Positions 1-64,000 of a stretch of 64,000 nucleotides of DNA are shown here, one piece after another (positions within the stretch are counted from its first letter, which is position 1; each line of letters opens with the position of its first letter). The position numbers were made by a program, and so were the translations under genes. The DNA comes from Glutamicibacter sp. JL.03c (GTDB lineage Bacteria > Actinomycetota > Actinomycetes > Actinomycetales > Micrococcaceae), in contig NZ_CP107575.1 in NCBI RefSeq assembly GCF_025854375.1, positions 3,410,001 through 3,474,000 of the forward strand. The letters run 5' to 3'. The notes below the pieces were generated by a model, which worked only from the letters and a program-made list of their open reading frames with translations, did no database searches and was not told the DNA's origin.

Positions 1-19
1 GGTGTCCGGGGAAAATCCA

Positions 20-48
20 TTGACCTATCGGTGGGAATCGGACAAGAT
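20..48 (+). promoter_or_regulatory. Possible sigma-70-type promoter of the etf operon
   Basis: TTGACC at 20-25 is followed, after a 17-nt spacer, by CAAGAT at 43-48, a plausible -35/-10 pair. The -35 is good and the -10 is weak. A clear ribosome binding site (GGGAG, 7 nt before the ATG at 102) follows. No other gene is visible in the first 100 bases. Confidence 0.35.
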
Positions 49-101
49 GAGCAACAGAGGAACTTGGAAGTCCTAGCACCTGCGGTACGAGGGAGAACCG
101 A

Positions 102-878
102 ATGAAGATCGCCGTTCTAATCAAGGAGGTCCCGGATACGGGGGCCGATCGGACGCTGGAGAAGCAGACCGGCTTGGCTGATCGCGCCGCCTCCGAAGCG
201 GTGCTTGATGAAATCGGCGAGCGCACGCTTGAAGTGGCACTCAAGATCCAGGATGCGGATGCGGACACCCGGATCACGGCGCTGAGCATGGGACCGGAAT
301 CCATCCAAGCCACCCTGCGCAAGGCCCTGGCCATGGGGGCCGCCGACGCAGTGCAGATCAGCGACGATGCGCTGATCGGCGCCGACCTGGTCCTCACCGC
401 CGAAGTCCTGGCCGCCGCATTGCGCCGCGGGCACTACGACCTGATCCTGGCCGGGAACATGTCCACCGATGGCTCGGCGGGCATGCTGCCAGTGATGCTG
501 GCCGAGTTGCTCTCCCTGCCCGCAGCCACCTCGCTGTCCGAAATCAGCATCGCCGACGGGGTGCTGCGCGGAACCCGCGAGCTGGAGGGCGCCACCGCGC
601 AGATCAGCACCCCACTGCCAGCCATCGCGTCGATCACCGAGGCCCTGCCCGATGCGCGCTTCCCGAATTTCAAGGGCATCATGGCCGCGAAGAAGAAGCC
701 GATCGAAATCCTCTCGCTGGCGGATCTCGGCGTTGACGCCCTGCCGGCGGATACCGCCCGGTCGATCATGCTCGCCGTGTCCCAGAAGCCTGCGCGCGAG
801 GCGGGCACGATCATGAATGATGACGGCCAGGCCGGTGCCGCGCTGGTCGATTTCCTGGCGAAGAACAACCTGGTGTGA
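102..878 (+). CDS. etfB: Electron transfer flavoprotein beta subunit
   Basis: This 258-aa protein is the beta subunit of the heterodimeric electron transfer flavoprotein, which takes electrons from acyl-CoA and related dehydrogenases. It begins with the family pattern [16 protein letters not shown] and carries the EtfB core [14 protein letters not shown] (about residues 112-125) and the late [15 protein letters not shown] segment (about 191-205) that is diagnostic of EtfB. Length is normal for the family. The start is set by GGGAG 7 nt upstream. The stop codon overlaps the open frame of etfA, so the two are translationally coupled, and a cytochrome b-like membrane gene follows. Confidence 0.95.
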
Positions 879-892
879 ACGGAAAGATGACC

Positions 893-1876
893 ATGACAGC
901 CTTTGCCGCAGATTCCATCCTTGTTTTCCTTGAAACCACGGCCGCCGGCGAATTGTCGAAAAGCAGTGCCGAACTGCTCGGCGCCGCCGCCGGTGTCGGC
1001 ACCCCGGTAGCCCTGGTGGCCGCGCCCGACGAACATCGTGAAGCCTTCGCCGCCCAAGCCGCGCAGGCCGGTGCGTCGGCGGTGCTCAGCGCTGGTGTTG
1101 AGTCAGCGATCCTCACCGGGCAGCTGGCCGACGCGCTGCAGCAAGCCTACGATCTGGTGCAGCCGCACGCCGTGCTGCTGGCCCATAGCCTGACCTCGCG
1201 CGAGGTGGCCGCCCGATTCGCCGTGCGCAACAAGCTGGCCCTGAGCGTGGATGCGCTGGGGGTCCAGCGTGATGAGCAGGGAGTCATCGCCAGCCATTCG
1301 ATCTACGGCGGGGCCTTCTCGACCACGAGCGCTCCGACCTTCGGCGCGCCGGTGATCACGGTGCGGGTGGGCAGCATCGATGCCCGTGCGCAGGGGCAGG
1401 AACCGGCGGTGACCGCTCTGGAGCTGGCTGGCGGCACGACCCCGGACATCCAGGTGCTTGATCTGACGAAGGCCGAGTCCGACTCGGCTCGCCCCGAGTT
1501 GCGCACCGCCGCCAAGGTGGTTTCGGGAGGCCGCGGGCTGGGCAGCACCGAGCAATTCGACGTGGTGTACCAGCTGGCCGATGCCTTGGGCGCCGGCGTG
1601 GGCGCTTCGCGCGCCGCGGTGGATGCAGGGTTCATCGAACACGCAGCCCAGGTCGGGCAGACCGGCGTGGCCGTGTCCCCGCAGCTTTATGTCGCCCTGG
1701 GCATCTCCGGCGCAATCCAGCACAAGGCGGGAATGCAGACGGCCAAGACCATAGTGGCCATTAATAAGGATCGCGATGCGCCGATCTTCGAGATTGCCGA
1801 TTTCGGCATTGTCGGCGACGTCTTCAAGGTGGTCCCCCAGGTGATTTCCGCGCTGGAAGCACGCAAGGCGCAGTAA
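893..1876 (+). CDS. etfA: Electron transfer flavoprotein alpha subunit
   Basis: This is the FAD-binding alpha subunit that pairs with EtfB. The C-terminal FAD domain is clear: VVSGGRGLG, then [13 protein letters not shown] and [19 protein letters not shown], the standard order for EtfA. The frame is open from a GTG at 875 that overlaps the etfB stop (GTGA), but the ATG at 893 has GGAAAG 6 nt upstream and gives the usual N-terminus ([14 protein letters not shown]), so I prefer it (327 aa). The stop overlaps the ATG of the next gene by one base, so etfB, etfA and the cytochrome b-like gene read as one operon. Confidence 0.94.
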
Positions 1877-3411
1877 TGACTAGTCCAGCATCCAAGAGCC
1901 TGCGGCAGGGCCTGCCCCGGATTCCCGGGGGCGAACCATGGCCGCCGGCCGGCGCACAGGCGGTGGAACCCCAGACACCCGTCGCCACTGAACCGGCCGG
2001 GGTTATCGAGGAACCGGTGGCAGCTGCAGCGACACCGGCGCGGACTCTGCGCCAGGGCCTGCCCCGGGTAGCCGGCGGGGATCCGTGGCCGCCGGCAGAT
2101 GCACCAGTGAAGGTTGCAGCCGTTGCTGTTGCCGTCGCAGAGGACCGGCCTGCGCCAGCACCGGTATTGAAACCTGAGCACACGGTGGCACCTGAACCTG
2201 ACCAAGAGACCGCGCCAGCGCCTGCAGCCGCTCCGATTGAAGCCCATGGCGGTTCGCCGGCAGTTCGTCGGGGATTGCCGCGGGTGGCTGGCGGCGAGCC
2301 ATGGCCGCCGAGCAGTTTTGCCGCCGCGCTGCCGGCCCTTGAAGTTCCAGCCGAACCAGCCGAGCAGGTCCCAGCAGCGGAGCCTGTTGCCGTAGCGGCT
2401 GCTGCCGTAGAACCAGTTGTCGATCCTGCTATCGCGGTTGCACCTGCTCAAGCGCCAGAAGCTGCACCGCCAAAGCCGGCCACACCCGAGACGAAGCGCC
2501 ATGGCCCGTTGACCACCAAGCAGTGGGTGCTCGCTGGCGTCCTGGGTGCGTTCTGCGCGCTGGGCATGGCCACGGCGGTAGTCCTGGTCGCCCGCGGCAT
2601 CGCCAGCATCGATTCGGTGGAATCCTTCATCCAGCGCTACCCCGGCGAATACCATTTGCCCGAGTCGGCTCCGGTGGGTGTTCCTGCGTGGCTGGCGTGG
2701 AACCACTTCTTCAACGTCTTCCTGATGGTCCTGATTATTCGTTCCGGATTGCTCGTGCGGCATCAGAAGAAGCCGCCCGCCTACTGGTCCTCCAAGCGAA
2801 GCCCCAAGGTCAGCATCAATCTCTGGTTGCATCAGAGCCTTGATCTGTTGTGGATTATCAACGGCCTGGTGTTCATCGTCGCGCTCTTCGCCTCGGGGCA
2901 CTGGATGAGAATCGTTCCGACCTCGTGGGAAGTGTTCCCGAATGCGATCTCGGCAGCCCTGCAATACCTGACGCTGGATTGGCCTACGGAAAATGGCTGG
3001 GTGAACTACAACTCGCTGCAACAGCTGGCGTACTTCGTCACCGTCTTCATCGCTGCGCCCTTGGCAGTGATCACCGGATTCCGCTTGAGCGCGTTCTGGC
3101 CGAAGAACCCGTCGCTGAACAACAACTACCCCATCGAGCTGGCACGTGCCGTGCACTTCCCGACCACGATCTACCTCGCCCTGTTCATCGTGGTTCACGT
3201 GATCCTGGTGTTCTCCACCGGGGCTTTGCGCAACCTGAACCATATGTACGCGGCCCAAGGATCCACCGACCCCGCGCAGTACGCCGATCACTGGACGGGC
3301 CTGTTGTTCTTTGCCTTGTCGCTGCTGGTGATCACCGGGGCCTGGATTGCGTGCAGGCCCATGGTCCTCTCCTCGATCGCAGGCATCTTCGGAAAGGTCA
3401 GCTCCAGATAA
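1876..3411 (+). CDS. Membrane cytochrome b-like protein with triple GLPR-PWPP motif, partner of ETF
   Basis: This 511-aa protein has two parts. Residues 1-210 form an Ala/Pro-rich, probably disordered cytoplasmic region with three copies of R-x-GLPR-x-x-GG-x-PWPP at 10-24, 59-73 and 131-145. Residues 216-495 hold about six membrane segments (near 216-240, 274-294, 323-343, 384-403, 429-450, 475-495) with histidines in WNHFFN, LHQSLD, ARAVHFP and IVVHVIL that could bind heme, as in the cytochrome b561/formate dehydrogenase gamma group. The one-base overlap with etfA suggests it passes electrons between ETF and the membrane quinone pool. That role is inference; the fold and operon placement are what the sequence shows. 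Confidence 0.75.
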   Translation: MTSPASKSLRQGLPRIPGGEPWPPAGAQAVEPQTPVATEPAGVIEEPVAAAATPARTLRQGLPRVAGGDPWPPADAPVKVAAVAVAVAEDRPAPAPVLKPEHTVAPEPDQETAPAPAAAPIEAHGGSPAVRRGLPRVAGGEPWPPSSFAAALPALEVPAEPAEQVPAAEPVAVAAAAVEPVVDPAIAVAPAQAPEAAPPKPATPETKRHGPLTTKQWVLAGVLGAFCALGMATAVVLVARGIASIDSVESFIQRYPGEYHLPESAPVGVPAWLAWNHFFNVFLMVLIIRSGLLVRHQKKPPAYWSSKRSPKVSINLWLHQSLDLLWIINGLVFIVALFASGHWMRIVPTSWEVFPNAISAALQYLTLDWPTENGWVNYNSLQQLAYFVTVFIAAPLAVITGFRLSAFWPKNPSLNNNYPIELARAVHFPTTIYLALFIVVHVILVFSTGALRNLNHMYAAQGSTDPAQYADHWTGLLFFALSLLVITGAWIACRPMVLSSIAGIFGKVSSR

Positions 3412-3428
3412 GGGGCCAGAAATTGCCT

Positions 3429-3479
3429 CTCACGCAAATCACCTCGCGTGAGCAGCTCGCCGCTCGCTATGGTGATTTG
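3429..3479 (+). promoter_or_regulatory. Leader with mutually exclusive hairpins before the methyltransferase
   Basis: CTCACGC (3429-3435) can pair with GCGTGAG (3446-3452), and CAAATCACC (3435-3443) can pair with GGTGATTTG (3471-3479). The two stems share sequence and cannot form together. This is the layout of an attenuator or riboswitch-like leader, but the second stem could also be the terminator of the etf operon, since no U-tract decides between them. Confidence 0.35.
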
Positions 3480-3513
3480 AGAGCATCCGCCAGGCAACCG
3501 AAGGATCAAGGCC

Positions 3514-4164
3514 ATGCACGATCACCACAGCGCCGACGAGCTAGACGGCGTAGCTTTCTGGGAAAACCACTACGTGCAATCCGAGCGCGTCTGGTCCGGA
3601 AAGGTCAACCAGGTCATCGAGAACCTGGTGTCGCCGCTGACCCCTGGGGCTTCCCTGGATATCGGCTGCGGTGAAGGCGGCGATGTCCTGTGGCTGGCAA
3701 CGCACGGCTGGCAGGCCACCGGCCTGGACATCTCGCCCACGGCTATCAGCCGCGCCCGCGAGGAAGCCGAGAAGCACCAGATCGCCGAAGCCGATGCGCA
3801 ATTTGTCGCCACCGACCTTGGCCAATGGCACACGGACCAGAGATTCGACCTGGTGACGCTGAGCTTCTTCCAGGCACCTTTCGAGTTCCCGCGCGCTGAT
3901 TTCCTGCGGAAGGCCGCGAGCTTCGTGGCCCCGGGCGGACACCTGCTGGCCCTGTCCCATGCGGCGCGCCCTTCATGGGCACCGCCGGTGGATCATGAAC
4001 TTCCGGCCTTCCCCACCCCGCAGGAAGAACTCGCAGCGTTGTCGCTGGATCTCAACGAGTGGAATATCTTGCAAGCTGAGGTCGTGGAACGCAGCATCAT
4101 CGCTCCGACCGGCCAACCGGCAGTGATGGAAGATTCCGTGGTGTTTGTCCAGCGCAAGGCCTGA
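3514..4164 (+). CDS. Class I SAM-dependent methyltransferase
   Basis: This 216-aa protein has a Rossmann methyltransferase fold. Motif I is SLDIGCGEGGDVLWLA (about residues 48-63), followed by GLDISPTAISRARE (motif post-I), FDLVTLSFFQ (motif II-III region) and APGGHLLALSH (motif IV-V). The His-rich N-terminus and FWENHY segment resemble actinobacterial small-molecule methyltransferases of the TehB/thiol-methyltransferase type. The substrate cannot be told from the sequence. The start ATG has GAAGGA 9 nt upstream. The gene stands alone and ends at a strong hairpin facing the rhamnose operon. Confidence 0.85.
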   Translation: MHDHHSADELDGVAFWENHYVQSERVWSGKVNQVIENLVSPLTPGASLDIGCGEGGDVLWLATHGWQATGLDISPTAISRAREEAEKHQIAEADAQFVATDLGQWHTDQRFDLVTLSFFQAPFEFPRADFLRKAASFVAPGGHLLALSHAARPSWAPPVDHELPAFPTPQEELAALSLDLNEWNILQAEVVERSIIAPTGQPAVMEDSVVFVQRKA

Positions 4165-4169
4165 AATGG

Positions 4170-4204
4170 AGTGATCCCCCAGCCTGCGCAGCTGGAGGAT
4201 CACT
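4170..4204. terminator. Bidirectional terminator hairpin
   Basis: AGTGATCC-CCAGC pairs with GCTGG-GGATCACT around a 7-nt loop, with one bulge position. It lies between the convergent stops of the methyltransferase and rhaB and could serve both. Confidence 0.75.
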
Positions 4205-4228
4205 GATGGCATAGATTCCCACACGGAT

Positions 4229-5713
4229 CTATGCCGGCTTGAGCACGCCCACCGGTTGATAGTCGCGCAAAACCACAGACCGGCGAACCACCGCACGCAG
4301 GTCTTCAACCTGATTGGCGCCCTGCGGCAAGGACCGCAACTGCACCAGCACGTTGCCCAAAGCGGTGCACTCGACCGGGCCGGCAGCAACCGGCACCCGG
4401 GCAAGGTCAGCGGTTCGTTGGCACAGCAGCTCGCCCTGGGATCCGCCGCCGACAATGTGGATATCCTCGAGATCGAACCCGCCGAGCCGTGCCGCTTCAT
4501 GGGCTTGAGCGGCAAAGCGCGCAGCCAGGGACTCGATGACAATGCGGATCAGCTCGGCACGCGTTTCAGGTGCGCTCCCCCCAGCCATCTTGATCGCTTC
4601 GCTGATGCGTACGGGCATCCGTCCCGGGGCGAGGAACACCTCGTCTTGCGGATCGATCAACACCTGGGGAACCGGCAGCTTCGCGGCATCGGACAGCAGC
4701 TCGGCTAGCTGGACCTCCGGTTCCGAGGCCTGCGCAGCCTGCTGGTTCCAGTGGTTCACCGATTCGCTGAGCAGGAAGGTTCCGGTGACGTTCTTGAGGA
4801 ACCGGACAGATCCATCAAGGCCGAGCTCGTTGGTGAATCCCGCCGCTTGAGCCTGCGGTGTCAGCACCGGTTCAGCCAGTTCCACTCCGACCAGCCCCCA
4901 GGTTCCGCAGGAGATGTAGGCGGAACTCTTGCCCGCCAACGGTGTCGCAGCCACGGCACTGGCGGTGTCATGGGAAGCAACAGCCACTACCTGCACCGAA
5001 CTCGAAGCACCGAACTCTTGGGCCAATCCCGGCAGCAAGGAGCCAACAACTTGGCCAGGGCGGATGATCGGCGCCAGCTTGCCAGCCACCCCGAGCTCAC
5101 GCACCAATTCCCCATCCCACGTGCCGGAACGCTGGTTGAGCAGGCCCGTGGTGGAAGCATTGGTCCACTCGCAGCGCGCTTGCCCAGTCAGCAGCCAGTT
5201 GATGTAGTCGGGCACCAGCAACAGCTGGTCGGCCGAGCCAAGCCGCTGCTCCTGCTTCTCGGCCTGCAGCTGGTAAATGGTGTTAAAGGCCAGGAACTGC
5301 AGGCCGTTGCGCTCGAAGAGCTCAGCACGGCTGAACTTCTGCTCCAGTTCTGGCACCGCCAGTTCAGTGCGCGGATCACGGTAGTGCCGCACCTGCCCCA
5401 GGCGTTGCCCCTGCTTGAGCAACGCGTAGTCCACCGCCCAGGAATCGACTCCGATGCTGGCGATGTCCGGGCGCAGTGCAAAGGCTTTGGCCAGCCCTGC
5501 CCTGATCTGCGACCACAGTTCATCGATGTCCCAGGCCAGGGCCTGGGCTGATGCGCTGGAGTCGAATTCGGCCAGTGGCACCGGCCCGTTGGCGAAGCGG
5601 TGGACGAGGGTCAGTTCAACCTTGCCGTCCACCAGCTCGCCAATCATGACGCGGCCACTGGTAGCTCCCAGATCGATGGCGGCAACGGGGTGCCGGTCTT
5701 GATTCGGGCTCAT
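4229..5713 (-). CDS. rhaB: Rhamnulokinase
   Basis: This 494-aa FGGY-family kinase phosphorylates L-rhamnulose to L-rhamnulose 1-phosphate. The N-terminal phosphate-binding motif AAIDLGATSGRVMIG and the C-terminal ATP-site segment HIVGGGSQGELLCQ followed by AGPVECTALGN are typical of rhamnulokinases. Length fits the family. It is the last gene of the rhamnose operon and overlaps the end of rhaEW by 4 bases (ATGA), so the kinase and aldolase are translationally coupled. Confidence 0.93.
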   Translation of the reverse strand: MSPNQDRHPVAAIDLGATSGRVMIGELVDGKVELTLVHRFANGPVPLAEFDSSASAQALAWDIDELWSQIRAGLAKAFALRPDIASIGVDSWAVDYALLKQGQRLGQVRHYRDPRTELAVPELEQKFSRAELFERNGLQFLAFNTIYQLQAEKQEQRLGSADQLLLVPDYINWLLTGQARCEWTNASTTGLLNQRSGTWDGELVRELGVAGKLAPIIRPGQVVGSLLPGLAQEFGASSSVQVVAVASHDTASAVAATPLAGKSSAYISCGTWGLVGVELAEPVLTPQAQAAGFTNELGLDGSVRFLKNVTGTFLLSESVNHWNQQAAQASEPEVQLAELLSDAAKLPVPQVLIDPQDEVFLAPGRMPVRISEAIKMAGGSAPETRAELIRIVIESLAARFAAQAHEAARLGGFDLEDIHIVGGGSQGELLCQRTADLARVPVAAGPVECTALGNVLVQLRSLPQGANQVEDLRAVVRRSVVLRDYQPVGVLKPA

Positions 5714-7767
5714 CGCAGGAACGCTGCAGCAACACCAGAGTCCACTGGAATGTGCAACCCTGTGGTGCGAGTTAATTCCGGTCCGGTTAGCACATATACC
5801 GCATCGGCAATATTTTCGGGAATGACTTCGCGCTTCAGAATCGTGCGGTTGGCATAGAACTGCCCCAGGTCTTCTTCAGCCACTCCATAGGTCGCTGCGC
5901 GGTTGGCTCCCCACCCGGAGGCGAAGATGCCGGATCCGCGCACGACGCCATCGGGGTTGATGCCATTAACCCGGACACCGTGCTCGCCCAGCTCAACTGC
6001 CAGCAATCGCACCTGGTGGGCCTGGTCAGCCTTGGTGGCCGAGTAGGCGATGTTGTTCGGGCCGGCAAAAACGGAGTTCTTCGAGGAAATGTAGATGATG
6101 TCGCCGCCCAGCTTCTGCTCGATCAGCACCTTGGCCGCGGCCTTGGAGACCAGGAACGAGCCCTTGGCCATCACATCATGCTGCAAATCCCAGTCGGCTT
6201 CCGTGGTTTCCAGCAGTGATTTCGACAGCGACAGCCCGGCATTGTTGACGATGAGGTCCAGGCCGCCGAAGGCCAGGACCGCTTCATCGATGGCTGCTTG
6301 CACGGCCTGGGCGTCGGCCACGTTGGCTGCCACGCCAACGGCCACATCCGAGTCGCCCAGTTCCGCGGCGGCATCTTGTGCCTTGGCCAGGTCCAGATCG
6401 GCGATCACCACGCAGGCGCCCTCGGCGGCAAGCCGCTTGGCCACAGCCTTGCCGATACCCGAGGCGGCCCCGGTGACCAGCGCAATGCGGCCGGCATGGG
6501 ACTTCGGCTTCGGCATGCGCTGCAGCTTGGCTTCCTCCAGCGCCCAGTACTCGATCCGGAATTTCTCCGCATCTGAAATCGGGGTGTAGCTTGAGAGCGC
6601 TTCGGCTCCGCGCATGACGTTGATGGCGTTCAGGTAGAACTCGCCAGCCACCCTCGCGGTCTGCTTGTTCGCGCCGTAGGAGAACATGCCCACGCCGGGA
6701 ACCAGGACAATCAACGGGTCAGCCCCGCGCATCGCCGGGGAGTTCTCATCCTTGTGGATCTCGTAATAGCGCTGGTAGTCCTCGCGGTACTCGGCGTGCA
6801 GCTCCTGAAGCCGGGCGAGCTGCTCGTCGATCCCGGCGGTGCCCGGCAGATCCAGGACCATGGGCTTGACCTTGGTCCGCAGGAAATGATCCGGGCAGCT
6901 GGTGCCAAGTGCGGCCAACGGCGCCAGCTTCTGCCGGGAAAGGAAATCCAGGACCCGCTCGTCGTCGCTGAAGTGGCCGACCATCGGCTTGTCGTTGCTG
7001 GCCAGTGAACGAATGGTTGGCGCCAAGGCGGCGGCACGGGCGCGGCGCTCGGCCTCCGGCAGGGCCTGAAAGCCGGGGATCACTGGACCGAAGGGCTCGG
7101 GTGCGCCGTGTTCCTGGATGTAGGCGGCGGCGGTGTCGATGATCCACAGGGAGTTGGCTTCGGACTCTTCGCTCGTATCTCCCCAGGCGGTGATTCCATG
7201 TCCGCCGAGGATGCAGCCCACCGCTTGAGGGTTCTCTTCCTTGATCCGGGCAATATCCAGCCCGAGCTGGAAGCCTGGCCGGCGCCAGTCGACCCAAGCG
7301 ACCTTCCCGCCGAAGATCCTGGCGGTCAGTTCCTTCCCGTCCTTGGCGGTGGCGATGGCGATGCCGGAGTCCGGGTGCAGGTGGTCCACGTGGTTGGCGT
7401 TGACCAGGCCATGCATGGCGGTGTCGATGGATGGGGCCGCGCCTCCCTTGCCGTGCAGGCAGTAGTCGAAGGCGGCGACCATCTCATCTTCCCGGTCCAC
7501 GCCCGGGTAGACATCGACCAGGGCGCGCATGCGATCCAGACGCAGCGTGGACAGCCCCTTCTCGGTGAGCGTTCCCAGATCGCCGCCGGATCCCTTGACC
7601 CACAGCAGCTCGATGTTTTCCCCGGTGACCGGGTCGATGGTGGTGCCCTTGGCCGAGGTATTTCCGCCGGCGTAGTTGGTGTTCTTCTTGTCCTGGCCCA
7701 GTCGGTTGGAGCGCTCGATGAGCGCGGCCGACGCACTGGTGGTGGCAGGTGCGATGCTTTGAGTCAT
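5710..7767 (-). CDS. rhaEW: Bifunctional rhamnulose-1-phosphate aldolase/lactaldehyde dehydrogenase
   Basis: This 685-aa two-domain enzyme cleaves L-rhamnulose 1-phosphate to dihydroxyacetone phosphate and L-lactaldehyde and oxidises the latter. Residues 1-400 form a class II aldolase domain with metal-type histidines in NANHVDHLHPDS and GGHGITAWGD. Residues from about 426 form a short-chain dehydrogenase with TGAASGIG, NNAG and YSATK. The same fusion occurs in Bacillus and in other Actinobacteria that lack separate RhaD. The Asn-rich segment NYAGGNTSAKG near the N-terminus is also typical of the fusion. It sits between the transporter gene (40-bp gap) and rhaB. Confidence 0.93.
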   Translation of the reverse strand: MTQSIAPATTSASAALIERSNRLGQDKKNTNYAGGNTSAKGTTIDPVTGENIELLWVKGSGGDLGTLTEKGLSTLRLDRMRALVDVYPGVDREDEMVAAFDYCLHGKGGAAPSIDTAMHGLVNANHVDHLHPDSGIAIATAKDGKELTARIFGGKVAWVDWRRPGFQLGLDIARIKEENPQAVGCILGGHGITAWGDTSEESEANSLWIIDTAAAYIQEHGAPEPFGPVIPGFQALPEAERRARAAALAPTIRSLASNDKPMVGHFSDDERVLDFLSRQKLAPLAALGTSCPDHFLRTKVKPMVLDLPGTAGIDEQLARLQELHAEYREDYQRYYEIHKDENSPAMRGADPLIVLVPGVGMFSYGANKQTARVAGEFYLNAINVMRGAEALSSYTPISDAEKFRIEYWALEEAKLQRMPKPKSHAGRIALVTGAASGIGKAVAKRLAAEGACVVIADLDLAKAQDAAAELGDSDVAVGVAANVADAQAVQAAIDEAVLAFGGLDLIVNNAGLSLSKSLLETTEADWDLQHDVMAKGSFLVSKAAAKVLIEQKLGGDIIYISSKNSVFAGPNNIAYSATKADQAHQVRLLAVELGEHGVRVNGINPDGVVRGSGIFASGWGANRAATYGVAEEDLGQFYANRTILKREVIPENIADAVYVLTGPELTRTTGLHIPVDSGVAAAFLR

Positions 7768-7807
7768 GATTCTCTCAGGTGTTCCTCGTCGTGTTCAGCG
7801 CCGGCGC

Positions 7808-9115
7808 TTAGGCGTCAACCTTGTTGGGGGCGACCAGCTTGCCGTAGCGCGCGATTTCAATTTCTTCCAGGGACTTGCCCCGGGTTTCCGGAGCCCAGAT
7901 CGTTCCGATCAGCAGGGCCGCTGCGAGCAATCCCAGGATCAGCAAGCCCAGCTTTTCCAGTCCCATGCTGGTCAGCAGCACCGGGAAGACCAGCGACAGC
8001 AGGCCGACCATCACGCGGGCGAGCATGAACAGCATGCCCTGAGCGCTGGCACGGTACTTGGTCGCGAACAGCTCCGCGGTCCATAGCCCGTAAAAGGCCT
8101 GAGCGCCGATACCGGCCGAAATGCCCCAGGCCACCGCGTAGAACAGCAGCGAGAAGGCTCCCGGAGGGACGAAGATCAGCACCGCCCACGCCACGATGCC
8201 CAGCAGGGCGCCAGCGAAGTACAGCCAGCGGCGGGAGACGCGGTCGCCATATTTCATGAAGCCGAAGTAGGTGGCCGCAGCGGTCAGCACCCAAACCAGG
8301 ACCTGAAGCAGGTTCTGCTGGGTGGCCGATTCGACACCGGCGGCCTCGTAGACGCGCGGCTGGAAGATGCCCGCCTGGCCGGCCACGGTGTTCCATAGCC
8401 CGTAAACACCGATCAGGAACAGCAGCGCCGTCCAGTTCTTGCGTTCGGCCAGCAGCCCGCGGATCCCTGAGAAAAAGGAGACCTTGGTCCCGTTGGCCAG
8501 CTCGGCGGCCCGCTGTTCCTTCCAGCGGGTGGATTCCGGCAGGCCGCGACGGACCCACCAGGTCACCGCGGCGACGACGAACAGGTGGAAGAAGATCAGC
8601 CGGGATCCGTTCACTCCCAGCGGCCCGACCAGGATGGCCAGGGCAAAGCCCACGGCCGGGCCGAAGGACCAGGCCAGCTGGGCGGTGCCCACGTGGGCGG
8701 CCCGCGATTCCTCGGGCGCTTCCTCGGCGATGTAGGTCCAGGAGGCCGGGACTCCGGCGCCCACGGCGATGCCCATGAGCACCACGCCCACCACCAGCAG
8801 CGCGGTGTTGAAGGTGAAGGTGATCAGCAGGGCACCGAGCATGAAGACCATCAGGTCGTAGGTGTAGATGAACTTGCGTCCCAAACGGTCGCACAATGGG
8901 CCGCCGATCATCGCGCCGAGCGCCGCGCCAAAGGCGTTGGCGGAGACCGCGGCGATCACGCCGACCAAGCCGTCATCAAACCCGAAGGCCGACTGCCATA
9001 GGCTCAAGCTGGTGGCCAGGGCAATAATGGCGCCGGCCTCGATGTAGTTGCTCATCGCGACGGCAATGGTGGCTTTCCAGCCGGTGATGCCGCGCTTCGT
9101 TGCTGCGGTACCCAT
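7808..9115 (-). CDS. MFS sugar transporter, probably for L-rhamnose
   Basis: This 435-aa protein has about twelve hydrophobic segments and the sugar-porter-like loop GGPLCDRLGRKFIYTYDL after the second segment, with PESTRWKE after the sixth and PETRGKSLEEIE at the C-terminus, both classical sugar-porter signatures. The ATG directly follows the TAA of the rhamnose isomerase gene, so co-translation is likely. Its place inside the rhamnose operon makes L-rhamnose the most probable substrate. This is inferred from context, since MFS sequence alone does not give substrate. Confidence 0.85.
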   Translation of the reverse strand: MGTAATKRGITGWKATIAVAMSNYIEAGAIIALATSLSLWQSAFGFDDGLVGVIAAVSANAFGAALGAMIGGPLCDRLGRKFIYTYDLMVFMLGALLITFTFNTALLVVGVVLMGIAVGAGVPASWTYIAEEAPEESRAAHVGTAQLAWSFGPAVGFALAILVGPLGVNGSRLIFFHLFVVAAVTWWVRRGLPESTRWKEQRAAELANGTKVSFFSGIRGLLAERKNWTALLFLIGVYGLWNTVAGQAGIFQPRVYEAAGVESATQQNLLQVLVWVLTAAATYFGFMKYGDRVSRRWLYFAGALLGIVAWAVLIFVPPGAFSLLFYAVAWGISAGIGAQAFYGLWTAELFATKYRASAQGMLFMLARVMVGLLSLVFPVLLTSMGLEKLGLLILGLLAAALLIGTIWAPETRGKSLEEIEIARYGKLVAPNKVDA

Positions 9116-10288
9116 TTATGCTCCCCATCCTGCTTGGACCCCGCCGACACGTTCGGCTTCGATGCGGTTCTGGTAGTCCGATGCGCGGAAGGCCTGCATC
9201 GGGTCCGCTGGCAGGCCGCGTTCGGCGCGCCAGGCTTCAAGTTCCGCACGGATATCGGTGTAGAAGGCGTTCATGAAGATCTCGTTGGCCGCCAGCACGT
9301 CACCGGAAATCTGCGCTTCGGTTAGCGCTACCCGGTCGATCAGCAGGGCGCGGGCGGTCATCTCCTGGACGTTGAGCACGCTGCGGATCTGGCCCTGGAT
9401 CTTGTTCTCCACATTGTGGCACTGGTCCAGCATGAAGGAAATGGTGCTCGCCTCGTCCAGCCCGCCACCGCGGATCACCTCGGCCATGATGCGGAACAGC
9501 TGGTACGGATCGGCTGATCCGACGATCAGGTCATCGTCGGCGTAGAAGCGCGAGTTGAAGTCGAAGGAGCCCAGCTTGCCCAGCCGCAGCAGCTGCATCA
9601 CGATGAACTCGATGTTGGTGCCCGGAGCGTGGTGGCCGGTATCCAGGCACACCATCGCGCGCTCGCCCAGCGCGGCGACCTGGGCGTAGGACGTGCCCCA
9701 GTCCGGAACGTCGGTGTGGTAGAAAGCTGGTTCGAAGAACTTGTATTCCAGCACCAGCCGCTGCTCGCCGGTCAGCCGCGCGTAGATTTCGGCCAGCGAA
9801 TCCGCCAGGCGGTCCTGGCGGCCGCGCATGTCGGCCTGGCCCGGGTAGTTGGATCCCTCCGCCAGCCAGATCTTCAGATCCTGGCTGCCGGTGGCGTCCA
9901 TGACGTCGATGCATTCGAGGTGGTGATCGATGGCCTTGCGGCGGATCTTCGGGTCCTCGTGGGTCAGCGCACCGAACTTGTAGTCGTCGTCCTGGAAGGT
10001 ATTCGAGTTGATGGTCCCCAGGCGCACGCCCAGGTTTTCGGCGTGGGCACGCAGTTCGGCGAAGTCCTCGACCTTGTCCCAGGGAATGTGCAAGGCGACG
10101 GAGGGGGCAAGGCCGGTCAGGCGGTGCACCTCGGCGGCGTCGGCGATCTTCTCAAAGGGGTCCCGCGGTGTGCCTGCGGTGGAGTACACCTTGAAGCGGG
10201 TGCCGGAGTTGCCGTAGGCCCAGGACGGGACCTCGATGGCCAGGCGGTTGAGGGTTTCTCGGTTCTCGGGGCTCAGCGTTGCGCCCAT
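9116..10288 (-). CDS. rhaI: L-rhamnose isomerase (RhaI type)
   Basis: This enzyme interconverts L-rhamnose and L-rhamnulose in the first committed step. It belongs to the xylose-isomerase-like TIM-barrel group typified by the Pseudomonas stutzeri enzyme, not the E. coli RhaA family. Visible features include SGTRFKVYSTAGTPRDPFEK near the N-terminus, EYKFFEPAFYHTDVPDWG and CLDTGHHAPGTNIE, which contain the metal-binding carboxylates and histidines, and FDFNSRFYADDDL. The frame is open to 10309, but GGAG 6 nt upstream of the ATG at 10288 favours the shorter 390-aa form. The rhaM stop lies about 30 bp upstream. Confidence 0.92.
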   Translation of the reverse strand: MGATLSPENRETLNRLAIEVPSWAYGNSGTRFKVYSTAGTPRDPFEKIADAAEVHRLTGLAPSVALHIPWDKVEDFAELRAHAENLGVRLGTINSNTFQDDDYKFGALTHEDPKIRRKAIDHHLECIDVMDATGSQDLKIWLAEGSNYPGQADMRGRQDRLADSLAEIYARLTGEQRLVLEYKFFEPAFYHTDVPDWGTSYAQVAALGERAMVCLDTGHHAPGTNIEFIVMQLLRLGKLGSFDFNSRFYADDDLIVGSADPYQLFRIMAEVIRGGGLDEASTISFMLDQCHNVENKIQGQIRSVLNVQEMTARALLIDRVALTEAQISGDVLAANEIFMNAFYTDIRAELEAWRAERGLPADPMQAFRASDYQNRIEAERVGGVQAGWGA

Positions 10289-10318
10289 AAACCTCTCCAT
10301 TTCTGTCAATGCGGTGAA

Positions 10319-10666
10319 CTAGTTCTTGGCTGCTGGCAGATTCGCCAGCTGGTCTTCGAGATTGAATACTTCGGCCAGCCGCTCGGCTTGCTGGTCGGCG
10401 CGTCCGTCCAGGCTGACGAAGAACTGGGACATCTGCTCTTCCCACTGCGCGGTGCGCGGGTCGGCGTCAAGGGCCGCCTGGGCCGCTTGGTCATCATCGG
10501 TTTCGTAATAGCCGATCAGCAGCCCGTCGCCACGAAGGAATAGCGAGTAGTTCCGGCGTCCGGCATCCTCGATGGCCTGGAGCATTTCTGGCCACACCTG
10601 CTGGTGGCGTTCGATGTATTGATCCATCAGCTCCGGGAGCACTTGTAGCTGGAAGCAAACACGCAC
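10319..10666 (-). CDS. rhaM: L-rhamnose mutarotase
   Basis: This 115-aa protein equilibrates the anomers of L-rhamnose so that the isomerase receives its preferred form. It starts MRVCFQLQVLPELMDQYIER and continues with HQQVWPEMLQAI and RNYSLFLRGDGLLIGYYE, the family core containing the catalytic histidine and tyrosines. Length (about 104-115 aa) is normal. It is the first gene of the rhamnose operon, 211 bp from the divergent LacI-type regulator. Confidence 0.93.
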   Translation of the reverse strand: MRVCFQLQVLPELMDQYIERHQQVWPEMLQAIEDAGRRNYSLFLRGDGLLIGYYETDDDQAAQAALDADPRTAQWEEQMSQFFVSLDGRADQQAERLAEVFNLEDQLANLPAAKN

Positions 10667-10730
10667 GGGATTTCCTTATCTGCGCCAAACGTCGTTGTTA
10701 GTGATGCCGGCGATTCCCGATTCCAAAAAA

Positions 10731-10742
10731 TGAATCGTTTCA
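10731..10742. promoter_or_regulatory. LacI-type operator candidate (rha operon side)
   Basis: TGAATCGTTTCA is a near-perfect palindrome with a central CG, the layout bound by LacI-family repressors. It lies 65 bp upstream of rhaM in the divergent promoter region. Confidence 0.6.
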
Positions 10743-10756
10743 ATCGCCCGGCTTAT

Positions 10757-10778
10757 TGAGTGTAAGACACTTCACTCA
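10757..10778. repeat. Inverted repeat TGAGTG/CACTCA in the rha divergent promoter
   Basis: TGAGTG (10757-10762) and CACTCA (10773-10778) form a dyad between the two LacI-like sites, with the smaller dyad AGTGT/ACACT inside it. It may be a second regulator site or part of the promoter. Confidence 0.3.
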
Positions 10779-10817
10779 GGAAGATCAAGCGGGATTTGCC
10801 ATCATCAGCGAAAAGTT

Positions 10818-10831
10818 TTGAAACCTTTCAA
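10818..10831. promoter_or_regulatory. LacI-type operator candidate (regulator side)
   Basis: TTGAAA-CC-TTTCAA has perfect 6-bp arms and resembles the 10731 site (shared TTTCA half-site). It lies 47 bp before the LacI-family gene, consistent with autoregulation. Confidence 0.55.
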
Positions 10832-10877
10832 TCGAGCCCTGCATTAAGCCTGCCACCGCAGCCCGGGATATACTTCC

Positions 10878-11933
10878 ATGACAAGCAACCTCGATCAGAA
10901 CAGGACCCCTGTGGCCGCCAGCGTTAAGGAAGTCGCCGCCGAAGCCGGAGTTTCCGTGGGCACGGTATCCAACGTGCTCAACCGCCCAGAGGTTGTCTCC
11001 GAACGAACGGTCGCCAAGGTGGCCGCGGCCATCGAGAAGCTCGGCTTCGTGCGCAACGATGCCGCGCGTCAACTGCGTGCTGGGCATAGCCGGAACTTCG
11101 GGCTCGTCGTCCTCGATGCCCGCAACCCGTTCTTCATGGATCTCACGCAGGGGGCGCAGCACCGGGCCCTGGAACATGGCTATACAGTGCTCATGGGGTC
11201 CAGCGACAATTCGTTGACCACCGAGCAACAGCTGCTGGACCTGTTCGACGAGCAACGGGTCGCAGGTGTCCTCATCTCCCCCATGCACAGCGATCTCAGC
11301 CGCCTGTGGAAAATCCGCGAGGCGGGCACCCCTGTGGTCCTGGTCGACCGCGGCAGCGGGGACCGCAGTTTCTCCTCGGTCTCGGTCAACGACGTTGAAG
11401 GCGGACGCATCGCCGTACAGCACCTGGTGGATCTTGGCCGAAAGAATATCGCGTTTGTCGGCGGACCGCGAAGCATCGAACAGGTGCAGCATCGCCTCGA
11501 GGGGGCCCAATCAGTGATCGCCGGCACCGCCGACGCAGTGCTGGCGCACCTGGAAACCAAGCAACTTACCGTCTTTGAGGGACGTGCCGTCGGCGAGCGC
11601 ATCCTGGCCATGGATCCGTCCCAACGCCCGGACGGCGTTTTCGCCGCCAACGACCTGCTGGCACTGGGCATCCTGCAGGCTTTGGTGATGTCCGGGTCCC
11701 TGTCGGTGCCCGAGGACATCGCATTGGTGGGCTACGACAATATCGACTTCGCTCAGTCGGCCGTCGTCCCTCTCACCACGGTGCGGCAGCCTGCAGAAGA
11801 AATCGGACGCACCGCGGTTGACGTGCTGCTGCGTGAAGCCGAAGCGGGCACCGATGCGGTGCGCGAACAGTTCGTTTTCACGCCGAAGCTTGTCATCCGT
11901 GAATCAACGGTGGGCACCGGCAACACGAACTAA
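10878..11933 (+). CDS. LacI-family transcriptional repressor, probable rhamnose regulator
   Basis: This 351-aa regulator has an N-terminal LacI helix-turn-helix (ASVKEVAAEAGVSVGTVSNV, then LNRPEVVSERTVAKV, about residues 13-48) and a periplasmic-binding-protein-like sensor domain (NFGLVVLDARNPFFMDL, RVAGVLISP, DGVFAANDLLALGIL, ALVGYDNIDFAQSA). It is divergent from the rhamnose operon across 211 bp that contain two LacI-like palindromes. I infer that it represses rhaM-rhaB in the absence of a rhamnose-derived inducer. The ATG at 10878 is the only sensible start. Confidence 0.88.
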   Translation: MTSNLDQNRTPVAASVKEVAAEAGVSVGTVSNVLNRPEVVSERTVAKVAAAIEKLGFVRNDAARQLRAGHSRNFGLVVLDARNPFFMDLTQGAQHRALEHGYTVLMGSSDNSLTTEQQLLDLFDEQRVAGVLISPMHSDLSRLWKIREAGTPVVLVDRGSGDRSFSSVSVNDVEGGRIAVQHLVDLGRKNIAFVGGPRSIEQVQHRLEGAQSVIAGTADAVLAHLETKQLTVFEGRAVGERILAMDPSQRPDGVFAANDLLALGILQALVMSGSLSVPEDIALVGYDNIDFAQSAVVPLTTVRQPAEEIGRTAVDVLLREAEAGTDAVREQFVFTPKLVIRESTVGTGNTN

Positions 11934-12027
11934 TGGATTGCTGATGGAATCCTGTATGGCAGTTTCTGGGGATGCATTCGTGGCAGATCTCTTGCTAGGT
12001 TGGCACTGATGCCAACGAAAGGATGGA

Positions 12028-12198
12028 ATGATGACTTCTAATAATCCGGAAACCTCCCTGAACAAGGACGAAGCAGAAGTGCCAGATACCATTTCCGATC
12101 CGGCGCGCAACGACGAGGTCGGCCAGGACTGGAGCGATGAGGGCGGGGCCACTCCCGCTGGCGCTGCCATCGACGGCACCGACGGCACCGAAAACTAG
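12028..12198 (+). CDS. Small acidic hypothetical protein (56 aa)
   Basis: An ORF begins ATGATG with AAAGGA at 12018-12023 as a good ribosome binding site. It encodes a strongly acidic, low-complexity peptide (MMTSNNPETSLNKDEAEV..., ending DGTDGTEN) with no hydrophobic core, probably disordered. It is followed by a strong hairpin terminator, which supports it being a real transcription unit. Small Asp/Glu-rich proteins of this sort are common in Micrococcaceae, but I do not recognise a named family. Function unknown. Confidence 0.6.
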   Translation: MMTSNNPETSLNKDEAEVPDTISDPARNDEVGQDWSDEGGATPAGAAIDGTDGTEN

Positions 12199-12219
12199 GA
12201 TCCCTCTGCGTGGCCTGCT

Positions 12220-12255
12220 GCGGCGGGGCGTTCCCTCAGGGGCGCGCCCCGCCGC
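12220..12255 (+). terminator. Strong GC-rich terminator hairpin
   Basis: GCGGCGGGGCG (12220-12230) pairs perfectly with CGCCCCGCCGC (12245-12255) around a 14-nt loop. It lies 22 bp after the small acidic ORF and before the LysR gene. Confidence 0.75.
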
Positions 12256-12344
12256 CGGTGCGTTAACCAGTGCCCCTCAACCGCTCATGCTAGCGTTTTT
12301 CGATAGTACTGTTGCTGTTACATTTTCTAGGGGAACCTCACGCC

Positions 12345-13232
12345 ATGGCCACTCAACCAGACCTCAGCGGCGTTTCCCTCCCCCAGATTGCAGCGGTAAT
12401 CGCAGTGGTCGACTACGGTTCCTTCACCGCGGCGGCCGACATCCTCGGCATCTCGCAGCCCTCGCTCTCCCGAAGGGTGCAGAGCCTGGAACAGGTCTTG
12501 GGCCTGCCGATTTTCCGAGCGGTCGGACGCACCATGCAGCTCACCGATGCCGGACGAAGCATCGTCCCCGCCGGACGTCGAATCCTTGATGAATTGGCGT
12601 CCATCAACGCCCTCGGTGCATCCACCAGGGAACTGGCAACGGGCTCGCTGCGCATTGCAGGCCTGCCCTCATTGATTGGCAGTGTGCTGCCTGAGTACGT
12701 CGGGCAGTTCCACCAGCAACATCCCGGCATCCATTTGGAAATCCTCAGCGTCCAGGACCATGAAGAACTCGTCGAAGCCATTCGGCTAGGCAGTGCCGAC
12801 GCGGCCTTTGGCGTCAGCCACTCAGTTCCCGCTGATCTGGAAACACGGCGGGTCTGCCATCAGGAATTCTCCGCGGTCATCCCCTCCGGCCTAGGCACTG
12901 GCACAGAACTCAACGCCGCGCTGCTGAATACGCTGACCCTAGTCAGCTTGCCCCACCCTACTTCCATCCGCAAGGTGACCGACGAGGTCTATCGCTCACT
13001 GGGCTGCACTCCTGCGCGGGTCATCACCACCGTGCAGCGTGACGCCCTGGTTCCGCTGAGCATTGCCAGCGGCGGTATCACGATGGTTCCGCGCATCATG
13101 GCCACCACGGCCGAGGTTTATGGCGGCAGGCAGTTGTCCTTGCCGGAGGGCACCGGCCGGGCCATCGGTGTGATCTACCGGCGAGACCCTTTCCAGAATC
13201 CCGCGTTGTCAGAATTCCTGCACTTCTTGTGA
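12345..13232 (+). CDS. LysR-family transcriptional regulator
   Basis: This protein of about 295 aa has a typical LysR N-terminus: LPQIAAVIAVVDYGSFTAAA, DILGISQPSLSRRVQSLEQVLG, LPIFRAVGRTMQLTDAGR. The C-terminal effector domain contains GSLRIAGLPSLIGSVLPEYV and HPGIHLEILSV. The frame is open upstream to 12312, but the ATG at 12345 has AGGGGAA about 9 nt before it and gives the normal LysR start. Its target is unclear. It has no divergent partner; the LCP gene lies downstream in the same direction. Confidence 0.88.
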   Translation: MATQPDLSGVSLPQIAAVIAVVDYGSFTAAADILGISQPSLSRRVQSLEQVLGLPIFRAVGRTMQLTDAGRSIVPAGRRILDELASINALGASTRELATGSLRIAGLPSLIGSVLPEYVGQFHQQHPGIHLEILSVQDHEELVEAIRLGSADAAFGVSHSVPADLETRRVCHQEFSAVIPSGLGTGTELNAALLNTLTLVSLPHPTSIRKVTDEVYRSLGCTPARVITTVQRDALVPLSIASGGITMVPRIMATTAEVYGGRQLSLPEGTGRAIGVIYRRDPFQNPALSEFLHFL

Positions 13233-13398
13233 GCCATGGCACCCGGTCGGGGCTCTGCCGTACGGTTCATGGCCAGTAAGCCCTGGCATAGCTTTCTTGC
13301 ATGGATGAGATCGTCGAATCTATTGGTGCGCTGCATGGCTTTCGTGATGCTCTGGAGATTGACCTATGACCAGATGAATGCACGCAGGAGGCCTTCCG

Positions 13399-14763
13399 AT
13401 GACCGAGCTTCGAATCCGACCTCGCCGTCGGCGCATCACTTTCGTGCTCATCGCTGCACTGGTCATTGCCCTGATTGTCGCCGCCAGCGGGCTCTGGTTC
13501 AAGCTGCAGGGCAACATCTCCACCGCATCCATGCGCAGCTCAGAATCCGCTGCTCCGGACTCCAGCCATGGGCTCAATATCCTGTTGCTGGGATCCGACA
13601 CCCGCGATCTTGAAGCCTCAGGCTACGGCAAGGCCACAGGCGCGCGCAGTGATTCGATGGTGCTCGTGCATGTGGCCGCTGGCAACAAGCGCATCGACGC
13701 GGTGCAGATTCCGCGTGACACCTTGGTGGACATGCCAGCCTGCGAAGACACCGGACATGGCCCCTCGGCCGGTGGGGTCTCGATGATCAACTCGGCGCTG
13801 AATTATGGTCCGGCCTGCTCGGTGGCCGCCGTTGAGGCATTGACCGGGGTGCAGCTGAATCACTTCATCGAGGTCAATTTCGAAGGCTTCATCTCCATTG
13901 TGGATGCACTCGGCGGAGTCAACGTGTGCCTGCCCCAGCCTCTGAAGGATTCCAAGGCGAAATTGGATCTTCCCGCCGGGGACCAGAAGGTCAACGGCAC
14001 CGACGCCTTGGCGCTGGCTCGCACCCGCCACGCCGTGGGCGATGGCAGCGACATCGCCCGCCTGGGACACCAGCAGATGGTCATGTCAGCCATCGTCCAG
14101 CAAGCTACCAGCCGCGAGACACTCGCCCGTCCGGACCGCTTGTATTCATTCCTGGACGCCGCCACCCAGTCGTTGACGGTGGACCCCGGCTTGAGCTCGC
14201 TCTCGGATCTCACTGCGTTGGCCGCCCGCGCCCAGGCCGTGCCGTCCAACGAAATCACCTTCATGACCATGCCCTGGGCACCGGCACCGCAGAATATCAA
14301 CCGCGTAGTTCCCTCGGCAGATGCCGATGCGCTTTTTGCCAGCTTGCGCGAGGACTCGCCGGTGGCTCTCGCCGGAAAGGCGTCCGGGAAGAAATCTGAT
14401 GAGGATGCGGCGGCGGCAATTGATGACCGTGCGGCAGCCGTGCAGATCACCAACGCCGCCCGGGTGGCGAATCTCGCCAGCGACTACGCCAAGAAGGCTA
14501 GTGAGCAAGGGTTCACGGTGTCTGGTATCGGCAATGCCGCCAGCGTTCAGAGCACAACGAGCTTGCTGGCCGCCGACACGGAACAGGCACGACAGACCGC
14601 CGCAGCCCTGGCCAAGGAGCTCAATCTGGACATCGCGCCGAAAACCGCCGCCATCGACGGGGTCCAGCTGCACCTGGGCCAAGACTATCAGAGCGTTCAG
14701 AAGCCTGAAAAGCCTGAAGTGGAAACCACTAACCGCAAGGCCAGCCAAAGCCTGTGCGGTTAG
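13399..14763 (+). CDS. LytR-CpsA-Psr (LCP) family protein with LytR C-terminal domain
   Basis: LCP proteins attach teichoic-acid-like or other glycopolymers to peptidoglycan at the outer face of the membrane. After a basic N-terminus (RIRPRRRRITF) there is one membrane anchor (about residues 14-34). The LCP core follows, with LLLGSDTR, ARSDSMVLVHV, AVQIPRDTLVDMP, FEGFISIVDALGGVNVCLP and ALARTRHAVGDGSDIARLGHQ, which include the conserved Arg and Asp residues. Residues from about 345 match the LytR_C domain. GGAGG 7 nt before the ATG at 13399 sets the start; the frame is open to 13378. A 454-aa length is usual. Confidence 0.9.
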   Translation: MTELRIRPRRRRITFVLIAALVIALIVAASGLWFKLQGNISTASMRSSESAAPDSSHGLNILLLGSDTRDLEASGYGKATGARSDSMVLVHVAAGNKRIDAVQIPRDTLVDMPACEDTGHGPSAGGVSMINSALNYGPACSVAAVEALTGVQLNHFIEVNFEGFISIVDALGGVNVCLPQPLKDSKAKLDLPAGDQKVNGTDALALARTRHAVGDGSDIARLGHQQMVMSAIVQQATSRETLARPDRLYSFLDAATQSLTVDPGLSSLSDLTALAARAQAVPSNEITFMTMPWAPAPQNINRVVPSADADALFASLREDSPVALAGKASGKKSDEDAAAAIDDRAAAVQITNAARVANLASDYAKKASEQGFTVSGIGNAASVQSTTSLLAADTEQARQTAAALAKELNLDIAPKTAAIDGVQLHLGQDYQSVQKPEKPEVETTNRKASQSLCG

Positions 14764-14773
14764 CGGTGATCGT

Positions 14774-16549
14774 CTAGAACTCCTGATCCAGGAACTCGTT
14801 GATTTCCTGGATGCTGAACACTGCTGGGTCGAAATCCTCGCCTGGCTCCAATGCGTAGTCTTCAGGAACAACGTCCTGCATCATGGTCAACGGCTGTTCG
14901 TTCTTGAGCTCTTCGACCATCTCGTTCCAATTCAACGCTCCACCGCTATCTTCCAGCGGCCCCATGCGGCGGCCGCCGATGCACCGTGGCAGCTGGCCAT
15001 CGTCGGACTTGAGAACGTCTTCAACCTCGATACCGATCCGCCAATCATCGCCAAAGTCGTAGGCGTAGCTTAGACGGTCCTTTGGCTTTTTGAAGAGCTT
15101 GGAGAGCAGTACCGTCGACTCGTCGATATCGCTTTCCATATACGAGTTCTGGGGTCCGTAGCTAGGCTTAAAGTTCGGCCCGTAGAACTGGTGCAGGTGC
15201 GAATCGGACCAGTCGAAGCTGATCTGGATGATGTCATGCAGGTCGGCCAGATTCAGGTCGGCTGGCACCAAGACGCGACGCCAGATCGGCGGCTTTGCTT
15301 CGCGCAGGGTGAGCTTCAGCTGCAGTACTTTGCCCTTATACGGCTCGGTGCGCTTCAGGCGCTTGGGTTCTTCTTCGTCGTCAAGGGAAAATCCTAAGGG
15401 ATCAGAAGCTATCTGGTCATCCGGCGCTTGAACCAGCTCTTGTTCTTGCGCGTCGTCATCCAGATCGGTCAGCGCCAGCCGGACAATTCCTGGAATATCG
15501 TAGGCGCCGCCTTGGCTCACGAGCCCAAGAGAACGCAGCAAGTCCATGCGTTGATGCGCTCCAGCCCACCCTGCTTCGGAGAACGCCTCGCTGCGATCTT
15601 CAGTGACCGGCTGCGCCTCGCCATCAATGGCCTTGAGCAGCCAGAGGTTGGACAAGCCCCAGGCTTCAAGGTTTTCCCCGGCACTTTGCTCCGGCTGGGC
15701 CAGCAGCAGATCAAGGATGGCTTTGAGATAGGTGTACTTGCTTTGGTAGGAAGCCACGTCGTCTGGAGCCAGAAGGGCCCGAGCATTCTTGCCGTGCTCC
15801 GGAACAGCACCGGTTGTGGTGTCCAGCGCTCCAGCGGCTTCAAGGGCGGAGAGCACAACAGAAGCAGCATACTGGCGGCTTGAAGCATCAATTTCCTTCG
15901 AAAATAAGCCGCGAACCGCTTCGGCGGCTTGGGAAAGATACTTCGGGCCCGGACCAGCGTTCCAGTACTCATGGCCTGTGGTGGTGGCCCAGGTCAGGAG
16001 AACCCGGCCCATCGTCAAAACCTGCATTTGACCGATTTCAGCCACAGCATCTTCAGCCGATTCCGGTACATCCAGCAACTTCGTCTCGCTGTGCCCGCTG
16101 AACGGGTCATCGGAATTTATGGTCTCCAGCAGCCATTCGAGACCCGCGGGGTCACCACGCCACAGATCGTTTTCACGCAAGAAGTCCAAGTAGACGGTCC
16201 ATGCGGTGAACACGAGATCGCGCAGTTCCCCGGAGTCATCATCCGGGTCCTCGGCTTCTTCAAATTCGATGGTCGCGGTCAGCACGGTGAAGAGCTGCGG
16301 CGGATCGAAGTCGGTCACGCCACGCAATTCGATCGCTTCAGCGTAGTAGCTTAGGGTCTCGCCCACCGCGGCCAACACCATGGGAGCCAGCTCGCTATCC
16401 CCATGCTGGGCTTCGAGCCATCGGGTGAATTGAGGGGCTAGCGCATCCAGACCGCGCTTGACCTTCGCCCGTTCAATGGAGATGACGTCTCCTTGCAGGC
16501 GCGCCGGGTGCCCCTGCTTGGGCTTCTGCTTCTTCTTTTTCTTTGCCAC
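14774..16549 (-). CDS. PRiA4b ORF-3 family protein with long N-terminal region
   Basis: The C-terminal 190 residues (from about 403) match the plasmid pRiA4b ORF-3-like domain: LQLKLTLREAKPPIWRRVLV, LADLHDIIQISFDWSDSHLH, LSYAYDFGDDWRIGIEVED and LPRCIGGRRMGPLEDSGG. The N-terminal 400 residues are an alpha-helical, acidic domain with no motif I can name, and the extreme N-terminus is a Lys run (KKKKKQKPKQG). It starts with GTG at 16549. The biochemical function of this family is not established. The gene stands alone, convergent with the LCP gene. Confidence 0.82.
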   Translation of the reverse strand: MAKKKKKQKPKQGHPARLQGDVISIERAKVKRGLDALAPQFTRWLEAQHGDSELAPMVLAAVGETLSYYAEAIELRGVTDFDPPQLFTVLTATIEFEEAEDPDDDSGELRDLVFTAWTVYLDFLRENDLWRGDPAGLEWLLETINSDDPFSGHSETKLLDVPESAEDAVAEIGQMQVLTMGRVLLTWATTTGHEYWNAGPGPKYLSQAAEAVRGLFSKEIDASSRQYAASVVLSALEAAGALDTTTGAVPEHGKNARALLAPDDVASYQSKYTYLKAILDLLLAQPEQSAGENLEAWGLSNLWLLKAIDGEAQPVTEDRSEAFSEAGWAGAHQRMDLLRSLGLVSQGGAYDIPGIVRLALTDLDDDAQEQELVQAPDDQIASDPLGFSLDDEEEPKRLKRTEPYKGKVLQLKLTLREAKPPIWRRVLVPADLNLADLHDIIQISFDWSDSHLHQFYGPNFKPSYGPQNSYMESDIDESTVLLSKLFKKPKDRLSYAYDFGDDWRIGIEVEDVLKSDDGQLPRCIGGRRMGPLEDSGGALNWNEMVEELKNEQPLTMMQDVVPEDYALEPGEDFDPAVFSIQEINEFLDQEF

Positions 16550-16719
16550 TGAGCCGCTTTCCCATCGTTGCTTCGCTTAGTTTCAAGGCTACGTGCCACC
16601 GAGCATCACTGCCCAACTTTTAGCCTGACGCGATTGGATGGAATCCTGAATCCAGAGCGCTTGGACATCTATGACGAATTCATTGTTGAACGAAAAGCGC
16701 TGGTTGGTAGGGTGACAGC

Positions 16720-17418
16720 ATGATCAATACTGCCCGTTTGCATTCGGATCTGTCCCGGCTCGCTCGTGAAACTGCGATGATGTCCGCAACGATCCGGACA
16801 CAGTCTTCAGAAGAACTAGCCGCCGACTCATTGTGCGGGGGCTGGAGCCGAGCTCATGTCATCGCACATCTGGCCTCCAACGGCCGAACTTTGGTTAAAC
16901 TCGTGGACTGGGCCATCACTGGCGAACCACAGAAGCTTTACGCCTCGCAGGATGCGCGCAACGCGGAAATCGATCAGCTGGCAGCGCTGCCTCGTGAGGA
17001 ACTGCTCTCCGCTTTTGATGAATCGGCCGCATTCTTCGCCCAAGAGTGCGAGCGCCTGGCCGGCGAGCTTGCTGTTGAGGAAGTGGACCTGCACGGCAAG
17101 ATCATTCCTGCTTCCTCCATCGTGGCACTGCGCATCGCAGAAGTGGTCATCCACCACCATGACCTCGACACCGCATGGAGCATCCAGGATGCCGATCCGG
17201 CCTCCCAGGAAAATGCCGTCGAAGCAGCGGTACGCACCATGCGCGTCAAGGATGCCCCTGGGATGACTCTTCTGAGCGAAGAAGGCGACGAATGGGTCAT
17301 TGGCGACGGCTCGTTGACCGTCCGCGCCGACCGCGCAAGCCTGGTTGAATGGCTGGCCCGAGGCGAAGCCCGGAACATCGAAGCCGACGGACCGATTCCG
17401 CAGCTGCCCACCTGGTAG
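16720..17418 (+). CDS. Maleylpyruvate isomerase family (mycothiol-dependent type) protein
   Basis: This 232-aa protein belongs to the DinB-like MDMPI superfamily, which includes mycothiol-dependent maleylpyruvate isomerase. The N-terminal domain shows SLCGGWSRAHVIAHLASNGR and then RIAEVVIHHHDLDTAW, which supply the metal-binding histidines. The C-terminal part (VEAAVRTMRVKDA, SLTVRADRASLVEWLARGE) is the short MDMPI C-terminal domain. Length is normal. There are no aromatic-acid genes nearby, so the substrate is unknown. Mycothiol use is inferred from the family and is consistent with an actinobacterial host. Confidence 0.82.
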   Translation: MINTARLHSDLSRLARETAMMSATIRTQSSEELAADSLCGGWSRAHVIAHLASNGRTLVKLVDWAITGEPQKLYASQDARNAEIDQLAALPREELLSAFDESAAFFAQECERLAGELAVEEVDLHGKIIPASSIVALRIAEVVIHHHDLDTAWSIQDADPASQENAVEAAVRTMRVKDAPGMTLLSEEGDEWVIGDGSLTVRADRASLVEWLARGEARNIEADGPIPQLPTW

Positions 17419-17510
17419 CCGCCTCGCGCAGGGGTGTCTGCACGTGAAAATGCGTCAGGTAACGGGGAGAATAGATACGTCCTGCTCTTGCAGATGAAAA
17501 GGAAGCGCTC

Positions 17511-18554
17511 TTGATCCCCGTTATTGTGCTCACCGGATACCTCGGCGCGGGCAAAACCAGCTTGCTCAACGGCTTGTTGACCAGGCCCGGAACCCGTGTT
17601 GGCGTGATCATCAATGACATCGGCAAGATCAACGTCGATACCGGCCTGATCACCGGCCAAATTGATGCCGCTGAATCCATCGCCGGAGGCTGCGTCTGCT
17701 GCCTGCCCGACAGCGGCGGACTGGATGATCTGCTGGAAAAGCTGGCCCAGCCAAAGCTCCGCTTGGATGCGATCATTGTTGAGGCCAGCGGCGCTGCCGA
17801 CCCGATCAATGTCGATCGGCTCCTGCGCTACGGCAATGCTCCCGGGGTGCGCCCCGGAGGCATTATCGATGTCATCGACGCGGTGCAGCACGATGATACG
17901 GTGGACACCGCGGCCATGGCGCCTGCCCGCTTCACCGCGGCCAGCCTCGTGGTGGTCAACAAACTGGATATGCTCCCGGAAAAGACGAGGGACGCGACCT
18001 TCGCGCGGATCAGCGACAGGGTCCGCGAGGCGAACCCGCAGGTGGCCATCGTTCCAGCTTCGCACGCCGCCATAGATCCCCAGCTGGTCTTTGATATCGC
18101 CATGGATGAAGATCCGGCAGATGAGCTTCCGCTGGCCGCTGCTTCACGGGCCGAACTTCACCACAGCCATGCCCCACATGCCCACGCAGTGACGGTGCCC
18201 TGCCCCGAGCCGGCAGATCCGGGGGCTCTGCTGGATCTTCTCGAGAACCCGCCGGCAGACGCTTACCGGCTCAAGGGCCACGTGAAATTGCGGACCGGTC
18301 GGGGCGCGCAACGCTTTCTGGTCAACATGGTCGGATGGCAACCACATCTTCAGTTGGCCACACCAGGTTCTGACTCTGCCGATGACGCTCTAGTGGCAGT
18401 TGGTGTGGAGCTAGATGAGCAAAATGTCGGTGACGTTTTGCGTGCTGCGTTGCGGCCTGCGACCACTGAACCATCCTCGCAAGATCTCATCCGCCTTGAG
18501 CGTCGGTTGATTCTCAGCTCTAGGGCCGCCGACGAGGATTCTGAAAGTAGTTGA
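17511..18554 (+). CDS. CobW/COG0523-family GTPase (metal chaperone type)
   Basis: This 347-aa GTPase has the P-loop GYLGAGKTSLLN at residues 8-19, the CxCC metal-binding motif in GGCVCCLPDSGG (about 63-74), VEASGAADP and the G4 motif VVNKLDML (about 146-153). The segment HHSHAPHAH (about 222-230) may be a metal-binding insert, and the C-terminal CobW_C domain includes YRLKGHVKLRTG. These proteins deliver zinc or another metal to client proteins. Translation starts at TTG (17511) with AAAGGAAG upstream, because the upstream ATG frame stops at once. No metal-related neighbours help name the client. Confidence 0.87.
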   Translation: MIPVIVLTGYLGAGKTSLLNGLLTRPGTRVGVIINDIGKINVDTGLITGQIDAAESIAGGCVCCLPDSGGLDDLLEKLAQPKLRLDAIIVEASGAADPINVDRLLRYGNAPGVRPGGIIDVIDAVQHDDTVDTAAMAPARFTAASLVVVNKLDMLPEKTRDATFARISDRVREANPQVAIVPASHAAIDPQLVFDIAMDEDPADELPLAAASRAELHHSHAPHAHAVTVPCPEPADPGALLDLLENPPADAYRLKGHVKLRTGRGAQRFLVNMVGWQPHLQLATPGSDSADDALVAVGVELDEQNVGDVLRAALRPATTEPSSQDLIRLERRLILSSRAADEDSESS

Positions 18555-18674
18555 AACACGGTTTGTAATTAACGCTCGGACCAGCGATTTCAGAATCCGT
18601 GCAATCACTTTGACCGAGGTGGCCGATTGTAATTGTGGGAATGCCACTGCGTAAGTGTTGTTAGTCTTTTCAAA

Positions 18675-18710
18675 GGCCGGCACCTGCCCTACGAGGAACA
18701 GTAGCCGGCC
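18675..18710. terminator. Hairpin next to the allE remnant
   Basis: GGCCGGC (18675-18681) pairs with GCCGGCC (18704-18710). Its position, just downstream of the minus-strand allE remnant, mirrors the terminator after intact allE at 28695-28725, and the sequence GCACCTGCC is shared by both. It probably also ends cobW transcription. Confidence 0.5.
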
Positions 18711-18741
18711 CGTGAATAATCGTGGCGAAGCCGCTTGGAAG

Positions 18742-18816
18742 GCGATCCGGCGGTTCTGGTCCTTGTAGATCAGGTAGCGGAAGTTATCCTAGCCGCCGGC
18801 GTAGCAAGCCTGCAGG
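18742..18816 (-). pseudogene. Decayed 3' fragment of allE (ureidoglycine aminohydrolase)
   Basis: These 75 bases align without gaps to 28759-28833, the last codons of intact allE, with 5 mismatches. Read in the allE frame the remnant gives QACYAGG, a stop (TAG in place of the Pro codon), then DNFRYLIYKDQNRR, against QACYAGGPDNFRYLLYKDQNRQ in the intact gene. The normal stop codon is lost. Weaker similarity continues on both sides. The fragment has the same orientation as intact allE and marks the left edge of a 10-kb accessory block. Confidence 0.85.
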
Positions 18817-18857
18817 TAATTGCCGCGCCTAGTCGTCCGAAATCTGCATGTGTCCGG

Positions 18858-20105
18858 CTAGTCGTCCAATTCTCCATTGGCGAGCCTGGACACGACTTCC
18901 GTGAGCATGTCTACCCCGGCCACAAGATCTTCGTCCCTCGTATACTCGGCTTCGTTGTGGGAAACTCCTTCCACACTGGGCACGAAGAGCATAACCGTCT
19001 TAACTAGGTCCTTCATGTTGGTCGAATCGTGGCCGGCCAAGGTCATGACTGGCTGATGGCTCAGTCCAAGATCAGCTGCAATCTTGGCGCTGAGCTCGAC
19101 TCCCTCAGGTTGGTAGGGAGTTACCGGCCAGGCATGTGAGGTCCTGCGCTCCACTTTGATATTGGCTTCAATTTCGATATCCGCCACGCGCTGGTGGAGC
19201 ATGGCATCGGCATCTCGCAGAGCAGATTCATCCGCACTTCTCAGGTCAAGCAACAGCGACACTCTGCTAGGGACAACAACCGGCGAGTTGGGGTAAACAT
19301 CCAACTGTCCCACCGACGTGTGAACCACGCCAGGGAATGCGTTTGCAATCTCGCGAGCCGCCACTACCAACATTGATGCGCCAAGCAACGCGTCACGGCG
19401 ATCTTGGATGATCGCTGAGCCCGCGTGAGCCTGTTCGCCGTGAACAACGAACTCATATTTGTTCGCAGCCCAGTTGGAATGAACGAGCCCGATAGACACT
19501 CCATCTCGTTCCATCGTGCGACCTTGTTCTACGTGAATTTCTGCGCATGATGCCGCTTTGGGACCTTCCCAACCACTGCGGAAACCATGCTCGTCCAGTG
19601 CCGCACGTACTGTTATTCCACGGCTGTCCGTGACATCCAAGGCATCTTCCAATGGCAACTTGGCGGTATACACGGAAGAGCCCATCATGGACGGCTTAAA
19701 ACGACTGCCCTCCTCGTTAAACCAGTTGACGACGGCGATATTGTATTTTGGCGTAGGCCGTACGTCATTCTCCCAATCAGTCTGCAAACGAAATGCTGCG
19801 TGCGCGGCAGCCAATACTCCAAACGCGCCATCATATTTTCCAGCCGTTGGCTGGGAATCCATGTGTGAACCCACGACCACAAATGGGGCGCCCGGAATGC
19901 TCTCCAATAGACCCCACTCGTTGCCGATCTGGTCATACTTGACTTTCAAACCATGCGACTCAAGAAGCGAACGGAACCAATTGCGTTGCTCTGCGTCGGC
20001 AGGACTGGCTGCTTGCCTGTCGACCCCTCCGTTTCCGGTGGCACCGAACGTGCTCATGGTTTGAAAATCGGACAAAAAGTCTTCTGAACTAGGGGCAATC
20101 CTCAT
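18858..20105 (-). CDS. M20-family Zn amidohydrolase (allantoate amidohydrolase/N-carbamoyl-L-amino acid hydrolase type)
   Basis: This 415-aa M20 metallohydrolase matches the hydantoinase/carbamoylase group. Metal ligands are visible in VVVGSHMDSQPTAGKYDG (His, Asp), NWFNEEGSRF (Glu pair), EIHVEQG (His) and TLAGHDSTNMK (His). Known members hydrolyse allantoate, ureidoglycolate-type compounds or N-carbamoyl amino acids. It is the last gene of a three-gene minus-strand cluster after the DavB-like and DavA-like genes (66-bp gap), so its substrate may be an amide or ureide from that pathway. That link is inference. Codon use is less GC-rich than in the flanks. Confidence 0.85.
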   Translation of the reverse strand: MRIAPSSEDFLSDFQTMSTFGATGNGGVDRQAASPADAEQRNWFRSLLESHGLKVKYDQIGNEWGLLESIPGAPFVVVGSHMDSQPTAGKYDGAFGVLAAAHAAFRLQTDWENDVRPTPKYNIAVVNWFNEEGSRFKPSMMGSSVYTAKLPLEDALDVTDSRGITVRAALDEHGFRSGWEGPKAASCAEIHVEQGRTMERDGVSIGLVHSNWAANKYEFVVHGEQAHAGSAIIQDRRDALLGASMLVVAAREIANAFPGVVHTSVGQLDVYPNSPVVVPSRVSLLLDLRSADESALRDADAMLHQRVADIEIEANIKVERRTSHAWPVTPYQPEGVELSAKIAADLGLSHQPVMTLAGHDSTNMKDLVKTVMLFVPSVEGVSHNEAEYTRDEDLVAGVDMLTEVVSRLANGELDD

Positions 20106-20171
20106 TGCGAATATCCTTTGGCTTCAAAATTGAAAAAGATGTGAAATATCGGCGGGGTCGTCGCAGTGGAC

Positions 20172-21842
20172 CTAAGGTAACTTGATCGGGCCCAATTCCA
20201 CGTAGCGGTCTCCTGGGCCGGGATTGTCCGGGTGGCTAGCGCCACCGAATTGGTTAAGGACTCCCCAGGCAGCGTTGAGTCCGGTGGTCACCGCACCGTC
20301 TGCCCAACCCCCTGTCCATGAAACGTCATCCCCCGCCAGGAAGATCCCTCGATGTTCCGGCGAATGCTGCTCTTGCATAAAATGACTAAACAAGCGTTCT
20401 TGGTAGCGGTAGTGGCCTGGCAGATTGTCGCTGAATGCCCCCATGAAATTTGGGTCGTCTTCCCAAGAGACCGTAATGGGATCTCCCAAAATATGCGAAG
20501 CAATATCGACCCCAGGATAGATCTTGCCCAGCGAATGGAGCATGAGACGTACTCGCTCATTTGCATCGAGCGGCAGCCATTTCAACGCATCGTCGTTCCA
20601 TGTATAAGAAAGACAGATGAGGGCTGGCTGATCAGGACCGTTGTCGAGCAAATACGTCCCTCGTGTCAGCCGGTCAGTCAGCGTCGTAGACATGAGTTCT
20701 CGTCCGGTCTCTGGGTCACGGTCTTTCCAGAACGGACGGTCAACCACCACAAACGTTTTTGATGACTGCATGTAGTGACTGCGTTCAATGGCGGTCCATA
20801 ACCGGTGACTGAATAGACTCTCATCGACATCAATGCGAGCTGAAAGTAGCCAAGATTGGCAGGTAGCGATTACTGCTGGATAGCTGTCCGGCCTACCCCA
20901 GGCATCGGTAACTTCGATGTCTCCTGGCGTTCCGTCGTCATTCCATTTCCTCTTCACTGCCTTCACAGCGCCCCGAGGATGCCCGGCGTGTAGCGAAGCC
21001 AGAGAAGTACCTTCCGGCCAGTGTTCTAAGCTTTCGGGAGCATGTGCCCAAAGACGTTCAGGGACTAGTTGGGCTCCACCAATGATGCGCTGTTGATCCG
21101 CATCTGCATCAACATAGACCACGCGAAGGATTTCCAAGAATGAGTCAGGAAAATTTGTGTCCCACCCTCCAGTTCCAAAACCAACCTGCCCAAACGCTTC
21201 CCGATATTCGAAGGGCAGACTGGAAAAAGCCTTTGATGTAGCGAGGAAACCGGAGAAGGAAAGATCATCGAACTTGGGAACAAGCTGGTTCCACAGGCGT
21301 TTAATCTCCGACAGATCACGATCTCGGATTGCCTGTTGCATCTGCTGGAAATAGGCACGCTCCTGTAGAGCGTCGTCCCACGCCGCGTTTACTTCCTTGA
21401 AGAACTCTGGAAGTTCCTCGACGCTCTCGGCATAGTGCTTCTGACCGCCCAATTCAATCACCGTGCTACCGGATGCCGGTGTCAGCGGGTTGGGGAAGGG
21501 CGAAGTTTCGATTCCGAGCATGTCACTGTAGTGAAAGAACGATGCCCCCGAACGAGGGAATCTCATGCCGCCGAGATCCGCAACTGGTCCGGCCTGTCCG
21601 TCTGGACGTCCTGCGCGCAGTCGACCGCCGAGACGTGAGGACTCGTAAATGACAGGCTTTAATCCGAGCTTCATTAGCTCATAGGCTGCGACTAGTCCTG
21701 ACATTCCCGCTCCGATAACGGCGACCTCTTCACCGTGAAATTCCTTCGGAATCGAACCCAGACCTGCCGGATGGGCAAGATACTCGTCGTAGGGGAAAGG
21801 GAAATCAGGGTTAAGCATGGTGATTGGTGGGGTTAATTTCAT
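20172..21842 (-). CDS. L-amino-acid 2-monooxygenase, DavB (lysine 2-monooxygenase)-like
   Basis: This 556-aa flavoenzyme has a dinucleotide-binding motif EVAVIGAGMSGLVAAYELMK (about residues 33-52) and the second FAD segment ADLGGMRFPRSGASFFHY. Further landmarks are GFGTGGWDTNFPDS and, near the end, GIFLAGDDVSWTGGW and SHPDNPGPGDRY. From memory, the order and wording of these blocks closely follow Pseudomonas DavB, which converts L-lysine plus O2 to 5-aminovaleramide, CO2 and water. Related enzymes act on arginine, phenylalanine or tryptophan, so the substrate is not certain. The nitrilase-type amidase gene immediately upstream is the expected partner. Confidence 0.85.
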   Translation of the reverse strand: MKLTPPITMLNPDFPFPYDEYLAHPAGLGSIPKEFHGEEVAVIGAGMSGLVAAYELMKLGLKPVIYESSRLGGRLRAGRPDGQAGPVADLGGMRFPRSGASFFHYSDMLGIETSPFPNPLTPASGSTVIELGGQKHYAESVEELPEFFKEVNAAWDDALQERAYFQQMQQAIRDRDLSEIKRLWNQLVPKFDDLSFSGFLATSKAFSSLPFEYREAFGQVGFGTGGWDTNFPDSFLEILRVVYVDADADQQRIIGGAQLVPERLWAHAPESLEHWPEGTSLASLHAGHPRGAVKAVKRKWNDDGTPGDIEVTDAWGRPDSYPAVIATCQSWLLSARIDVDESLFSHRLWTAIERSHYMQSSKTFVVVDRPFWKDRDPETGRELMSTTLTDRLTRGTYLLDNGPDQPALICLSYTWNDDALKWLPLDANERVRLMLHSLGKIYPGVDIASHILGDPITVSWEDDPNFMGAFSDNLPGHYRYQERLFSHFMQEQHSPEHRGIFLAGDDVSWTGGWADGAVTTGLNAAWGVLNQFGGASHPDNPGPGDRYVELGPIKLP

Positions 21843-21912
21843 AATTTTCCTTGAAACGTTCGAAGACTTAGATATGGTGTGAAGTTCGCGGCCGTGGCTG
21901 CGTGAAAATTGT

Positions 21913-22740
21913 CTAGTTCGAAGACCGATGCTGGTTTCTGACTACGTCCAGATAGCCCACTTCTGAGCGCGCGTGGGCCAGGGTTCCGCGGTCAATAGTT
22001 GCCTTGAGCAAATTTTCTGAAGCTTCCGAGGCCAGAATGGACTCACCCATCGGGGAAACAATGGTGCTCCTGCCAACAAACTGAGAACCTGCCTGATTGG
22101 CATAGGCAATATAGATCTGGCTCTCAACGGCCCTGGCACGAACCAAGAGCGTCGGTACCAGTGAAGAGTCAAATGCCGTTTGGTTTCCGGGTGTTGCATC
22201 CCTGCTAGGAACCGCTGTCGGTACACACAGTAGTTCGGCCCCAGCGAGGGCGGCAGATCTGACAAATTCTGGGAACTCCACATCGAAACAAATTCCCAGC
22301 GCAACTTTCATGCCTCGAAATTCAACTACCTTTGGGGCAACTGTCGAGGTGGAGAAAAATTTATTCTCTGCCTCGCCAAAGAGATGCATCTTGCGGTACC
22401 TCGCTACTTCATTCCCGTTTCTGTCGAAGAGGGAGGCACAGATGTACTTGTTATCTCCATCAAATTCCACTGTTGACGCAACAAGTCCGATTTGGTGCTT
22501 TGCCGCGATTTCTGCCAAAGTCCGTCTTTGCTCCGCACCGTCGACGGCGTAAACGGTGGATGGTTCATAACCGGGAACAAACAATTCTGGCGTCACTAGC
22601 AATTGCGTTCCTTGCCGTGCTGCTTTGCTTGCCCAGCGGCTCAAGGTCTCCATATTTTTTTCTGGATTTCCGCTGATGCTTGTGGACTGAAGCACCGCAA
22701 TTTGTATGGATGGCGACGGGACCGAGTTTTCTTCTGGCAC
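21913..22740 (-). CDS. Nitrilase-superfamily amidase, DavA (5-aminovaleramidase)-like
   Basis: This carbon-nitrogen hydrolase shows the complete catalytic triad: Glu in LLVTPELFVPGYE, Lys in RYRKMHLFGEAE and Cys in LGICFDVEFPEF. The YRKMHLFGE wording resembles Pseudomonas DavA, which hydrolyses the amide made by DavB. The frame is open from a GTG at 22761; the GTG at 22740 has AGAGG about 6 nt upstream and is my preferred start (275 aa). It leads the minus-strand cluster amidase, monooxygenase, M20 hydrolase and is divergent from a PucR regulator. Confidence 0.83.
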   Translation of the reverse strand: MPEENSVPSPSIQIAVLQSTSISGNPEKNMETLSRWASKAARQGTQLLVTPELFVPGYEPSTVYAVDGAEQRRTLAEIAAKHQIGLVASTVEFDGDNKYICASLFDRNGNEVARYRKMHLFGEAENKFFSTSTVAPKVVEFRGMKVALGICFDVEFPEFVRSAALAGAELLCVPTAVPSRDATPGNQTAFDSSLVPTLLVRARAVESQIYIAYANQAGSQFVGRSTIVSPMGESILASEASENLLKATIDRGTLAHARSEVGYLDVVRNQHRSSN

Positions 22741-22863
22741 CAGATCCTCTTGTCTCTGCACGGCCGACCCTTTCGATTGCGCTGAATATAGTGACTCATC
22801 GATCGTCGCAAGCCAATGGGCGCTCCGACATAGTCTGGATGCGCAAGTATTGGGAGGAGATTT

Positions 22864-22875
22864 GTACGTTCGTAC
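22864..22875. promoter_or_regulatory. Palindromic operator candidate, PucR/amidase divergent promoter
   Basis: GTACG-TT-CGTAC has perfect 5-bp arms between the divergent amidase and PucR genes. The 9-mer TTCGTACAT at 22869-22877 recurs at 24106-24114, upstream of the permease. Confidence 0.55.
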
Positions 22876-22911
22876 ATCACCGGTTCAACATGGATACGGG
22901 ATCATGAATAG

Positions 22912-24072
22912 GTGACTACACAAAATGATCAAGATCCAGAGACCGCCTGGTGCGACGCGTTAGATCGCCTGGCTGGAAACCTCGATCCTTTGGTCGATGG
23001 GTTCCTGGTTCGAATTCTTGCAGATCGTCAGTATGCGCAATCGGAAGTAAGCGTCGAAGACCTGCGCTCAACCAGTGCCCAAAGTTTCCTAGCCATGATC
23101 AAATCGTTGAAGAGCGGCGGCGAAGAAACGTCGGCCTTAGAGTCGTTGGCAGATTCTCTCGGTGCGCGAAGAGCCCGCCAAGGGATCCCCGTCGATAGCC
23201 TAGTTCGCGCAGTGCGCATGGACTTTTCCGTGATCTGGCAAGGGCTGGCTGCTCCTGATTCCGGATTGAGCTCCGATCATCTGGTGAGCAAGGGAGAACT
23301 GGTTTGGCAGACTGTCGATACCTTTGTGGCCAAAGTTCAGGCTCGGTACCTTCGAGAACAAGCCGACCTTGAGCGTGCCGATGTTGACTTGCAGCAGCAC
23401 TATCTATCGCAGCTGTTCAGCATGGCAGAAACAACGAGAACCGACATTCTGCGCATTGCCGGTGCCCTAAGAGTCGACGCCGACTCAGAATTCAGGGTAG
23501 TCGCAATGGGTCGAGAGGAAGGCGCCATAGTGCAGAGGCGTTTGCGCAGCCATCGCCGGCTTGACCGAACCTTCAGCATTCCCCAAGGGCACCACACGCT
23601 ATTCATTCATGAGCTCGCTGACTCCAAAGGTCCGATGGACATTCATGAACGAAACCTCTACGACGGGGTTGCCGTTGCTGTAGCTCCCACAGCGCATGGT
23701 CTCGTGGCGGTAAGAGACGCAAGCATGGCTGCTCGCGAAATCATGAGGGACCTTCCCGTCAACGTCACTGGAGTCTTCACTCTTAAGAACAGGCTGCTCT
23801 CCATCGCACGGCATCGACTTGCCCAGGTAGGGTGCAGTCCTGCAAACGCCACACTCGACGGGCTAGAACGAACCAGTCCCAAGGAACGCGAGAAAATCTT
23901 AGAGACGACCCGGGTCTTCCTAGAGACAGGCAGCCTGGTCGAAACATCAAAGCGTCTTTTTTATCACCGAAACACCATCGTCAACCGCATGTCGGCATTT
24001 GAACGGTACACAGGACTGGATCTCAAGTCACCCCGCGATCTTGCCATTGCTGTGCTCATCCTCTGCGATTGA
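22912..24072 (+). CDS. PucR/CdaR-type transcriptional regulator
   Basis: This 386-aa protein ends in the PucR-type helix-turn-helix: ETTRVFLETGSLVETSKRL, then FYHRNTIVNRMSAFERYTGL and DLKSPRDLAIAVLIL. The middle holds a GGDEF-like/CdaR sensor segment, and the N-terminal 130 residues are helical. PucR proteins typically activate purine, amino-acid or sugar-acid catabolism genes. It starts with GTG at 22912 without an obvious ribosome binding site, because the frame upstream is closed by a stop. Divergence from the DavA-like gene suggests it controls that cluster and the permease downstream. Confidence 0.86.
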   Translation: MTTQNDQDPETAWCDALDRLAGNLDPLVDGFLVRILADRQYAQSEVSVEDLRSTSAQSFLAMIKSLKSGGEETSALESLADSLGARRARQGIPVDSLVRAVRMDFSVIWQGLAAPDSGLSSDHLVSKGELVWQTVDTFVAKVQARYLREQADLERADVDLQQHYLSQLFSMAETTRTDILRIAGALRVDADSEFRVVAMGREEGAIVQRRLRSHRRLDRTFSIPQGHHTLFIHELADSKGPMDIHERNLYDGVAVAVAPTAHGLVAVRDASMAAREIMRDLPVNVTGVFTLKNRLLSIARHRLAQVGCSPANATLDGLERTSPKEREKILETTRVFLETGSLVETSKRLFYHRNTIVNRMSAFERYTGLDLKSPRDLAIAVLILCD

Positions 24073-24105
24073 AGAAGGCGCCTGCTACGGTCCCCGCTTT
24101 GGACT

Positions 24106-24114
24106 TTCGTACAT
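24106..24114. promoter_or_regulatory. Repeat of the PucR-promoter half-site upstream of the permease
   Basis: TTCGTACAT matches 22869-22877 exactly. It lies in the 248-bp gap between the PucR and permease genes. This gap also holds a small hairpin, GCTGGA (24165-24170) with TCCAGC (24181-24186), around an AT-rich loop. Confidence 0.35.
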
Positions 24115-24320
24115 TGGCACAGCTGCTTTTAAGGTCAGTATGCCCATGTTCCCTCAGTGTGTGAGCTGGAAATATTAATGTCCAGCATGAGGCGGGTCAC
24201 ACGATTGCATGCCCCACCCTCCTTGCTCATTTAGCAGCACGCCTGTCTCAGATTTAATCGCTCACTGATGCGTTCAACATCAAAACAGGCAAGCAGGTCC
24301 GCATACCAAAGGAGAATTCC

Positions 24321-25784
24321 GTGGCTTTGAAACCATCAAGCGCATCCCCATCAATCACGCCATCGGGGGACTCAGATGGGATGCAACGTGGACTCAAGAA
24401 TAGACACCTGCAGCTAATCGCTATCGGCGGTGCAATCGGCACAGGCTTATTCATGGGCTCCGGCCGGCTCGTGTCTGTTTCGGGCCCGTCGATAATTTTC
24501 GTCTACGCAATCATCGGCTTCTTCGTCTTCCTTGTCATGCGCATGTTGGGTGAACTATTGCTGTCCAATCTGCATTACAAAACCTTTGGTGATATTGCCA
24601 AAGACTTTCTAGGCCCCTGGGCTGGATTCTTCGTATCTTGGAACTATTGGTTTTCGTGGGTGGTTGCCTGCGTCGCAGATATAACCGCGATCGTTGCCTA
24701 CACTCAGTTTTTCTGGGAAGAAATCCCCGTTTGGATTCCGGCACTGGCTTCAGGCGTCTTGTTGCTAGTGTTGAATTTGCAACCAGTTCGATGGTTTGGC
24801 GAAATGGAATTCTGGTTTGCCATCGTCAAGATCGTCGCGATACTCTCCCTCATTGCGGTGGGCGCGGTACTGATCATCACCGGATTCACCCATGACGGCT
24901 TCCAAGCTTCAATAACGCACCTCTGGGATCAGGGCGGGCTCTTCCCCACCGGACTCAGTGGCTTCGTCCTGGGTTTCCAGATGGGTGTATTCTCATTTAT
25001 CGGCGTGGAACTCGTCGGTACCGCGGCAGCCGAAACGGAGAACCCTCGAAAGAATCTCCCCAAGGCCATCAACTCGATCGTAGTTCGCATTATTGTCTTT
25101 TATGTCCTTTCTCTTACCGTGATCATGAGCATTACACCGTGGACCTCTTTGGAAGCCGGAAAGAGTCCATTTGTTCAGACGTTCCTTCTCGCCGGACTAG
25201 TTCCAGCAGCCCTAGTCATAAACCTCGTTGTACTAAGTTCCGCTGCTTCAAGTGCAAATTCCGGTGTCTACTCCGGAACTCGAATGCTCTTCGCCTTGGC
25301 CAAAGACGGCCACGCCCCAAGTAAGATCGCGCTCACTGATTCACGTGGTGTTCCTCGACGAGCTGTCTTCGCGACTGCTGTTCTGCTGTTCTCTGCGATC
25401 CCGCTGTTGTACGCCGGCGATAACGTAGCGGCGGCCTTCGATTTCGTATCAACTATGTGCGCCACCTTGGTCTTGTTCACCTGGGGTTCGATTGTCTTCA
25501 GCTTCATTGTTTTTCTCAAGAAATACCCACGGCGACATACGGAGTCAAAGTTCCGCGTGCCCTTCGCACGATTGGCTCCTTGGGTTGTTCTGGCGTTCTT
25601 TGCATTCCTCATTTGTGCGTTCTTGTACAGCGACAGCACTCGCTGGGCTACACTCGCTACACCTGTCTGGTTCTTTGTTCTCGCTGCATTCTGGCAGGTG
25701 CGTAAACGATCGCTGCTGCGCGAGGGAAGGCCGCTAACCGGCGCGATCTCTGCCCTGCCCCACCCTCTAGATAGGGAAAACTAG
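24321..25784 (+). CDS. AAT-family amino acid permease
   Basis: This 487-aa transporter has twelve predicted membrane segments and the family start GLKNRHLQLIAIGGAIGTGL and FMGSGRLVSVSGPSI, followed by FVLGFQMGVFSFIGVELVGT and AAETENPRKNLPKAINSIV, both hallmarks of the amino acid transporter (CycA/GabP-like) family. It starts with GTG at 24321 with AAAGGAG 6 nt upstream. It follows the PucR gene in the same direction and shares a promoter 9-mer with it, so it probably imports the substrate of the DavBA-like pathway. The actual amino acid is not deducible. Confidence 0.87.
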   Translation: MALKPSSASPSITPSGDSDGMQRGLKNRHLQLIAIGGAIGTGLFMGSGRLVSVSGPSIIFVYAIIGFFVFLVMRMLGELLLSNLHYKTFGDIAKDFLGPWAGFFVSWNYWFSWVVACVADITAIVAYTQFFWEEIPVWIPALASGVLLLVLNLQPVRWFGEMEFWFAIVKIVAILSLIAVGAVLIITGFTHDGFQASITHLWDQGGLFPTGLSGFVLGFQMGVFSFIGVELVGTAAAETENPRKNLPKAINSIVVRIIVFYVLSLTVIMSITPWTSLEAGKSPFVQTFLLAGLVPAALVINLVVLSSAASSANSGVYSGTRMLFALAKDGHAPSKIALTDSRGVPRRAVFATAVLLFSAIPLLYAGDNVAAAFDFVSTMCATLVLFTWGSIVFSFIVFLKKYPRRHTESKFRVPFARLAPWVVLAFFAFLICAFLYSDSTRWATLATPVWFFVLAAFWQVRKRSLLREGRPLTGAISALPHPLDREN

Positions 25785-26284
25785 CGCGCATGGCAAGCCA
25801 GACTGATTGTTCATAAGCACGTTGGTCTGGCTCTTTAGAGGCTCGGACTGTCAGTTTCGAATATCGCCAAAGTCGTGGAACATTACAAACTGAAGTAAGA
25901 GCACGGAACTGAACTAATCCTGTCGGCCCCGCTCACAATTTCTCATGGCGCCGGGGCTGACCTTTGTCTCAACAGCAACAGCCACCTCTGGCTCACCGGG
26001 CCAGAGTACTCCATGCACTGCACCGGTGAAGTTATCTGAGGCTCAGGCAATTGGACTACTTTCGCCCGTGTCGCGCGCTGCATTGCGCTATAGCTGCTCT
26101 ATGAGCTTGTCTTTCCCCACGTTCCCGACCGATGTTCTTGGACCTGTGGGAGGTGCATTAGTGGATTGAGATTTCTACCAGTACCGGCGGAGGCATCCCA
26201 GTCCATTAGTAGTTCCATCGGTCCGTCCTACAAAGTCGCTTTTCACCCGTACGCCGGCGAAGAACGACTTTGTAGGACTGACAC
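25785..26284. other. 500-bp gene-poor region with gene debris
   Basis: No convincing intact gene. A short frame at 25861-25902 ends in NIAKVVEHYKLK and then a stop, which looks like the end of a lost gene. The plus-strand frame at 25945-26169 has unusual composition and no homolog I recognise. A perfect inverted repeat lies at 26225-26278. The region looks like decayed DNA inside the accessory block. Confidence 0.45.
26225..26278. repeat. Perfect 14-bp inverted repeat
   Basis: GTCCTACAAAGTCG (26225-26238) and CGACTTTGTAGGAC (26265-26278) are exact inverted copies 26 bp apart. It may be a terminator for the VOC gene (7 bp past its stop) or the remains of small mobile-element ends. The large loop is unusual for a terminator. 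Confidence 0.6.
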
Positions 26285-26668
26285 CTAAGCTGTTATTTCG
26301 ATAAGGTTTCCTTCACCGTCAGGAACAACACTTTCGTAGTAACCATCCCCAGTTGTTCGAGGGCCGCTCACGGTTCGATATCCTGCCGAATTCAACAATT
26401 CGGTCAATCGATCCACTTCCGCTTTAGAACCAACCGAGATTGCAAGATGGTCCCAGCCAAAAGTTGGCCTTTCCACCCGGTGAACCACGGTCGGGCGAGT
26501 CATGAGTTCCAGACGTGGTCCACCATCGAAGTCCAAGAAATAAGATTCAAACGCCGTGCGATCATTACGATACTTTTCACCTGCAACAGCGTTGAAAAAC
26601 TGCTCATAGAATGCGCGTGCACGTTCCAAGTCCTGGACATACAGTCCAATGTGATTGATCCGGATCAT
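26285..26668 (-). CDS. VOC (glyoxalase/bleomycin-resistance) family protein
   Basis: This 127-aa protein has the VOC fold: MIRINHIGLYVQDLERARAF and YEQFF at the start, then GPRLELMTRP, FGWDHLAISVGSKAEVDRL and DGEGNLIEITA at the end. Candidate metal ligands are the early His, the Glu in LELMT, the central His (WDHLA) and the final Glu. The frame is open to 26770, but the ATG at 26668 overlaps the stop of the MFS gene (ATGA) and gives the standard start. Function is unknown; coupling with an exporter-like MFS gene hints at detoxification. Confidence 0.82.
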   Translation of the reverse strand: MIRINHIGLYVQDLERARAFYEQFFNAVAGEKYRNDRTAFESYFLDFDGGPRLELMTRPTVVHRVERPTFGWDHLAISVGSKAEVDRLTELLNSAGYRTVSGPRTTGDGYYESVVPDGEGNLIEITA

Positions 26669-27879
26669 GAAGCATCCTCCGCGAGGACAGGATTCCGTCT
26701 TGGTTCTCGCAAGGCGGGCGATAGGAAGAACACTGCCATTCCAACAATCAAGGTAATGCTCAGTCCCCACCGTAGGCCGACATTGTCTGCCACGGTGCCT
26801 ACGACAGGGCTGGTCAGCAGAAAACCAACGCGCATTAACCAGCTGACCAGGGTCACGCCGGCTCCTTCATTCACTCCTGGAATTTTCGCTGCGGCAGTGA
26901 GCGCGCTGGGTACAAGCGTCGCCGAGCCGTAACCGGCTAGAGCGACCCCTGCGAACAAGGTCAGAATGTTGCTACCGGAGGTAATGACCAGCAACCCGCC
27001 AATGGCAATCAGAGCGCCTCCGACGCGTGCAATTGCGACTGCTCCGAAGCGGTGAATCAACAGGTCCCCCGCAAAGCGTCCAACGCACTGGCTTCCGACC
27101 ATGACAGAGAATACGATTCCGGCTAGCGACGCTGGCAGTCCTCCGATTTCAAGTCCTGCCATTCCTGCCCAGTTGTTCGCGATATCTTCGACGATGGTTC
27201 CGGAAATTGCGATCACTATCAAAGGCAACGCTGCTGCGAGGGCTAAACGCCATACGCGTCGTCGATCAGATGACGCTGGCTTTCCTGCCGTGTTGGCTAC
27301 GTGTCGCGAGACTGTTGGTTGGCTCATGATTGCGCCGCCGAAGACCACCGCGCTAATGAAAATCCCAACAAGCATCAGGTAGACCTTGATATCCAGTACG
27401 CCAGAAGCAGCCACAGCTGTTGAGATCACTCCGCCAGACAATGCGCCCAGGCTCCAGAACGCATGCATAGACGACATGATGGAACGCCCGATGACGCTTT
27501 GCACTCTGATCCCCGCTACATTTTGGGCAACGTCCACGATGGCATCAAAGAATCCGGCCAGGAACAAACAAAGTGCAAGTACCCATCCTGCGCCAGCAAA
27601 CGAAGCACCGGCGATTGACGCGGACAGCAGAAGAGTTCCTGCAACGGCAATACTCGTAGCTCCAAAACGTGCGATCAATGGTGCGGGAAGAGCCGAGGAA
27701 ACTAGTGCCCCCACAGCGAAAGAGGCCACGATGAACCCGAACTCGATAGATGTCAGTTCCAGCCGCTGAGCGATCAGTGGGTACCACGGTAGCAAAGCGG
27801 CAAAAATCGCCCCATTGCTGAAAAACATCATTCCAACGCCAGAAGTTGCCTTCAAGCCAGTTACTTGTTTACTTGTCAT
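26665..27879 (-). CDS. MFS transporter
   Basis: This 404-aa protein has about twelve membrane segments and the arrangement of small MFS permeases of the FucP/YcaD/CynX-like type, for example GAIFAALLPWYPLIAQRLEL near the start, FDAIVDVAQNVAGIRVQ, and SMHAFWSLGALSGGV, which is typical of the group. It is divergent from a DeoR-type regulator with only 11 bp between start codons and is followed by a VOC gene with a 4-base overlap. The substrate is probably a sugar derivative if the DeoR regulator is its controller. That is inference. Confidence 0.82.
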   Translation of the reverse strand: MTSKQVTGLKATSGVGMMFFSNGAIFAALLPWYPLIAQRLELTSIEFGFIVASFAVGALVSSALPAPLIARFGATSIAVAGTLLLSASIAGASFAGAGWVLALCLFLAGFFDAIVDVAQNVAGIRVQSVIGRSIMSSMHAFWSLGALSGGVISTAVAASGVLDIKVYLMLVGIFISAVVFGGAIMSQPTVSRHVANTAGKPASSDRRRVWRLALAAALPLIVIAISGTIVEDIANNWAGMAGLEIGGLPASLAGIVFSVMVGSQCVGRFAGDLLIHRFGAVAIARVGGALIAIGGLLVITSGSNILTLFAGVALAGYGSATLVPSALTAAAKIPGVNEGAGVTLVSWLMRVGFLLTSPVVGTVADNVGLRWGLSITLIVGMAVFFLSPALREPRRNPVLAEDAS

Positions 27880-27890
27880 GAGAGCAAGCT

Positions 27891-28664
27891 ATGCACCAAA
27901 ATGATCACATGCAACGATCAGAACGACATCGAATGATCATTAGAAGTGTCAGAAACGGCATGATGACTGTCAATGATCTTGCCCACCTCACCGGAACTTC
28001 CACAATCACCGTCCGCCGAGATCTGAATGAGCTCGCTGAGCAGGGGTCTGTACGCCGAGTGCGTGGCGGCGCAGCGCCAGCCCTGTCCCGAGGCGATGAT
28101 TTTCCATTTGACCTTCGCCGCTCAGAAGCAAATAATCACAAGCTCGCTCTCGCCCAGGCAGCGGCCAAACATGTACGTCCCGGGGATTCGGTCATCATCG
28201 ACAACGGCACGACCGCTCTCGCCGTCGCCAGGCAACTAGCGGGGCTTGGCATCACTGCCATGGCCCTTTCTCTCAGGGCAGCTGAGGAATTGCATAGGAA
28301 ACCTGGTAACCAGGTTCTAGTCCCGGGTGGCCCGCTGAGTTTTGACGAATTGTCGTTTGTTGGCGCAGGGACCGCGGAAGCCGTGGCATCAATGCGATTC
28401 GACGTGGCAATCATCGGCGCCTGCGCGGCAAATATCGACACCGGCCTGACAGTCTCGCAATGGGACGATGCCTACGTCAAACGTGCTGTGCTCAAGTCGG
28501 CCCAGCGATCAATACTGGTAGCTACCGCCGACAAGTTCAATCGCACAGCGGCCCACAAGTTTGGCGACGTGACCGATCTCGACACCATCATCACAACTGG
28601 TGATCTATCAGTTACGACCATCTATGAAGCAAGCCAGAGTGGCGTCGAAGTAATTACCGTATAG
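27891..28664 (+). CDS. DeoR/GlpR-family transcriptional regulator
   Basis: This protein has the DeoR winged helix (MTVNDLAHLTGTSTITVRRD, then LNELAEQGSVRRVRGGA) and the phosphosugar sensor domain with VIIDNGTTALAVARQL, and GACAANIDTGLTVSQ and AHKFGDVTDLDTIITT. Such regulators usually repress sugar catabolism or transport genes. The frame opens at 27891, but the ATG at 27909 (MQRSERHRMIIRS) gives the usual family N-terminus. TGATCA occurs at 27902 and 27934 and GATCA at 27916, a likely operator that overlaps the open frame. It is divergent from the MFS gene. Confidence 0.84.
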   Translation: MHQNDHMQRSERHRMIIRSVRNGMMTVNDLAHLTGTSTITVRRDLNELAEQGSVRRVRGGAAPALSRGDDFPFDLRRSEANNHKLALAQAAAKHVRPGDSVIIDNGTTALAVARQLAGLGITAMALSLRAAEELHRKPGNQVLVPGGPLSFDELSFVGAGTAEAVASMRFDVAIIGACAANIDTGLTVSQWDDAYVKRAVLKSAQRSILVATADKFNRTAAHKFGDVTDLDTIITTGDLSVTTIYEASQSGVEVITV

Positions 28665-28694
28665 GCAGGCAAAGCCCACCAGGCGTTAAAGCCA

Positions 28695-28725
28695 CCAGCA
28701 CCTGCCTGAAATGGGCAGGTGCTGG
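28695..28725. terminator. Bidirectional terminator between DeoR regulator and allE
   Basis: CCAGCACCTGCC (28695-28706) pairs perfectly with GGCAGGTGCTGG (28714-28725) around a 7-nt loop. It lies between two convergent stops. Confidence 0.8.
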
Positions 28726-28751
28726 CCAACATATTATTGAAGCCAATTGGC

Positions 28752-29588
28752 TTACAAAGCGATCTGGCGGTTCTGGTCCTTGTAGAGCAGGTAGCGGAAG
28801 TTATCCGGGCCGCCGGCGTAGCAAGCCTGCGGGCAGAAGGCGCGCAGTGACATGTAGTCTCCGGCTTCCACCTCGACCCAGTCGCCGTTCAGGCGGTAGA
28901 CGCCCTTGCCCTCCAGCACGTACAAGCCGTGCTCCATCACGTGGGTTTCGGCGAATGGGATGGAGGCACCTGGCTCGAAGGTCACGATGTTCACGCCGAA
29001 ATCGAAGGCCACATCGTTGGGGTCGAGCATGCGGGTGGTGCGCCACTTGCCATCGGTGCCCGGCATCGGGCCAGGCTCCACGTCGCGCTCGTTGCCAACC
29101 ACCGGGCCCGGAGCGTCCACGCCGGCCAGTGGCTCGTAGCGCTTGCGCAGCCAGTGGAAGCTGGTCAGTTCAGTGCCATCGTTGCGTGCCGACCAGGTGC
29201 TGCCTGCCGGCAGGTAGGCGTAGCCGCCGTCTTCGAGCACATGCTCGGTGCCTTCGATGACCACGGTCAGCTGGCCGGTGAGCACGAAGATGAAGCCCTG
29301 GACTTCTGCCTGCGGCTCCGGCTTGGTGGATCCGCCGCCTGGGGCAACTTCCACGATGGACTGGGCGAAGGTGGTGGCGCCGCCGGCGACCGGACGGTTC
29401 AAGACCCAGGCGCGGGTATTGGTCCACTCGGGGAAGACGCTGGTGACGATGTCGCGCAGCACGCCCTTGGGGATGACTGTGTAGGCCTCGGTGACGATGG
29501 CGCGGTCGGTGAGCAGATCGCTCTGCGGCGGGTGCCCGCCGAAGTTCGCGAAATAGGATGAGGAGTTCTGGATTGCTGGAACAGTCAT
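28752..29588 (-). CDS. allE: (S)-ureidoglycine aminohydrolase
   Basis: This 278-aa bicupin protein releases ammonia from (S)-ureidoglycine to give ureidoglycolate in purine/allantoin degradation. The N-terminal cupin carries QGFIFVLTGQLTVVIEG and the C-terminal cupin carries FAETHVMEHGLYVLEGKGVY, whose His and Glu residues fit the Mn-binding site of the family. The end CYAGGPDNFRYLLYKDQN is characteristic. It is the last gene of the malate synthase-DUF6986-allE operon. A decayed copy of its 3' end lies at 18742-18816. Confidence 0.92.
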   Translation of the reverse strand: MTVPAIQNSSSYFANFGGHPPQSDLLTDRAIVTEAYTVIPKGVLRDIVTSVFPEWTNTRAWVLNRPVAGGATTFAQSIVEVAPGGGSTKPEPQAEVQGFIFVLTGQLTVVIEGTEHVLEDGGYAYLPAGSTWSARNDGTELTSFHWLRKRYEPLAGVDAPGPVVGNERDVEPGPMPGTDGKWRTTRMLDPNDVAFDFGVNIVTFEPGASIPFAETHVMEHGLYVLEGKGVYRLNGDWVEVEAGDYMSLRAFCPQACYAGGPDNFRYLLYKDQNRQIAL

Positions 29589-29598
29589 GGCAGGATCC

Positions 29599-30852
29599 TT
29601 AGGCGTGGGAGCGATTCAGCGCGATCGCTTCGAGTTCGGACAGGGTGATCTGGGCTAGTTCGGCGACTTCCTCGGCGCTCACTGCACCGCAGGTGACCCC
29701 GCGGTGGATGTAGCGGGCGAGGGCCCGTGCGGTGGCGGGCTCATCCATGATCGTGGAGCTGATCTGGTGGACGTAGTTGCGCAGGCGGGTGCCGGCCGCT
29801 TGCAGGCCTTCGCGGAAGAACGCGAAGGTGGCCAGGTAGCGGGTGGGCAGCTGGTTTTCGTGCAGGTCCCAGCCCTGGTAGATGCCGCGGGACAGGTGGC
29901 GGGAGACCAATCGGGCGTGCAGGGCCCAGGCTTCGGCCATGTTCTCCGGGTCGCCGGCGGGGATGATATTGGTGGAGCCATCGGAGAGCTCAACGCCGGT
30001 GCCGGCCACGGCCACCTGCATGACATCCTTGGCGTAGTCGGCCACCGGGTGTTCCATGGACTGGTAGCCGGCGGCCACGCCCATGGAGGCCGAGTAGTCA
30101 TAGGTGCCGTAGTGCAGGGAGGAAACGCGGCCTTGGCCTGCGTGGATCAGCTGCGCCACCGGATGCGTGCCATCGGCGGCGATGATCACCTGCGGGGTTT
30201 CGACCTGGACTTCAAAACGCAGCCGTCCGGCTTCCAGGCCGTGGTCCTGCTCCAGCTTCTGCACCAGAAGCACCATGGCCTTGACCTGGTCCACTGTGGT
30301 GACCTTGGGCAGGGTCAAGCGCAAGCCAGCGGGCAGTTCCCCATGTGAAAGCAGCTGTGAAATGAACAGCCCCAGGGTGCGGATGCCGCGGGCCCGGGTC
30401 GGGGCTTCGAAGCATTTGAACCGGATGCCGATGAAGGCGGGAGCCTTGTTGGCGGCCACGGCCGCAGCGAGCGAGTCGGCCGCGGCCAGCACGGCCGCAT
30501 CCTCCTCGGCATCGCTGCGATTGCCGAAGCCGTCTTCAAAGTCGATGCGCAAGTCTTCGATGGGTTCGCTGGCCAGCTTGTCGGCCACCAATTCGGCCAG
30601 GCGCTGCGGCTCGGCCAGGTTCAGCTTGGCCGCCAGGGCGGACAGGCCCATGAGGCCGCCGGCAGCCGCAATGGCGTTCCGGCCCCAGGCCGCAGGCAGG
30701 TCGGGGGTGTACTTGTCGCCCGGAACATACACGGTATGGATAGGCTGGCGGGCCCCGGAATCGCCCGGGTAGGACTGTTCCAGCAGCTGGTCTGTGCCGG
30801 CTAGCAGCGTTTCTACGCTGTCCAGCGTGGACTCATCGAAGGGGTTGATCAT
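29599..30852 (-). CDS. DUF6986 family protein, aldolase/citrate-lyase-like
   Basis: This 417-aa protein resembles the HpcH/HpaI-citrate lyase beta fold. DLRIDFEDGFGNRSDAEED provides carboxylates for a divalent metal, LPKVTTVDQVKAM and FEVQVETPQVI supply the expected Lys and Glu positions, and SSLHYGTYDYSASMGVAA resembles the active-site segment of such lyases. The family is uncharacterised. Its position, overlapping the end of malate synthase by 4 bases and followed by allE, suggests a C-C lyase or synthase acting on glyoxylate or a ureide-derived acid. That is inference. Confidence 0.8.
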   Translation of the reverse strand: MINPFDESTLDSVETLLAGTDQLLEQSYPGDSGARQPIHTVYVPGDKYTPDLPAAWGRNAIAAAGGLMGLSALAAKLNLAEPQRLAELVADKLASEPIEDLRIDFEDGFGNRSDAEEDAAVLAAADSLAAAVAANKAPAFIGIRFKCFEAPTRARGIRTLGLFISQLLSHGELPAGLRLTLPKVTTVDQVKAMVLLVQKLEQDHGLEAGRLRFEVQVETPQVIIAADGTHPVAQLIHAGQGRVSSLHYGTYDYSASMGVAAGYQSMEHPVADYAKDVMQVAVAGTGVELSDGSTNIIPAGDPENMAEAWALHARLVSRHLSRGIYQGWDLHENQLPTRYLATFAFFREGLQAAGTRLRNYVHQISSTIMDEPATARALARYIHRGVTCGAVSAEEVAELAQITLSELEAIALNRSHA

Positions 30853-32480
30853 GGCTTGCTCACGTACTCCTTTTCCAACAGTTCATATGCGCCGGTGGTG
30901 AGGAAGTCCGCGAAGTCCTCGTCCTTGCCGCTGGTCAGGGTGGCGATCAGCTGTGCGGCCGGCTCGTAGTAGGCCTTGAAGTGCTCTTCATTATTGACCT
31001 CGCCGCGCAGGCGCTCCACCTCTTCGGCCAAAATGGTTGAGACCAATTCCGCGGTGATGGTGTTGCCGGTGTCGGCAGCCACGACTTCGTTGCGGATCTG
31101 CTGCCAGATCTGCGAACGGGAGATCTCGGCGGTGGCGGCGTCTTCCATCAGATTGTGGATGGCGACCGCGCCGTTGCCCGAAAGCCACACCGCGGTGTAG
31201 GCCACTGCCACGTAGAGGTTGGCGCGTACGCCGGCCTCGGTGACATCACCCGGGGCGCTGGCCACATCGAGCAGCTGGGCCGCGGTGACTTCGACCTCTG
31301 GGCGCTGGCGGTCGATCTGGTTCGGCTTCTCGCCCAGCTTGGCGTCGAAGATCTCCTTGCAGATGTTCACCAGGTCCGGGTGGGCTACCCAGGAGCCGTC
31401 GAATCCGTCGTTGGCTTCGCGGGACTTGTCATCGCGGACCTTCTCGAAGGCGGCTGCGGTGACTTCCGGTTCGCGGCGGTTCGGGATGAACGCGGCCATG
31501 CCGCCCATGGCGAAGGCGCCGCGCTTGTGGCAGGTCTTCACCAGCAGTTCGGTGTAGGCGCGCATCATCGGTGCGGTCATCGACACGGCCGAGCGGTCCG
31601 GCATGATGAATGCGTCGCCGGCTTCGCGGAAGGTCTTGATGATGGAGAACAGGTAGTCCCAGCGGCCGGCGTTCAGGCCCGAAGCGTGCTCGCGCAGTTC
31701 GTAGAGGAACTCCTCCATTTGGAAGGCAGCCGGGATGGTTTCGATGAGCATCGTGGCTCGCACGGTGCCGTGCTCGATGCCCAGTTCCGCTTGGGCGAAG
31801 GTGAAGATCTCGTTCCACAGGCGGGCTTCGAGGTAGTGCTCCATCTTCGGCAGGTAGTAGAACGGTCCCTGGCCGGATTCGGCGAGCACCTTGGCGTTGT
31901 GGAAGAAGTGCAGGCCGAAGTCCACCAGTGCGCCAACTGCAGGCTCGCCGTTGACCAGCACGTTGTTTTCTGGCAGGTGCCAGCCGCGGGGGCGCACCAC
32001 GACAACCGCGCGAGGAGCGTCAGTGCGCAGCGCGTAGGACTTGCCGGTCGTGGCGTCGGTGAAGGCCAGGGTGCCGCGGGCGGCGGCCGACAGGTTGGAG
32101 ATCGCGTCGATGACGTTGAACCAGCTCGGGGTGGAAGCATCTTCCAGATCGGCCAGCCAGACCTTGGCGCCGGAGTTCAGCGCATTGATGGCCATCTTGG
32201 CCGGGGAGGCCGGGCCGGTGATTTCTACGCGGCGATCGCGCAATGCTTCGGGTGCTTCGGCGACCTTCCAGTCGCCGGTGCGTACCGATGCGGTGGCTGG
32301 GTCGAAGTCGATGGACTTGGCATCGGAGAATTCCTTGCGGCGCACCGAACGTGCGGCCAGCAGTTCATCGCGGGTTCCAGCGAATTTCTCGTGCAGCTTC
32401 TGGATGAAAGCAAGGGCTTCGTCAGAGAGGATCTGCTGGGCATCTGCGACATCGGGGATGCTGGTAATTGAAATACTCAT
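30849..32480 (-). CDS. aceB: Malate synthase (A type)
   Basis: Malate synthase condenses glyoxylate with acetyl-CoA to give malate. The 543-aa protein has ITGPASPAKMAINALNSGAK, WLADLEDASTPSWFN, the core VRATMLIETIPAAFQMEEFL and HASGLNAGRWDYLFSIIK, and the late GSWVAHPDLV block, all standard for isoform A. The frame is open to 32567, but the ATG at 32480 with AAGGA 7 nt upstream gives the normal start (MSISITSIPDV). As first gene of the operon with DUF6986 and allE, it handles the glyoxylate formed from ureides. A divergent IclR regulator is the likely controller. Confidence 0.94.
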   Translation of the reverse strand: MSISITSIPDVADAQQILSDEALAFIQKLHEKFAGTRDELLAARSVRRKEFSDAKSIDFDPATASVRTGDWKVAEAPEALRDRRVEITGPASPAKMAINALNSGAKVWLADLEDASTPSWFNVIDAISNLSAAARGTLAFTDATTGKSYALRTDAPRAVVVVRPRGWHLPENNVLVNGEPAVGALVDFGLHFFHNAKVLAESGQGPFYYLPKMEHYLEARLWNEIFTFAQAELGIEHGTVRATMLIETIPAAFQMEEFLYELREHASGLNAGRWDYLFSIIKTFREAGDAFIMPDRSAVSMTAPMMRAYTELLVKTCHKRGAFAMGGMAAFIPNRREPEVTAAAFEKVRDDKSREANDGFDGSWVAHPDLVNICKEIFDAKLGEKPNQIDRQRPEVEVTAAQLLDVASAPGDVTEAGVRANLYVAVAYTAVWLSGNGAVAIHNLMEDAATAEISRSQIWQQIRNEVVAADTGNTITAELVSTILAEEVERLRGEVNNEEHFKAYYEPAAQLIATLTSGKDEDFADFLTTGAYELLEKEYVSKP

Positions 32481-32623
32481 GAGTTGTTCCTTAACCTCTT
32501 GTGCTCTTCTGTACTGCTCTGTTCCGTTACTGGATGCTTTGACGTGCACCCAGTTCTCTTGCTGCAACCAGCACTATCTTCACGACGATGGCTGCGAGTT
32601 CGTGATCTCGGCGATCCAAAAGA

Positions 32624-32640
32624 TTTCCGTATAGTGGATA
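32624..32640. promoter_or_regulatory. IclR-type operator candidate in the aceB promoter region
   Basis: TTTCCGTATAGTGGATA is a near-palindrome (TTTCC/GGATA arms) of the size bound by IclR-family regulators. A second dyad, GGATA with TATCC, follows at once and overlaps it. It lies in the 343-bp region between aceB and the divergent IclR gene, which holds nothing else I can name. Confidence 0.5.
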
Positions 32641-32823
32641 CTATTATCCTCAAAATGAAAACGCAAGGGGTATTTGTGGCCCCGGGCACGGATTTTTGTC
32701 GGCTAAATATCGGATCGTGGAAGAAATGCCTGATTTTAGGCTATTGTTGGGACGAGGATTTCGCATCGTAGAACTTACGCGTAAGCTACTTCCAAAATGA
32801 GTGCCTTAACTAGAGGAGCAAAG

Positions 32824-33597
32824 ATGACGCAGACTACCAGCAAGTCCACCACCGGCGGTGTGCAGTCCGTCGAACGCGCATTTGAGCTTCTGGAAGTCAT
32901 CGCCCGCGCCGGCGGCGAAGCGGCACTGAGCGAATTAGCCGCCGACACTCCCCTGCCGCTGCCGACCATCCACCGCCTGCTGCGCACCCTGGTCGGGGTT
33001 GGCTACGTGCGCCAGTTGCCCAACCGCCGCTATTCCTTGGGTCCTCGCCTGATTCGCTTGGGTGAAGTAGCCAACCGGCAGCTGGGCGCACTGGCATCCC
33101 CGGTGCTCAAGGACCTGGTCACCAAGTTGGGCGAATCAGCCAATATCGCTGTGCTCGATGGCGACATGGTCACCTACATTGCCCAGGTGCAGTCGGCGCA
33201 TTCGATGCGCATGATCACCGAAGTCGGGCGCCGCGCCATGCTGCACAACTCCGGCGTCGGCAAGGCCGTTCTCTCGGTCCTCGATGACGAACGGGTGCAG
33301 CGCCTGGTTTCCCAGGCCGGCATGCCGCCAAAAACGGCGAATACCATCACCACGCTAGGCAAGCTGTTCACCGATGTAGAAGCCACCCGCGAACGCGGCT
33401 TCGCCATTGACGAGGAAGAACAGGAATTGGGCGTGCGCTGCATCGCCGTTCCGGTCCCCGGGGCGCCAACCCCGATGGCGATCTCGGTCTCCGGTCCGGT
33501 TACCCGCGTGGACGAGGCGTTCATGAAAACCGCCGTGCCGGTACTGCAGGCTGCAGCCAGCGAACTGGGTGTGCAGCTGGTGGCAGCGGCCGACTAG
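32824..33597 (+). CDS. IclR-family transcriptional regulator
   Basis: This 257-aa regulator has the IclR winged helix (VQSVERAFELLEVIARAGGE, LSELAADTPLPLPTIHRLLR) and an effector domain with NIAVLDGDMVTYIAQVQ, HNSGVGKAVLS, GFAIDEEEQELGVRCIAVPV and AISVSGP, all typical. AGGAG 7 nt before the ATG at 32824 sets the start; the frame is open to 32797. It is divergent from the malate synthase-DUF6986-allE operon, so it probably works like AllR or IclR, responding to glyoxylate or a ureide. Its stop codon shares a CTAG palindrome with the stop of the convergent MFS gene. Confidence 0.9.
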   Translation: MTQTTSKSTTGGVQSVERAFELLEVIARAGGEAALSELAADTPLPLPTIHRLLRTLVGVGYVRQLPNRRYSLGPRLIRLGEVANRQLGALASPVLKDLVTKLGESANIAVLDGDMVTYIAQVQSAHSMRMITEVGRRAMLHNSGVGKAVLSVLDDERVQRLVSQAGMPPKTANTITTLGKLFTDVEATRERGFAIDEEEQELGVRCIAVPVPGAPTPMAISVSGPVTRVDEAFMKTAVPVLQAAASELGVQLVAAAD

Positions 33598-34859
33598 TTT
33601 TCCGCGCCAGCGCGTGCCGGCGCCAAGAGCGTCATCACGGCCAGCGGAAGCAAGACGATGGCGGCGATGATCGTCAGCGCCGAGAAGGAGCTGATCGCCA
33701 TCAGCGGGCCGGCGGCAAAAGCGGCCGTGGCACCGCAAAGGTTGGACAGGGCATCAACTCCGCCCTGGACCGACGCGCGCTCTTGCTTGCTGATGACCGT
33801 CGCGAACAAGGCAGAACCGGACACATTGATGAACGACCAGCCCACCCCGAGCAGGATCAGGCTGGCCATGATCCAGCCCATGCTCTCGGGGTGCAATCCC
33901 CCGGCCAGCAGGGAAGCGGCAAAGACCACCAAGCCCGCGCCAATGGAGAAGCGGTACCCCCAGCGGTCTGCCACGTAGCCCACCACTGGCGCCAAAGCGT
34001 ACATGCCGAGAATATGCAGCGAGATGGTGATGCCGACCAGGGACACCGAGCCGCCGTGATGGGTGACGTGGATCGGAGTCATCGTCATGATGGCCACCAT
34101 GACTACCTGCGCGCTGAGGATTGCCACCACTGCGTAGCGAGCCCGGAGATTCTTGCGCAGTTCCAAGACAAAGCGCTTGAGGCCGCCGCGCTGGCGCACC
34201 GGCAGAGCCGCGTCGGCTAGTCGGTCGCTTTCCCTGTTCAGCAATAGCGGATCAGGGCGCATCAGCAAGAAGACCAGCAAGCCCGCCAGCAGCATGGCGA
34301 TACCGGCAATGAGGAAGGCCCCGGCATAGACATGCAGCCCGGTCGCGTTGCTGATCGCCTGGCCAGGCACCCCGAGGTTCGGGCCAAGGACCGTGCCGAT
34401 GGTTCCCACCCAGACGACCAGTGCCAGGCTGCGCCCCTTGTGGTCGTCGGCAGCCAGATCGGTAGCGGCGAATCGGGCCTGCAGGCTGATGGCCGATCCC
34501 GAGCCGATCAGCAGCAAGCCAGCGAAGAGCGGGATCACCATCTGGAACTGGGCGGCGGGAACCAAGAGCAGCGCGCCGAGCGCTGCCAGCCACCAGCCGC
34601 CAGCCAAGGCGACGCGTCGTCCGAAGCGCGCGGCCAGATTGCCCAGGGGCAGTCCGAGCAGGGCCGCACCCAGGGTGCTCGCGGTGCGGGCAAGGCCTGC
34701 CCAGGCTTCACTCGAGGTGGCTTCCTCGGCCAGCAGGATGCCGATCGACGGGGCCACGCCCACGCCGATGGTTCCGAAGATCTGGGAGATGGCAAGGACC
34801 CAGAGGGTACGCTGTTGCACCCTGCTACGCGTCAACTCGTTCAAAGCCTTGCCCTCCAT
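33594..34859 (-). CDS. MFS transporter (multidrug-efflux type)
   Basis: This 421-aa protein has about twelve membrane segments and the MFS loop LGNLAARFGRRVALAGGWWL after segment two. LGPNLGVPGQAI and YALAPVVGYVADRWGYRFSI are also typical. The frame is open to 34916, but the ATG at 34859 with GAGG close upstream is a better start and leaves the large inverted repeat at 34898-34936 in the promoter. The GntR gene lies upstream in the same direction, so it may regulate this gene. Substrate unknown. Confidence 0.82.
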   Translation of the reverse strand: MEGKALNELTRSRVQQRTLWVLAISQIFGTIGVGVAPSIGILLAEEATSSEAWAGLARTASTLGAALLGLPLGNLAARFGRRVALAGGWWLAALGALLLVPAAQFQMVIPLFAGLLLIGSGSAISLQARFAATDLAADDHKGRSLALVVWVGTIGTVLGPNLGVPGQAISNATGLHVYAGAFLIAGIAMLLAGLLVFLLMRPDPLLLNRESDRLADAALPVRQRGGLKRFVLELRKNLRARYAVVAILSAQVVMVAIMTMTPIHVTHHGGSVSLVGITISLHILGMYALAPVVGYVADRWGYRFSIGAGLVVFAASLLAGGLHPESMGWIMASLILLGVGWSFINVSGSALFATVISKQERASVQGGVDALSNLCGATAAFAAGPLMAISSFSALTIIAAIVLLPLAVMTLLAPARAGAEN

Positions 34860-34897
34860 TCGCCTCAGATGGTTCGCTAACCATCCAGAATCAGTGT

Positions 34898-34936
34898 AAA
34901 GCAAACTGGGATACAAGATGTATCCCAGTTTGCTTT
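34898..34936. promoter_or_regulatory. Perfect 18-bp inverted repeat, operator or hairpin
   Basis: The left arm (34898-34915) and right arm (34919-34936) are exact inverted copies separated by 3 bases, with GGGATACA and TGTATCCC at the centre. The spacing fits a GntR/FCD-family dimer site and lies 39 bp before the preferred start of the MFS gene. It could instead be a terminator for the GntR gene, though there is no strong U-tract. Confidence 0.65.
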
Positions 34937-34976
34937 TGTGGCAAAGTCACGGCCGAACAGCAGGCCCGGACGGCCT

Positions 34977-35612
34977 TTAGTGTCCGCTGCCATTGTCCGA
35001 AACGTGCTTTCTCAAGCACTCTTTGAAGCCAGCTGAATCACCGTCGCGCATCAACCGGGCTAGATCCTGATGCTCGGCAATGATTTCCTCGCGGCGCGTG
35101 ACCAGGTCTTCCGAGGTAGCAAAAAGCGCAAACCGATGACGGTCAGCTAAATGATCATAAAGCTCAACGCGGACGCTGTTGCCAGCGGCCTCGACAAAGC
35201 CTCGATGGAAGGCGATGGTCAGTTCGACAAACTCTTTCAGGTCGCCGGCAGCCAAGGCGGCATCCTGCTGGTCGATGGAGGCGATCTGCCTCTGGGTCAG
35301 CTGCTCCCGTTGGGCCTGCGAGGCGTCGGCCACCGAGGCCGATTCGAGCAGCAAACGCGTATCTGCCAGTTCAGCGACCTGCTTGTCACTCAGTCCGCGT
35401 ACCACCGCACCGCGCTTGGGGAAGATCTCAATCCAGCCTTCTTGCTGGAGCCTGCCCAGGGCCAGGCGCACCGGTGTGCGGCTGAGCTCGAATTCCTTGG
35501 CTAGCGATGCCTCGCCAATCATCGATCCCGGCACATAGGTACCCTGAAGCACTCCGTCACGGATCAGCCGATACGCTCGTTGCGATGCGCTGGGTTCTTC
35601 GGTGGGCGCCAC
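34977..35612 (-). CDS. GntR-family transcriptional regulator (FCD domain)
   Basis: This 211-aa regulator has the GntR winged helix (SQRAYRLIRDGVLQGTYVPG, IGEASLAKEFELSRTPVRLA, LGRLQQEGWIEIFPKRGAVV) followed by an all-helical FCD effector domain with LTIAFHRGFVEAAGN and IIAEHQDLARLMRDGD, which supply the metal-binding Asp/His pattern. FadR/VanR-type regulators of this kind sense organic acids. It lies upstream of the MFS gene and 90 bp from the ABC exporter gene on the same strand. The strong palindrome before the MFS gene is its most likely site. Confidence 0.88.
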   Translation of the reverse strand: MAPTEEPSASQRAYRLIRDGVLQGTYVPGSMIGEASLAKEFELSRTPVRLALGRLQQEGWIEIFPKRGAVVRGLSDKQVAELADTRLLLESASVADASQAQREQLTQRQIASIDQQDAALAAGDLKEFVELTIAFHRGFVEAAGNSVRVELYDHLADRHRFALFATSEDLVTRREEIIAEHQDLARLMRDGDSAGFKECLRKHVSDNGSGH

Positions 35613-35702
35613 GGATGCGATTCTCCTTATTTACTTCGGCAGCCGCGCGATAGATCCCGCGGTGTTTCCAGACTACGCGAATGGTCGGCGTGCTAGCCCC
35701 TG

Positions 35703-37559
35703 CTACTGGGCGAACTGGGTTTCATAGAGCTGGGTGTAGCGTCCGCCAAGGGCAAGAAGTTCTGCGTGCGTTCCGCGTTCAATGATCTGGCCGGCTTCCA
35801 CTACGAGAATTTGGTCAGCCGAGCGGATAGTGGAGAGCCGGTGGGCAATGATCAGCGCGGTGCGGTTTTCCAGTGCTTCTGCCAAGGCGGCCTGCACGGC
35901 GGCTTCGTTGGCTGAATCCAGGGCAGCGGTCGCTTCATCGAGAATAACCACCTGCGGGGCGGCCAGCAGCAGTCGAGCAATGGTCATGCGCTGGCGTTCA
36001 CCACCGGACAGGCGGTAGCCGCGCTCACCCACCACGGTTTCCAGTCCATCGGGCAGCGCCTGGATGACCGGCTTGAGCCGGGCGCGTTCCAGCGCTTCCC
36101 AGATTTGCTCGTCCGTGGCTTCAGGCCGGGCCAAGCTCAGGTTGGAGCGGATGGTTTCGTGGAAGAGGTGGCCGTCCTGGGTCACCATCGAAACTGTGGT
36201 GCGCAGCGAATCCAGTTTGAGCTGGCGGATATCCTGCCCCGCCAATTGAACGCTTCCCGAGTCCACGTCATAAAGCCTGGCCAGCAGTGAAGCTACCGTG
36301 GACTTTCCGGCGCCCGAGGATCCTACGAGGGCAAAAGTCTGCCCTGCCGGGATCTCGAAATTGATATCGTGCAGGACCTGCTCGCCCCCACGGGTATCAA
36401 GAATCGCCACCTCCTCCAGCGAGGCCAGCGAAACCTTGTCCGCGCTCGGATAGGAGAAATTCACGTGCTCGAACTTCACTGGGACCGCCGCGCCAGCTTC
36501 AAGACGGCGGGCATCGGGAGCATCAGAAATCAGCGGCTCCAAGTCCAGGACCTCGAACACCCGGTCAAAGCTGACCAGGGCGCTGGTGATTTCCACGCGG
36601 GCATTGGCCAGTGCGGTCAACGGAGTGTAGAGCCTGGTCAGCAGCATGCCGAGGGTGACGACATCGCCGGCGGCCAGTTCGCCGCGCACCGCGTACATGC
36701 CGCCCAAGCCGTAGACCAAGGCGAGCGCCAAGGCGGCCACCAGGGTCAACGCGGTCACGAAGTAGAACTGGCGCATGGTCATCTTCACGCCGATGTCACG
36801 GACCCTGCCGGCGTGCAGGGCGAAGACCTTGGACTCGTCCTTGGGGCTGCCGAAGAGCTTGATCAGCGTGGCGCCCGGCGCCGAGAAGCGTTCGGTCATC
36901 TGGTTGCCCATGCTGGCGTTCAGCTCGGCGGATTCACGGCGAAGCAAGGCGACGGATTTGCCAAAGTGGCGGGCCGGTAGAAGGAAGATCGGCAGGAGCA
37001 CCAGGGCAATGAGGGTCACCTGCCATGAGGTGGTGAACATGACGGCGGCGGTGAGGATCAAAGCCACGGTATTGGACACCAGTCCAGAGAGCGTCCCGGC
37101 GAATGCCGACTGCGCGCCGATGACATCGTTGTTCAGCCGGCTGACCAATGCACCGGTTCGAGTGCGGGCGAAGAACGCGACAGGCATTTTCTGCACGTGG
37201 TCGAAGACCGCGGTGCGCAAGTCGTAGATAATTCCTTCGCCCAGTCGCGAGGAGAACCAGCGCACGATGACAGAAGTTATGGCATCCGACACCGCGATGA
37301 ACGCCATGATGATCGCCAAATTGGCAATGGCGCGCACTCCTGACTGCGCGACGATCTCGTCAACCACCCGGCCCGCGAGCACCGGAGTCACCACCGCGAG
37401 CACAGCGGCGATCACCGAGAAGAAGACGAAGATCAGCAGGCGGGTCTTGTACCCAGCGGCAAACTTCAGTACCCGTTTTGGCGTGGTCGAGGCATAGGCC
37501 TTCCCCTTGTCGCCAGACAGCTTCCACAGCGAATGCCAGGCGGCACTTTCCATGCTCAT
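35703..37559 (-). CDS. ABC exporter, fused permease and ATPase (MsbA/MDR type)
   Basis: This 618-aa half-transporter has an N-terminal exporter membrane domain with six segments (about residues 40-340) and a C-terminal nucleotide-binding domain (about 390-618). The latter shows Walker A VGSSGAGKS, the Q-loop region MVTQDGHLF, signature YRLSGGERQRM, Walker B VVILDEATAALD and the H-loop IIAHRLSTI, all intact. It probably works as a homodimer exporting lipids or drugs. It stands alone between the GntR gene and the dctA region. Confidence 0.9.
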   Translation of the reverse strand: MSMESAAWHSLWKLSGDKGKAYASTTPKRVLKFAAGYKTRLLIFVFFSVIAAVLAVVTPVLAGRVVDEIVAQSGVRAIANLAIIMAFIAVSDAITSVIVRWFSSRLGEGIIYDLRTAVFDHVQKMPVAFFARTRTGALVSRLNNDVIGAQSAFAGTLSGLVSNTVALILTAAVMFTTSWQVTLIALVLLPIFLLPARHFGKSVALLRRESAELNASMGNQMTERFSAPGATLIKLFGSPKDESKVFALHAGRVRDIGVKMTMRQFYFVTALTLVAALALALVYGLGGMYAVRGELAAGDVVTLGMLLTRLYTPLTALANARVEITSALVSFDRVFEVLDLEPLISDAPDARRLEAGAAVPVKFEHVNFSYPSADKVSLASLEEVAILDTRGGEQVLHDINFEIPAGQTFALVGSSGAGKSTVASLLARLYDVDSGSVQLAGQDIRQLKLDSLRTTVSMVTQDGHLFHETIRSNLSLARPEATDEQIWEALERARLKPVIQALPDGLETVVGERGYRLSGGERQRMTIARLLLAAPQVVILDEATAALDSANEAAVQAALAEALENRTALIIAHRLSTIRSADQILVVEAGQIIERGTHAELLALGGRYTQLYETQFAQ

Positions 37560-38053
37560 GAATATTTGCTCGCAATCCTGCTCGGGGATTCGGTGAGTTC
37601 CACCGTGCCTAGTTTCCCAGCAACCCTTCTGCAGGTTCTAGCTAGGGTCAGCTTATTCGGATCAGCTGGAGACACGGGCCGGACCGAAAATGACGCGGCC
37701 CAGCGCGAAAATGACAAAGCCGGCAATACCGCTTTTTTGCCGCAAGCTCGCAGGACTGCTTCCCGGAAGTAGGCCACAGCTCGTTCCCGCCGGCACCCGG
37801 GTTGCCGCTGATCGCCATGGGTATGGCGCAGTTTCCACCGAACCATCGCACCCTGGCATGCCACGGCTTTTCGCGCACCCCGGAATCTTGAAAGTACTTG
37901 TGGGAGTGCATTTCCATTCCACGATCCAGAATGAATCTATTCCGAATTGCGGAATACTGTTTTTCTATTGCGGAAAGATGTGAGCTGGCCTACAGTTGAC
38001 ACCAATCAAGCCACAGGCACATATCTCGGAGCGAGAATTCCTCAGGAGCAGCC
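37560..38053. other. 494-bp intergenic region before dctA
   Basis: Apart from the IclR-like palindrome at 37939-37955 I see no gene or other element. The AT-rich stretch after 37920 is the likely dctA promoter. A GGAG lies near 38045, just before the dctA start. Confidence 0.5.
37939..37955. promoter_or_regulatory. IclR-like palindrome upstream of dctA
   Basis: ATTCCG-AATTG-CGGAAT has perfect 6-bp arms and matches the general form of IclR-family operators. A further half-site TTGCGGAAA follows at about 37968. It lies about 100 bp before dctA. Confidence 0.5.
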
Positions 38054-39493
38054 ATGAAAATCAATTCCGCCGACCAATTGGTCGTTGCCGAAGTACCACG
38101 CAAGAAACCCTTCTATACCTCCTTGTTCTTCCAACTTGGAGTAGCCATCGTCGCCGGAGTCTTGATCGGGCATTTCCTGCCGAGCATCGGCTCCCAGCTT
38201 CGCCCGCTGGGCGATGGATTCATCATGCTGATCAAGATGATCATCGCTCCACTGATCTTCCTCGTGATCGTGACAGGAATTTCCGCAGTAGGAGATGTCA
38301 AAGCCGTCGGCCGCCTGGGCGTCAAGGCATTGCTCTACTTCACTTGCGCAAGCCTCTTCGCTTTGGTCTTCGGCCTCATCATCGGAAACCTCATTCAGCC
38401 TGGCGCAGGGCTGAGCATCGACCCTTCCACTCTGGATGGCACCGCGGTTCAAGAGAAGACCGGCGAGGCCAAGAGCGCATCTGAATTCATTCTGGGGATC
38501 ATTCCAGTCAGCGTCTTCGGAGCATTCTCAGACAACAACCTCCTCCAGGTGCTGTTCTTCTCCGTGTTCTTCGGAGCGGCAGTCGTCGTCATCGGGAAAG
38601 ATCGTTGCGCGCCATTGCTCGGCATTTTCGACAATGTCTTGGAATTGATCTTCAAGATCATGAGTTGGGTTATGCGCGTCGCCCCATTGGGCGCTTTCGG
38701 AGCCATGGGTTTCATCATCGGCCAATACGGAATTGAAACTCTGGGGACCTATGCGAAACTGATCTTGGCCTGCTACGCGGCGGCGCTGTTGTTCATCGGC
38801 ATCTTGTTCATTGTGGCTTGGGCATTCGCCCGGGTTCCCCTGTGGCAGTTCATCAAGTACACCCGCGAAGAATTCCTGCTGGCGTTGGGCACTGCATCCA
38901 CCGAATCAGTAATGCCTCGCATCATGACAAAGCTGAACAATGCAGGCTGTTCCCGAGCCACGACTGGGCTGGTCGTGCCTACCGGCTATTCGTTCAATCT
39001 CGATGGCGCCGCCATCTACCTGTCCATCTCGCTGCTCTTCCTCGCCCAGGCATTCGGACACGACTTGAGCTTTGGTCAGCAGCTGGCAGCACTAGGCGTC
39101 CTGCTGCTGACATCAAAGGGCATGGCCGGAGTGCCCGGTTCATCATTCCTGGCATTGTCCGCCACCGCTGCCGCGCTGGGAATCTTCCCCGTGGCCGGCG
39201 TGGCCCTGCTGCTCGGTGCGGATCGCCTCATGGACTCCATGCGTGTTGCGGTCAACCTGCTGGGCAATTGCGTGGCAACCTTCGTGGTCGCCAAGTGGGA
39301 AGGACAGTTCGACCGCAAAGCGATGAAACGGGCATTCGCCGGAGAAAACACCCTTGAGGAGGAGCCATCGGGGCCAATCAAGGCAAGCGGCGAAGAACCC
39401 GCTGAGGCTACCTGTTCGCACTGTGGTGCAGCCAAGGCCGCGCAGAGGGCCGGCGCCTTGCTTGGCTCCCCTGCAGCGGCCCCGCAGCACTAG
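38054..39493 (+). CDS. dctA: C4-dicarboxylate:cation symporter
   Basis: This 479-aa protein is a DAACS-family carrier taking up succinate, fumarate, malate or related acids. The family blocks are present: SLFFQLGVAIVAGVLIGHFL, IKMIIAPLIFLVIVTGI, ALGTASTESVMPRIM (Ser-rich hairpin), VVPTGYSFNLDGAAIYLSI and GMAGVPGSSFLALSAT, followed by NLLGNCVATFVVAKWEG. The last 50 residues form an unusual hydrophilic tail with a CSHC motif. The start ATG has GGAG upstream. It probably supplies C4-acids under control of an IclR-like site. Confidence 0.92.
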   Translation: MKINSADQLVVAEVPRKKPFYTSLFFQLGVAIVAGVLIGHFLPSIGSQLRPLGDGFIMLIKMIIAPLIFLVIVTGISAVGDVKAVGRLGVKALLYFTCASLFALVFGLIIGNLIQPGAGLSIDPSTLDGTAVQEKTGEAKSASEFILGIIPVSVFGAFSDNNLLQVLFFSVFFGAAVVVIGKDRCAPLLGIFDNVLELIFKIMSWVMRVAPLGAFGAMGFIIGQYGIETLGTYAKLILACYAAALLFIGILFIVAWAFARVPLWQFIKYTREEFLLALGTASTESVMPRIMTKLNNAGCSRATTGLVVPTGYSFNLDGAAIYLSISLLFLAQAFGHDLSFGQQLAALGVLLLTSKGMAGVPGSSFLALSATAAALGIFPVAGVALLLGADRLMDSMRVAVNLLGNCVATFVVAKWEGQFDRKAMKRAFAGENTLEEEPSGPIKASGEEPAEATCSHCGAAKAAQRAGALLGSPAAAPQH

Positions 39494-39514
39494 CGCACAT
39501 AGGACACTCGCCAC

Positions 39515-39572
39515 AGACGATACTGGCCAGACTGCACCGGATTTCCCCGGCGCAGTCTGGCCAGTATCGTCT
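39515..39572. terminator. Bidirectional terminator with perfect 21-bp arms
   Basis: The left arm 39515-39535 and the right arm 39552-39572 are exact inverted copies; the 16-nt loop contains a further CCGG/CCGG pair. It lies between dctA and the convergent SDR gene. Confidence 0.85.
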
Positions 39573-39599
39573 CTGACGGCATCGCGCCGAGAACATTGG

Positions 39600-40376
39600 C
39601 TAGATTGCGCTCCACCCGCCATCTGATGCCAGCACTACGCCGTTGATATTGGTGCTGTCGTCGCTCAGCAGGAATGCGATGGAAGCAGCGAGCTGGTTTG
39701 CCGCGGCCACGCCCGGAATGATGCTCATCAGCGGAGCGATGGCCTGCTGGGCAAATTCTGAAGTCATCGGCGCCTCGATATTTGTCTGCACAGCACCCGG
39801 GGCAACTGCATTGAAGCGGATCCCGCGCTTTCCATACATGACCGCCGAGTTCTTCGTCATCCCTACCACCGCATGCTTCGATGCGGTGTAGGCAACGCCA
39901 GCGGCAGAACCGCGCAGGCCTGCTTCCGAAGCCACATTCACGACCGCCCCTTGACCGGACTCGAGCATCGACGGCAGAACACTGCGCGTTAGCTTCAAGA
40001 TGGAGTTGACGTTCACATTGAATACGCGCTCCCAGGTCGAGTCCTCGACTTCATGGATGGGTTCGAACTTGTCCATAATGCCTGCGACATTTGCCAGACC
40101 GTCTATTTTTCCGCCGCTTGCGCCCACGACACGATCCGCGACCTCTTGCTGGGTGATGTCACCGGCCACTGAAATCAGATCCAGCTCGGGATTTTCCGCC
40201 AAGAGTTCCTCAAGCCTGTCCGCGCTGATGTCCGAGGCAATCACTTTGCCACCCTCCTTGGCTACGCGTAACGCTGTGGCTCTGCCGATTCCCGAACCCG
40301 CACCGGTAACAACGATGGTTTTGCCACTGAACCGTTCTGCCACGAGTCGTTCCTGCCAAGTATTTTCGGTATTCAT
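39600..40376 (-). CDS. Short-chain dehydrogenase/reductase
   Basis: This 258-aa classical SDR has the cofactor motif VVTGAGSGIGRA (about residues 23-34), NVAGI (about 96-100), the catalytic Ser in VVNVASEAG and the Tyr-Lys pair in VAYTASKHAV, followed by RFNAVAPGAVQTNI. Such enzymes reduce or oxidise alcohols with NAD(P). The substrate is unknown. It is divergent from a TetR regulator across 83 bp containing a palindrome, which suggests induction by its substrate. Confidence 0.88.
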   Translation of the reverse strand: MNTENTWQERLVAERFSGKTIVVTGAGSGIGRATALRVAKEGGKVIASDISADRLEELLAENPELDLISVAGDITQQEVADRVVGASGGKIDGLANVAGIMDKFEPIHEVEDSTWERVFNVNVNSILKLTRSVLPSMLESGQGAVVNVASEAGLRGSAAGVAYTASKHAVVGMTKNSAVMYGKRGIRFNAVAPGAVQTNIEAPMTSEFAQQAIAPLMSIIPGVAAANQLAASIAFLLSDDSTNINGVVLASDGGWSAI

Positions 40377-40430
40377 TGCACATCCCCATTTCGATAGTTA
40401 CCGTGTCGAATTTAGCTTATGACTCACTGT

Positions 40431-40446
40431 GCCATAATTCAATGGC
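40431..40446. promoter_or_regulatory. Palindrome between the SDR and TetR genes
   Basis: GCCAT-AATTCA-ATGGC has perfect 5-bp arms, flanked by the inverted TATGA and TCATA. It lies midway in the divergent promoter and is probably bound by the adjacent TetR protein. Confidence 0.5.
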
Positions 40447-40459
40447 TCATACTTGAGAT

Positions 40460-41047
40460 ATGCCGGACAGCCACGTATCCACGCCCGGTCGCCCCTCCGG
40501 ACGACCGCAATCCATCCACCCGGACTCCGTAGCGCGCATCGCCTTAGAACTCTTTGACCAGCACGGATATACCCAGGTCTCCATGGCGCAGATTGCCGAG
40601 GCCTGCTGCATTGGACGCAAGAGCCTGTACCGATATTTCCCATCCAAGACGGATCTCGTTTGGGGCGGAGCACTTGATGCGATTTCAATTACGGAAGCAG
40701 CCTTGGAGCTAGAGCAGGAAAAAGGGCACGGACCCATTGATTCCCTGCGCAATGCCACGCTGGCCGGCCTTCGATCCATACCAGACTTGGACGTTGCCCG
40801 CGGGAGACTGCGTTTAATTGCCGGCCAGCCCGAATTGCTATCGCAGGCCTCACTACGGATGGCTCCTGATCGTGAGCGAACTGCGCATTTCTTCAGAAAG
40901 CATGGAGTGAGCGAGGAGCAGGCAGAGTACCTGACCATCGCTTTCGGCGCAGTTGTTTTCACCGCATGCATCCGCTGGGCGCAATCAGAGAGCCCAGATC
41001 CCGAGCCTTTCTTACGGCGCGCAACTGCAGTCCTTCAGGCCCCGTAA
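40460..41047 (+). CDS. TetR-family transcriptional regulator
   Basis: This 195-aa regulator has the TetR helix-turn-helix (VARIALELFDQHGYTQVSMA, QIAEACCIGRKSLYRYFPSK) within residues 18-62 and a helical ligand domain. It is divergent from the SDR gene and probably represses it. It is convergent with a second TetR gene 11 bp away, unrelated in sequence beyond the DNA-binding domain. Confidence 0.88.
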   Translation: MPDSHVSTPGRPSGRPQSIHPDSVARIALELFDQHGYTQVSMAQIAEACCIGRKSLYRYFPSKTDLVWGGALDAISITEAALELEQEKGHGPIDSLRNATLAGLRSIPDLDVARGRLRLIAGQPELLSQASLRMAPDRERTAHFFRKHGVSEEQAEYLTIAFGAVVFTACIRWAQSESPDPEPFLRRATAVLQAP

Positions 41048-41058
41048 AGGCCTGGCCA

Positions 41059-41658
41059 TCAAGACCTGGCGGCGCCCCACTTGTCGTCAATCATGGCCGC
41101 AAAATCGAACGCTTCGTCAAGGATTCCACGCAGGGATTCATCGCGCGAGTCCACCCACCGGACCAAAGCGTGATCATACAGGGTCAGCGCCAGAAGAGCC
41201 GAGGTGTCGGCCAACCGGTGATTGGCACAGAACGGCTGCAGCGCTTGGGCAAGCTCGGCTTGCTGTTCGCGACGTGACTCTTGCCAACTGGCTCGTAGCG
41301 CCGGGGTGCTCCACACCAATTGAACCCGAGAGCGCATCGCTTCAGGATCCTCCTCAGCGGCAACAACCGTCGGTTCAAAGCTCCGGCGCAGAAGTTCGAG
41401 CAAACTCTCACTGGGATTCGATGCCATGGACTCAAGCATCTGGGAGAAATGCATATTCATGGACCGCAGTGCGGTCACCACGGCGTCTTCTTTGGATGAG
41501 AAATATCTGAAGAACGTCGCGCGTGAAATTCCTACAGCTTGCGCTGCTTGCTGGGCCGTGACGTTCTCCAAACCGCGCTCAGCAAAAACGGCATACACCT
41601 GCTGAGCCAACTCGGTTTTCATCTTCTCGCGCACCCGATCACGCACCACGCTGCCCAT
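41059..41658 (-). CDS. TetR-family transcriptional regulator
   Basis: This 199-aa regulator has the TetR DNA-binding domain (QQVYAVFAERGLENVTAQQA, AQAVGISRATFFRYFSSKED) and a MftR-like C-terminal domain. It is divergent from the aldo/keto reductase-amidase pair, with a palindrome at 41695-41707, so those genes are likely targets. Confidence 0.87.
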   Translation of the reverse strand: MGSVVRDRVREKMKTELAQQVYAVFAERGLENVTAQQAAQAVGISRATFFRYFSSKEDAVVTALRSMNMHFSQMLESMASNPSESLLELLRRSFEPTVVAAEEDPEAMRSRVQLVWSTPALRASWQESRREQQAELAQALQPFCANHRLADTSALLALTLYDHALVRWVDSRDESLRGILDEAFDFAAMIDDKWGAARS

Positions 41659-41694
41659 GGCAAAAATTTTACTCTGAGATCACTCATCGTTAAT

Positions 41695-41707
41695 GAGACT
41701 CTGTCTC
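41695..41707. promoter_or_regulatory. TetR-type palindrome
   Basis: GAGAC-TCT-GTCTC has perfect arms and lies 37 bp before the TetR start, between it and the divergent aldo/keto reductase gene. A further dyad, CTCAT/ATGAG, overlaps its left side. Confidence 0.5.
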
Positions 41708-41851
41708 TTTTGCCAGCTCAGCGTACGAAAATACTAGGCGTGTCGAATCTGTTCCAATTCACGATACTCAATAATTCCCCAATGATAGTGCCCGCATCTT
41801 GCCACTTCGGTAGGCTCAAGAGTGGCATTGGATTCCAGTTGAAGGACAGGC

Positions 41852-42895
41852 ATGGGGCAACAGAACAGCATCAACAGCATCGAACTCGGGCAAGGCCTGA
41901 AGGTCACTGGCCAAGGCTTTGGATGCATGTCCTTGAGCAGCGCTTACGGTGCCGCCGAGGACGTGGAATCGTTGCGCACTGTGAATCACGTGATTGATTC
42001 CGGAGTCACCTTTCTGGACACAGCGAACATTTACGGCGCGGGACACAACGAATCCTTGCTCGCCCAGATCCTCAGAACGCGCCGCGACGAGGTCACCCTG
42101 GCCACCAAAGCCGGCATCATTCGCCCCAAGAACCCGGGTGACCCACGAGTCAACGGCGACCCTGCCTTCATCAAGAAATGCCTCGACGAGAGCCTCCAGC
42201 GCCTGGGCGTAGACTACGTTGACCTCTACTACTACCACCGGGTTGATAGCCGAGTCCCGATTGAAGATACGGTCGGCGCCTACAAGGAACTGGTCGAAGC
42301 CGGCAAAGTGGGCCACATTGGCTTATCCGAAGTGACCGCCAAGGAACTTCGCCGAGCGCACTCGGTCCACCCTATTGCCGCGATCCAGATGGAGTATTCC
42401 ATTTTCAGCCGGGACATCGAACGCTGGTTGCTGCCCGCAGCCAGCGAGCTCGGCGTGGGGTTGGTCAGCTACGCATCCTTGGGCCGCGGCTACTTCACGG
42501 GCGAAGTGGATTCTCTCGATCAGCTGGACGCGAACGATGTCCGCCGGAACTTCCCGCGCTTCGAGGACTCCAGGATGCAGCACAACCAGCCATTGCGAAC
42601 GATCATCGAAGAAACCGCGCAGCGTGAAGGAATCACCCCCGCGCAACTTTCACTGGCGTGGGTTTATGAGCAGGCTCGGATCCACAATGTGCAGGTATCG
42701 CCCATTCCAGGGACCCGCTTTGCCCACCACTTTGACGAGAACCTTGAAGCATTGGATATCCGACTCTCGGGAGAATCCATGGCAGCGTTGAACGCGCTGG
42801 CTGAACGGGTCGACGGCGAGCGCCAAGCCGACATCATGTCCGTGTCCAAGGGACGTGAACAGCACCAGATGGCCGAAGAAGGTAGCTTCTCATGA
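41852..42895 (+). CDS. Aldo/keto reductase
   Basis: This 347-aa NADPH-dependent reductase has the AKR pattern: GFGCMSLSSAYG, TFLDTANIYGAGHNE (Asp and Tyr of the catalytic tetrad), VTLATKAGIIRP (Lys), VDLYYYHRVD (His) and IGLSEVTAKELRRAH. The C-terminal VSPIPGTRFAHHFDENL is the nucleotide-binding segment. It resembles the group that reduces small aldehydes or ketones. Its stop overlaps the ATG of the nitrilase-family gene (ATGA), so the two enzymes are co-translated. Confidence 0.9.
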   Translation: MGQQNSINSIELGQGLKVTGQGFGCMSLSSAYGAAEDVESLRTVNHVIDSGVTFLDTANIYGAGHNESLLAQILRTRRDEVTLATKAGIIRPKNPGDPRVNGDPAFIKKCLDESLQRLGVDYVDLYYYHRVDSRVPIEDTVGAYKELVEAGKVGHIGLSEVTAKELRRAHSVHPIAAIQMEYSIFSRDIERWLLPAASELGVGLVSYASLGRGYFTGEVDSLDQLDANDVRRNFPRFEDSRMQHNQPLRTIIEETAQREGITPAQLSLAWVYEQARIHNVQVSPIPGTRFAHHFDENLEALDIRLSGESMAALNALAERVDGERQADIMSVSKGREQHQMAEEGSFS

Positions 42896-43686
42896 AACTT
42901 GCACTCGCCCAGGTATTGAGCACCTCGGATCCTCAACGCAATCTTGCCATCGTGCGTGACCATGCCAAGCAGGCTAAGCAGGCAGGTGCCTCATTGGTGG
43001 TTTTCCCGGAGGCGATGCAAATCGCCTTCGGGCATGATCTCGCACAGGCGGCGCAGCCATTGGATGGGCCATGGGCTGCGCTGATCCGCCAGCAGGCTCA
43101 CGACATTGGCATCACGATTGTCGCCGGAATGTTCACTCCCGGCGAGGACGGGCGGGTTCGCAATACCCTGTTGATCGCGGGGCCCGAGGCAGATGCCCAC
43201 TATGACAAGATCCACCTGTATGATGCCTTCGGCTACGCTGAATCCGATTCGGTGACCCCTGGAGATGCACCAGTCCAGTTTTCGCATGAGGGACAGATAC
43301 TCGGCGTGGCCACCTGCTATGACCTTCGATTCCCGCAACTTTTTATCCGCCATGCCAATTCCGGCGCAACAGTGAACATCGTGTGCGCCTCTTGGGGCGC
43401 GGGCGAAGGCAAAGTTGAACAGTGGACAACCCTGGCCAAGGCTCGTGCCCTGGATTCGACCACTTTTGTCGCGGCCGTGGGCCAAGCCGATCCTCAAAGC
43501 GTCGGACAGAAGGCAACAGGCACGGTGCCACTCGGCGTGGGCCATTCGCTCGTTGTTGACCCGTTGGGTCGAGTTATCGCCCAAGCTGGGGCCGAGCCAG
43601 AGTTGCTCGTCGTGGATCTCGACCTGGCTGTGGTTGAAAAAGCTCGGCAGCAATTGCCGGTGCTGGCTAATTCTGTGGATCTATAG
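42892..43686 (+). CDS. Nitrilase-superfamily amidohydrolase
   Basis: This 264-aa C-N hydrolase has the triad Glu (LVVFPEAMQ), Lys (YDKIHLYDAFG) and Cys (GVATCYDLRFPQLF). The wording is close to the Nit/omega-amidase and deaminated-glutathione amidase group, which hydrolyses small amides. It is co-translated with the aldo/keto reductase. It is a different branch from the DavA-like enzyme at 21913. Substrate unknown. Confidence 0.88.
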   Translation: MKLALAQVLSTSDPQRNLAIVRDHAKQAKQAGASLVVFPEAMQIAFGHDLAQAAQPLDGPWAALIRQQAHDIGITIVAGMFTPGEDGRVRNTLLIAGPEADAHYDKIHLYDAFGYAESDSVTPGDAPVQFSHEGQILGVATCYDLRFPQLFIRHANSGATVNIVCASWGAGEGKVEQWTTLAKARALDSTTFVAAVGQADPQSVGQKATGTVPLGVGHSLVVDPLGRVIAQAGAEPELLVVDLDLAVVEKARQQLPVLANSVDL

Positions 43687-43752
43687 CGGTTCAGCCAGCG
43701 CACAAAGTGGATCCACACCAGTTCGCAGGTAGTCGTAGGTGATCGCCAGCAC

Positions 43753-43929
43753 TCAACGGTACGCGGCGTACTGGACGAAAGCGCGGTAGAAACCCTGCGG
43801 TGTCGCGGAGGCTGAATGAACCACCGCGGAGCCAGTGATGTCGCCATTCGGCTCGAGGACTGCAGCGAATACGGCATCTCGTCCTGTCGCTAAAACACTG
43901 GCAGTTTCGCTGGTGACGTTCAGGGCCAT
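43753..43929 (-). CDS. Small hypothetical protein (58 aa)
   Basis: This short frame begins 25 bp after the stop of the APC permease gene, with GGAAAAG before the ATG, and ends QGFYRAFVQYAAYR. It has normal actinobacterial composition but no family I recognise. It could be the remnant end of a longer gene. The surrounding frames do not extend it convincingly. Confidence 0.35.
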   Translation of the reverse strand: MALNVTSETASVLATGRDAVFAAVLEPNGDITGSAVVHSASATPQGFYRAFVQYAAYR

Positions 43930-43954
43930 CAAGTCTTTTCCGGTACGCGTCCAG

Positions 43955-45316
43955 CTATTCAGCAAGGTCGAGCATTGGAGCGCTTCGCTTGAATCCGCCG
44001 GTAACGTAGGCAAGATATGCCAAGCCAATAACAATCCAGGCAATTCCGATAACCAGCGACAGCGCACTCAGGCTCGTCCACAACCAGATCGTCAGGACCA
44101 GCCCGATCAAGGGAAGAACCACGTAATTGAATGTCGCGGCGACCCCACGGTGACGATGGGCCAGGAAGAAATACTTGATCACCGCAAGGTTGACGGCCGA
44201 GAAAGCGACCAGTGCGCCGAAGCTGATCATCGCCGAGACCATTTCAAGGCTTGCGAAGAGCGATGTCAGGGAAATGACAGAGACGATGATGATCGCGAAG
44301 GTAGGCGTTTTGAATCGGGGGTGCAAATAGCCGAAGATCTTTTTCGGCAACACGCCGTCACGGCCCATGCTGAAGAGGATTCGCGAAACCGAAGCCTGCG
44401 AAACCAGCGCTGAACCCATCGCTCCGCAGATGAACCCGGCAGTGAAGAAAATCGATAAGAACTGGCCACCAGCGGTAAACACCACTTGGATGGACGCAGA
44501 ATCAGCGTTCTCGAACTGGTGCGAAGGGAAGACCAAATGCGAGACGTAGGCCAGCGCGATGAACAGCAGCCCGCAGATCAATGTTGTCAGGATAATCGCG
44601 CGCGGCAGATCCCGCTTCGGATTGCGAGCTTCTTCGGCGAATGTCGTGATCGAGTCGAAGCCCAGAAACGAGAGACAGAGAATCGCCGCTCCCGCAGCAA
44701 GCGGAGCGAATCCGGTGGCCTCGCCGGTTCCCCGCAGCGGGGCCATCAGATCAACACCACCCTGGCCTCGCAAGTAGGCGATAGAGAATCCGATGAACAG
44801 GATGATGAACAGGAATTGGAAGCCAATGATCACGATATTTGTTCGCGCTACCGAGACAATGCCTATGACATTCAGAACCGTAACCAGCAGCATCCCGGCA
44901 AGCATGAACACCCAGGGCGGAACTGCAGGGAAGAACTCGTTGAGGTAGATCCCCAAGAGCAAATAATTGATCATCGGCAGGAAAAGATAGTCCAGCAGCA
45001 AGGCCCAGCCTGCCATGAAGCCGACGTTCGCCCCGAAAGACCTCTGGGTGTAAACGTAAGCGGAACCGCCTACAGGAAATGCCCGGGACATCAGGCCATA
45101 GGACCGCGCGGTGAAAAGCATCGCCAGCAACGTAATCGCGTAGGCAACCGGCAGGCGCCCGCCGGTAATTTCGGTAACGATCCCATAGGTGCTGAAGATC
45201 GTCAGCGGCACCATGTAAACCATGCCAAAGAGCACGAGATTGGGCAGTCCCAGCACTCGATGCATCTGCGCAGACCCACCGGGGCTAGTCTCGGACGTCC
45301 GTTCCAGCTGATTCAT
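43955..45316 (-). CDS. APC-family amino acid/polyamine permease
   Basis: This 453-aa transporter has twelve predicted membrane segments with the APC pattern: HRVLGLPNLVLFGMVYMVPL, PVGGSAYVYTQRSFGANVGF (segment 3 with the GGSAYVY motif) and ILCLSFLGFDSITTFAEEA and RNPKRDLPRAI, and GALVAFSAVNLAVI. The frame is open to 45379, but the ATG at 45316 with AGAGGG upstream gives the usual N-terminus (MNQLERTSET). No substrate can be inferred. Confidence 0.87.
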   Translation of the reverse strand: MNQLERTSETSPGGSAQMHRVLGLPNLVLFGMVYMVPLTIFSTYGIVTEITGGRLPVAYAITLLAMLFTARSYGLMSRAFPVGGSAYVYTQRSFGANVGFMAGWALLLDYLFLPMINYLLLGIYLNEFFPAVPPWVFMLAGMLLVTVLNVIGIVSVARTNIVIIGFQFLFIILFIGFSIAYLRGQGGVDLMAPLRGTGEATGFAPLAAGAAILCLSFLGFDSITTFAEEARNPKRDLPRAIILTTLICGLLFIALAYVSHLVFPSHQFENADSASIQVVFTAGGQFLSIFFTAGFICGAMGSALVSQASVSRILFSMGRDGVLPKKIFGYLHPRFKTPTFAIIIVSVISLTSLFASLEMVSAMISFGALVAFSAVNLAVIKYFFLAHRHRGVAATFNYVVLPLIGLVLTIWLWTSLSALSLVIGIAWIVIGLAYLAYVTGGFKRSAPMLDLAE

Positions 45317-45656
45317 GGCAACCCTCTCTGCCAGCGGATAGCCATGGATCGTCGCGTATGACGCGTTTGCGAGTCGCACCCGAGGCTAAAAAATAATGAA
45401 GACCGTTCACTTAATGTAGTGACACCCCTCACCAATGACAAGAGGCAGGAAGGATTCATCACCCGCATTTCGGGCGTATGAATGGGCTTGGGCAACCCCG
45501 GAGATCACTATTATTCTGCTCAGCGAACGAGACTGACTAGGGAATTCGCCTCGTTCACGCAGGATGGGTGCAGCGCAAGCCAGAGCATGGATCCTTCGTG
45601 AATAAATTTATAAGATTAATTTGAAGGAAACATTGAGCAAGGAATATTTCCTTCCC
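45317..45656. other. 340-bp intergenic region
   Basis: No gene seen. A weak hairpin, GAACGAG (45525-45531) with CTCGTTC (45550-45556), is present between the permease promoter and the end of the TetR gene; it could end TetR transcription. Confidence 0.4.
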
Positions 45657-46322
45657 CTAGGACTGCGCCACTTCACGCTCAATGGCGGCAATGATGGCCC
45701 GCAGCCCAAACTCGAACGACTGGTCACTAACGGTTGTCCTGGCTTGATGGGCGTATTTTTCGCCTAGTTCCATCACCTCGCCATGGCTGCTCTGGACAGC
45801 GCCCTCGCCAGCTACTGGCACTGTGGTCACGTGCGCACCAGGCGCGACGATATCCAACACCGCGCCTACGACTAGCGACTCGATTGCTACCATCATCATC
45901 AGAATTCGCGGGACGGCGACGCCTGCACGCCGCAGGATTCGTCCCATCTCCTCGTAAATGACCCCTGATTCCGATTCCTCCGAAATCGGAGTTGCGACAA
46001 TCAACTCCGCAGCAGCAGGCACTTTCAACAGCGCTTCCCGGAAAAGAACCGAGAAATGGAACAAGGCCTCGGTCCACGGCAGATCCGCCAGCATGCTTCG
46101 GTCAATGGAACGCACGATGTCGCGCCTCATGAGGTTGACCAGATGTTGGCGATTATCAACATGGTTGTACAGCGCTGGCGTGCGAACGTCGAGCGAGCGC
46201 GCCAGCCGGCCCATGGAGAATTCCTCTGACCCCACCTCATCGAGCAAGGCGAATGCCGCCTCGACAATGACCTGCTGGGTAAGTATCGGCGTTGCGGGAC
46301 GTCCTGCGACTCGTTGCGACAT
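45657..46322 (-). CDS. TetR-family transcriptional regulator (TetR_C-like)
   Basis: This 221-aa regulator has the TetR N-terminal domain (VIVEAAFALLDEVGSEEFSM, GRLARSLDVRTPALYNHVDN) and a C-terminal domain like that of tetracycline repressor-type proteins. The frame is open to 46400, but the ATG at 46322 with AGGAAG 7 nt upstream is preferred. It is divergent from the amidohydrolase gene and probably regulates it. Confidence 0.87.
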   Translation of the reverse strand: MSQRVAGRPATPILTQQVIVEAAFALLDEVGSEEFSMGRLARSLDVRTPALYNHVDNRQHLVNLMRRDIVRSIDRSMLADLPWTEALFHFSVLFREALLKVPAAAELIVATPISEESESGVIYEEMGRILRRAGVAVPRILMMMVAIESLVVGAVLDIVAPGAHVTTVPVAGEGAVQSSHGEVMELGEKYAHQARTTVSDQSFEFGLRAIIAAIEREVAQS

Positions 46323-46405
46323 GCGATTCTTCCTGCTTGGTGGGGGCCAATCAATCTCCATCAAATCATGGACAGCAAATTGCGTCGACGTTAGACTCAA
46401 AAATA

Positions 46406-46420
46406 ATTAACAGCATTAAT
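46406..46420. promoter_or_regulatory. Dyad in the TetR/amidohydrolase promoter
   Basis: ATTAA-CAGCA-TTAAT is an inverted repeat in the divergent promoter, 17 bp before the amidohydrolase start, which is preceded by TTGGAG. Confidence 0.4.
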
Positions 46421-46436
46421 ATTTTGGAGTAAGTCG

Positions 46437-48062
46437 ATGCCTGGTCCTCAGACCGTGCTCTACGCACGAACAATCCACACGCTCGGGACAGCGGAAGACG
46501 TATCAGCCATAGGCATCACCGACGGCCTGATTTCCCACCTGGGCACCGCCAGCGAGGCCGCCGGGTGGATCACAGCGGATACCGAGGTCATCGATTACGG
46601 CGAAGCCGCCATCACGCCCGGGCTGGTCGACGCCCATATTCACCCGGTGTTCGGCCAATCAGTCGCTCGCGGGGTATTCCTCGGAGACGCTAGAACCGTG
46701 GAGGAAGCAAGCCTGCGGCTCGCCGAGTACGCAAGCAAGCTCGGCCCGAAGGAGATCGTCCTCGGCCACGGATTGAACGTCTCTATTTTTGGCGCGTCTG
46801 AACCAAGCAGCGGTTTTATCGACAGTGCGTTGGCGGGCCGGCCTGCCTACATCTCGTGCTTCGATGCCCATTCGGCACTGGCATCGAAGTCGATGCTTCA
46901 GCTCGCCGGAGTAAGAGGAACCGAGACGTTCACGGACGGCTCCAGCGTGGTTGTCGATGAAAACGGCGTACCTACAGGCTTTCTCCGCGAGTTCGCGGCG
47001 ATGGCCCTGGTTGAATCCGCATTGCCGCCCTTGAGCATCGATGACAAGGTTGACGCGGTTTATCGGCTTTTCATCAACATGGCTGCCAGCGGGCTCACCG
47101 GCGGAGAAATGCTTGACCTGGCAGACCCTGATTCATTAGAAATCTTCCGCCGGTTGGAAGCACGCGGCGACTTGCCGATCAAGCTACGCATCGCCCCATG
47201 GATCATGGCCAGCGACGATACCGGAACCCTGGACCAGATGATCGATCTCCAAGGCACTCACGGACGGCGCTGGCATGTTCGGGGAGTCAAGCTCATGATC
47301 GACGGGACGATCGATAACGGCACCGCGTGGCTCTATGAACCAGACACCGAGGGCGAATCCACCGCCTCCCTGTATTTGAATCCAGGGCAATACGTCCAGA
47401 ACCTGCGATCCCTCGACGAAGCCGGGGTGACAACCACGACGCACGCCATCGGCGATCAAGGAATCGGTTACGTTATTTCAGCCATCGCGGATCTTCCCAA
47501 GAACGGCTTACGCCACCGAATCGAACACCTGGAGGAGATCAACGACCAAGACTTTGCCCGCTTGAAGGATTCCGGTGCGACCATCAGCATGCAGCCCACG
47601 CACTGCACCCATTTTGTCCGTGCCGATGGCACCGATACCTGGTCCCGCCGCTTGGGCGAGCACCGCTCGGGCTTTGCTTTCCGCCTGCGCGATGTGAAGG
47701 ATGCGGGGCTTGTCCTGGCGCTTGGATCGGATTGGCCTATTGCGCCCTTCGACCCGCGCTTGATCATGGCTGATGCGCAGACCAGGCGCCGCACGGAAGT
47801 GCCTGGAAGCGATAGCGCGTACCCCCGCCACAAGCTTTCTGCGCTTGAGGCTTTGGAAGGCTACACCGTGAACGTGCACGAAAGCTCGGGCGCTAGGGGC
47901 GGACGGATAGAGGTTGGGCTGCCTGCCGATCTGAGTATTTTTGCCGCGGATCCGTTGGGCGTTTCACCTGAGGAACTTTGTTCCCTGGAAGTGCTCGGCA
48001 CATACGTGGACGGCCAATTAGTCGACCTTGGCGCCAAGCTGGTGGACGCCGCCGTTGTTTGA
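46437..48062 (+). CDS. Amidohydrolase family protein (YtcJ-like)
   Basis: This 541-aa metal-dependent hydrolase has the amidohydrolase start TPGLVDAHIHPVFGQSVARG (HxH metal ligands) and later TTTHAIGDQGIGYV, LRHRIEHLEEINDQDF, MQPTHCTHF and LALGSDWPIAPFDPR (Asp ligand). The YtcJ group acts on C-N bonds of unknown substrates. GRIEVGLPADLSIFAADPLG at the end is typical. It is divergent from a TetR gene and convergent with an EamA transporter. Confidence 0.88.
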   Translation: MPGPQTVLYARTIHTLGTAEDVSAIGITDGLISHLGTASEAAGWITADTEVIDYGEAAITPGLVDAHIHPVFGQSVARGVFLGDARTVEEASLRLAEYASKLGPKEIVLGHGLNVSIFGASEPSSGFIDSALAGRPAYISCFDAHSALASKSMLQLAGVRGTETFTDGSSVVVDENGVPTGFLREFAAMALVESALPPLSIDDKVDAVYRLFINMAASGLTGGEMLDLADPDSLEIFRRLEARGDLPIKLRIAPWIMASDDTGTLDQMIDLQGTHGRRWHVRGVKLMIDGTIDNGTAWLYEPDTEGESTASLYLNPGQYVQNLRSLDEAGVTTTTHAIGDQGIGYVISAIADLPKNGLRHRIEHLEEINDQDFARLKDSGATISMQPTHCTHFVRADGTDTWSRRLGEHRSGFAFRLRDVKDAGLVLALGSDWPIAPFDPRLIMADAQTRRRTEVPGSDSAYPRHKLSALEALEGYTVNVHESSGARGGRIEVGLPADLSIFAADPLGVSPEELCSLEVLGTYVDGQLVDLGAKLVDAAVV

Positions 48063-48106
48063 GCTCGGCATCCCGGCAAAGCCCCGCGGCACCCCCTGCC
48101 GGTTGA

Positions 48107-49030
48107 TTATTGGCTGATGCCTTCCAGCGAATCTGCCAGCCTCGCCGCCTTGCCCCGACGACGCGGACGCAGCTCGCTGGCCAGCGATCCAGCCACGATG
48201 AGCAGCGCGCCGGCAATGGCCACCGGCGGCAGCCGGTCTCCGGCGATACGACCGATGATCGCGGCCCAGACAGGTTCTCCGGCATAGATAATTGTGGCCT
48301 TCGTCGGCGAGACCGACTTCTGCGCCCAGTTCATCGCAAGCTGGATCATGCAGCTAGCCACGCCGAGGGCCACTGAAGCAATGACCCACACCCACGAGAA
48401 CTCCGGGACCTGCTCGCCGACGGCAGGAACCGCCAGAAACCCGAGCACCCCTGCTACCAATAACTGCACCACGGTGACGCGCCCAAGATGCACCTTGCCG
48501 GCGAACCAGCCAATGAGAATGATCTCCAGGGCAATTGGCAATGTGCTGATAATCGTGACGAGCTCGCCCGTGCCGAAGGTGAGCCCAACGCTTCCGGGGT
48601 CGGCCAAGAGAACAAGCCCGATGAAGGCCAGTGACACGCCGATCCAAGTGAGCAGCCCCGGCTTCTTGCGGAAGACAACCCATTGCAGCAACGGCACCAG
48701 CGGAACATAGAGGGCGGAGATGAAGGCCGAGGTGCTGCTGTTGAGCGTCTGCAATCCGGCGGTTTGCAGGCCGTAACCGAAGAAGATCATGACTCCAATG
48801 GCCGTGCCGGCACCTATTTCCTTGAAAGTCAGGCCCTTGAGTGCCCGCGCGAAGAGCAGGGCGCTGATCAGGCCTGCAGTGATAAACCGCATCCCAACGA
48901 AGAACCACGGGCCGCTGTGTTGCACGGCAATGTGGATGATCAGAAAGGTTGCGCCCCAGACAACCGTGGCAAGGACCAAGACCACTTCTTGGCGGGAGAA
49001 CGCACGCCACCGGAACTCATTGTGCAACAT
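48107..49030 (-). CDS. EamA/DMT-superfamily transporter
   Basis: This protein of about 307 aa has ten predicted membrane segments in two EamA repeats. The first begins VLVLATVVWGATFLIIHIAV and includes LNSSTSAFISALYVPLVPLL; the second includes TKATIIYAGEPVWAAIIGRI, the usual DMT signature. Such carriers export amino acids or metabolites. The frame opens at 49039; the ATG at 49030 is also possible. It is divergent from an XRE-cupin regulator, a pairing common for amino-acid exporters. The operator overlaps its start codon. Confidence 0.86.
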   Translation of the reverse strand: MLHNEFRWRAFSRQEVVLVLATVVWGATFLIIHIAVQHSGPWFFVGMRFITAGLISALLFARALKGLTFKEIGAGTAIGVMIFFGYGLQTAGLQTLNSSTSAFISALYVPLVPLLQWVVFRKKPGLLTWIGVSLAFIGLVLLADPGSVGLTFGTGELVTIISTLPIALEIILIGWFAGKVHLGRVTVVQLLVAGVLGFLAVPAVGEQVPEFSWVWVIASVALGVASCMIQLAMNWAQKSVSPTKATIIYAGEPVWAAIIGRIAGDRLPPVAIAGALLIVAGSLASELRPRRRGKAARLADSLEGISQ

Positions 49031-49040
49031 AATGCACAAT
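49019..49040. promoter_or_regulatory. Perfect inverted repeat overlapping the transporter start codon
   Basis: ATTGTGCA (49019-49026) and TGCACAAT (49033-49040) are exact inverted copies 6 bp apart. A further GTGCAC lies at 49057-49062, at the XRE-cupin start. It is the probable site of that regulator, placed over the EamA initiation region. Confidence 0.65.
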
Positions 49041-49056
49041 CTTATGGTGAATAATA

Positions 49057-49617
49057 GTGCACATGCAAACGAGCGACAGCACAGATGTCCTGACCCACGT
49101 CAGCAGAAATGTTCGCCGGCTACGCCTGGCCACGGGCCTGAGCCAGGCGGCACTGGCCGACCAATCAGGAGTCAGCCGGCGCACGGTCATCAAGCTGGAA
49201 GCCGGCGAAGCGAACATCAGCCTCACCGGACTCGACCGGCTTGCCGAATCGCTGGGCGTGACATTCGTCGATTTGGTTGCGGAGCCCACGGCTCCAAGAT
49301 CCTCGGTCAACGAAGCCGTTTGGAGAGGGCAGCATCCGCAGAGCGTTGGGACGCTGATGGCCTCGGTTCCTGCCAACAAGGAAGCGCAGCTTCTGAGCTG
49401 GTCGCTTGATCCGGGAGAAAGCTATGTCGGCGAACCTGATCCTGCGGGTTGGTCAGAAATGATTCTTGTTGTCGAAGGCGAGCTCCGCATTCAGACCACA
49501 GGAGAAACAGTGCTGCGCGCCGCTGGCGAGCATTACGCATTCGCTACGAATCAAGACTTCTCCTACATCAATCAGAGCCAGCAGCTCACGCGCTTTGCCC
49601 GGATTGTCGTGAGCTGA
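49057..49617 (+). CDS. XRE-family regulator with cupin domain
   Basis: This 186-aa protein joins an N-terminal helix-turn-helix of the Cro/CI type (RNVRRLRLATGLSQAALADQ, SGVSRRTVIKLEAGEANISL, about residues 17-60) to a C-terminal small cupin barrel (about 115-185). Such proteins repress transporters or catabolic genes and sense small ligands through the cupin. It starts at GTG 49057 or ATG 49063, without a clear ribosome binding site, so it may be leaderless. It is divergent from the EamA transporter. Confidence 0.87.
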   Translation: MHMQTSDSTDVLTHVSRNVRRLRLATGLSQAALADQSGVSRRTVIKLEAGEANISLTGLDRLAESLGVTFVDLVAEPTAPRSSVNEAVWRGQHPQSVGTLMASVPANKEAQLLSWSLDPGESYVGEPDPAGWSEMILVVEGELRIQTTGETVLRAAGEHYAFATNQDFSYINQSQQLTRFARIVVS

Positions 49618-49696
49618 TCAGCAAGCTGGCGTTTGATTCTTCCTTGCAGGACGCGAGGGCCAGCAGATATCTCGCGATACCCGCTGGCCATGCGCA

Positions 49697-50716
49697 TCAG
49701 CTGTCCGACTGCTCCGAAGATGAGCTCATTGCTCCATTGTCGTTAGGCGGCATGGACGGAGCTCCTGACGGTGGAGTGCCACCGGGGCCGCCCGAGGGAG
49801 GAGTTCCTCCTTGCCCGCCTGGACCACCGGACGGTGGCGTACCGCCTCCCATGCCGCCGCCATCCGGCGCAGAACCGCCTGCCGGTTCGGTAGCGGTATC
49901 AACGTTGACCGTGAGTTTCACCATGTACCCGGACGTGGCATCGCCGGTCACGGTAGCCAGCTGCGAAGCCCCTCCGTCGTCGCCGAAGACATTGTCGCTC
50001 TCCAAGGTCAGATCTTCCAGATTTGCCACGGACTGCTCATATCCCTTGGTAGCGAATACGACATCACAGATGTCTTCCGGCAACGCCACCTGGGAGGTGG
50101 CAATCGCCTTGGTGGAGTCGGTAATGGACTGCGCATCCGGGTAGATTTCAAAGTGGATGTGGGGCCAGCGTCCCACATAGCAAGCCGGGAAGATACTGGT
50201 GTACCGCACCAGGCCGTTGCCGTCTGCCACCTGGACTCCGCGCAGATAGTTCTCGTTTTCCAGACCCGTGGAGTACATGGAGTATCCGCCATCGCGGTCG
50301 CAATGCCAGACATAAACTGACACGTCCTTGAACGGCTTGTTGCCGTTGGCCATATCCACGATGTTCAGTTCCAGGGTCATCGGAATGCCTTCGGCGGTGG
50401 CGGTGCTTTCACCGAAGCTCGAACGAATGTCGCTTCGAACAATGCCACTTTGTTCCAAGACATCCGGGCCATTGGAACCATCTCCCGGATAGGGGCCAGC
50501 GGTTTCATCGGGGATCTCGGCAACGCCAGAGGAGCTTGAGCTGGAAGCTGGCGAGCACGCTGCAAGGGCCAGGCCCACGGCGCCTAGCCCTACTCCGGCT
50601 AGAACCTTGCGCCGCTCGATCAGCGTTCCGACATCGAAGGCTAAACCCTGATCTTCGAGGTCTTCCTCCGGCCGAGGCAAGTCGCGATTGCCGTATCTAC
50701 GTGGCGGGATCTTCAT
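49697..50716 (-). CDS. Lipoprotein-type intradiol ring-cleavage dioxygenase-like protein
   Basis: This 339-aa protein has a signal sequence (about residues 33-54) ending in the lipobox LAAC, with Cys54 as the predicted lipid-modified residue, and a basic ERRK at its start. The central domain matches the intradiol dioxygenase fold: DETAGPYPGDG, VSVYVWHCDRDGGYSMY and FPACYVGRWPHIHFEIYP supply the Tyr and His iron ligands. The last 65 residues form a Gly/Pro/Ser-rich tail with repeats of GG-PPSGGPGG type. AGGAG 8 nt before the ATG sets the start. An extracellular role and substrate are unknown. Confidence 0.84.
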   Translation of the reverse strand: MKIPPRRYGNRDLPRPEEDLEDQGLAFDVGTLIERRKVLAGVGLGAVGLALAACSPASSSSSSGVAEIPDETAGPYPGDGSNGPDVLEQSGIVRSDIRSSFGESTATAEGIPMTLELNIVDMANGNKPFKDVSVYVWHCDRDGGYSMYSTGLENENYLRGVQVADGNGLVRYTSIFPACYVGRWPHIHFEIYPDAQSITDSTKAIATSQVALPEDICDVVFATKGYEQSVANLEDLTLESDNVFGDDGGASQLATVTGDATSGYMVKLTVNVDTATEPAGGSAPDGGGMGGGTPPSGGPGGQGGTPPSGGPGGTPPSGAPSMPPNDNGAMSSSSEQSDS

Positions 50717-50899
50717 GGCTGTTCTCCTGACGCAAAGAGTCTGAAATAAGTACGCATCTACAGCCTAGGAAGGATGGCAGAGGGCGGGCCCAGCTTGCCC
50801 TGTGGGGTTCCTATGCCGATGAACGCGCTCTCTTCCACTGGCATCCGTGAACCACTAAGGTGATGATCAGCCACCCGAACACCTGCCGATGGAGCTTCC

Positions 50900-51928
50900 G
50901 TGTCCTTAGCCTTGCCCCAGCCAACTGCGCCACATCCATCCACGGCTCCGGCGTTGAATTGGGGAATCCTGGGACCGGGGTGGATTGCCGGGCAATTCGC
51001 GACCTCGCTGAATTCTTTGACCCAGAGCCGCATCGCCGCCGTGGGTTCACGCAGCCAAGAACGCTCCACGCAGTTCGCCCGGACCCATGGCGATAGCGAC
51101 ACCCGAGCTTACGATTCCTATGACCAGGTGCTTAGCGACCCGTCAGTGGACGTGGTCTATATCGCCGTCCCGCACAGCGGACATGCGCAACTAGCCATCA
51201 AGGCCATCAACGCCGGCAAGCATGTCCTGGTCGAGAAGCCGATGACCCTCAACGCGGACCAAACCCAGCAGGTAATCACTGCTGCCAGAACTGCCGGCGT
51301 TTTCGCCATGGAAGCCATGTGGTCACGCCTCTTGCCCGTCGGCAACGTGATAGCGCAAATCCTGGAATCACGGCTGCTCGGCGAGATCCTCTCCATCAGC
51401 GCGGACTTCGGAGCCAAATTCCCGGTCGATCCCGCCTCCCGGATTTACGATCCTGCCCTCGGCGGCGGTGCCCTGCTCGATGTCGGGATCTACCCTGTCG
51501 CATTCAGCGCCATGCTCTCCCCTGCCAAACAGCTGCTGCACGCATCAGGCCGGATGACCCAGACAGGAGTCGACGCATCTTTCACGGCACTGCTTGCCAA
51601 CAACGACGGGTCCACCTCCAGCATCTTCAGCAGCATCGAGACCGATTCGCCGCAGGCCGCCTGGATCGCCGGGACCGAGGCGACCTTGGAAGTGGAGCGC
51701 CCCATTTTTGCCAGCTCACGGCTCGTGCTGCGCAACTCAGATGGCGGTATCGCCGACAGCCAAGACTTCACGGAGCACTCCCCTGCCACCGGTTTGGGCT
51801 GGGAAGCCGCGCACGTCGCCCGATGCATCAGCGAAGGACTGCTTGAGTCGCCCATCATGCCGCTGGATGAGTCCCTGGCGATCGCGCACACCCTGGACCG
51901 GATCGCAGCGCAGCTGCTCAAAAGCTAG
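50900..51928 (+). CDS. Gfo/Idh/MocA-family oxidoreductase
   Basis: This 342-aa NAD(P)-dependent dehydrogenase has the Rossmann start NWGILGPGWIAGQFATSL, the segment VDVVYIAVPHSGHAQLAIKA and GKHVLVEKPMTLNADQ, which contains the catalytic EKP motif, and a C-terminal substrate domain with LGEILSISADFG and YDPALGGGALLDVGIYP. It resembles dehydrogenases acting on sugars, inositols or trans-dihydrodiols. It starts with GTG at 50900 with GGAG upstream. Its stop shares CTAG with the convergent hydrolase gene. Confidence 0.88.
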   Translation: MSLALPQPTAPHPSTAPALNWGILGPGWIAGQFATSLNSLTQSRIAAVGSRSQERSTQFARTHGDSDTRAYDSYDQVLSDPSVDVVYIAVPHSGHAQLAIKAINAGKHVLVEKPMTLNADQTQQVITAARTAGVFAMEAMWSRLLPVGNVIAQILESRLLGEILSISADFGAKFPVDPASRIYDPALGGGALLDVGIYPVAFSAMLSPAKQLLHASGRMTQTGVDASFTALLANNDGSTSSIFSSIETDSPQAAWIAGTEATLEVERPIFASSRLVLRNSDGGIADSQDFTEHSPATGLGWEAAHVARCISEGLLESPIMPLDESLAIAHTLDRIAAQLLKS

Positions 51929-52731
51929 TGAATCGGCTGCGCCGCGTGCAGTGCGCCATGCTTCGCCACGTCATCCATCAGGATCTGCGGCCAGGCATTC
52001 ACCTCATCGCGGGTGCTGGCCACCTGCAACCTCGCTTGGGGCAGCGCGTATAGCAACGCCTGCGCGGTAGTCACCGGGTGGGAGGGGTCCTCGGTCCACG
52101 CCAGGATATGCGCGGGCACGGTGACGCGCGCCAGATCCGCAAGCTGTGGCAGATCGCTGGCGGCCGCGCCCCGGAAAATGGTCGGCAATAGCTCCGGAGA
52201 ATTATCCGGCAGGGTCATCGGGTTCCCGACGGTCGCCGGAGGGACCGGCTGATTGATATCGGCTTGGACAAAGGCATCCCAGCCCTCGGTTTCCAGCACC
52301 CTGGCATGGTTCAAGTACGCTTGCGACTTCGCCTTGCGGGACTCCCAGGCAGTTGGCGGAAGCAGCAGGGTCAGCCCGCAAAAGCGTCCTGGTTCCTTGA
52401 TCGCAGCGTAGAGCAAGGTGGCACAACCCATGGATGGTCCTACGCCATAGACCTTTTCGCCCGGGAAGTACTCGTGCAGCAGAGCCAGCAGATCATCCGC
52501 CAAATTCTGCCACTCGTAGTCTTCAACGACGGTTTGCCCGGTGGATTCGCCGTGCCCGCGGGCATCGTAGCGCAGCAGCCGCGTGCCGCTTAGCCCCCGG
52601 CCCAAATCCATATTCAGCACGCGGTCCCGCGCCCGGCTGGAGGTCAAGCCATGGAGCTGGACTACCGGATGTCCGCCTTCATCACTGAATTCCACGTCAA
52701 GTTCAGCGCCTTGAACACTAAATTTCGCCAT
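51925..52731 (-). CDS. Alpha/beta hydrolase
   Basis: This 268-aa protein has the alpha/beta-hydrolase fold with VVQLHGLTSSRARD (oxyanion region), LLRYDARGHGEST and the nucleophile elbow VGPSMGCATLLYA (Ser). The general acid is probably Asp in AWTEDPSHP. The usual late His is weaker (ATSRDEVNAWPQ carries none), so the third catalytic residue is not obvious. Substrate unknown. It is convergent with the Gfo/Idh gene. Confidence 0.83.
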   Translation of the reverse strand: MAKFSVQGAELDVEFSDEGGHPVVQLHGLTSSRARDRVLNMDLGRGLSGTRLLRYDARGHGESTGQTVVEDYEWQNLADDLLALLHEYFPGEKVYGVGPSMGCATLLYAAIKEPGRFCGLTLLLPPTAWESRKAKSQAYLNHARVLETEGWDAFVQADINQPVPPATVGNPMTLPDNSPELLPTIFRGAAASDLPQLADLARVTVPAHILAWTEDPSHPVTTAQALLYALPQARLQVASTRDEVNAWPQILMDDVAKHGALHAAQPIH

Positions 52732-52781
52732 AATCCAAGTCCGCTTCTGTCATAGACGATCTTGGGTAATAGGATAACGCC

Positions 52782-54549
52782 ATGAGACTGACGAACGTTG
52801 CACAGTTACGGCTGCCCTTTGGGAAATTGCACGGATATGACGTCGCTGTTCAGCGCACCGGAGTTGAACTGCCCATTTCCTTCGACCAGCGACGCCACGT
52901 CTCACTGGGCCATCGCCCCGGGTCCTGGATGGCCATCAGTTTCAGATTGCCCGCCAAGGTTCAGCTCGATGTCCTAGCCAGCGCATGGCTGGAAGTCATC
53001 AACTGCCACGGAACCCTGTGTTCCGCCTTCAGCCAGGATGAACACGGCGAGCTGCTCCTTGAAGAGATCACCGTGGGACCTGGAGCTTGGGTCCGGCACC
53101 CGGTAGCCAGCGGACAGTCCATGAACGAGGCATTGCGCGATGTTTTTGATCAGGCCTGCTCCCCCTTCAACGCACCCTCCCACCGGTTGTGCCTGCTTGA
53201 GACCGCCTTGGAATCAACCGTGGTTATCGCTTCGGACCATTCGCACGTGGACATGTGGTCCATGCTGGTCATCGTGCGGGACCTCTTGCGATCGCTGGGA
53301 CTCTCCGATGATGAAGTCGTCCCGCGGCCGCTGACCGCCGCCAGTTTCACCGAGCACACTCGGGCTTTGGCCGAGCGGGAGCGAGCCCCGCGCCAGGTGC
53401 GCCAGCGATGGGCTGAAGTGCTCGACGCCAGCGGTTCGGTGATGCCCCGCTTCCCGCTGCCGCTGGGTGAACCGGTGCCTCACGCCGAACGGGTCGAGGT
53501 GCGCGATGTCCTGGATGTTGATGACAGCGCCGCCTTCGCTGCCCAGGCCAAAGAGGATGCGGTGTCCACGCTGACGGCTGTCATCTCCGCAATGACCTCG
53601 GTGACCTTGGACCTGGCGCGGGCCCCGCTGCGGGCTGTCTTCCCGGTACACAGCCGCTACGACCACCAGTGGGATGACTCGGTCGGCTGGTTCATCACCA
53701 ACTCCGTCATCGAGTCCGCGGACCCTGCTCCCGTGGCCTGCGCGGCAGCGGTCAAGGAAGCGGTGCGGCTCGGTTCGTGGCCGCTGGAAGAAATCCTCGA
53801 CCCCTGGGGCGGAATGCCAGAGGCACCGGGCATGTTCGCCATCTCCTGGCTGGATTTGCGCAGGCTTCCGGTCCGCGTTGATTCCATCGGGCTGCAAGCC
53901 CAGTACATTGGCGCGACCATCCGCACCGACGGGGTCATGCTCTGGTTCATCCTCGACGATGCCGGGCTGCACCTGCGCTGCCGCTACCCCGATACCCCCC
54001 CAGGGCCGCGAACATGTGGGCGGCTGGCTGGATGCGTTGATCCTCAAGCTTCGCGCCCAGGCCCGCGCTTCGGTGGGCGGGCTGCTTCGCCTTGGCGAGC
54101 GCCGATACCGGGTGCAACGCGCCGAACGCTCCGACGTACCAGCCATTGTCGCACTATTGTCGGATGACGAGTTGGGGGCATCGCGCGAAGGCGACGAGCT
54201 GGTGGCCTACGAGCGGGCCTTCGACAAGCTCAGCCGCGACTGGTCCAACTATCTTGCGGTAGTGCGCGACGAGGAAGACGCGGTCGTCGGAACCATGCAG
54301 CTGTCGATCATTCCGGGGCTGTCCCGCAAGGGCACCACGCGCTTGCAGATCGAGGGAGTGCGGGTAGCCGCCAGCGAAAGGTCCCATGGGGTTGGCCGGG
54401 CGATGCTCGAATGGGCTCACGCGCATGGCCGGGCCCGCGGCGCACGGCTTGCACAGCTGACCACCGATTCGTCGAGGCTCAAGGCCCACGAGTTCTATGC
54501 GCGGCTGGGCTACGAGAAGAGCCATGTGGGGCTCAAGCTGCAGCTCTAG
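52782..54549 (+). pseudogene. Condensation-domain/GNAT fusion gene broken by a frameshift
   Basis: The first frame (52782-54167) encodes a protein of the CoA-dependent acyltransferase/NRPS condensation superfamily, with VVIASDHSHVDMWSM holding the HxxxD part of the HHxxxD motif (about residues 148-152). At the C7 run 53995-54001 the similarity to a natural C-terminus moves to another frame: QGREHVGGWLDALILKLRAQ, then a full GNAT acetyltransferase with LQIEGVRVAASERSHGVGRA and HEFYARLGYEKSHVGLKLQL. With one C fewer, the two join into one protein of about 588 residues. It may be a pseudogene, phase-variable or a sequencing error. Confidence 0.78.
54016..54549 (+). CDS. GNAT-family N-acetyltransferase part of the broken fusion
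   Basis: Downstream of the frameshift this frame stays open and may be translated alone, for instance from the GTG at 54016. It gives a GNAT domain of about 150 residues (YRVQRAERSDVPAIVALLSD, IEGVRVAASERSHGVGRAML) with the usual acetyl-CoA loop and AHEFYARLGYEKSHVGL at the end. This resembles small-molecule acetyltransferases of the PhnO type. Confidence 0.55.
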   Translation: MGGWLDALILKLRAQARASVGGLLRLGERRYRVQRAERSDVPAIVALLSDDELGASREGDELVAYERAFDKLSRDWSNYLAVVRDEEDAVVGTMQLSIIPGLSRKGTTRLQIEGVRVAASERSHGVGRAMLEWAHAHGRARGARLAQLTTDSSRLKAHEFYARLGYEKSHVGLKLQL

Positions 54550-54888
54550 GCAACATAAAAGTCATTGCTGCTGCCTGCTTGAGCAATTCGGCATACCGCA
54601 GTGATGCCAGGCGTCATTCGCGTTCCCAACGCAAAGAAGAGTCTCGTGAACATGCTGGTGAGCTGAAAGAAAGTTGTTGCCCGTCCGTCGAACACGATCT
54701 GGACTGCTCGGAAGCAGCCCCGTGGTTGATGCCGAAGAATCAAGGCGAATTCGTTATTGGATGGAACCGCATAGGCATTCTGTCAACGGTCCACGCTTAC
54801 ACAGAATGTATCGTCGCCCATAGAAGTCGCGATTGAATGGATCGACAACTTCCGGTAGCTTGACGGCACCGAGATGATTTACGTGCTG
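54550..54888. other. 340-bp intergenic region, possible debris
   Basis: No intact gene. A short stretch near 54815-54855 reads VAIEWIDNFR followed by a stop, weakly like the end of an IS3-type transposase, but this is too short to claim. Confidence 0.3.
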
Positions 54889-55422
54889 TTACTGGGTCTG
54901 CCGTTTGCGAAATGCCGAAACAGCCATTCGGTTTCCGCATTGAACACTACAAAAGCGACGTGACCGATTCCGTGTCAGATCGACAACGATGTTCTCGCAT
55001 TGAGTCGCCTGGCATGTGCTAATGCGCGACGTTTCATCTGCGATAACCGCGATGGACATCGCCAGCGCGATCTCAACCAGAATTCGGTCCTCGAAGGAAG
55101 CTTGCGGACCTACCGCATGAATGTGCCAATCCCGCTGGCCATGCTTGTTCAGCTGCGGTATTGCGTGGCGGCTGAGCAGGATCTCGTTGATAACTCCTGG
55201 AGCTTCGTCACGATCTGACAGCAGCATTCTCCGAATAACCGGCCTAATTTCCCTGACCGACTGCAACTCATGTTCCGTTCTTTCGAACCTCCCCGTGAAA
55301 TCATACCGGTCATAGAAATCCACCAGCTGCCCAATGTCCGCTAAGCCCTCTTTTTCACCGGCGGTATTCGATAGCCATGCAGCCGCGGTGAGTGATTCCC
55401 CAGTGTCATTATCTAAAGGCAT
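54889..55422 (-). CDS. CGNR zinc-finger protein (ABATE-like regulator)
   Basis: This 177-aa protein ends in a CGNR zinc finger: Cys137 and Cys142 in CQATQCENIVVDLTRN, and FCSVQCGNRMAVSAFRKR with Cys159 and Cys162. The N-terminal 110 residues resemble the ligand-binding domain usual in this family (stress-induced transcription regulators). ATG at 55422 without a strong ribosome binding site; the spacing suggests a leaderless message. It is divergent from the EctB-like gene, across 422 bp. Confidence 0.8.
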   Translation of the reverse strand: MPLDNDTGESLTAAAWLSNTAGEKEGLADIGQLVDFYDRYDFTGRFERTEHELQSVREIRPVIRRMLLSDRDEAPGVINEILLSRHAIPQLNKHGQRDWHIHAVGPQASFEDRILVEIALAMSIAVIADETSRISTCQATQCENIVVDLTRNRSRRFCSVQCGNRMAVSAFRKRQTQ

Positions 55423-55559
55423 GTTGACATGTTACATGATGTATGTGTGTAATGTCTCATACAGTCTTTAGAACATTACCGAGGGGTGGCATATTTTTGA
55501 ATCGAACGCATCATGGGGAGCTGAGACCAAGGGTTCAGGCAAAGTATCAACAAGGCCCA

Positions 55560-55735
55560 CAACGGCACTTAGTGGGCTGCCCAAGTTCCCAACTTCCCAC
55601 GATGCGTCCATCCGGCCCTGGACCCGGTTCGCTCAGCGGTTCAGCCAACTGGCACTCCACGTATTTTCTGCCATCGGGCAGGTAATAATATCCAAAATGA
55701 AAGGTGGTTGATTGCGAAAATAATTAGTTCGAGTT
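55560..55735 (-). pseudogene. Coding-like remnant without a start codon
   Basis: Between a stop near 55730 and a stop near 55560 the minus strand reads a 57-codon open frame including YYYLPDGRKYVECQLAEP and then RIVGSWELGQPTKCRCGPC. The composition is that of a real gene, but no start codon or family is visible. It may be the end of a lost gene. The rest of 55423-55844 holds no other feature I can name. Confidence 0.3.
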
Positions 55736-55844
55736 GCAGACATCACCCCCTAAACACTCCACGGATATCCACCATCTAAATTGGAGAAATCAATAAGCAA
55801 AGTCCACTGAGTTTATGGGCAGCGCGCATCTTAAGGAGCATTCC

Positions 55845-57119
55845 ATGAACACGCAAACAACAGATACCCTCAAATCTTCCGACGTCCGGATATTCGAAAG
55901 AATTGAAACGGAATGTCGGGCATACTGCAGGGACCTTCCCGTAGTCTTCGAAAAAGGCAGTGGTTCCTACGCCATCTCCACGGATGGTACCCGTTACTTG
56001 GATTTTTTCTCCGGTGCGGGAGCGCTGAACTATGGTCACAATCATCCAAAAATGATCGAAGCTGCAATGAACTACATTGCGGAGGGGAACATCCTGCATG
56101 GACTGGATATGTTCACCACCGCTAAACGCGAGCTGCTTGAAGAAATCGAGCGTACACTGCTGACTCCCAAAAATTGGGACTACAAGATCCAATTCACCGG
56201 GCCCACCGGCACCGATGCAAATGAAGCGGCCTTGAAACTGGCCCGTCTCGTCACTTCACGACGTGAAATTGTCGCTTTTCGTGGTTCCTATCATGGAATG
56301 TCAATTGGATCGCTCTCGGTCAGTGGCAGCAGAAAACTGCGCCAAGCGGGAGAACCTCTGCTCAATGAGGTAACTTTTGTACCGTACGAATTTGGGCCGA
56401 ATGGAAAATTCGATTCCATCGAGTATTTGAACCAGCACTTTGGAGACTCTAGTGGTGGGAACGAATTGCCTGCGGCAGTGATCGTTGAGGGCGTCCAAAT
56501 ACAAGCAGGCGTGTATGCGGCTTCTAGCGAATGGCTTCGACAGCTACAAAAGTGGACTAAGGCGAACGGCGTCCTATTGATCGTAGACGAAGTCCAAACT
56601 GGCTGTGGCAGAACAGGCGAGTTCTTCTCCTTTGAGAACTCCGGCATCGTCCCTGACATTATCACCGTGGCCAAGTCCATAGGCGGACTCGGTCTACCGA
56701 TGGCAATGGTATTTCTGCGCAGAGGCATTGATGCTTGGAAGCCGGGGGAACACACCGGAACTTTTAGAGGCAATCAGCTTGCATTTGTCGCCGGCCGGGT
56801 TGCCTTGCAGTTCTGGAGGGACGAAGCGTTCCTCCAGCTGGTCAATGACAATGCTGAAACTTTCGCTTCAGCGATGGAGAGCATGTCCAGTAGCACCCAG
56901 ATTCTGGAAACTCGTTACAAGGGACTGATCGGTGGCATTGATTTTGGTGTCGGCGAGACTGCGAAGGCCCAGGAGTTCCAGAGGAGAGCCCAAGAGGAAC
57001 ACATTATTGTCGAACGGTGCGGGCGAGAAGGTGAAGTCGTCAAGTTGATGCCACCAATCAACACTCCGAATGACGTGCTAATACAAGGGCTAGAGAAGTT
57101 GTCACGCCTCATTGGCTAA
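55845..57119 (+). CDS. Diaminobutyrate-type aminotransferase (EctB-like), orphan
   Basis: This 424-aa class III PLP-dependent aminotransferase resembles EctB, which makes L-2,4-diaminobutyrate from aspartate semialdehyde. Landmarks are YLDFFSGAGALNYGHNHP, IQFTGPTGTDANEAALKLAR, FRGSYHGMSIGSLSVSG, LLIVDEVQTGCGRTGEFFSF and VAKSIGGLGLPMA (PLP Lys), then GTFRGNQLAF. The frame opens at 55815, but the ATG at 55845 with AAGGAG upstream is the start. No ectA, ectC or siderophore gene is near, so its product must feed another route or its substrate differs. Confidence 0.85.
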   Translation: MNTQTTDTLKSSDVRIFERIETECRAYCRDLPVVFEKGSGSYAISTDGTRYLDFFSGAGALNYGHNHPKMIEAAMNYIAEGNILHGLDMFTTAKRELLEEIERTLLTPKNWDYKIQFTGPTGTDANEAALKLARLVTSRREIVAFRGSYHGMSIGSLSVSGSRKLRQAGEPLLNEVTFVPYEFGPNGKFDSIEYLNQHFGDSSGGNELPAAVIVEGVQIQAGVYAASSEWLRQLQKWTKANGVLLIVDEVQTGCGRTGEFFSFENSGIVPDIITVAKSIGGLGLPMAMVFLRRGIDAWKPGEHTGTFRGNQLAFVAGRVALQFWRDEAFLQLVNDNAETFASAMESMSSSTQILETRYKGLIGGIDFGVGETAKAQEFQRRAQEEHIIVERCGREGEVVKLMPPINTPNDVLIQGLEKLSRLIG

Positions 57120-57327
57120 CCGTCGATGCCGGTTCAGATCAGCAGGATCCCTCCTCGGCAGAGAGGAAAGCGACGGGTTCGAAATCTCGAATGTACAAGG
57201 ATTTTCGAACCCGTCGCATCCAAAAGCACCCATCCAATGAGCGGCTCACATCATTGGCCTTTTCCAGATTCTATTTTCGCCGTGACCATTGGGCGTTGCA
57301 TGACCCAGCCGGCAGGAAGGTCCCCTC

Positions 57328-57786
57328 ATGCCATACACTGACCGCGCTCTGACCAACTCGGCCCAGGCAGCTGACGCACACGAACTTCCGCAGAGCATTT
57401 CGCTGGCAATCTTGTACGCCGTATTCTCCACCCACTCTTCATCTGGATTAGCGGGCAAATTCGACGTCTTGTCTCGACTTCAGGCGTTTAGGACACAGTA
57501 CCCGGAAGCCGCTCGCGATCTTCGACATCTTAGCCAGATTCCGGAGTTCGAGATAAGGCGAATATTCGGATTCAGCAGAACCAACAGGACTTCAAAAGCA
57601 AGAATCGCACTGAAGATCACCGAGAACCTGCTCAACATTCCTCATCCGCAATACGAAGTTGCCGCGACGAACACCTATGACGAATCGCTCAAATACGCCT
57701 TCAAACGAGTTCATGGTGTCGGCGATGCAACCTACCTACGCTTTCTTGAATTCTCTAGTAATTCAGAACCGAGGCTAGGCTCCTGA
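57328..57786 (+). CDS. Hypothetical protein with helix-hairpin-helix-like end
   Basis: This 152-aa protein follows the EctB-like gene. Its end has YAFKRVHGVGDATYLRFL, similar to a helix-hairpin-helix (VxGVGxxT) motif, and RIFGFSRTNRTSKARIAL precedes it. I do not recognise a family. The composition is lower in GC than the galactose genes that follow, as in the EctB-like gene. Confidence 0.55.
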   Translation: MPYTDRALTNSAQAADAHELPQSISLAILYAVFSTHSSSGLAGKFDVLSRLQAFRTQYPEAARDLRHLSQIPEFEIRRIFGFSRTNRTSKARIALKITENLLNIPHPQYEVAATNTYDESLKYAFKRVHGVGDATYLRFLEFSSNSEPRLGS

Positions 57787-57849
57787 TCATCGTATAGGTT
57801 TGATCCGGCGACTTTCCATATCCAGTGAACAACGGAGGCTCTCGGGGCA

Positions 57850-57972
57850 ATGGGACAGGCAAGTTCCCGTCATCTGGTGGTATTCAACGCGCTGTTCTTC
57901 ACCGCACAACGAGTCCTTGGCGGGTTGGCAGACGAAATCGCCGCGCAACTGCACGCTCTGTCAATTAGATAG
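57850..57972 (+). CDS. Possible small protein (40 aa)
   Basis: An ATG with GGAGG 10 nt upstream opens a 40-codon frame encoding HLVVFNALFFTAQRVLGGLA and DEIAAQLHALSIR, an amphipathic peptide. No family is recognised, and it may be chance. Confidence 0.3.
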   Translation: MGQASSRHLVVFNALFFTAQRVLGGLADEIAAQLHALSIR

Positions 57973-58020
57973 TTTCACTTGCCGGGCTTCCCTGCCTCTC
58001 ACCACCAGTGGATCGACAAG

Positions 58021-59217
58021 CTAGGCTTTCCCTGCGCCCTCGTCGGCAACCACGGTGAAGATATTCGGCTGCACATAGCCGGCCTGCTCGAATGCCTGAA
58101 GCACCGCCTTGCTGACCTGCTCCACCTGTTCGCGATGGATCAAGGCAATGGCGCTGCCGCCAAAGCCTCCTCCGGTCATCCTCGCGCCTATCGCCCCGGC
58201 ACCCAGTGCCGCTTCCACCGCGGCATCGAGTTCTTCGCTGGAGATCTCGTAGTCATCGCGCATGGAGACGTGGGACTGGCACAAAAGCTCGCCGACCGCG
58301 TCGAGGTCCCCCTCGCCCAGGACCTTCACGGTCTGCAATACGCGCTGGTTTTCGGTGACAATATGCTTCGCCCGGCGCTTGATCACCGGATCGTCGATCG
58401 CTTCAAGGGCATCAACGCTGTCCACATCGCGCAGCGCATCCACCCCCAGGATTTCGCAGGCCTGTTCGCAGCTGCGCCGGCGCGCGGCGTAGCCGCCATC
58501 CACATGCGAATGTTCCACCCGTGTGTCAATCACCAGCACGACAGCATCATTTTCGGCCAGCGGCAAGGGCACCGTCTGCGCCTCCATGGAACGGCAATCC
58601 AGGAACAGCGCATGCTGCGCGTGGGACATCAACGAGGCGCTCTGGTCCATGATTCCGGTCGGAGCGCCGACAAACTCGTTTTCCGCCCGCTGGGTCAGCT
58701 GTGCCATCCGGGTGCGCGTCAGCCCCAGGCTATTCAGGTCGTTGAGGGCAACGATGGTTCCGACTTCCAGCGCATGGGAGGAGGACAGGCCAGAGCCCAC
58801 CGGAACATCCGAATCCACCAGCAGCTCGAAGCCCGAGAGCTGCACGCCGTCCAGCTCGTTCAGCGCCCACACCACCGCGGCCGGATAGGCGGCCCAGCCG
58901 GGAACGGCCTTCGGCACCAGTTCGTCGATGGCAATCGAGGTGACCGGGTTCGAGTCCGCGCCCCCATAGGTGGAAGCGAAGTCCAGGGTGGTGCTATCCG
59001 GCTCCAGCTGCGACTTGCGCCGGATGGCGACCAGCGCATTCTTGTCGATGGCAAAGGGCAGGACATAGCCCATGTTGTAGTCGGTGTGCTCGCCGATCAG
59101 GTTCACCCGCCCCGGCGCGCGCCAGATGCCTTCGGGGTGGTGCCCGTAGGTCCTGGTGAATCTTTCACGCAGCGCGCTGACGCGGGCCGCGTGGGCCTTG
59201 CTGTCGCTGATGCTCAC
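58021..59217 (-). CDS. galK: Galactokinase
   Basis: This 398-aa GHMP kinase phosphorylates alpha-D-galactose to galactose 1-phosphate. Motifs are WRAPGRVNLIGEHTDYNMGY near the N-terminus (galactokinase signature), VPVGSGLSSSHALEVG (ATP loop) and GARMTGGGFGGSAIALI at the C-terminus. It starts with GTG at 59217, overlapping the galT stop (GTGA), so the two are coupled. Last gene of the galM-galT-galK group. Confidence 0.95.
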   Translation of the reverse strand: MSISDSKAHAARVSALRERFTRTYGHHPEGIWRAPGRVNLIGEHTDYNMGYVLPFAIDKNALVAIRRKSQLEPDSTTLDFASTYGGADSNPVTSIAIDELVPKAVPGWAAYPAAVVWALNELDGVQLSGFELLVDSDVPVGSGLSSSHALEVGTIVALNDLNSLGLTRTRMAQLTQRAENEFVGAPTGIMDQSASLMSHAQHALFLDCRSMEAQTVPLPLAENDAVVLVIDTRVEHSHVDGGYAARRRSCEQACEILGVDALRDVDSVDALEAIDDPVIKRRAKHIVTENQRVLQTVKVLGEGDLDAVGELLCQSHVSMRDDYEISSEELDAAVEAALGAGAIGARMTGGGFGGSAIALIHREQVEQVSKAVLQAFEQAGYVQPNIFTVVADEGAGKA

Positions 59218-60323
59218 AGGGTGACCTCACGCAATCTTGCTGCCGTGGTTTCGGCGGGAATGTCATTGATGAAAGCCCCCATGGCCGCTTCGGAGCCGGC
59301 CAGGAACTTGAGCTTGTCGGCGGCGCGGCGCGGGCTGGTCAGCTGCAGGTGCAGGCGTGAGGCCGCGCGTTCCCTGGTGGCGATCGGAGCCTGATGCCAG
59401 GCGGCGATGTACGGGGTCGGGGTCTGGTACAGCGCGTCGAAACGCCGCAGAAGGTCCCGGTACATGACCGCCAGTTCGTCTTTTTCCTCGTCCTGGAGCG
59501 CCACGAAATCCGGCACGTGGCGGTGCGGAACCAGATGAGCCTCCAGCGGCCAGCGTGCTGCATAGGGAACGAAGACGGAGAAATGCTCGCTTTGGGCCAC
59601 CAGGCGCGTGCCTTCGGCCTGCTCGTCTTCGAGGATGTCGCCCATCAGGGTCCGGCCGGTGGCCTCCAGGTGCTTGACGGCTTGGTCGGCCATCTTGCGC
59701 GCGGTGGGTGTCAGGTACGGGTAGGCGTAGATCTGGCCGTGGGGGTGGTGCAAGGTGACGCCGATATCCTGCCCGCGGTTTTCGAAGGGGAAGACCTGGG
59801 CGATGCCTTCCATGGCGGAGAGCTCTTCGGTGCGCTGGGCCCAGGCCTGGACGACGGTGCGGGCGCGCTCATCATCCAGCGACGCGAAGGATCCTGCATG
59901 ATCCGGGGTGAAGACCACGACTTCGCAGCGGCCGTAGGCCGGGACGGGCACCTGGCCGGTTGCGGCCGCCGGGGTGTGTCCCAGCGCCGGGCCGAGGGAG
60001 GGGAAGCGGTTTTCGAAGACCACCACGTTGAAGTCCTCGGCGGGGATTTCGCTGTGCCGCCCGCCCGTGCTGGGGCACAGCGGGCACTGGTCCTTGGGCG
60101 GGAGGTAGGTGCGCGACTGGCGGTGGGCCGCCACCGCGACCCAGTCGCCGGTCAGCCGGTCATAGCGCAGTTCCCCGGGCTCGCCGCGCGGATCCAGGGC
60201 CCGGGTGTCGTGCACTTCTTCGGGGACGCTGCCGGAGGCATCGGCGAAGAAGATCGCTTCGCGGCCATCGGCGAGGTGGTGCACCCGGTGGGTTGCTTCA
60301 TGTGCTGCGTTGCCCTGCGGCAT
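59214..60323 (-). CDS. galT: Galactose-1-phosphate uridylyltransferase
   Basis: This 369-aa HIT-superfamily enzyme transfers UMP between UDP-glucose and galactose 1-phosphate. CPLCPSTGG is the zinc-binding site, VVVFENRFPSLG follows, the active-site VTLHHPHGQIYAYPY holds the HPHGQ motif with the nucleophilic His, and RWPLEAHLVPHRHVPDF supplies later His residues. Start ATG at 60323, 54 bp after the galM stop; stop overlaps the galK start. Confidence 0.95.
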   Translation of the reverse strand: MPQGNAAHEATHRVHHLADGREAIFFADASGSVPEEVHDTRALDPRGEPGELRYDRLTGDWVAVAAHRQSRTYLPPKDQCPLCPSTGGRHSEIPAEDFNVVVFENRFPSLGPALGHTPAAATGQVPVPAYGRCEVVVFTPDHAGSFASLDDERARTVVQAWAQRTEELSAMEGIAQVFPFENRGQDIGVTLHHPHGQIYAYPYLTPTARKMADQAVKHLEATGRTLMGDILEDEQAEGTRLVAQSEHFSVFVPYAARWPLEAHLVPHRHVPDFVALQDEEKDELAVMYRDLLRRFDALYQTPTPYIAAWHQAPIATRERAASRLHLQLTSPRRAADKLKFLAGSEAAMGAFINDIPAETTAARLREVTL

Positions 60324-60377
60324 GGCAATGTCTCCAGATACGTCGTTGGTTCAGTGGGGTGGATCAGTCTCGCTGGC

Positions 60378-61301
60378 TCAGCTGCCCTGGACCGGGCCGA
60401 TCAGCCAGCTGGCTTGGTGCGTGCCGGCTGGCTCCAGCCGGATCACGTCGTCGCCGGAGTTGAAGGCTCCCGGCGGGCAGGTCATCGGCTCGATGGCCAG
60501 GCCGGTGCGGTCCAGCGCCGGATCCTGCTGGTCCGCGGTATGCACCTGCACCCAGCCGCAGGCCTGGTCCCAGATCATCTGCGCACCAATGCCCTGCCCA
60601 TCGGTGAGGATCGCCCGGGCCAGCTTCCCGCCGTCGAAGTCCAGCGCGGTGTAGGCGTGGTCGATGAAGGTGGTGCCCAGCTGCCTCGGCTCGCGGAAGT
60701 CCAGTTCGGTGCCGGCCACGGCCACCACGTCCCTGGGCAGCAGCCGCTGGCCTTCGGTGAGCTGGACCTGCGCGGCGGGCAGGCGCAGTATCCAGTGGTC
60801 CACCTTGTCGCCGGGGGCCACCAGGTAGGCGTGCGAGCCCCAGCCGAAGGGCGCCGCTTCGGTTCCGAGGTTGGTGGCGGTGGCGGTAGTGCGCAGCCCC
60901 TCGGCTTCCAGCTGGTAGCTGATCACCAGCTCCACTTCGAAGGGGTAGCCCCGGCTCGGGGTGATGGTGGTGCGCAGCTGCGCGGAGTCATCACCGTGCC
61001 CGGCGAGGTCGAAATCGGTGTCGACCACCAGCCCGTGCAGGGCGTGGCCCCGATCGGGTTCGGTGATCGGCAGCTGCTGCCGCACCGAGTCCCAGGTGTA
61101 GCTGCCGTCGGTGACCCGGTTGGGCCAGGGCGCGAGGATCGCTCCGGAGTAGACCGGGCGGGCCTTGTGCGGGTCGAAGGCCCGCACCAGCGGCCGTCCC
61201 TGGTATTCGAGGCTGACCAGGGTGGCGCCGACGGTGGCTAGTTCGGCACGGAAACCGTGGGCGGTGAGGGTGACGATCTGGCCGTTGGCGGCGCTGCGCA
61301 T
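60378..61301 (-). CDS. galM: Aldose 1-epimerase
   Basis: This 307-aa mutarotase converts beta- to alpha-galactose for galactokinase. The family pattern is present: SGAILAPWPNRVTDGSY, HALHGLVVDTDFDLAG (catalytic His), LGTEAAPFGWGSHAYL (second catalytic His) and LAIEPMTCPPGAFNSGDD with the catalytic Glu. The open frame extends to 61904, but that part is antisense-type sequence over mmsB; AGAGGA before the ATG at 61301 sets the true start. First gene of the galM-galT-galK group. Confidence 0.92.
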   Translation of the reverse strand: MRSAANGQIVTLTAHGFRAELATVGATLVSLEYQGRPLVRAFDPHKARPVYSGAILAPWPNRVTDGSYTWDSVRQQLPITEPDRGHALHGLVVDTDFDLAGHGDDSAQLRTTITPSRGYPFEVELVISYQLEAEGLRTTATATNLGTEAAPFGWGSHAYLVAPGDKVDHWILRLPAAQVQLTEGQRLLPRDVVAVAGTELDFREPRQLGTTFIDHAYTALDFDGGKLARAILTDGQGIGAQMIWDQACGWVQVHTADQQDPALDRTGLAIEPMTCPPGAFNSGDDVIRLEPAGTHQASWLIGPVQGS

Positions 61302-61345
61302 GGTTCCTCTTTCTGTGCTGGTGCGGTGCCGGGGATGGGGGCACA

Positions 61346-61385
61346 GGCTGGGCCCCTCCTCGCACCGGTGCGGAAGGGCCCAGCC
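61346..61385 (-). terminator. Strong hairpin between mmsB and galM
   Basis: GGCTGGGCCC (61346-61355) pairs perfectly with GGGCCCAGCC (61376-61385), and the loop holds the palindrome CGCACCGGTGCG (61361-61372). It lies in the 104-bp gap between mmsB and galM and may end or attenuate transporter transcription. Confidence 0.7.
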
Positions 61386-61405
61386 AGGCATGACGCGGGT
61401 GCGGC

Positions 61406-62587
61406 CTAGCTGCCGGCGCCTGCGCGGCGCTTGTTGTAGATGTCGAAGGCCACGGCCAGCAGCAGCACGATGCCCTTGACGATCTGCTGGGTGGAAGCGC
61501 CCGCGCCCATCAGCTGCATGCCGTTGGAGAGCACCGCCATCACCAGGCCGCCGACGATGGCGCCGGTGACCCGGCCCACGCCGCCGGTGGTCGAGGCGCC
61601 GCCGATGAAGCAGGCGGCGATGGCATCGAGCTCGAACATGTTGCCAGCGCCCGGCTGGGCGCCATTGGAACGCGAGGAGAAGACCACGCCGGCGATGCCC
61701 GAGAGCAGGCCCATGTTGATGAAGATCCACAGGTTGATCTTCTTGACGTTCACGCCCGAGAGCTTGGCCGCCGAGAGGTTCCCGCCGATGGCATAGACGT
61801 GGCGGCCGAAGACGGTGCGGGTGGTCAGCACGTGGTAGCCCAGGATCAGCACGGCAAGGATGATCAGCACGATCGGCATGCCTCGGCTGGTGGCGATCTG
61901 CCAAAAGAACCAGAGGATGATGATGGCCGAGATGAGGTTCTTGACCAGGAACATGGCCAGGGATTCAACGCTCTGGCCGTACTTGGCACGGCCGGAACGG
62001 TTGCGCCACTGCGAGTAGACCAGGCCAGCCACCGCGATCACGCCGATCACCAGGGTGAAGGTGTCGAAACCGTAGCCGCCCAGCAGGCCGTTGAGGAAGC
62101 CGCCGGCGATCTGCCCGTATTCGCCCGGGAAGGGCGAGAGCGATACGTTGTTGAGCACTTCATAGGTCAGCCCGCGGAAGAGCAGCATGCCGGCCAGGGT
62201 CACGATGAAGGCCGGAATGCCCACGTAGGCCACCCAGAAGCCCTGCCACAATCCGCAGATCGCGCCCACCGCAATGCCGGCCAGCATGCCAGCCCACCAC
62301 GGCATGTCGTGTTTGATCACCAGCACCGCGGAGACCGCGCCGGTCAGTGCCACCAGCGAGCCGACCGAGAGGTCGATGTGCCCGGCGACAATCACGATGA
62401 TCATGCCCAGGGCCAGGATCAGCACGTAGGAGTACTGCAGGACGATGTTGGTGATGTTCGTGGGGCTCAGCAGCAGCCCGTTGGTCAGGATGCTGAAGAG
62501 CACCACGATGAGCACGAAGGCAATGTAGATGCCCGAGGTGCGCAAGTTCTTGGTGAAGATATCCTTCAACTCTGTGGTGATGGTCAT
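61406..62587 (-). CDS. mmsB: Multiple-monosaccharide ABC transporter permease
   Basis: This 393-aa permease has about ten membrane segments and the sugar ABC (RbsC/GguB) signature: [20 protein letters not shown]-type wording, [38 protein letters not shown] and [20 protein letters not shown], followed by [20 protein letters not shown]. These are diagnostic of the MmsB/GguB group, whose C-terminal extension is present. AAGGAA 8 nt before the ATG at 62587 sets the start and the ATG overlaps the mmsA stop (ATGA). The frame open further to 62860 is spurious. Confidence 0.92.
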
Positions 62588-64000
62588 CGGGTGCTTTCCT
62601 TCTCGATGGTCATGAGTTCCATGAGGCGTTCCTGGTTGGCTTCGGCCACCGGCAGTTCGCCGGTCATCCGGCCATAGGCCAGGGTGTAGATGCGGTCGCA
62701 GATGCCCAGCAGCTCGGGCAGTTCGGAGGAGATCACCAGGACCGCCTTGCCGGCCGCGGCCAGCTCGTTGATGATCGTGTAGATCTCGTATTTGGCGCCC
62801 ACGTCGATGCCGCGGGTCGGTTCGTCGAGGATCAGCAGCTCGGGGGCCGTGTGCAGCCACTTGCCCAGCACGACTTTCTGCTGATTGCCGCCGGAGAGGT
62901 TGCCGACCTTCGCCATCACGTTGGGGGTCTTGATGCGCATGGACTTGCGGTAGTGCTCGGCGATCTGGATTTCGCGGTGCGAGTTCACGAAGCCGTTGGA
63001 GGAGATCTTCCCCAGCCCGGCCGCGGTGGTGTTCACCCGGATATCCTCGATCAAATTCAGCCCGAACTTCTTGCGGTCCTCGGAGACGTAGGCGATCCCG
63101 GCCTTGATGGCCTTGCCCACGGTGGAGGTATCGACCTCCTTGCCGTCCATCAGCACGCTGCCGGTGATGTTCCGGCCGTAGCTGTGCCCGAACACGCTCA
63201 TGGCCAGCTCGGTGCGGCCGGCACCCATCAGCCCTGCGATGCCGACGATTTCGCCGGCGCGCACGGTCAAGGATGCCTTGTCCACCACGGTGCGCTCCTG
63301 CTGGATGGGGTGCTGCACGGACCAGTCGCGGATCTCGAAGACCACGTCGCCGATCTCCGGTTCGCGCTGCGGGTAGCGGGAGGAGAGTTCGCGGCCGACC
63401 ATGCCGCGGATGATGCGGTTCTGGTTGGAGGCCGGATCGGCCATATCCAGGGCTTCAATGGACTGGCCATCGCGGATGATGGTGGTGGTGTTGGCGATAT
63501 CCTCGATCTCGCCGAGCTTGTGCGAGATGATGATCGAGGTGATGCCCTGATCGCGCAGTTCGCGCAGCAGGTTCAGCAGGTGCTCGGAGTCATCGTCGTT
63601 CAGCGCCGCGGTGGGTTCGTCCAGGATCAGCAGCTTCACGTTCTTGCTCAGCGCCTTGGCGATCTCGACCAGCTGCTGCTTGCCGACGCCCAACTGGCCC
63701 ACCGGGGTGACCGGCAGTTCGCTCAAGCCGACACGGGCCAGCAGCTGCGCGGCGCGGTGGTTGGTTTCGTTCCAGTCGATGAAGCCGCTGCGCGCGGTTT
63801 CGTTGCCGAGGAAGATGTTCTCGGCCACCGACAGATAGGGCACCAAGGCGAGCTCCTGGTGGATGATCACGATGCCCTGGGCCTCGGAATCCTTGATGTT
63901 CGAGGCCTTGAGTTCTTCGCCCTCGAAGATGATCTTGCCTTCGTAGCTGCCGTGCGGGTAGACCCCGGACAGCACCTTCATGAGGGTGGATTTGCCGGCG
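62584..64000 (-). CDS. mmsA: Multiple-monosaccharide ABC transporter ATPase, truncated by the window edge
   Basis: The visible 472 residues belong to a tandem-ATPase sugar importer (about 510 aa when complete). The first nucleotide-binding domain is cut just at its Walker A ([12 protein letters not shown] at the edge) and shows Walker [14 protein letters not shown]. The second has [16 protein letters not shown] in place of Walker A (typical for the family), signature LSGGNQQKV and Walker [15 protein letters not shown]. The start and the binding-protein gene (ChvE/MmsC type) lie beyond 64000. With mmsB and galMTK it probably imports galactose or related sugars. Confidence 0.92.

Follow-up and report, generated by a model that had tools for sequence, protein, structure and literature searches.

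A horizontally acquired five-gene cassette of a soil-type actinobacterium that may serve the oxidative degradation of L-citrulline

Our analysis showed that a soil-type actinobacterium carries a horizontally acquired five-gene cassette, encoding an M20 carbamoylase-type hydrolase, a flavin amino-acid 2-monooxygenase, a nitrilase-type amidase, a PucR regulator and an amino-acid permease, which probably lets its host degrade an amino acid whose side chain is neutral and resembles urea. We consider it an even call that this amino acid is L-citrulline, imported and degraded through 4-ureidobutyramide and 4-ureidobutyrate to GABA, CO2 and NH3. Every substrate, the order of the steps and the regulation are what we infer.

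Results

The initial annotation had described DavB-like, DavA-like, M20, PucR and permease genes side by side in the window (the whole stretch of 64,000 nucleotides that was analysed). An ORF check and family searches recovered all five ORFs as one unit, with the same family calls. The features are as follows.

18733..18816, no strand: 84-bp repeat, a duplicate of the flanking cupin gene's 3' end
18817..28749, no strand: low-GC inserted island with the cassette (GC against flanks; empty sites in genomes G002 and G006)
18858..20105, minus strand: M20 hydantoinase/carbamoylase-family hydrolase, proposed 4-ureidobutyrate (omega-ureido acid) amidohydrolase (TIGR01879 and active-site positions)
20172..21842, minus strand: flavin L-amino-acid 2-monooxygenase of the Asn238 type, proposed L-citrulline 2-monooxygenase (3WE0 relative, Asn238 clade)
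21144..21146, minus strand: codon of residue 233 (Asp), equivalent to Asn241 of the AIU 813 enzyme (alignments; codon checked)
21153..21155, minus strand: codon of residue 230 (Asn), equivalent to Asp238 of the AIU 813 enzyme (alignments; codon checked)
21913..22761, minus strand: nitrilase-superfamily amidase (DavA-like), proposed 4-ureidobutyramide amidase (PF00795 and catalytic residues)
22863..22876, no strand: palindrome TGTACGTTCGTACA in the amidase-pucR gap, candidate PucR operator (recurrence in other loci)
22912..24072, plus strand: PucR-type transcriptional regulator (PF13556; homologue in 10/10 Asn238 loci)
24099..24114, plus strand: second operator-like site upstream of the permease gene, 3/16 mismatches
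24321..25784, plus strand: amino-acid permease (AA_permease), CycA (D-Ser/D-Ala/Gly) model closest
28750..28833, no strand: 84-bp repeat, the copy at the cupin gene's own 3' end

The same gene set recurs in nine further loci (L031-L038 and L163) of Arthrobacter, Streptomyces and Rhodococcus, one of them (L036) with a truncated permease, and the cassette is thus a conserved unit rather than a chance neighbourhood. L031 comes from Arthrobacter terricola. The co-occurrence of the genes in other genomes supports the earlier proposal of a distinct oxidation pathway. The search that yielded L163 used an E-value limit of 1e-264, at which more diverged members could be missed. As had also been remarked, the DavT/DavD steps are missing, and no ORF in the scanned stretch from 17511 to 30852 is of that type; a class III aminotransferase lies 30 kb off (55932-57101) and scores below the GABA-transaminase cut-off.

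The island measures 9.9 kb, has a GC content of 53.9%, lower than that of its flanks, and is bounded by the 84-bp repeat. The site is empty in two of the five same-genus genomes examined (G002 and G006, both contiguous across it). Its neighbours in the window are a cupin gene and a DUF6986 gene, identified by family search, and an ORF that, judged by eye, we take to resemble malate synthase. Since the cassette sits on a low-GC island with a clear boundary, these flanking genes probably do not belong to its pathway, and a role of the M20 enzyme in pyrimidine or purine breakdown was rejected for this reason.

The monooxygenase belongs to the amine-oxidase family PF01593. Its best match among solved structures, the L-amino acid oxidase/monooxygenase 3WE0 (E 7.6e-243), and the tree described below both place it within the 2-monooxygenase clade, as its DavB-like label implied. 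It shares 62.6% identity over aligned positions with the Lys/Orn/Arg enzyme of Pseudomonas sp. AIU 813, and keeps the aromatic cage (F473 and W516) as well as R102, Y416, Q258, W235 and W418; the cage and alpha-carboxylate/amino positions F473, W516, R102 and Y416 are taken from the available text of PMC5832979. According to the same source, Asp238 of AIU 813 is the residue to which the positively charged ends of the Lys, Orn and Arg side chains bind, and the text available reports no activity detected for the D238N mutant on any substrate tested. The ten cassette enzymes all have Asn here, and each of the other 105 distinct relatives in the alignment has Asp (120 rows, 115 distinct, not counting AIU 813 or the duplicate of the window's gene). 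Position 241 is Asp in the 10/10 Asn238 enzymes and Asn in the 105/105 distinct Asp238 enzymes. The acidic residue may therefore have moved rather than gone; an AlphaFold model (alignment A2) has a mean pLDDT of 49.9, too poor to place residue 241. The window enzyme also has Gly for Ala515 and Ala for Cys254, both common to most Asp238 relatives. Residue 254 sets the oxidase/monooxygenase balance in AIU 813 (PMC5832979, available text), so that the reaction type, monooxygenase or oxidase, is not certain.

In a tree built from 37 of the 120 aligned rows plus AIU 813, the Asn238 enzymes form a clade (support 100/99) whose sister, under a midpoint root, is an Asp238 clade with an adjacent agmatinase-type ureohydrolase gene (support 99/95). 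This topology indicates that Asn238 arose once. All 10 Asn238 loci have an M20 gene no more than 5 kb away, as against none of the 70 Asp238 loci whose flanks extend at least 5 kb in both directions, the latter counted without de-duplication. Because of the single origin of Asn238, this association does not represent many independent events in the other loci, and a Fisher p value, which ignores relatedness, was set aside. The permease type of the window accompanies nine of the ten Asn238 loci, another permease family 65 of the 70 Asp238 loci. An agmatinase/guanidinobutyrase-type ureohydrolase is found within 5 kb of 8/110 Asp238 rows and of 0/10 Asn238 loci.

The host's own genome also encodes a paralogue of the Asp238 type, separate from the cassette and associated with another permease family, revealed by a relatives search of which the 30 of 50 matches that came with a locus were examined; such a paralogue is also present in three other genomes (L031/L047, L032/L089 and L034/L082). 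Monooxygenase relatives at E<=1e-100 occur in 11 records of the plasmid collection (best 68.4% identical), and the five retrieved all have Asp238.

The M20 enzyme scores 271.4 bits against the TIGR01879 hydantoinase/carbamoylase model (cut-off 204). Asn309 has a role in beta-alanine synthase, and its position is occupied by Val in every M20 row aligned, so the substrate may differ from those of classical carbamoylases. The metal ligands, the catalytic Glu, the Gln and the carboxylate-binding Arg are all conserved in the alignment, the roles of these positions being those given in the available text of PMC10952681, which also reports an M20 carbamoylase that hydrolyses N-carbamoyl-gamma-aminobutyrate. 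The suggestion that the M20 enzyme hydrolyses a later ureide is supported as likely.

The M20 of the window clusters with M20s from outside the cassettes, and a single clade uniting it with the M20s of eight other cassettes was rejected (p-AU 0.0105, in a test chosen after the first M20 tree was known and on a sample drawn mostly from one family). The same enzyme type thus seems, from these trees, to have been recruited again, independently of the other cassettes. The window's M20 branches deeper than its two nearest kin with support of 98/95 in the first tree, from which 8 duplicate rows were dropped, and 88/95 in a thinned tree that also left out two long rows (L149 and L150) and seven near copies. 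Kin of this M20 occur in other, uncharacterised clusters; in 4 of 19 contexts their neighbour is a gene resembling aminobutyraldehyde dehydrogenase (588 of 615 bits). One relative in the PDB bears the name deacylase.

The amidase is a PF00795 member in which E59, K124 and C158, presumably the Glu-Lys-Cys triad of the nitrilase superfamily, are conserved in 13/13 aligned sequences. The regulator has a PucR C-terminal HTH domain (PF13556, 46.7 bits, cut-off 27). The palindrome TGTACGTTCGTACA is identical in L033 and L034, and its 16-mer form has one mismatch in L032 and L035 and three in L031. The permease is closest to the NCBIfam model for D-Ser/D-Ala/Gly transporters (590 of 732 bits, below cut-off), while in the two other cassettes scanned, L034 and L163, the nearest model is that of L-asparagine permease, again below cut-off.

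Discussion

The pathway that we favour would begin with entry of L-citrulline through the permease, followed by its oxidative decarboxylation to 4-ureidobutyramide by the flavin 2-monooxygenase. The nitrilase-type enzyme would hydrolyse the amide to 4-ureidobutyrate, from which the M20 carbamoylase would remove the carbamoyl group, yielding GABA, CO2 and NH3, and GABA would be converted to succinate by a transaminase and a dehydrogenase encoded elsewhere in the genome. PucR may control the set through the palindrome. The host's genome has a GABA transaminase match over cut-off, its best SSADH match reaching 565 of 646 bits, below cut-off. It has no match to arginine deiminase, so there is no obvious internal source of citrulline. 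A literature search with most subscription journals outside its scope brought up no title dealing with a citrulline 2-monooxygenase or with a catabolic role of ureidobutyramide, which is not proof of absence; 4-ureidobutyrate is named in some metabolomics papers.

Lysine is degraded by DavB, DavA, DavT and DavD. The cassette resembles the DavB/AIU 813 systems in its monooxygenase and adjacent amidase, but differs in the two exchanged residues, in the added M20 enzyme and PucR, in its permease and in the lack of adjacent DavT/DavD. A monooxygenase and an amidase are likewise shared with the arginine 2-monooxygenase route, in which arginine passes via 4-guanidinobutyramide to 4-guanidinobutyrate in polyketide starter formation (PMC10322714, available text), whereas the Asn238 loci have a carbamoylase in place of the ureohydrolase. 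As the sister Asp238 clade adjoins an agmatinase-type gene, the final hydrolase would track the side chain, with a ureohydrolase for guanidino and a carbamoylase for ureido ends. The M20 enzyme resembles N-carbamoyl-beta-alanine amidohydrolase, beta-alanine synthase and L-carbamoylases in family model and active-site positions, but has Val for Asn309 and stands in a context of amino-acid oxidation, not pyrimidine breakdown. A precedent for an Asp-to-Asn exchange when guanidino becomes ureido is the putative citrullinase CtlX, which with Ctu is linked to citrulline use in the available text of PMC9007349; unlike CtlX, assumed to yield ornithine, the cassette would remove the carboxyl carbon first and produce GABA.

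Lysine or arginine, the substrates suggested initially, are disfavoured by Asn at position 238 throughout the clade and by the separate Asp238 paralogue with its own permease family, and the likely mark of a guanidino route, an adjacent ureohydrolase, is missing from the Asn238 loci; of that interpretation, the distinct pathway and the ureide step stand. The new Asp at 241, swapped exactly with Asn238 in 10/10 enzymes, keeps a cationic substrate (Lys, Orn, Arg or homoarginine) in play, held by Asp241 instead of Asp238 and with the M20 enzyme in another reaction. We think this unlikely, given the inactivity described for AIU 813 D238N, which has Asn241 (PMC5832979, available text), the Asp238 paralogues already present in this and three other genomes, the repeated recruitment of M20 in the window and the switch in permease type. 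It is very improbable that the M20 or nitrilase enzyme converts citrulline to ornithine before the monooxygenase acts: the Francisella citrullinase Ctu is a PF00795 member (PMC9007349, available text), but one would expect an enzyme acting on ornithine to have retained Asp238, and D238N activity on Lys, Orn and Arg was undetected according to the text available (PMC5832979).

Citrulline is the uncharged isostere of arginine, and the sister clade looks arginine-linked. Both points speak against another omega-ureido amino acid undergoing the same chemistry, be it homocitrulline (via 5-ureidovalerate to 5-aminovalerate) or a compound of shorter chain, for example albizziine, as does the hint of a four-carbon chain in the aminobutyraldehyde-dehydrogenase-like gene near some M20 kin. 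Asn238 and a carbamoylase require just a ureido end, however, and AIU 813 takes both Orn and Lys lengths (PMC5832979, available text); we rate such a substrate as decidedly unlikely. Less weight still goes to M20 as a deacylase, the substrate then being either a side-chain amide (Gln or Asn) or a basic amino acid in N-acylated form (N-acetyl-ornithine or N-acetyl-lysine). The neutral side-chain end, the asparagine-like permeases of L034 and L163 (below cut-off) and the deacylase name of the PDB relative would fit, but M20 scores above cut-off for a hydantoinase/carbamoylase model and, in the available text of PMC5832979, AIU 813 wild type and D238F lack oxidase activity on Gln and Asn, and D238N lacks activity on any substrate tested.

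More speculatively, and in our view rather doubtfully, a citrulline oxygenase pathway may have derived from an arginine-type ancestor, been assembled more than once and met a second actinobacterial pathway at 4-ureidobutyrate. The latter, comprising a thiamine-pyrophosphate decarboxylase, an aminobutyraldehyde-type dehydrogenase, a YtcJ-like amidohydrolase and the same M20, would perhaps lead from 2-ketoarginine to GABA by deimination.

Should citrulline be the substrate, the cassette would give bacteria an oxygen-dependent means of using citrulline without passing through ornithine or arginine, and the identity of residue 238 would help to separate, by sequence, DavB-like genes for citrulline from those for basic amino acids. 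Automatic annotation could misassign the cassette; a published rule takes a monooxygenase beside a PF00795 hydrolase to indicate lysine, not tryptophan, catabolism (PMC12462448, available text). The pathway would also hint at the substrate of a widespread M20 subfamily, with relatives at E<=1e-110 in 129 of 395 genomes of the bacterial family from which the window comes.

Gene content and the monooxygenase active site

The five ORFs that the initial annotation had grouped as a cassette are all where it placed them (18858-25784) and in the families it named, with the amidase, monooxygenase and M20 genes following in that order on the minus strand and pucR and the permease gene on the opposite strand. 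The closest solved relative of the flavoenzyme is the L-amino acid oxidase/monooxygenase of Pseudomonas sp. AIU 813 (3WE0; 62.6% identity), in which the charged side-chain end of Lys, Orn and Arg binds to Asp238 in the roof of the pocket; according to the available part of that study, D238A is weaker on all three substrates and no activity was detected for D238K, D238V or D238N, and citrulline is not mentioned in that text (PMC5832979). In our alignment (AIU 813 numbering), the window enzyme retains R102, W235, Q258, Y416, W418, F473 and W516 and has Asn at 238. It also has Gly for Ala515 and, at the position controlling oxidase versus monooxygenase activity, Ala for Cys254, both common to most of the Asp238 relatives here.

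Among the 115 distinct rows of the alignment (120 in total), 10 have Asn238 and 105 Asp238. The Asn238 enzymes, which alone among the aligned relatives have Gly514, form a single clade (100/99), where the nearest kin of the window enzyme is that of A. terricola (L031; 99/96, 83% identical). Their sister clade under midpoint rooting (99/95) consists of the Asp238 enzymes of loci L011, L017 and L090, each adjoined by an agmatinase-type gene.

Gene content tracks residue 238. We compared neighbours within 5 kb at the 10 Asn238 loci and at 70 Asp238 loci whose flanks reach 5 kb or more on each side; 40 further Asp238 loci have shorter flanks.

Genes within 5 kb of the monooxygenase (Asn238 loci; Asp238 loci)
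M20: 10/10; 0/70 (0/40 with shorter flanks)
Window-type PucR: 10/10; 0/70
Window- or cassette-type permease: 9/10; 0/70
Permease of another family: 0/10; 65/70
Amidase: 10/10; 56/70
Agmatinase-type: 0/10; 2/70 (6/40 with shorter flanks)

M20 relatives occur in 129 of 395 genomes of the window's family (E<=1e-110), and their absence beside Asp238 enzymes is therefore not due to short supply. The three Asp238-locus permeases scanned (L054, L164, L169) gave matches, each below the cut-off, to TIGR00909, to TIGR00906 (named as a cationic amino acid permease) and to a branched-chain transporter model. The agmatinase-type arrangement of the sister clade has an annotated example on a Tsukamurella tyrosinosolvens plasmid (L169), where 2728-7653 carries, side by side, speB and genes for a permease, a carbon-nitrogen hydrolase and an Asp238 monooxygenase (annotated oxidoreductase). 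It fits an arginine 2-monooxygenase route and is probably an operon for it; excerpts of PMC10322714 name an arginine monooxygenase and a 4-guanidinobutyramide hydrolase.

Distribution and mobility of the cassette

When the best 80 of 220 monooxygenase relatives from a scan of genome contigs were kept, the top identities (71-83%) belonged to eight loci (L031-L038) in five Arthrobacter, two Streptomyces and one Rhodococcus. M20, amidase and PucR genes adjoin the monooxygenase in all eight, and a permease gene is also there; that of Streptomyces milbemycinicus (L036, 5420-5722) appears truncated or misassembled, because its match ends after the first 101 residues. Five of the eight (L033, L034, L036, L037, L038) have a ShiA-like transporter, RidA and RraA-like module nearby. 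The tenth member came from one of 343 genomes of the genus around genome G218. In the window's family (Micrococcaceae), 4 of 390 genomes had a monooxygenase match at E<=1e-264, the window's own being of the cassette type and the other three Asp238, and in the phylum sample (396 genomes) the only match to the window M20 at E<=1e-120 was in its own genome. Given these counts, the cassette looks rare and scattered.

In the window it occupies a low-GC island (53.9%, against 60.7 and 62.1% in the 10 kb on either side).

Features of the island
18733-18816 and 28750-28833: bounding 84-bp repeats, duplicated 3' end of a cupin gene
18817-28749: island (9.9 kb), cassette plus glyoxalase-like, MFS and DeoR genes
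22863-22876: perfect palindrome TGTACGTTCGTACA between amidase and pucR genes, candidate operator
24099: second palindrome-like site upstream of the permease gene, three mismatches

Of five genomes compared from the same genus, two (G002, G006) run uninterrupted through the site; G004, G014 and G016 differ there. No integrase was found among eight ORFs scanned on the island. The glyoxalase-like and MFS ORFs (26285-27879), for which PADLOC gave no match, overlap as listed, the glyoxalase probably starting at an internal ATG. At 26221-26282, in the stretch separating the permease ORF from the glyoxalase-like one, a 27-nt inverted repeat with an 8-nt loop is a candidate terminator.

L033 and L034 have exactly the same palindrome; relative to its 16-mer form, L032 and L035 each differ at one position and L031 at three. 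In Rhodococcus L038 the pucR-amidase gap contains two sites (6872, 7058), each with four mismatches, and the three Streptomyces loci have no palindrome-like site with fewer than five. In the window, the 14-mer at up to two mismatches gave 3 matches (0.07 expected), two being both strands of the palindrome.

Recruitment and chemistry of the M20 enzyme

The window M20, which exceeds the cut-off of a hydantoinase/carbamoylase model (271 vs 204 bits), shares 71-78% identity with the 19 best M20s from outside cassettes among matches listed with loci, and only 59-63% with those of the nine other cassettes, even though the monooxygenases of the window and L031 are 83% identical. It clusters with non-cassette L131 and L132 (100/99 and 100/98 in two trees), and the next branch parts it from the cassette M20s (98/95 and 88/95). 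A constraint grouping it with the cassette M20s of Arthrobacter and Streptomyces (eight sequences), a group picked after the first tree, was rejected (p-AU 0.0105), and so was one that added the Rhodococcus M20 (p-AU 0.0026). The window permease is 36-39% identical to the cassette permeases, which share 62-86% with that of L037; its nearest model is CycA, and that of two cassette permeases scanned is AnsP. This apparent second recruitment of one enzyme type is the strongest indication that an M20 reaction is part of the pathway.

The window M20, those of the nine other cassettes and the remaining aligned rows all retain the metal ligands, the catalytic Glu, Gln and His and the Arg that binds the carboxylate, and all have Val at the position of Asn309 of beta-alanine synthase. 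Conservation of the Arg suggests that the M20 enzyme works downstream of the amidase. The roles of the metal ligands, catalytic residues and Arg, and the activity of a Rhizobium radiobacter M20-family enzyme on N-carbamoyl-gamma-aminobutyric acid, are from PMC10952681.

Window-M20 relatives also occur in other clusters (L131-L139, L142-L148, L150), which possibly lead from 2-ketoarginine to GABA: a thiamine-pyrophosphate enzyme is encoded in 12 of the 19 contexts, a YtcJ-like amidohydrolase in 13, a PucR relative in 15 and an aminobutyraldehyde-dehydrogenase-like protein in 4. The ShiA-like/RidA/RraA-like module lies near several of these clusters too.

Proposed substrate

That two C-N hydrolases are encoded next to a single 2-monooxygenase suggests a monooxygenase product with another C-N group open to hydrolysis in addition to the newly formed amide. 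The neutral residue at 238 and the carbamoylase both point towards a ureido group at the side-chain end, as in citrulline, which is isosteric with arginine but uncharged. The putative citrullinase CtlX, an arginine deiminase relative in which two guanidino-binding Asp residues have become Asn, provides a precedent for the D-to-N change (PMC9007349, in part). The main ground for caution is that position 241 is Asp in all 10 Asn238 enzymes and Asn in all 105 Asp238 enzymes, an exact swap by which the acidic group may have been shifted along the chain rather than lost. Because of Asp241, a substrate that is still cationic, met by residue 241 in place of 238, has to be kept in mind.

On the citrulline route, the GABA formed could pass to a GabT-like transaminase, found in the window's own genome (573.6 vs a 506.7-bit cut-off), and then to one of several aldehyde dehydrogenases, the best of which scored 565.5 bits, under the 646.4 cut-off. 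No match to arginine deiminase (TIGR01078) was found in this genome, and citrulline would therefore be external. In a catabolic cassette that is conserved and mobile and whose DavB-like enzyme has been retuned, we favour as substrate an amino acid with a ureido group, most probably citrulline.
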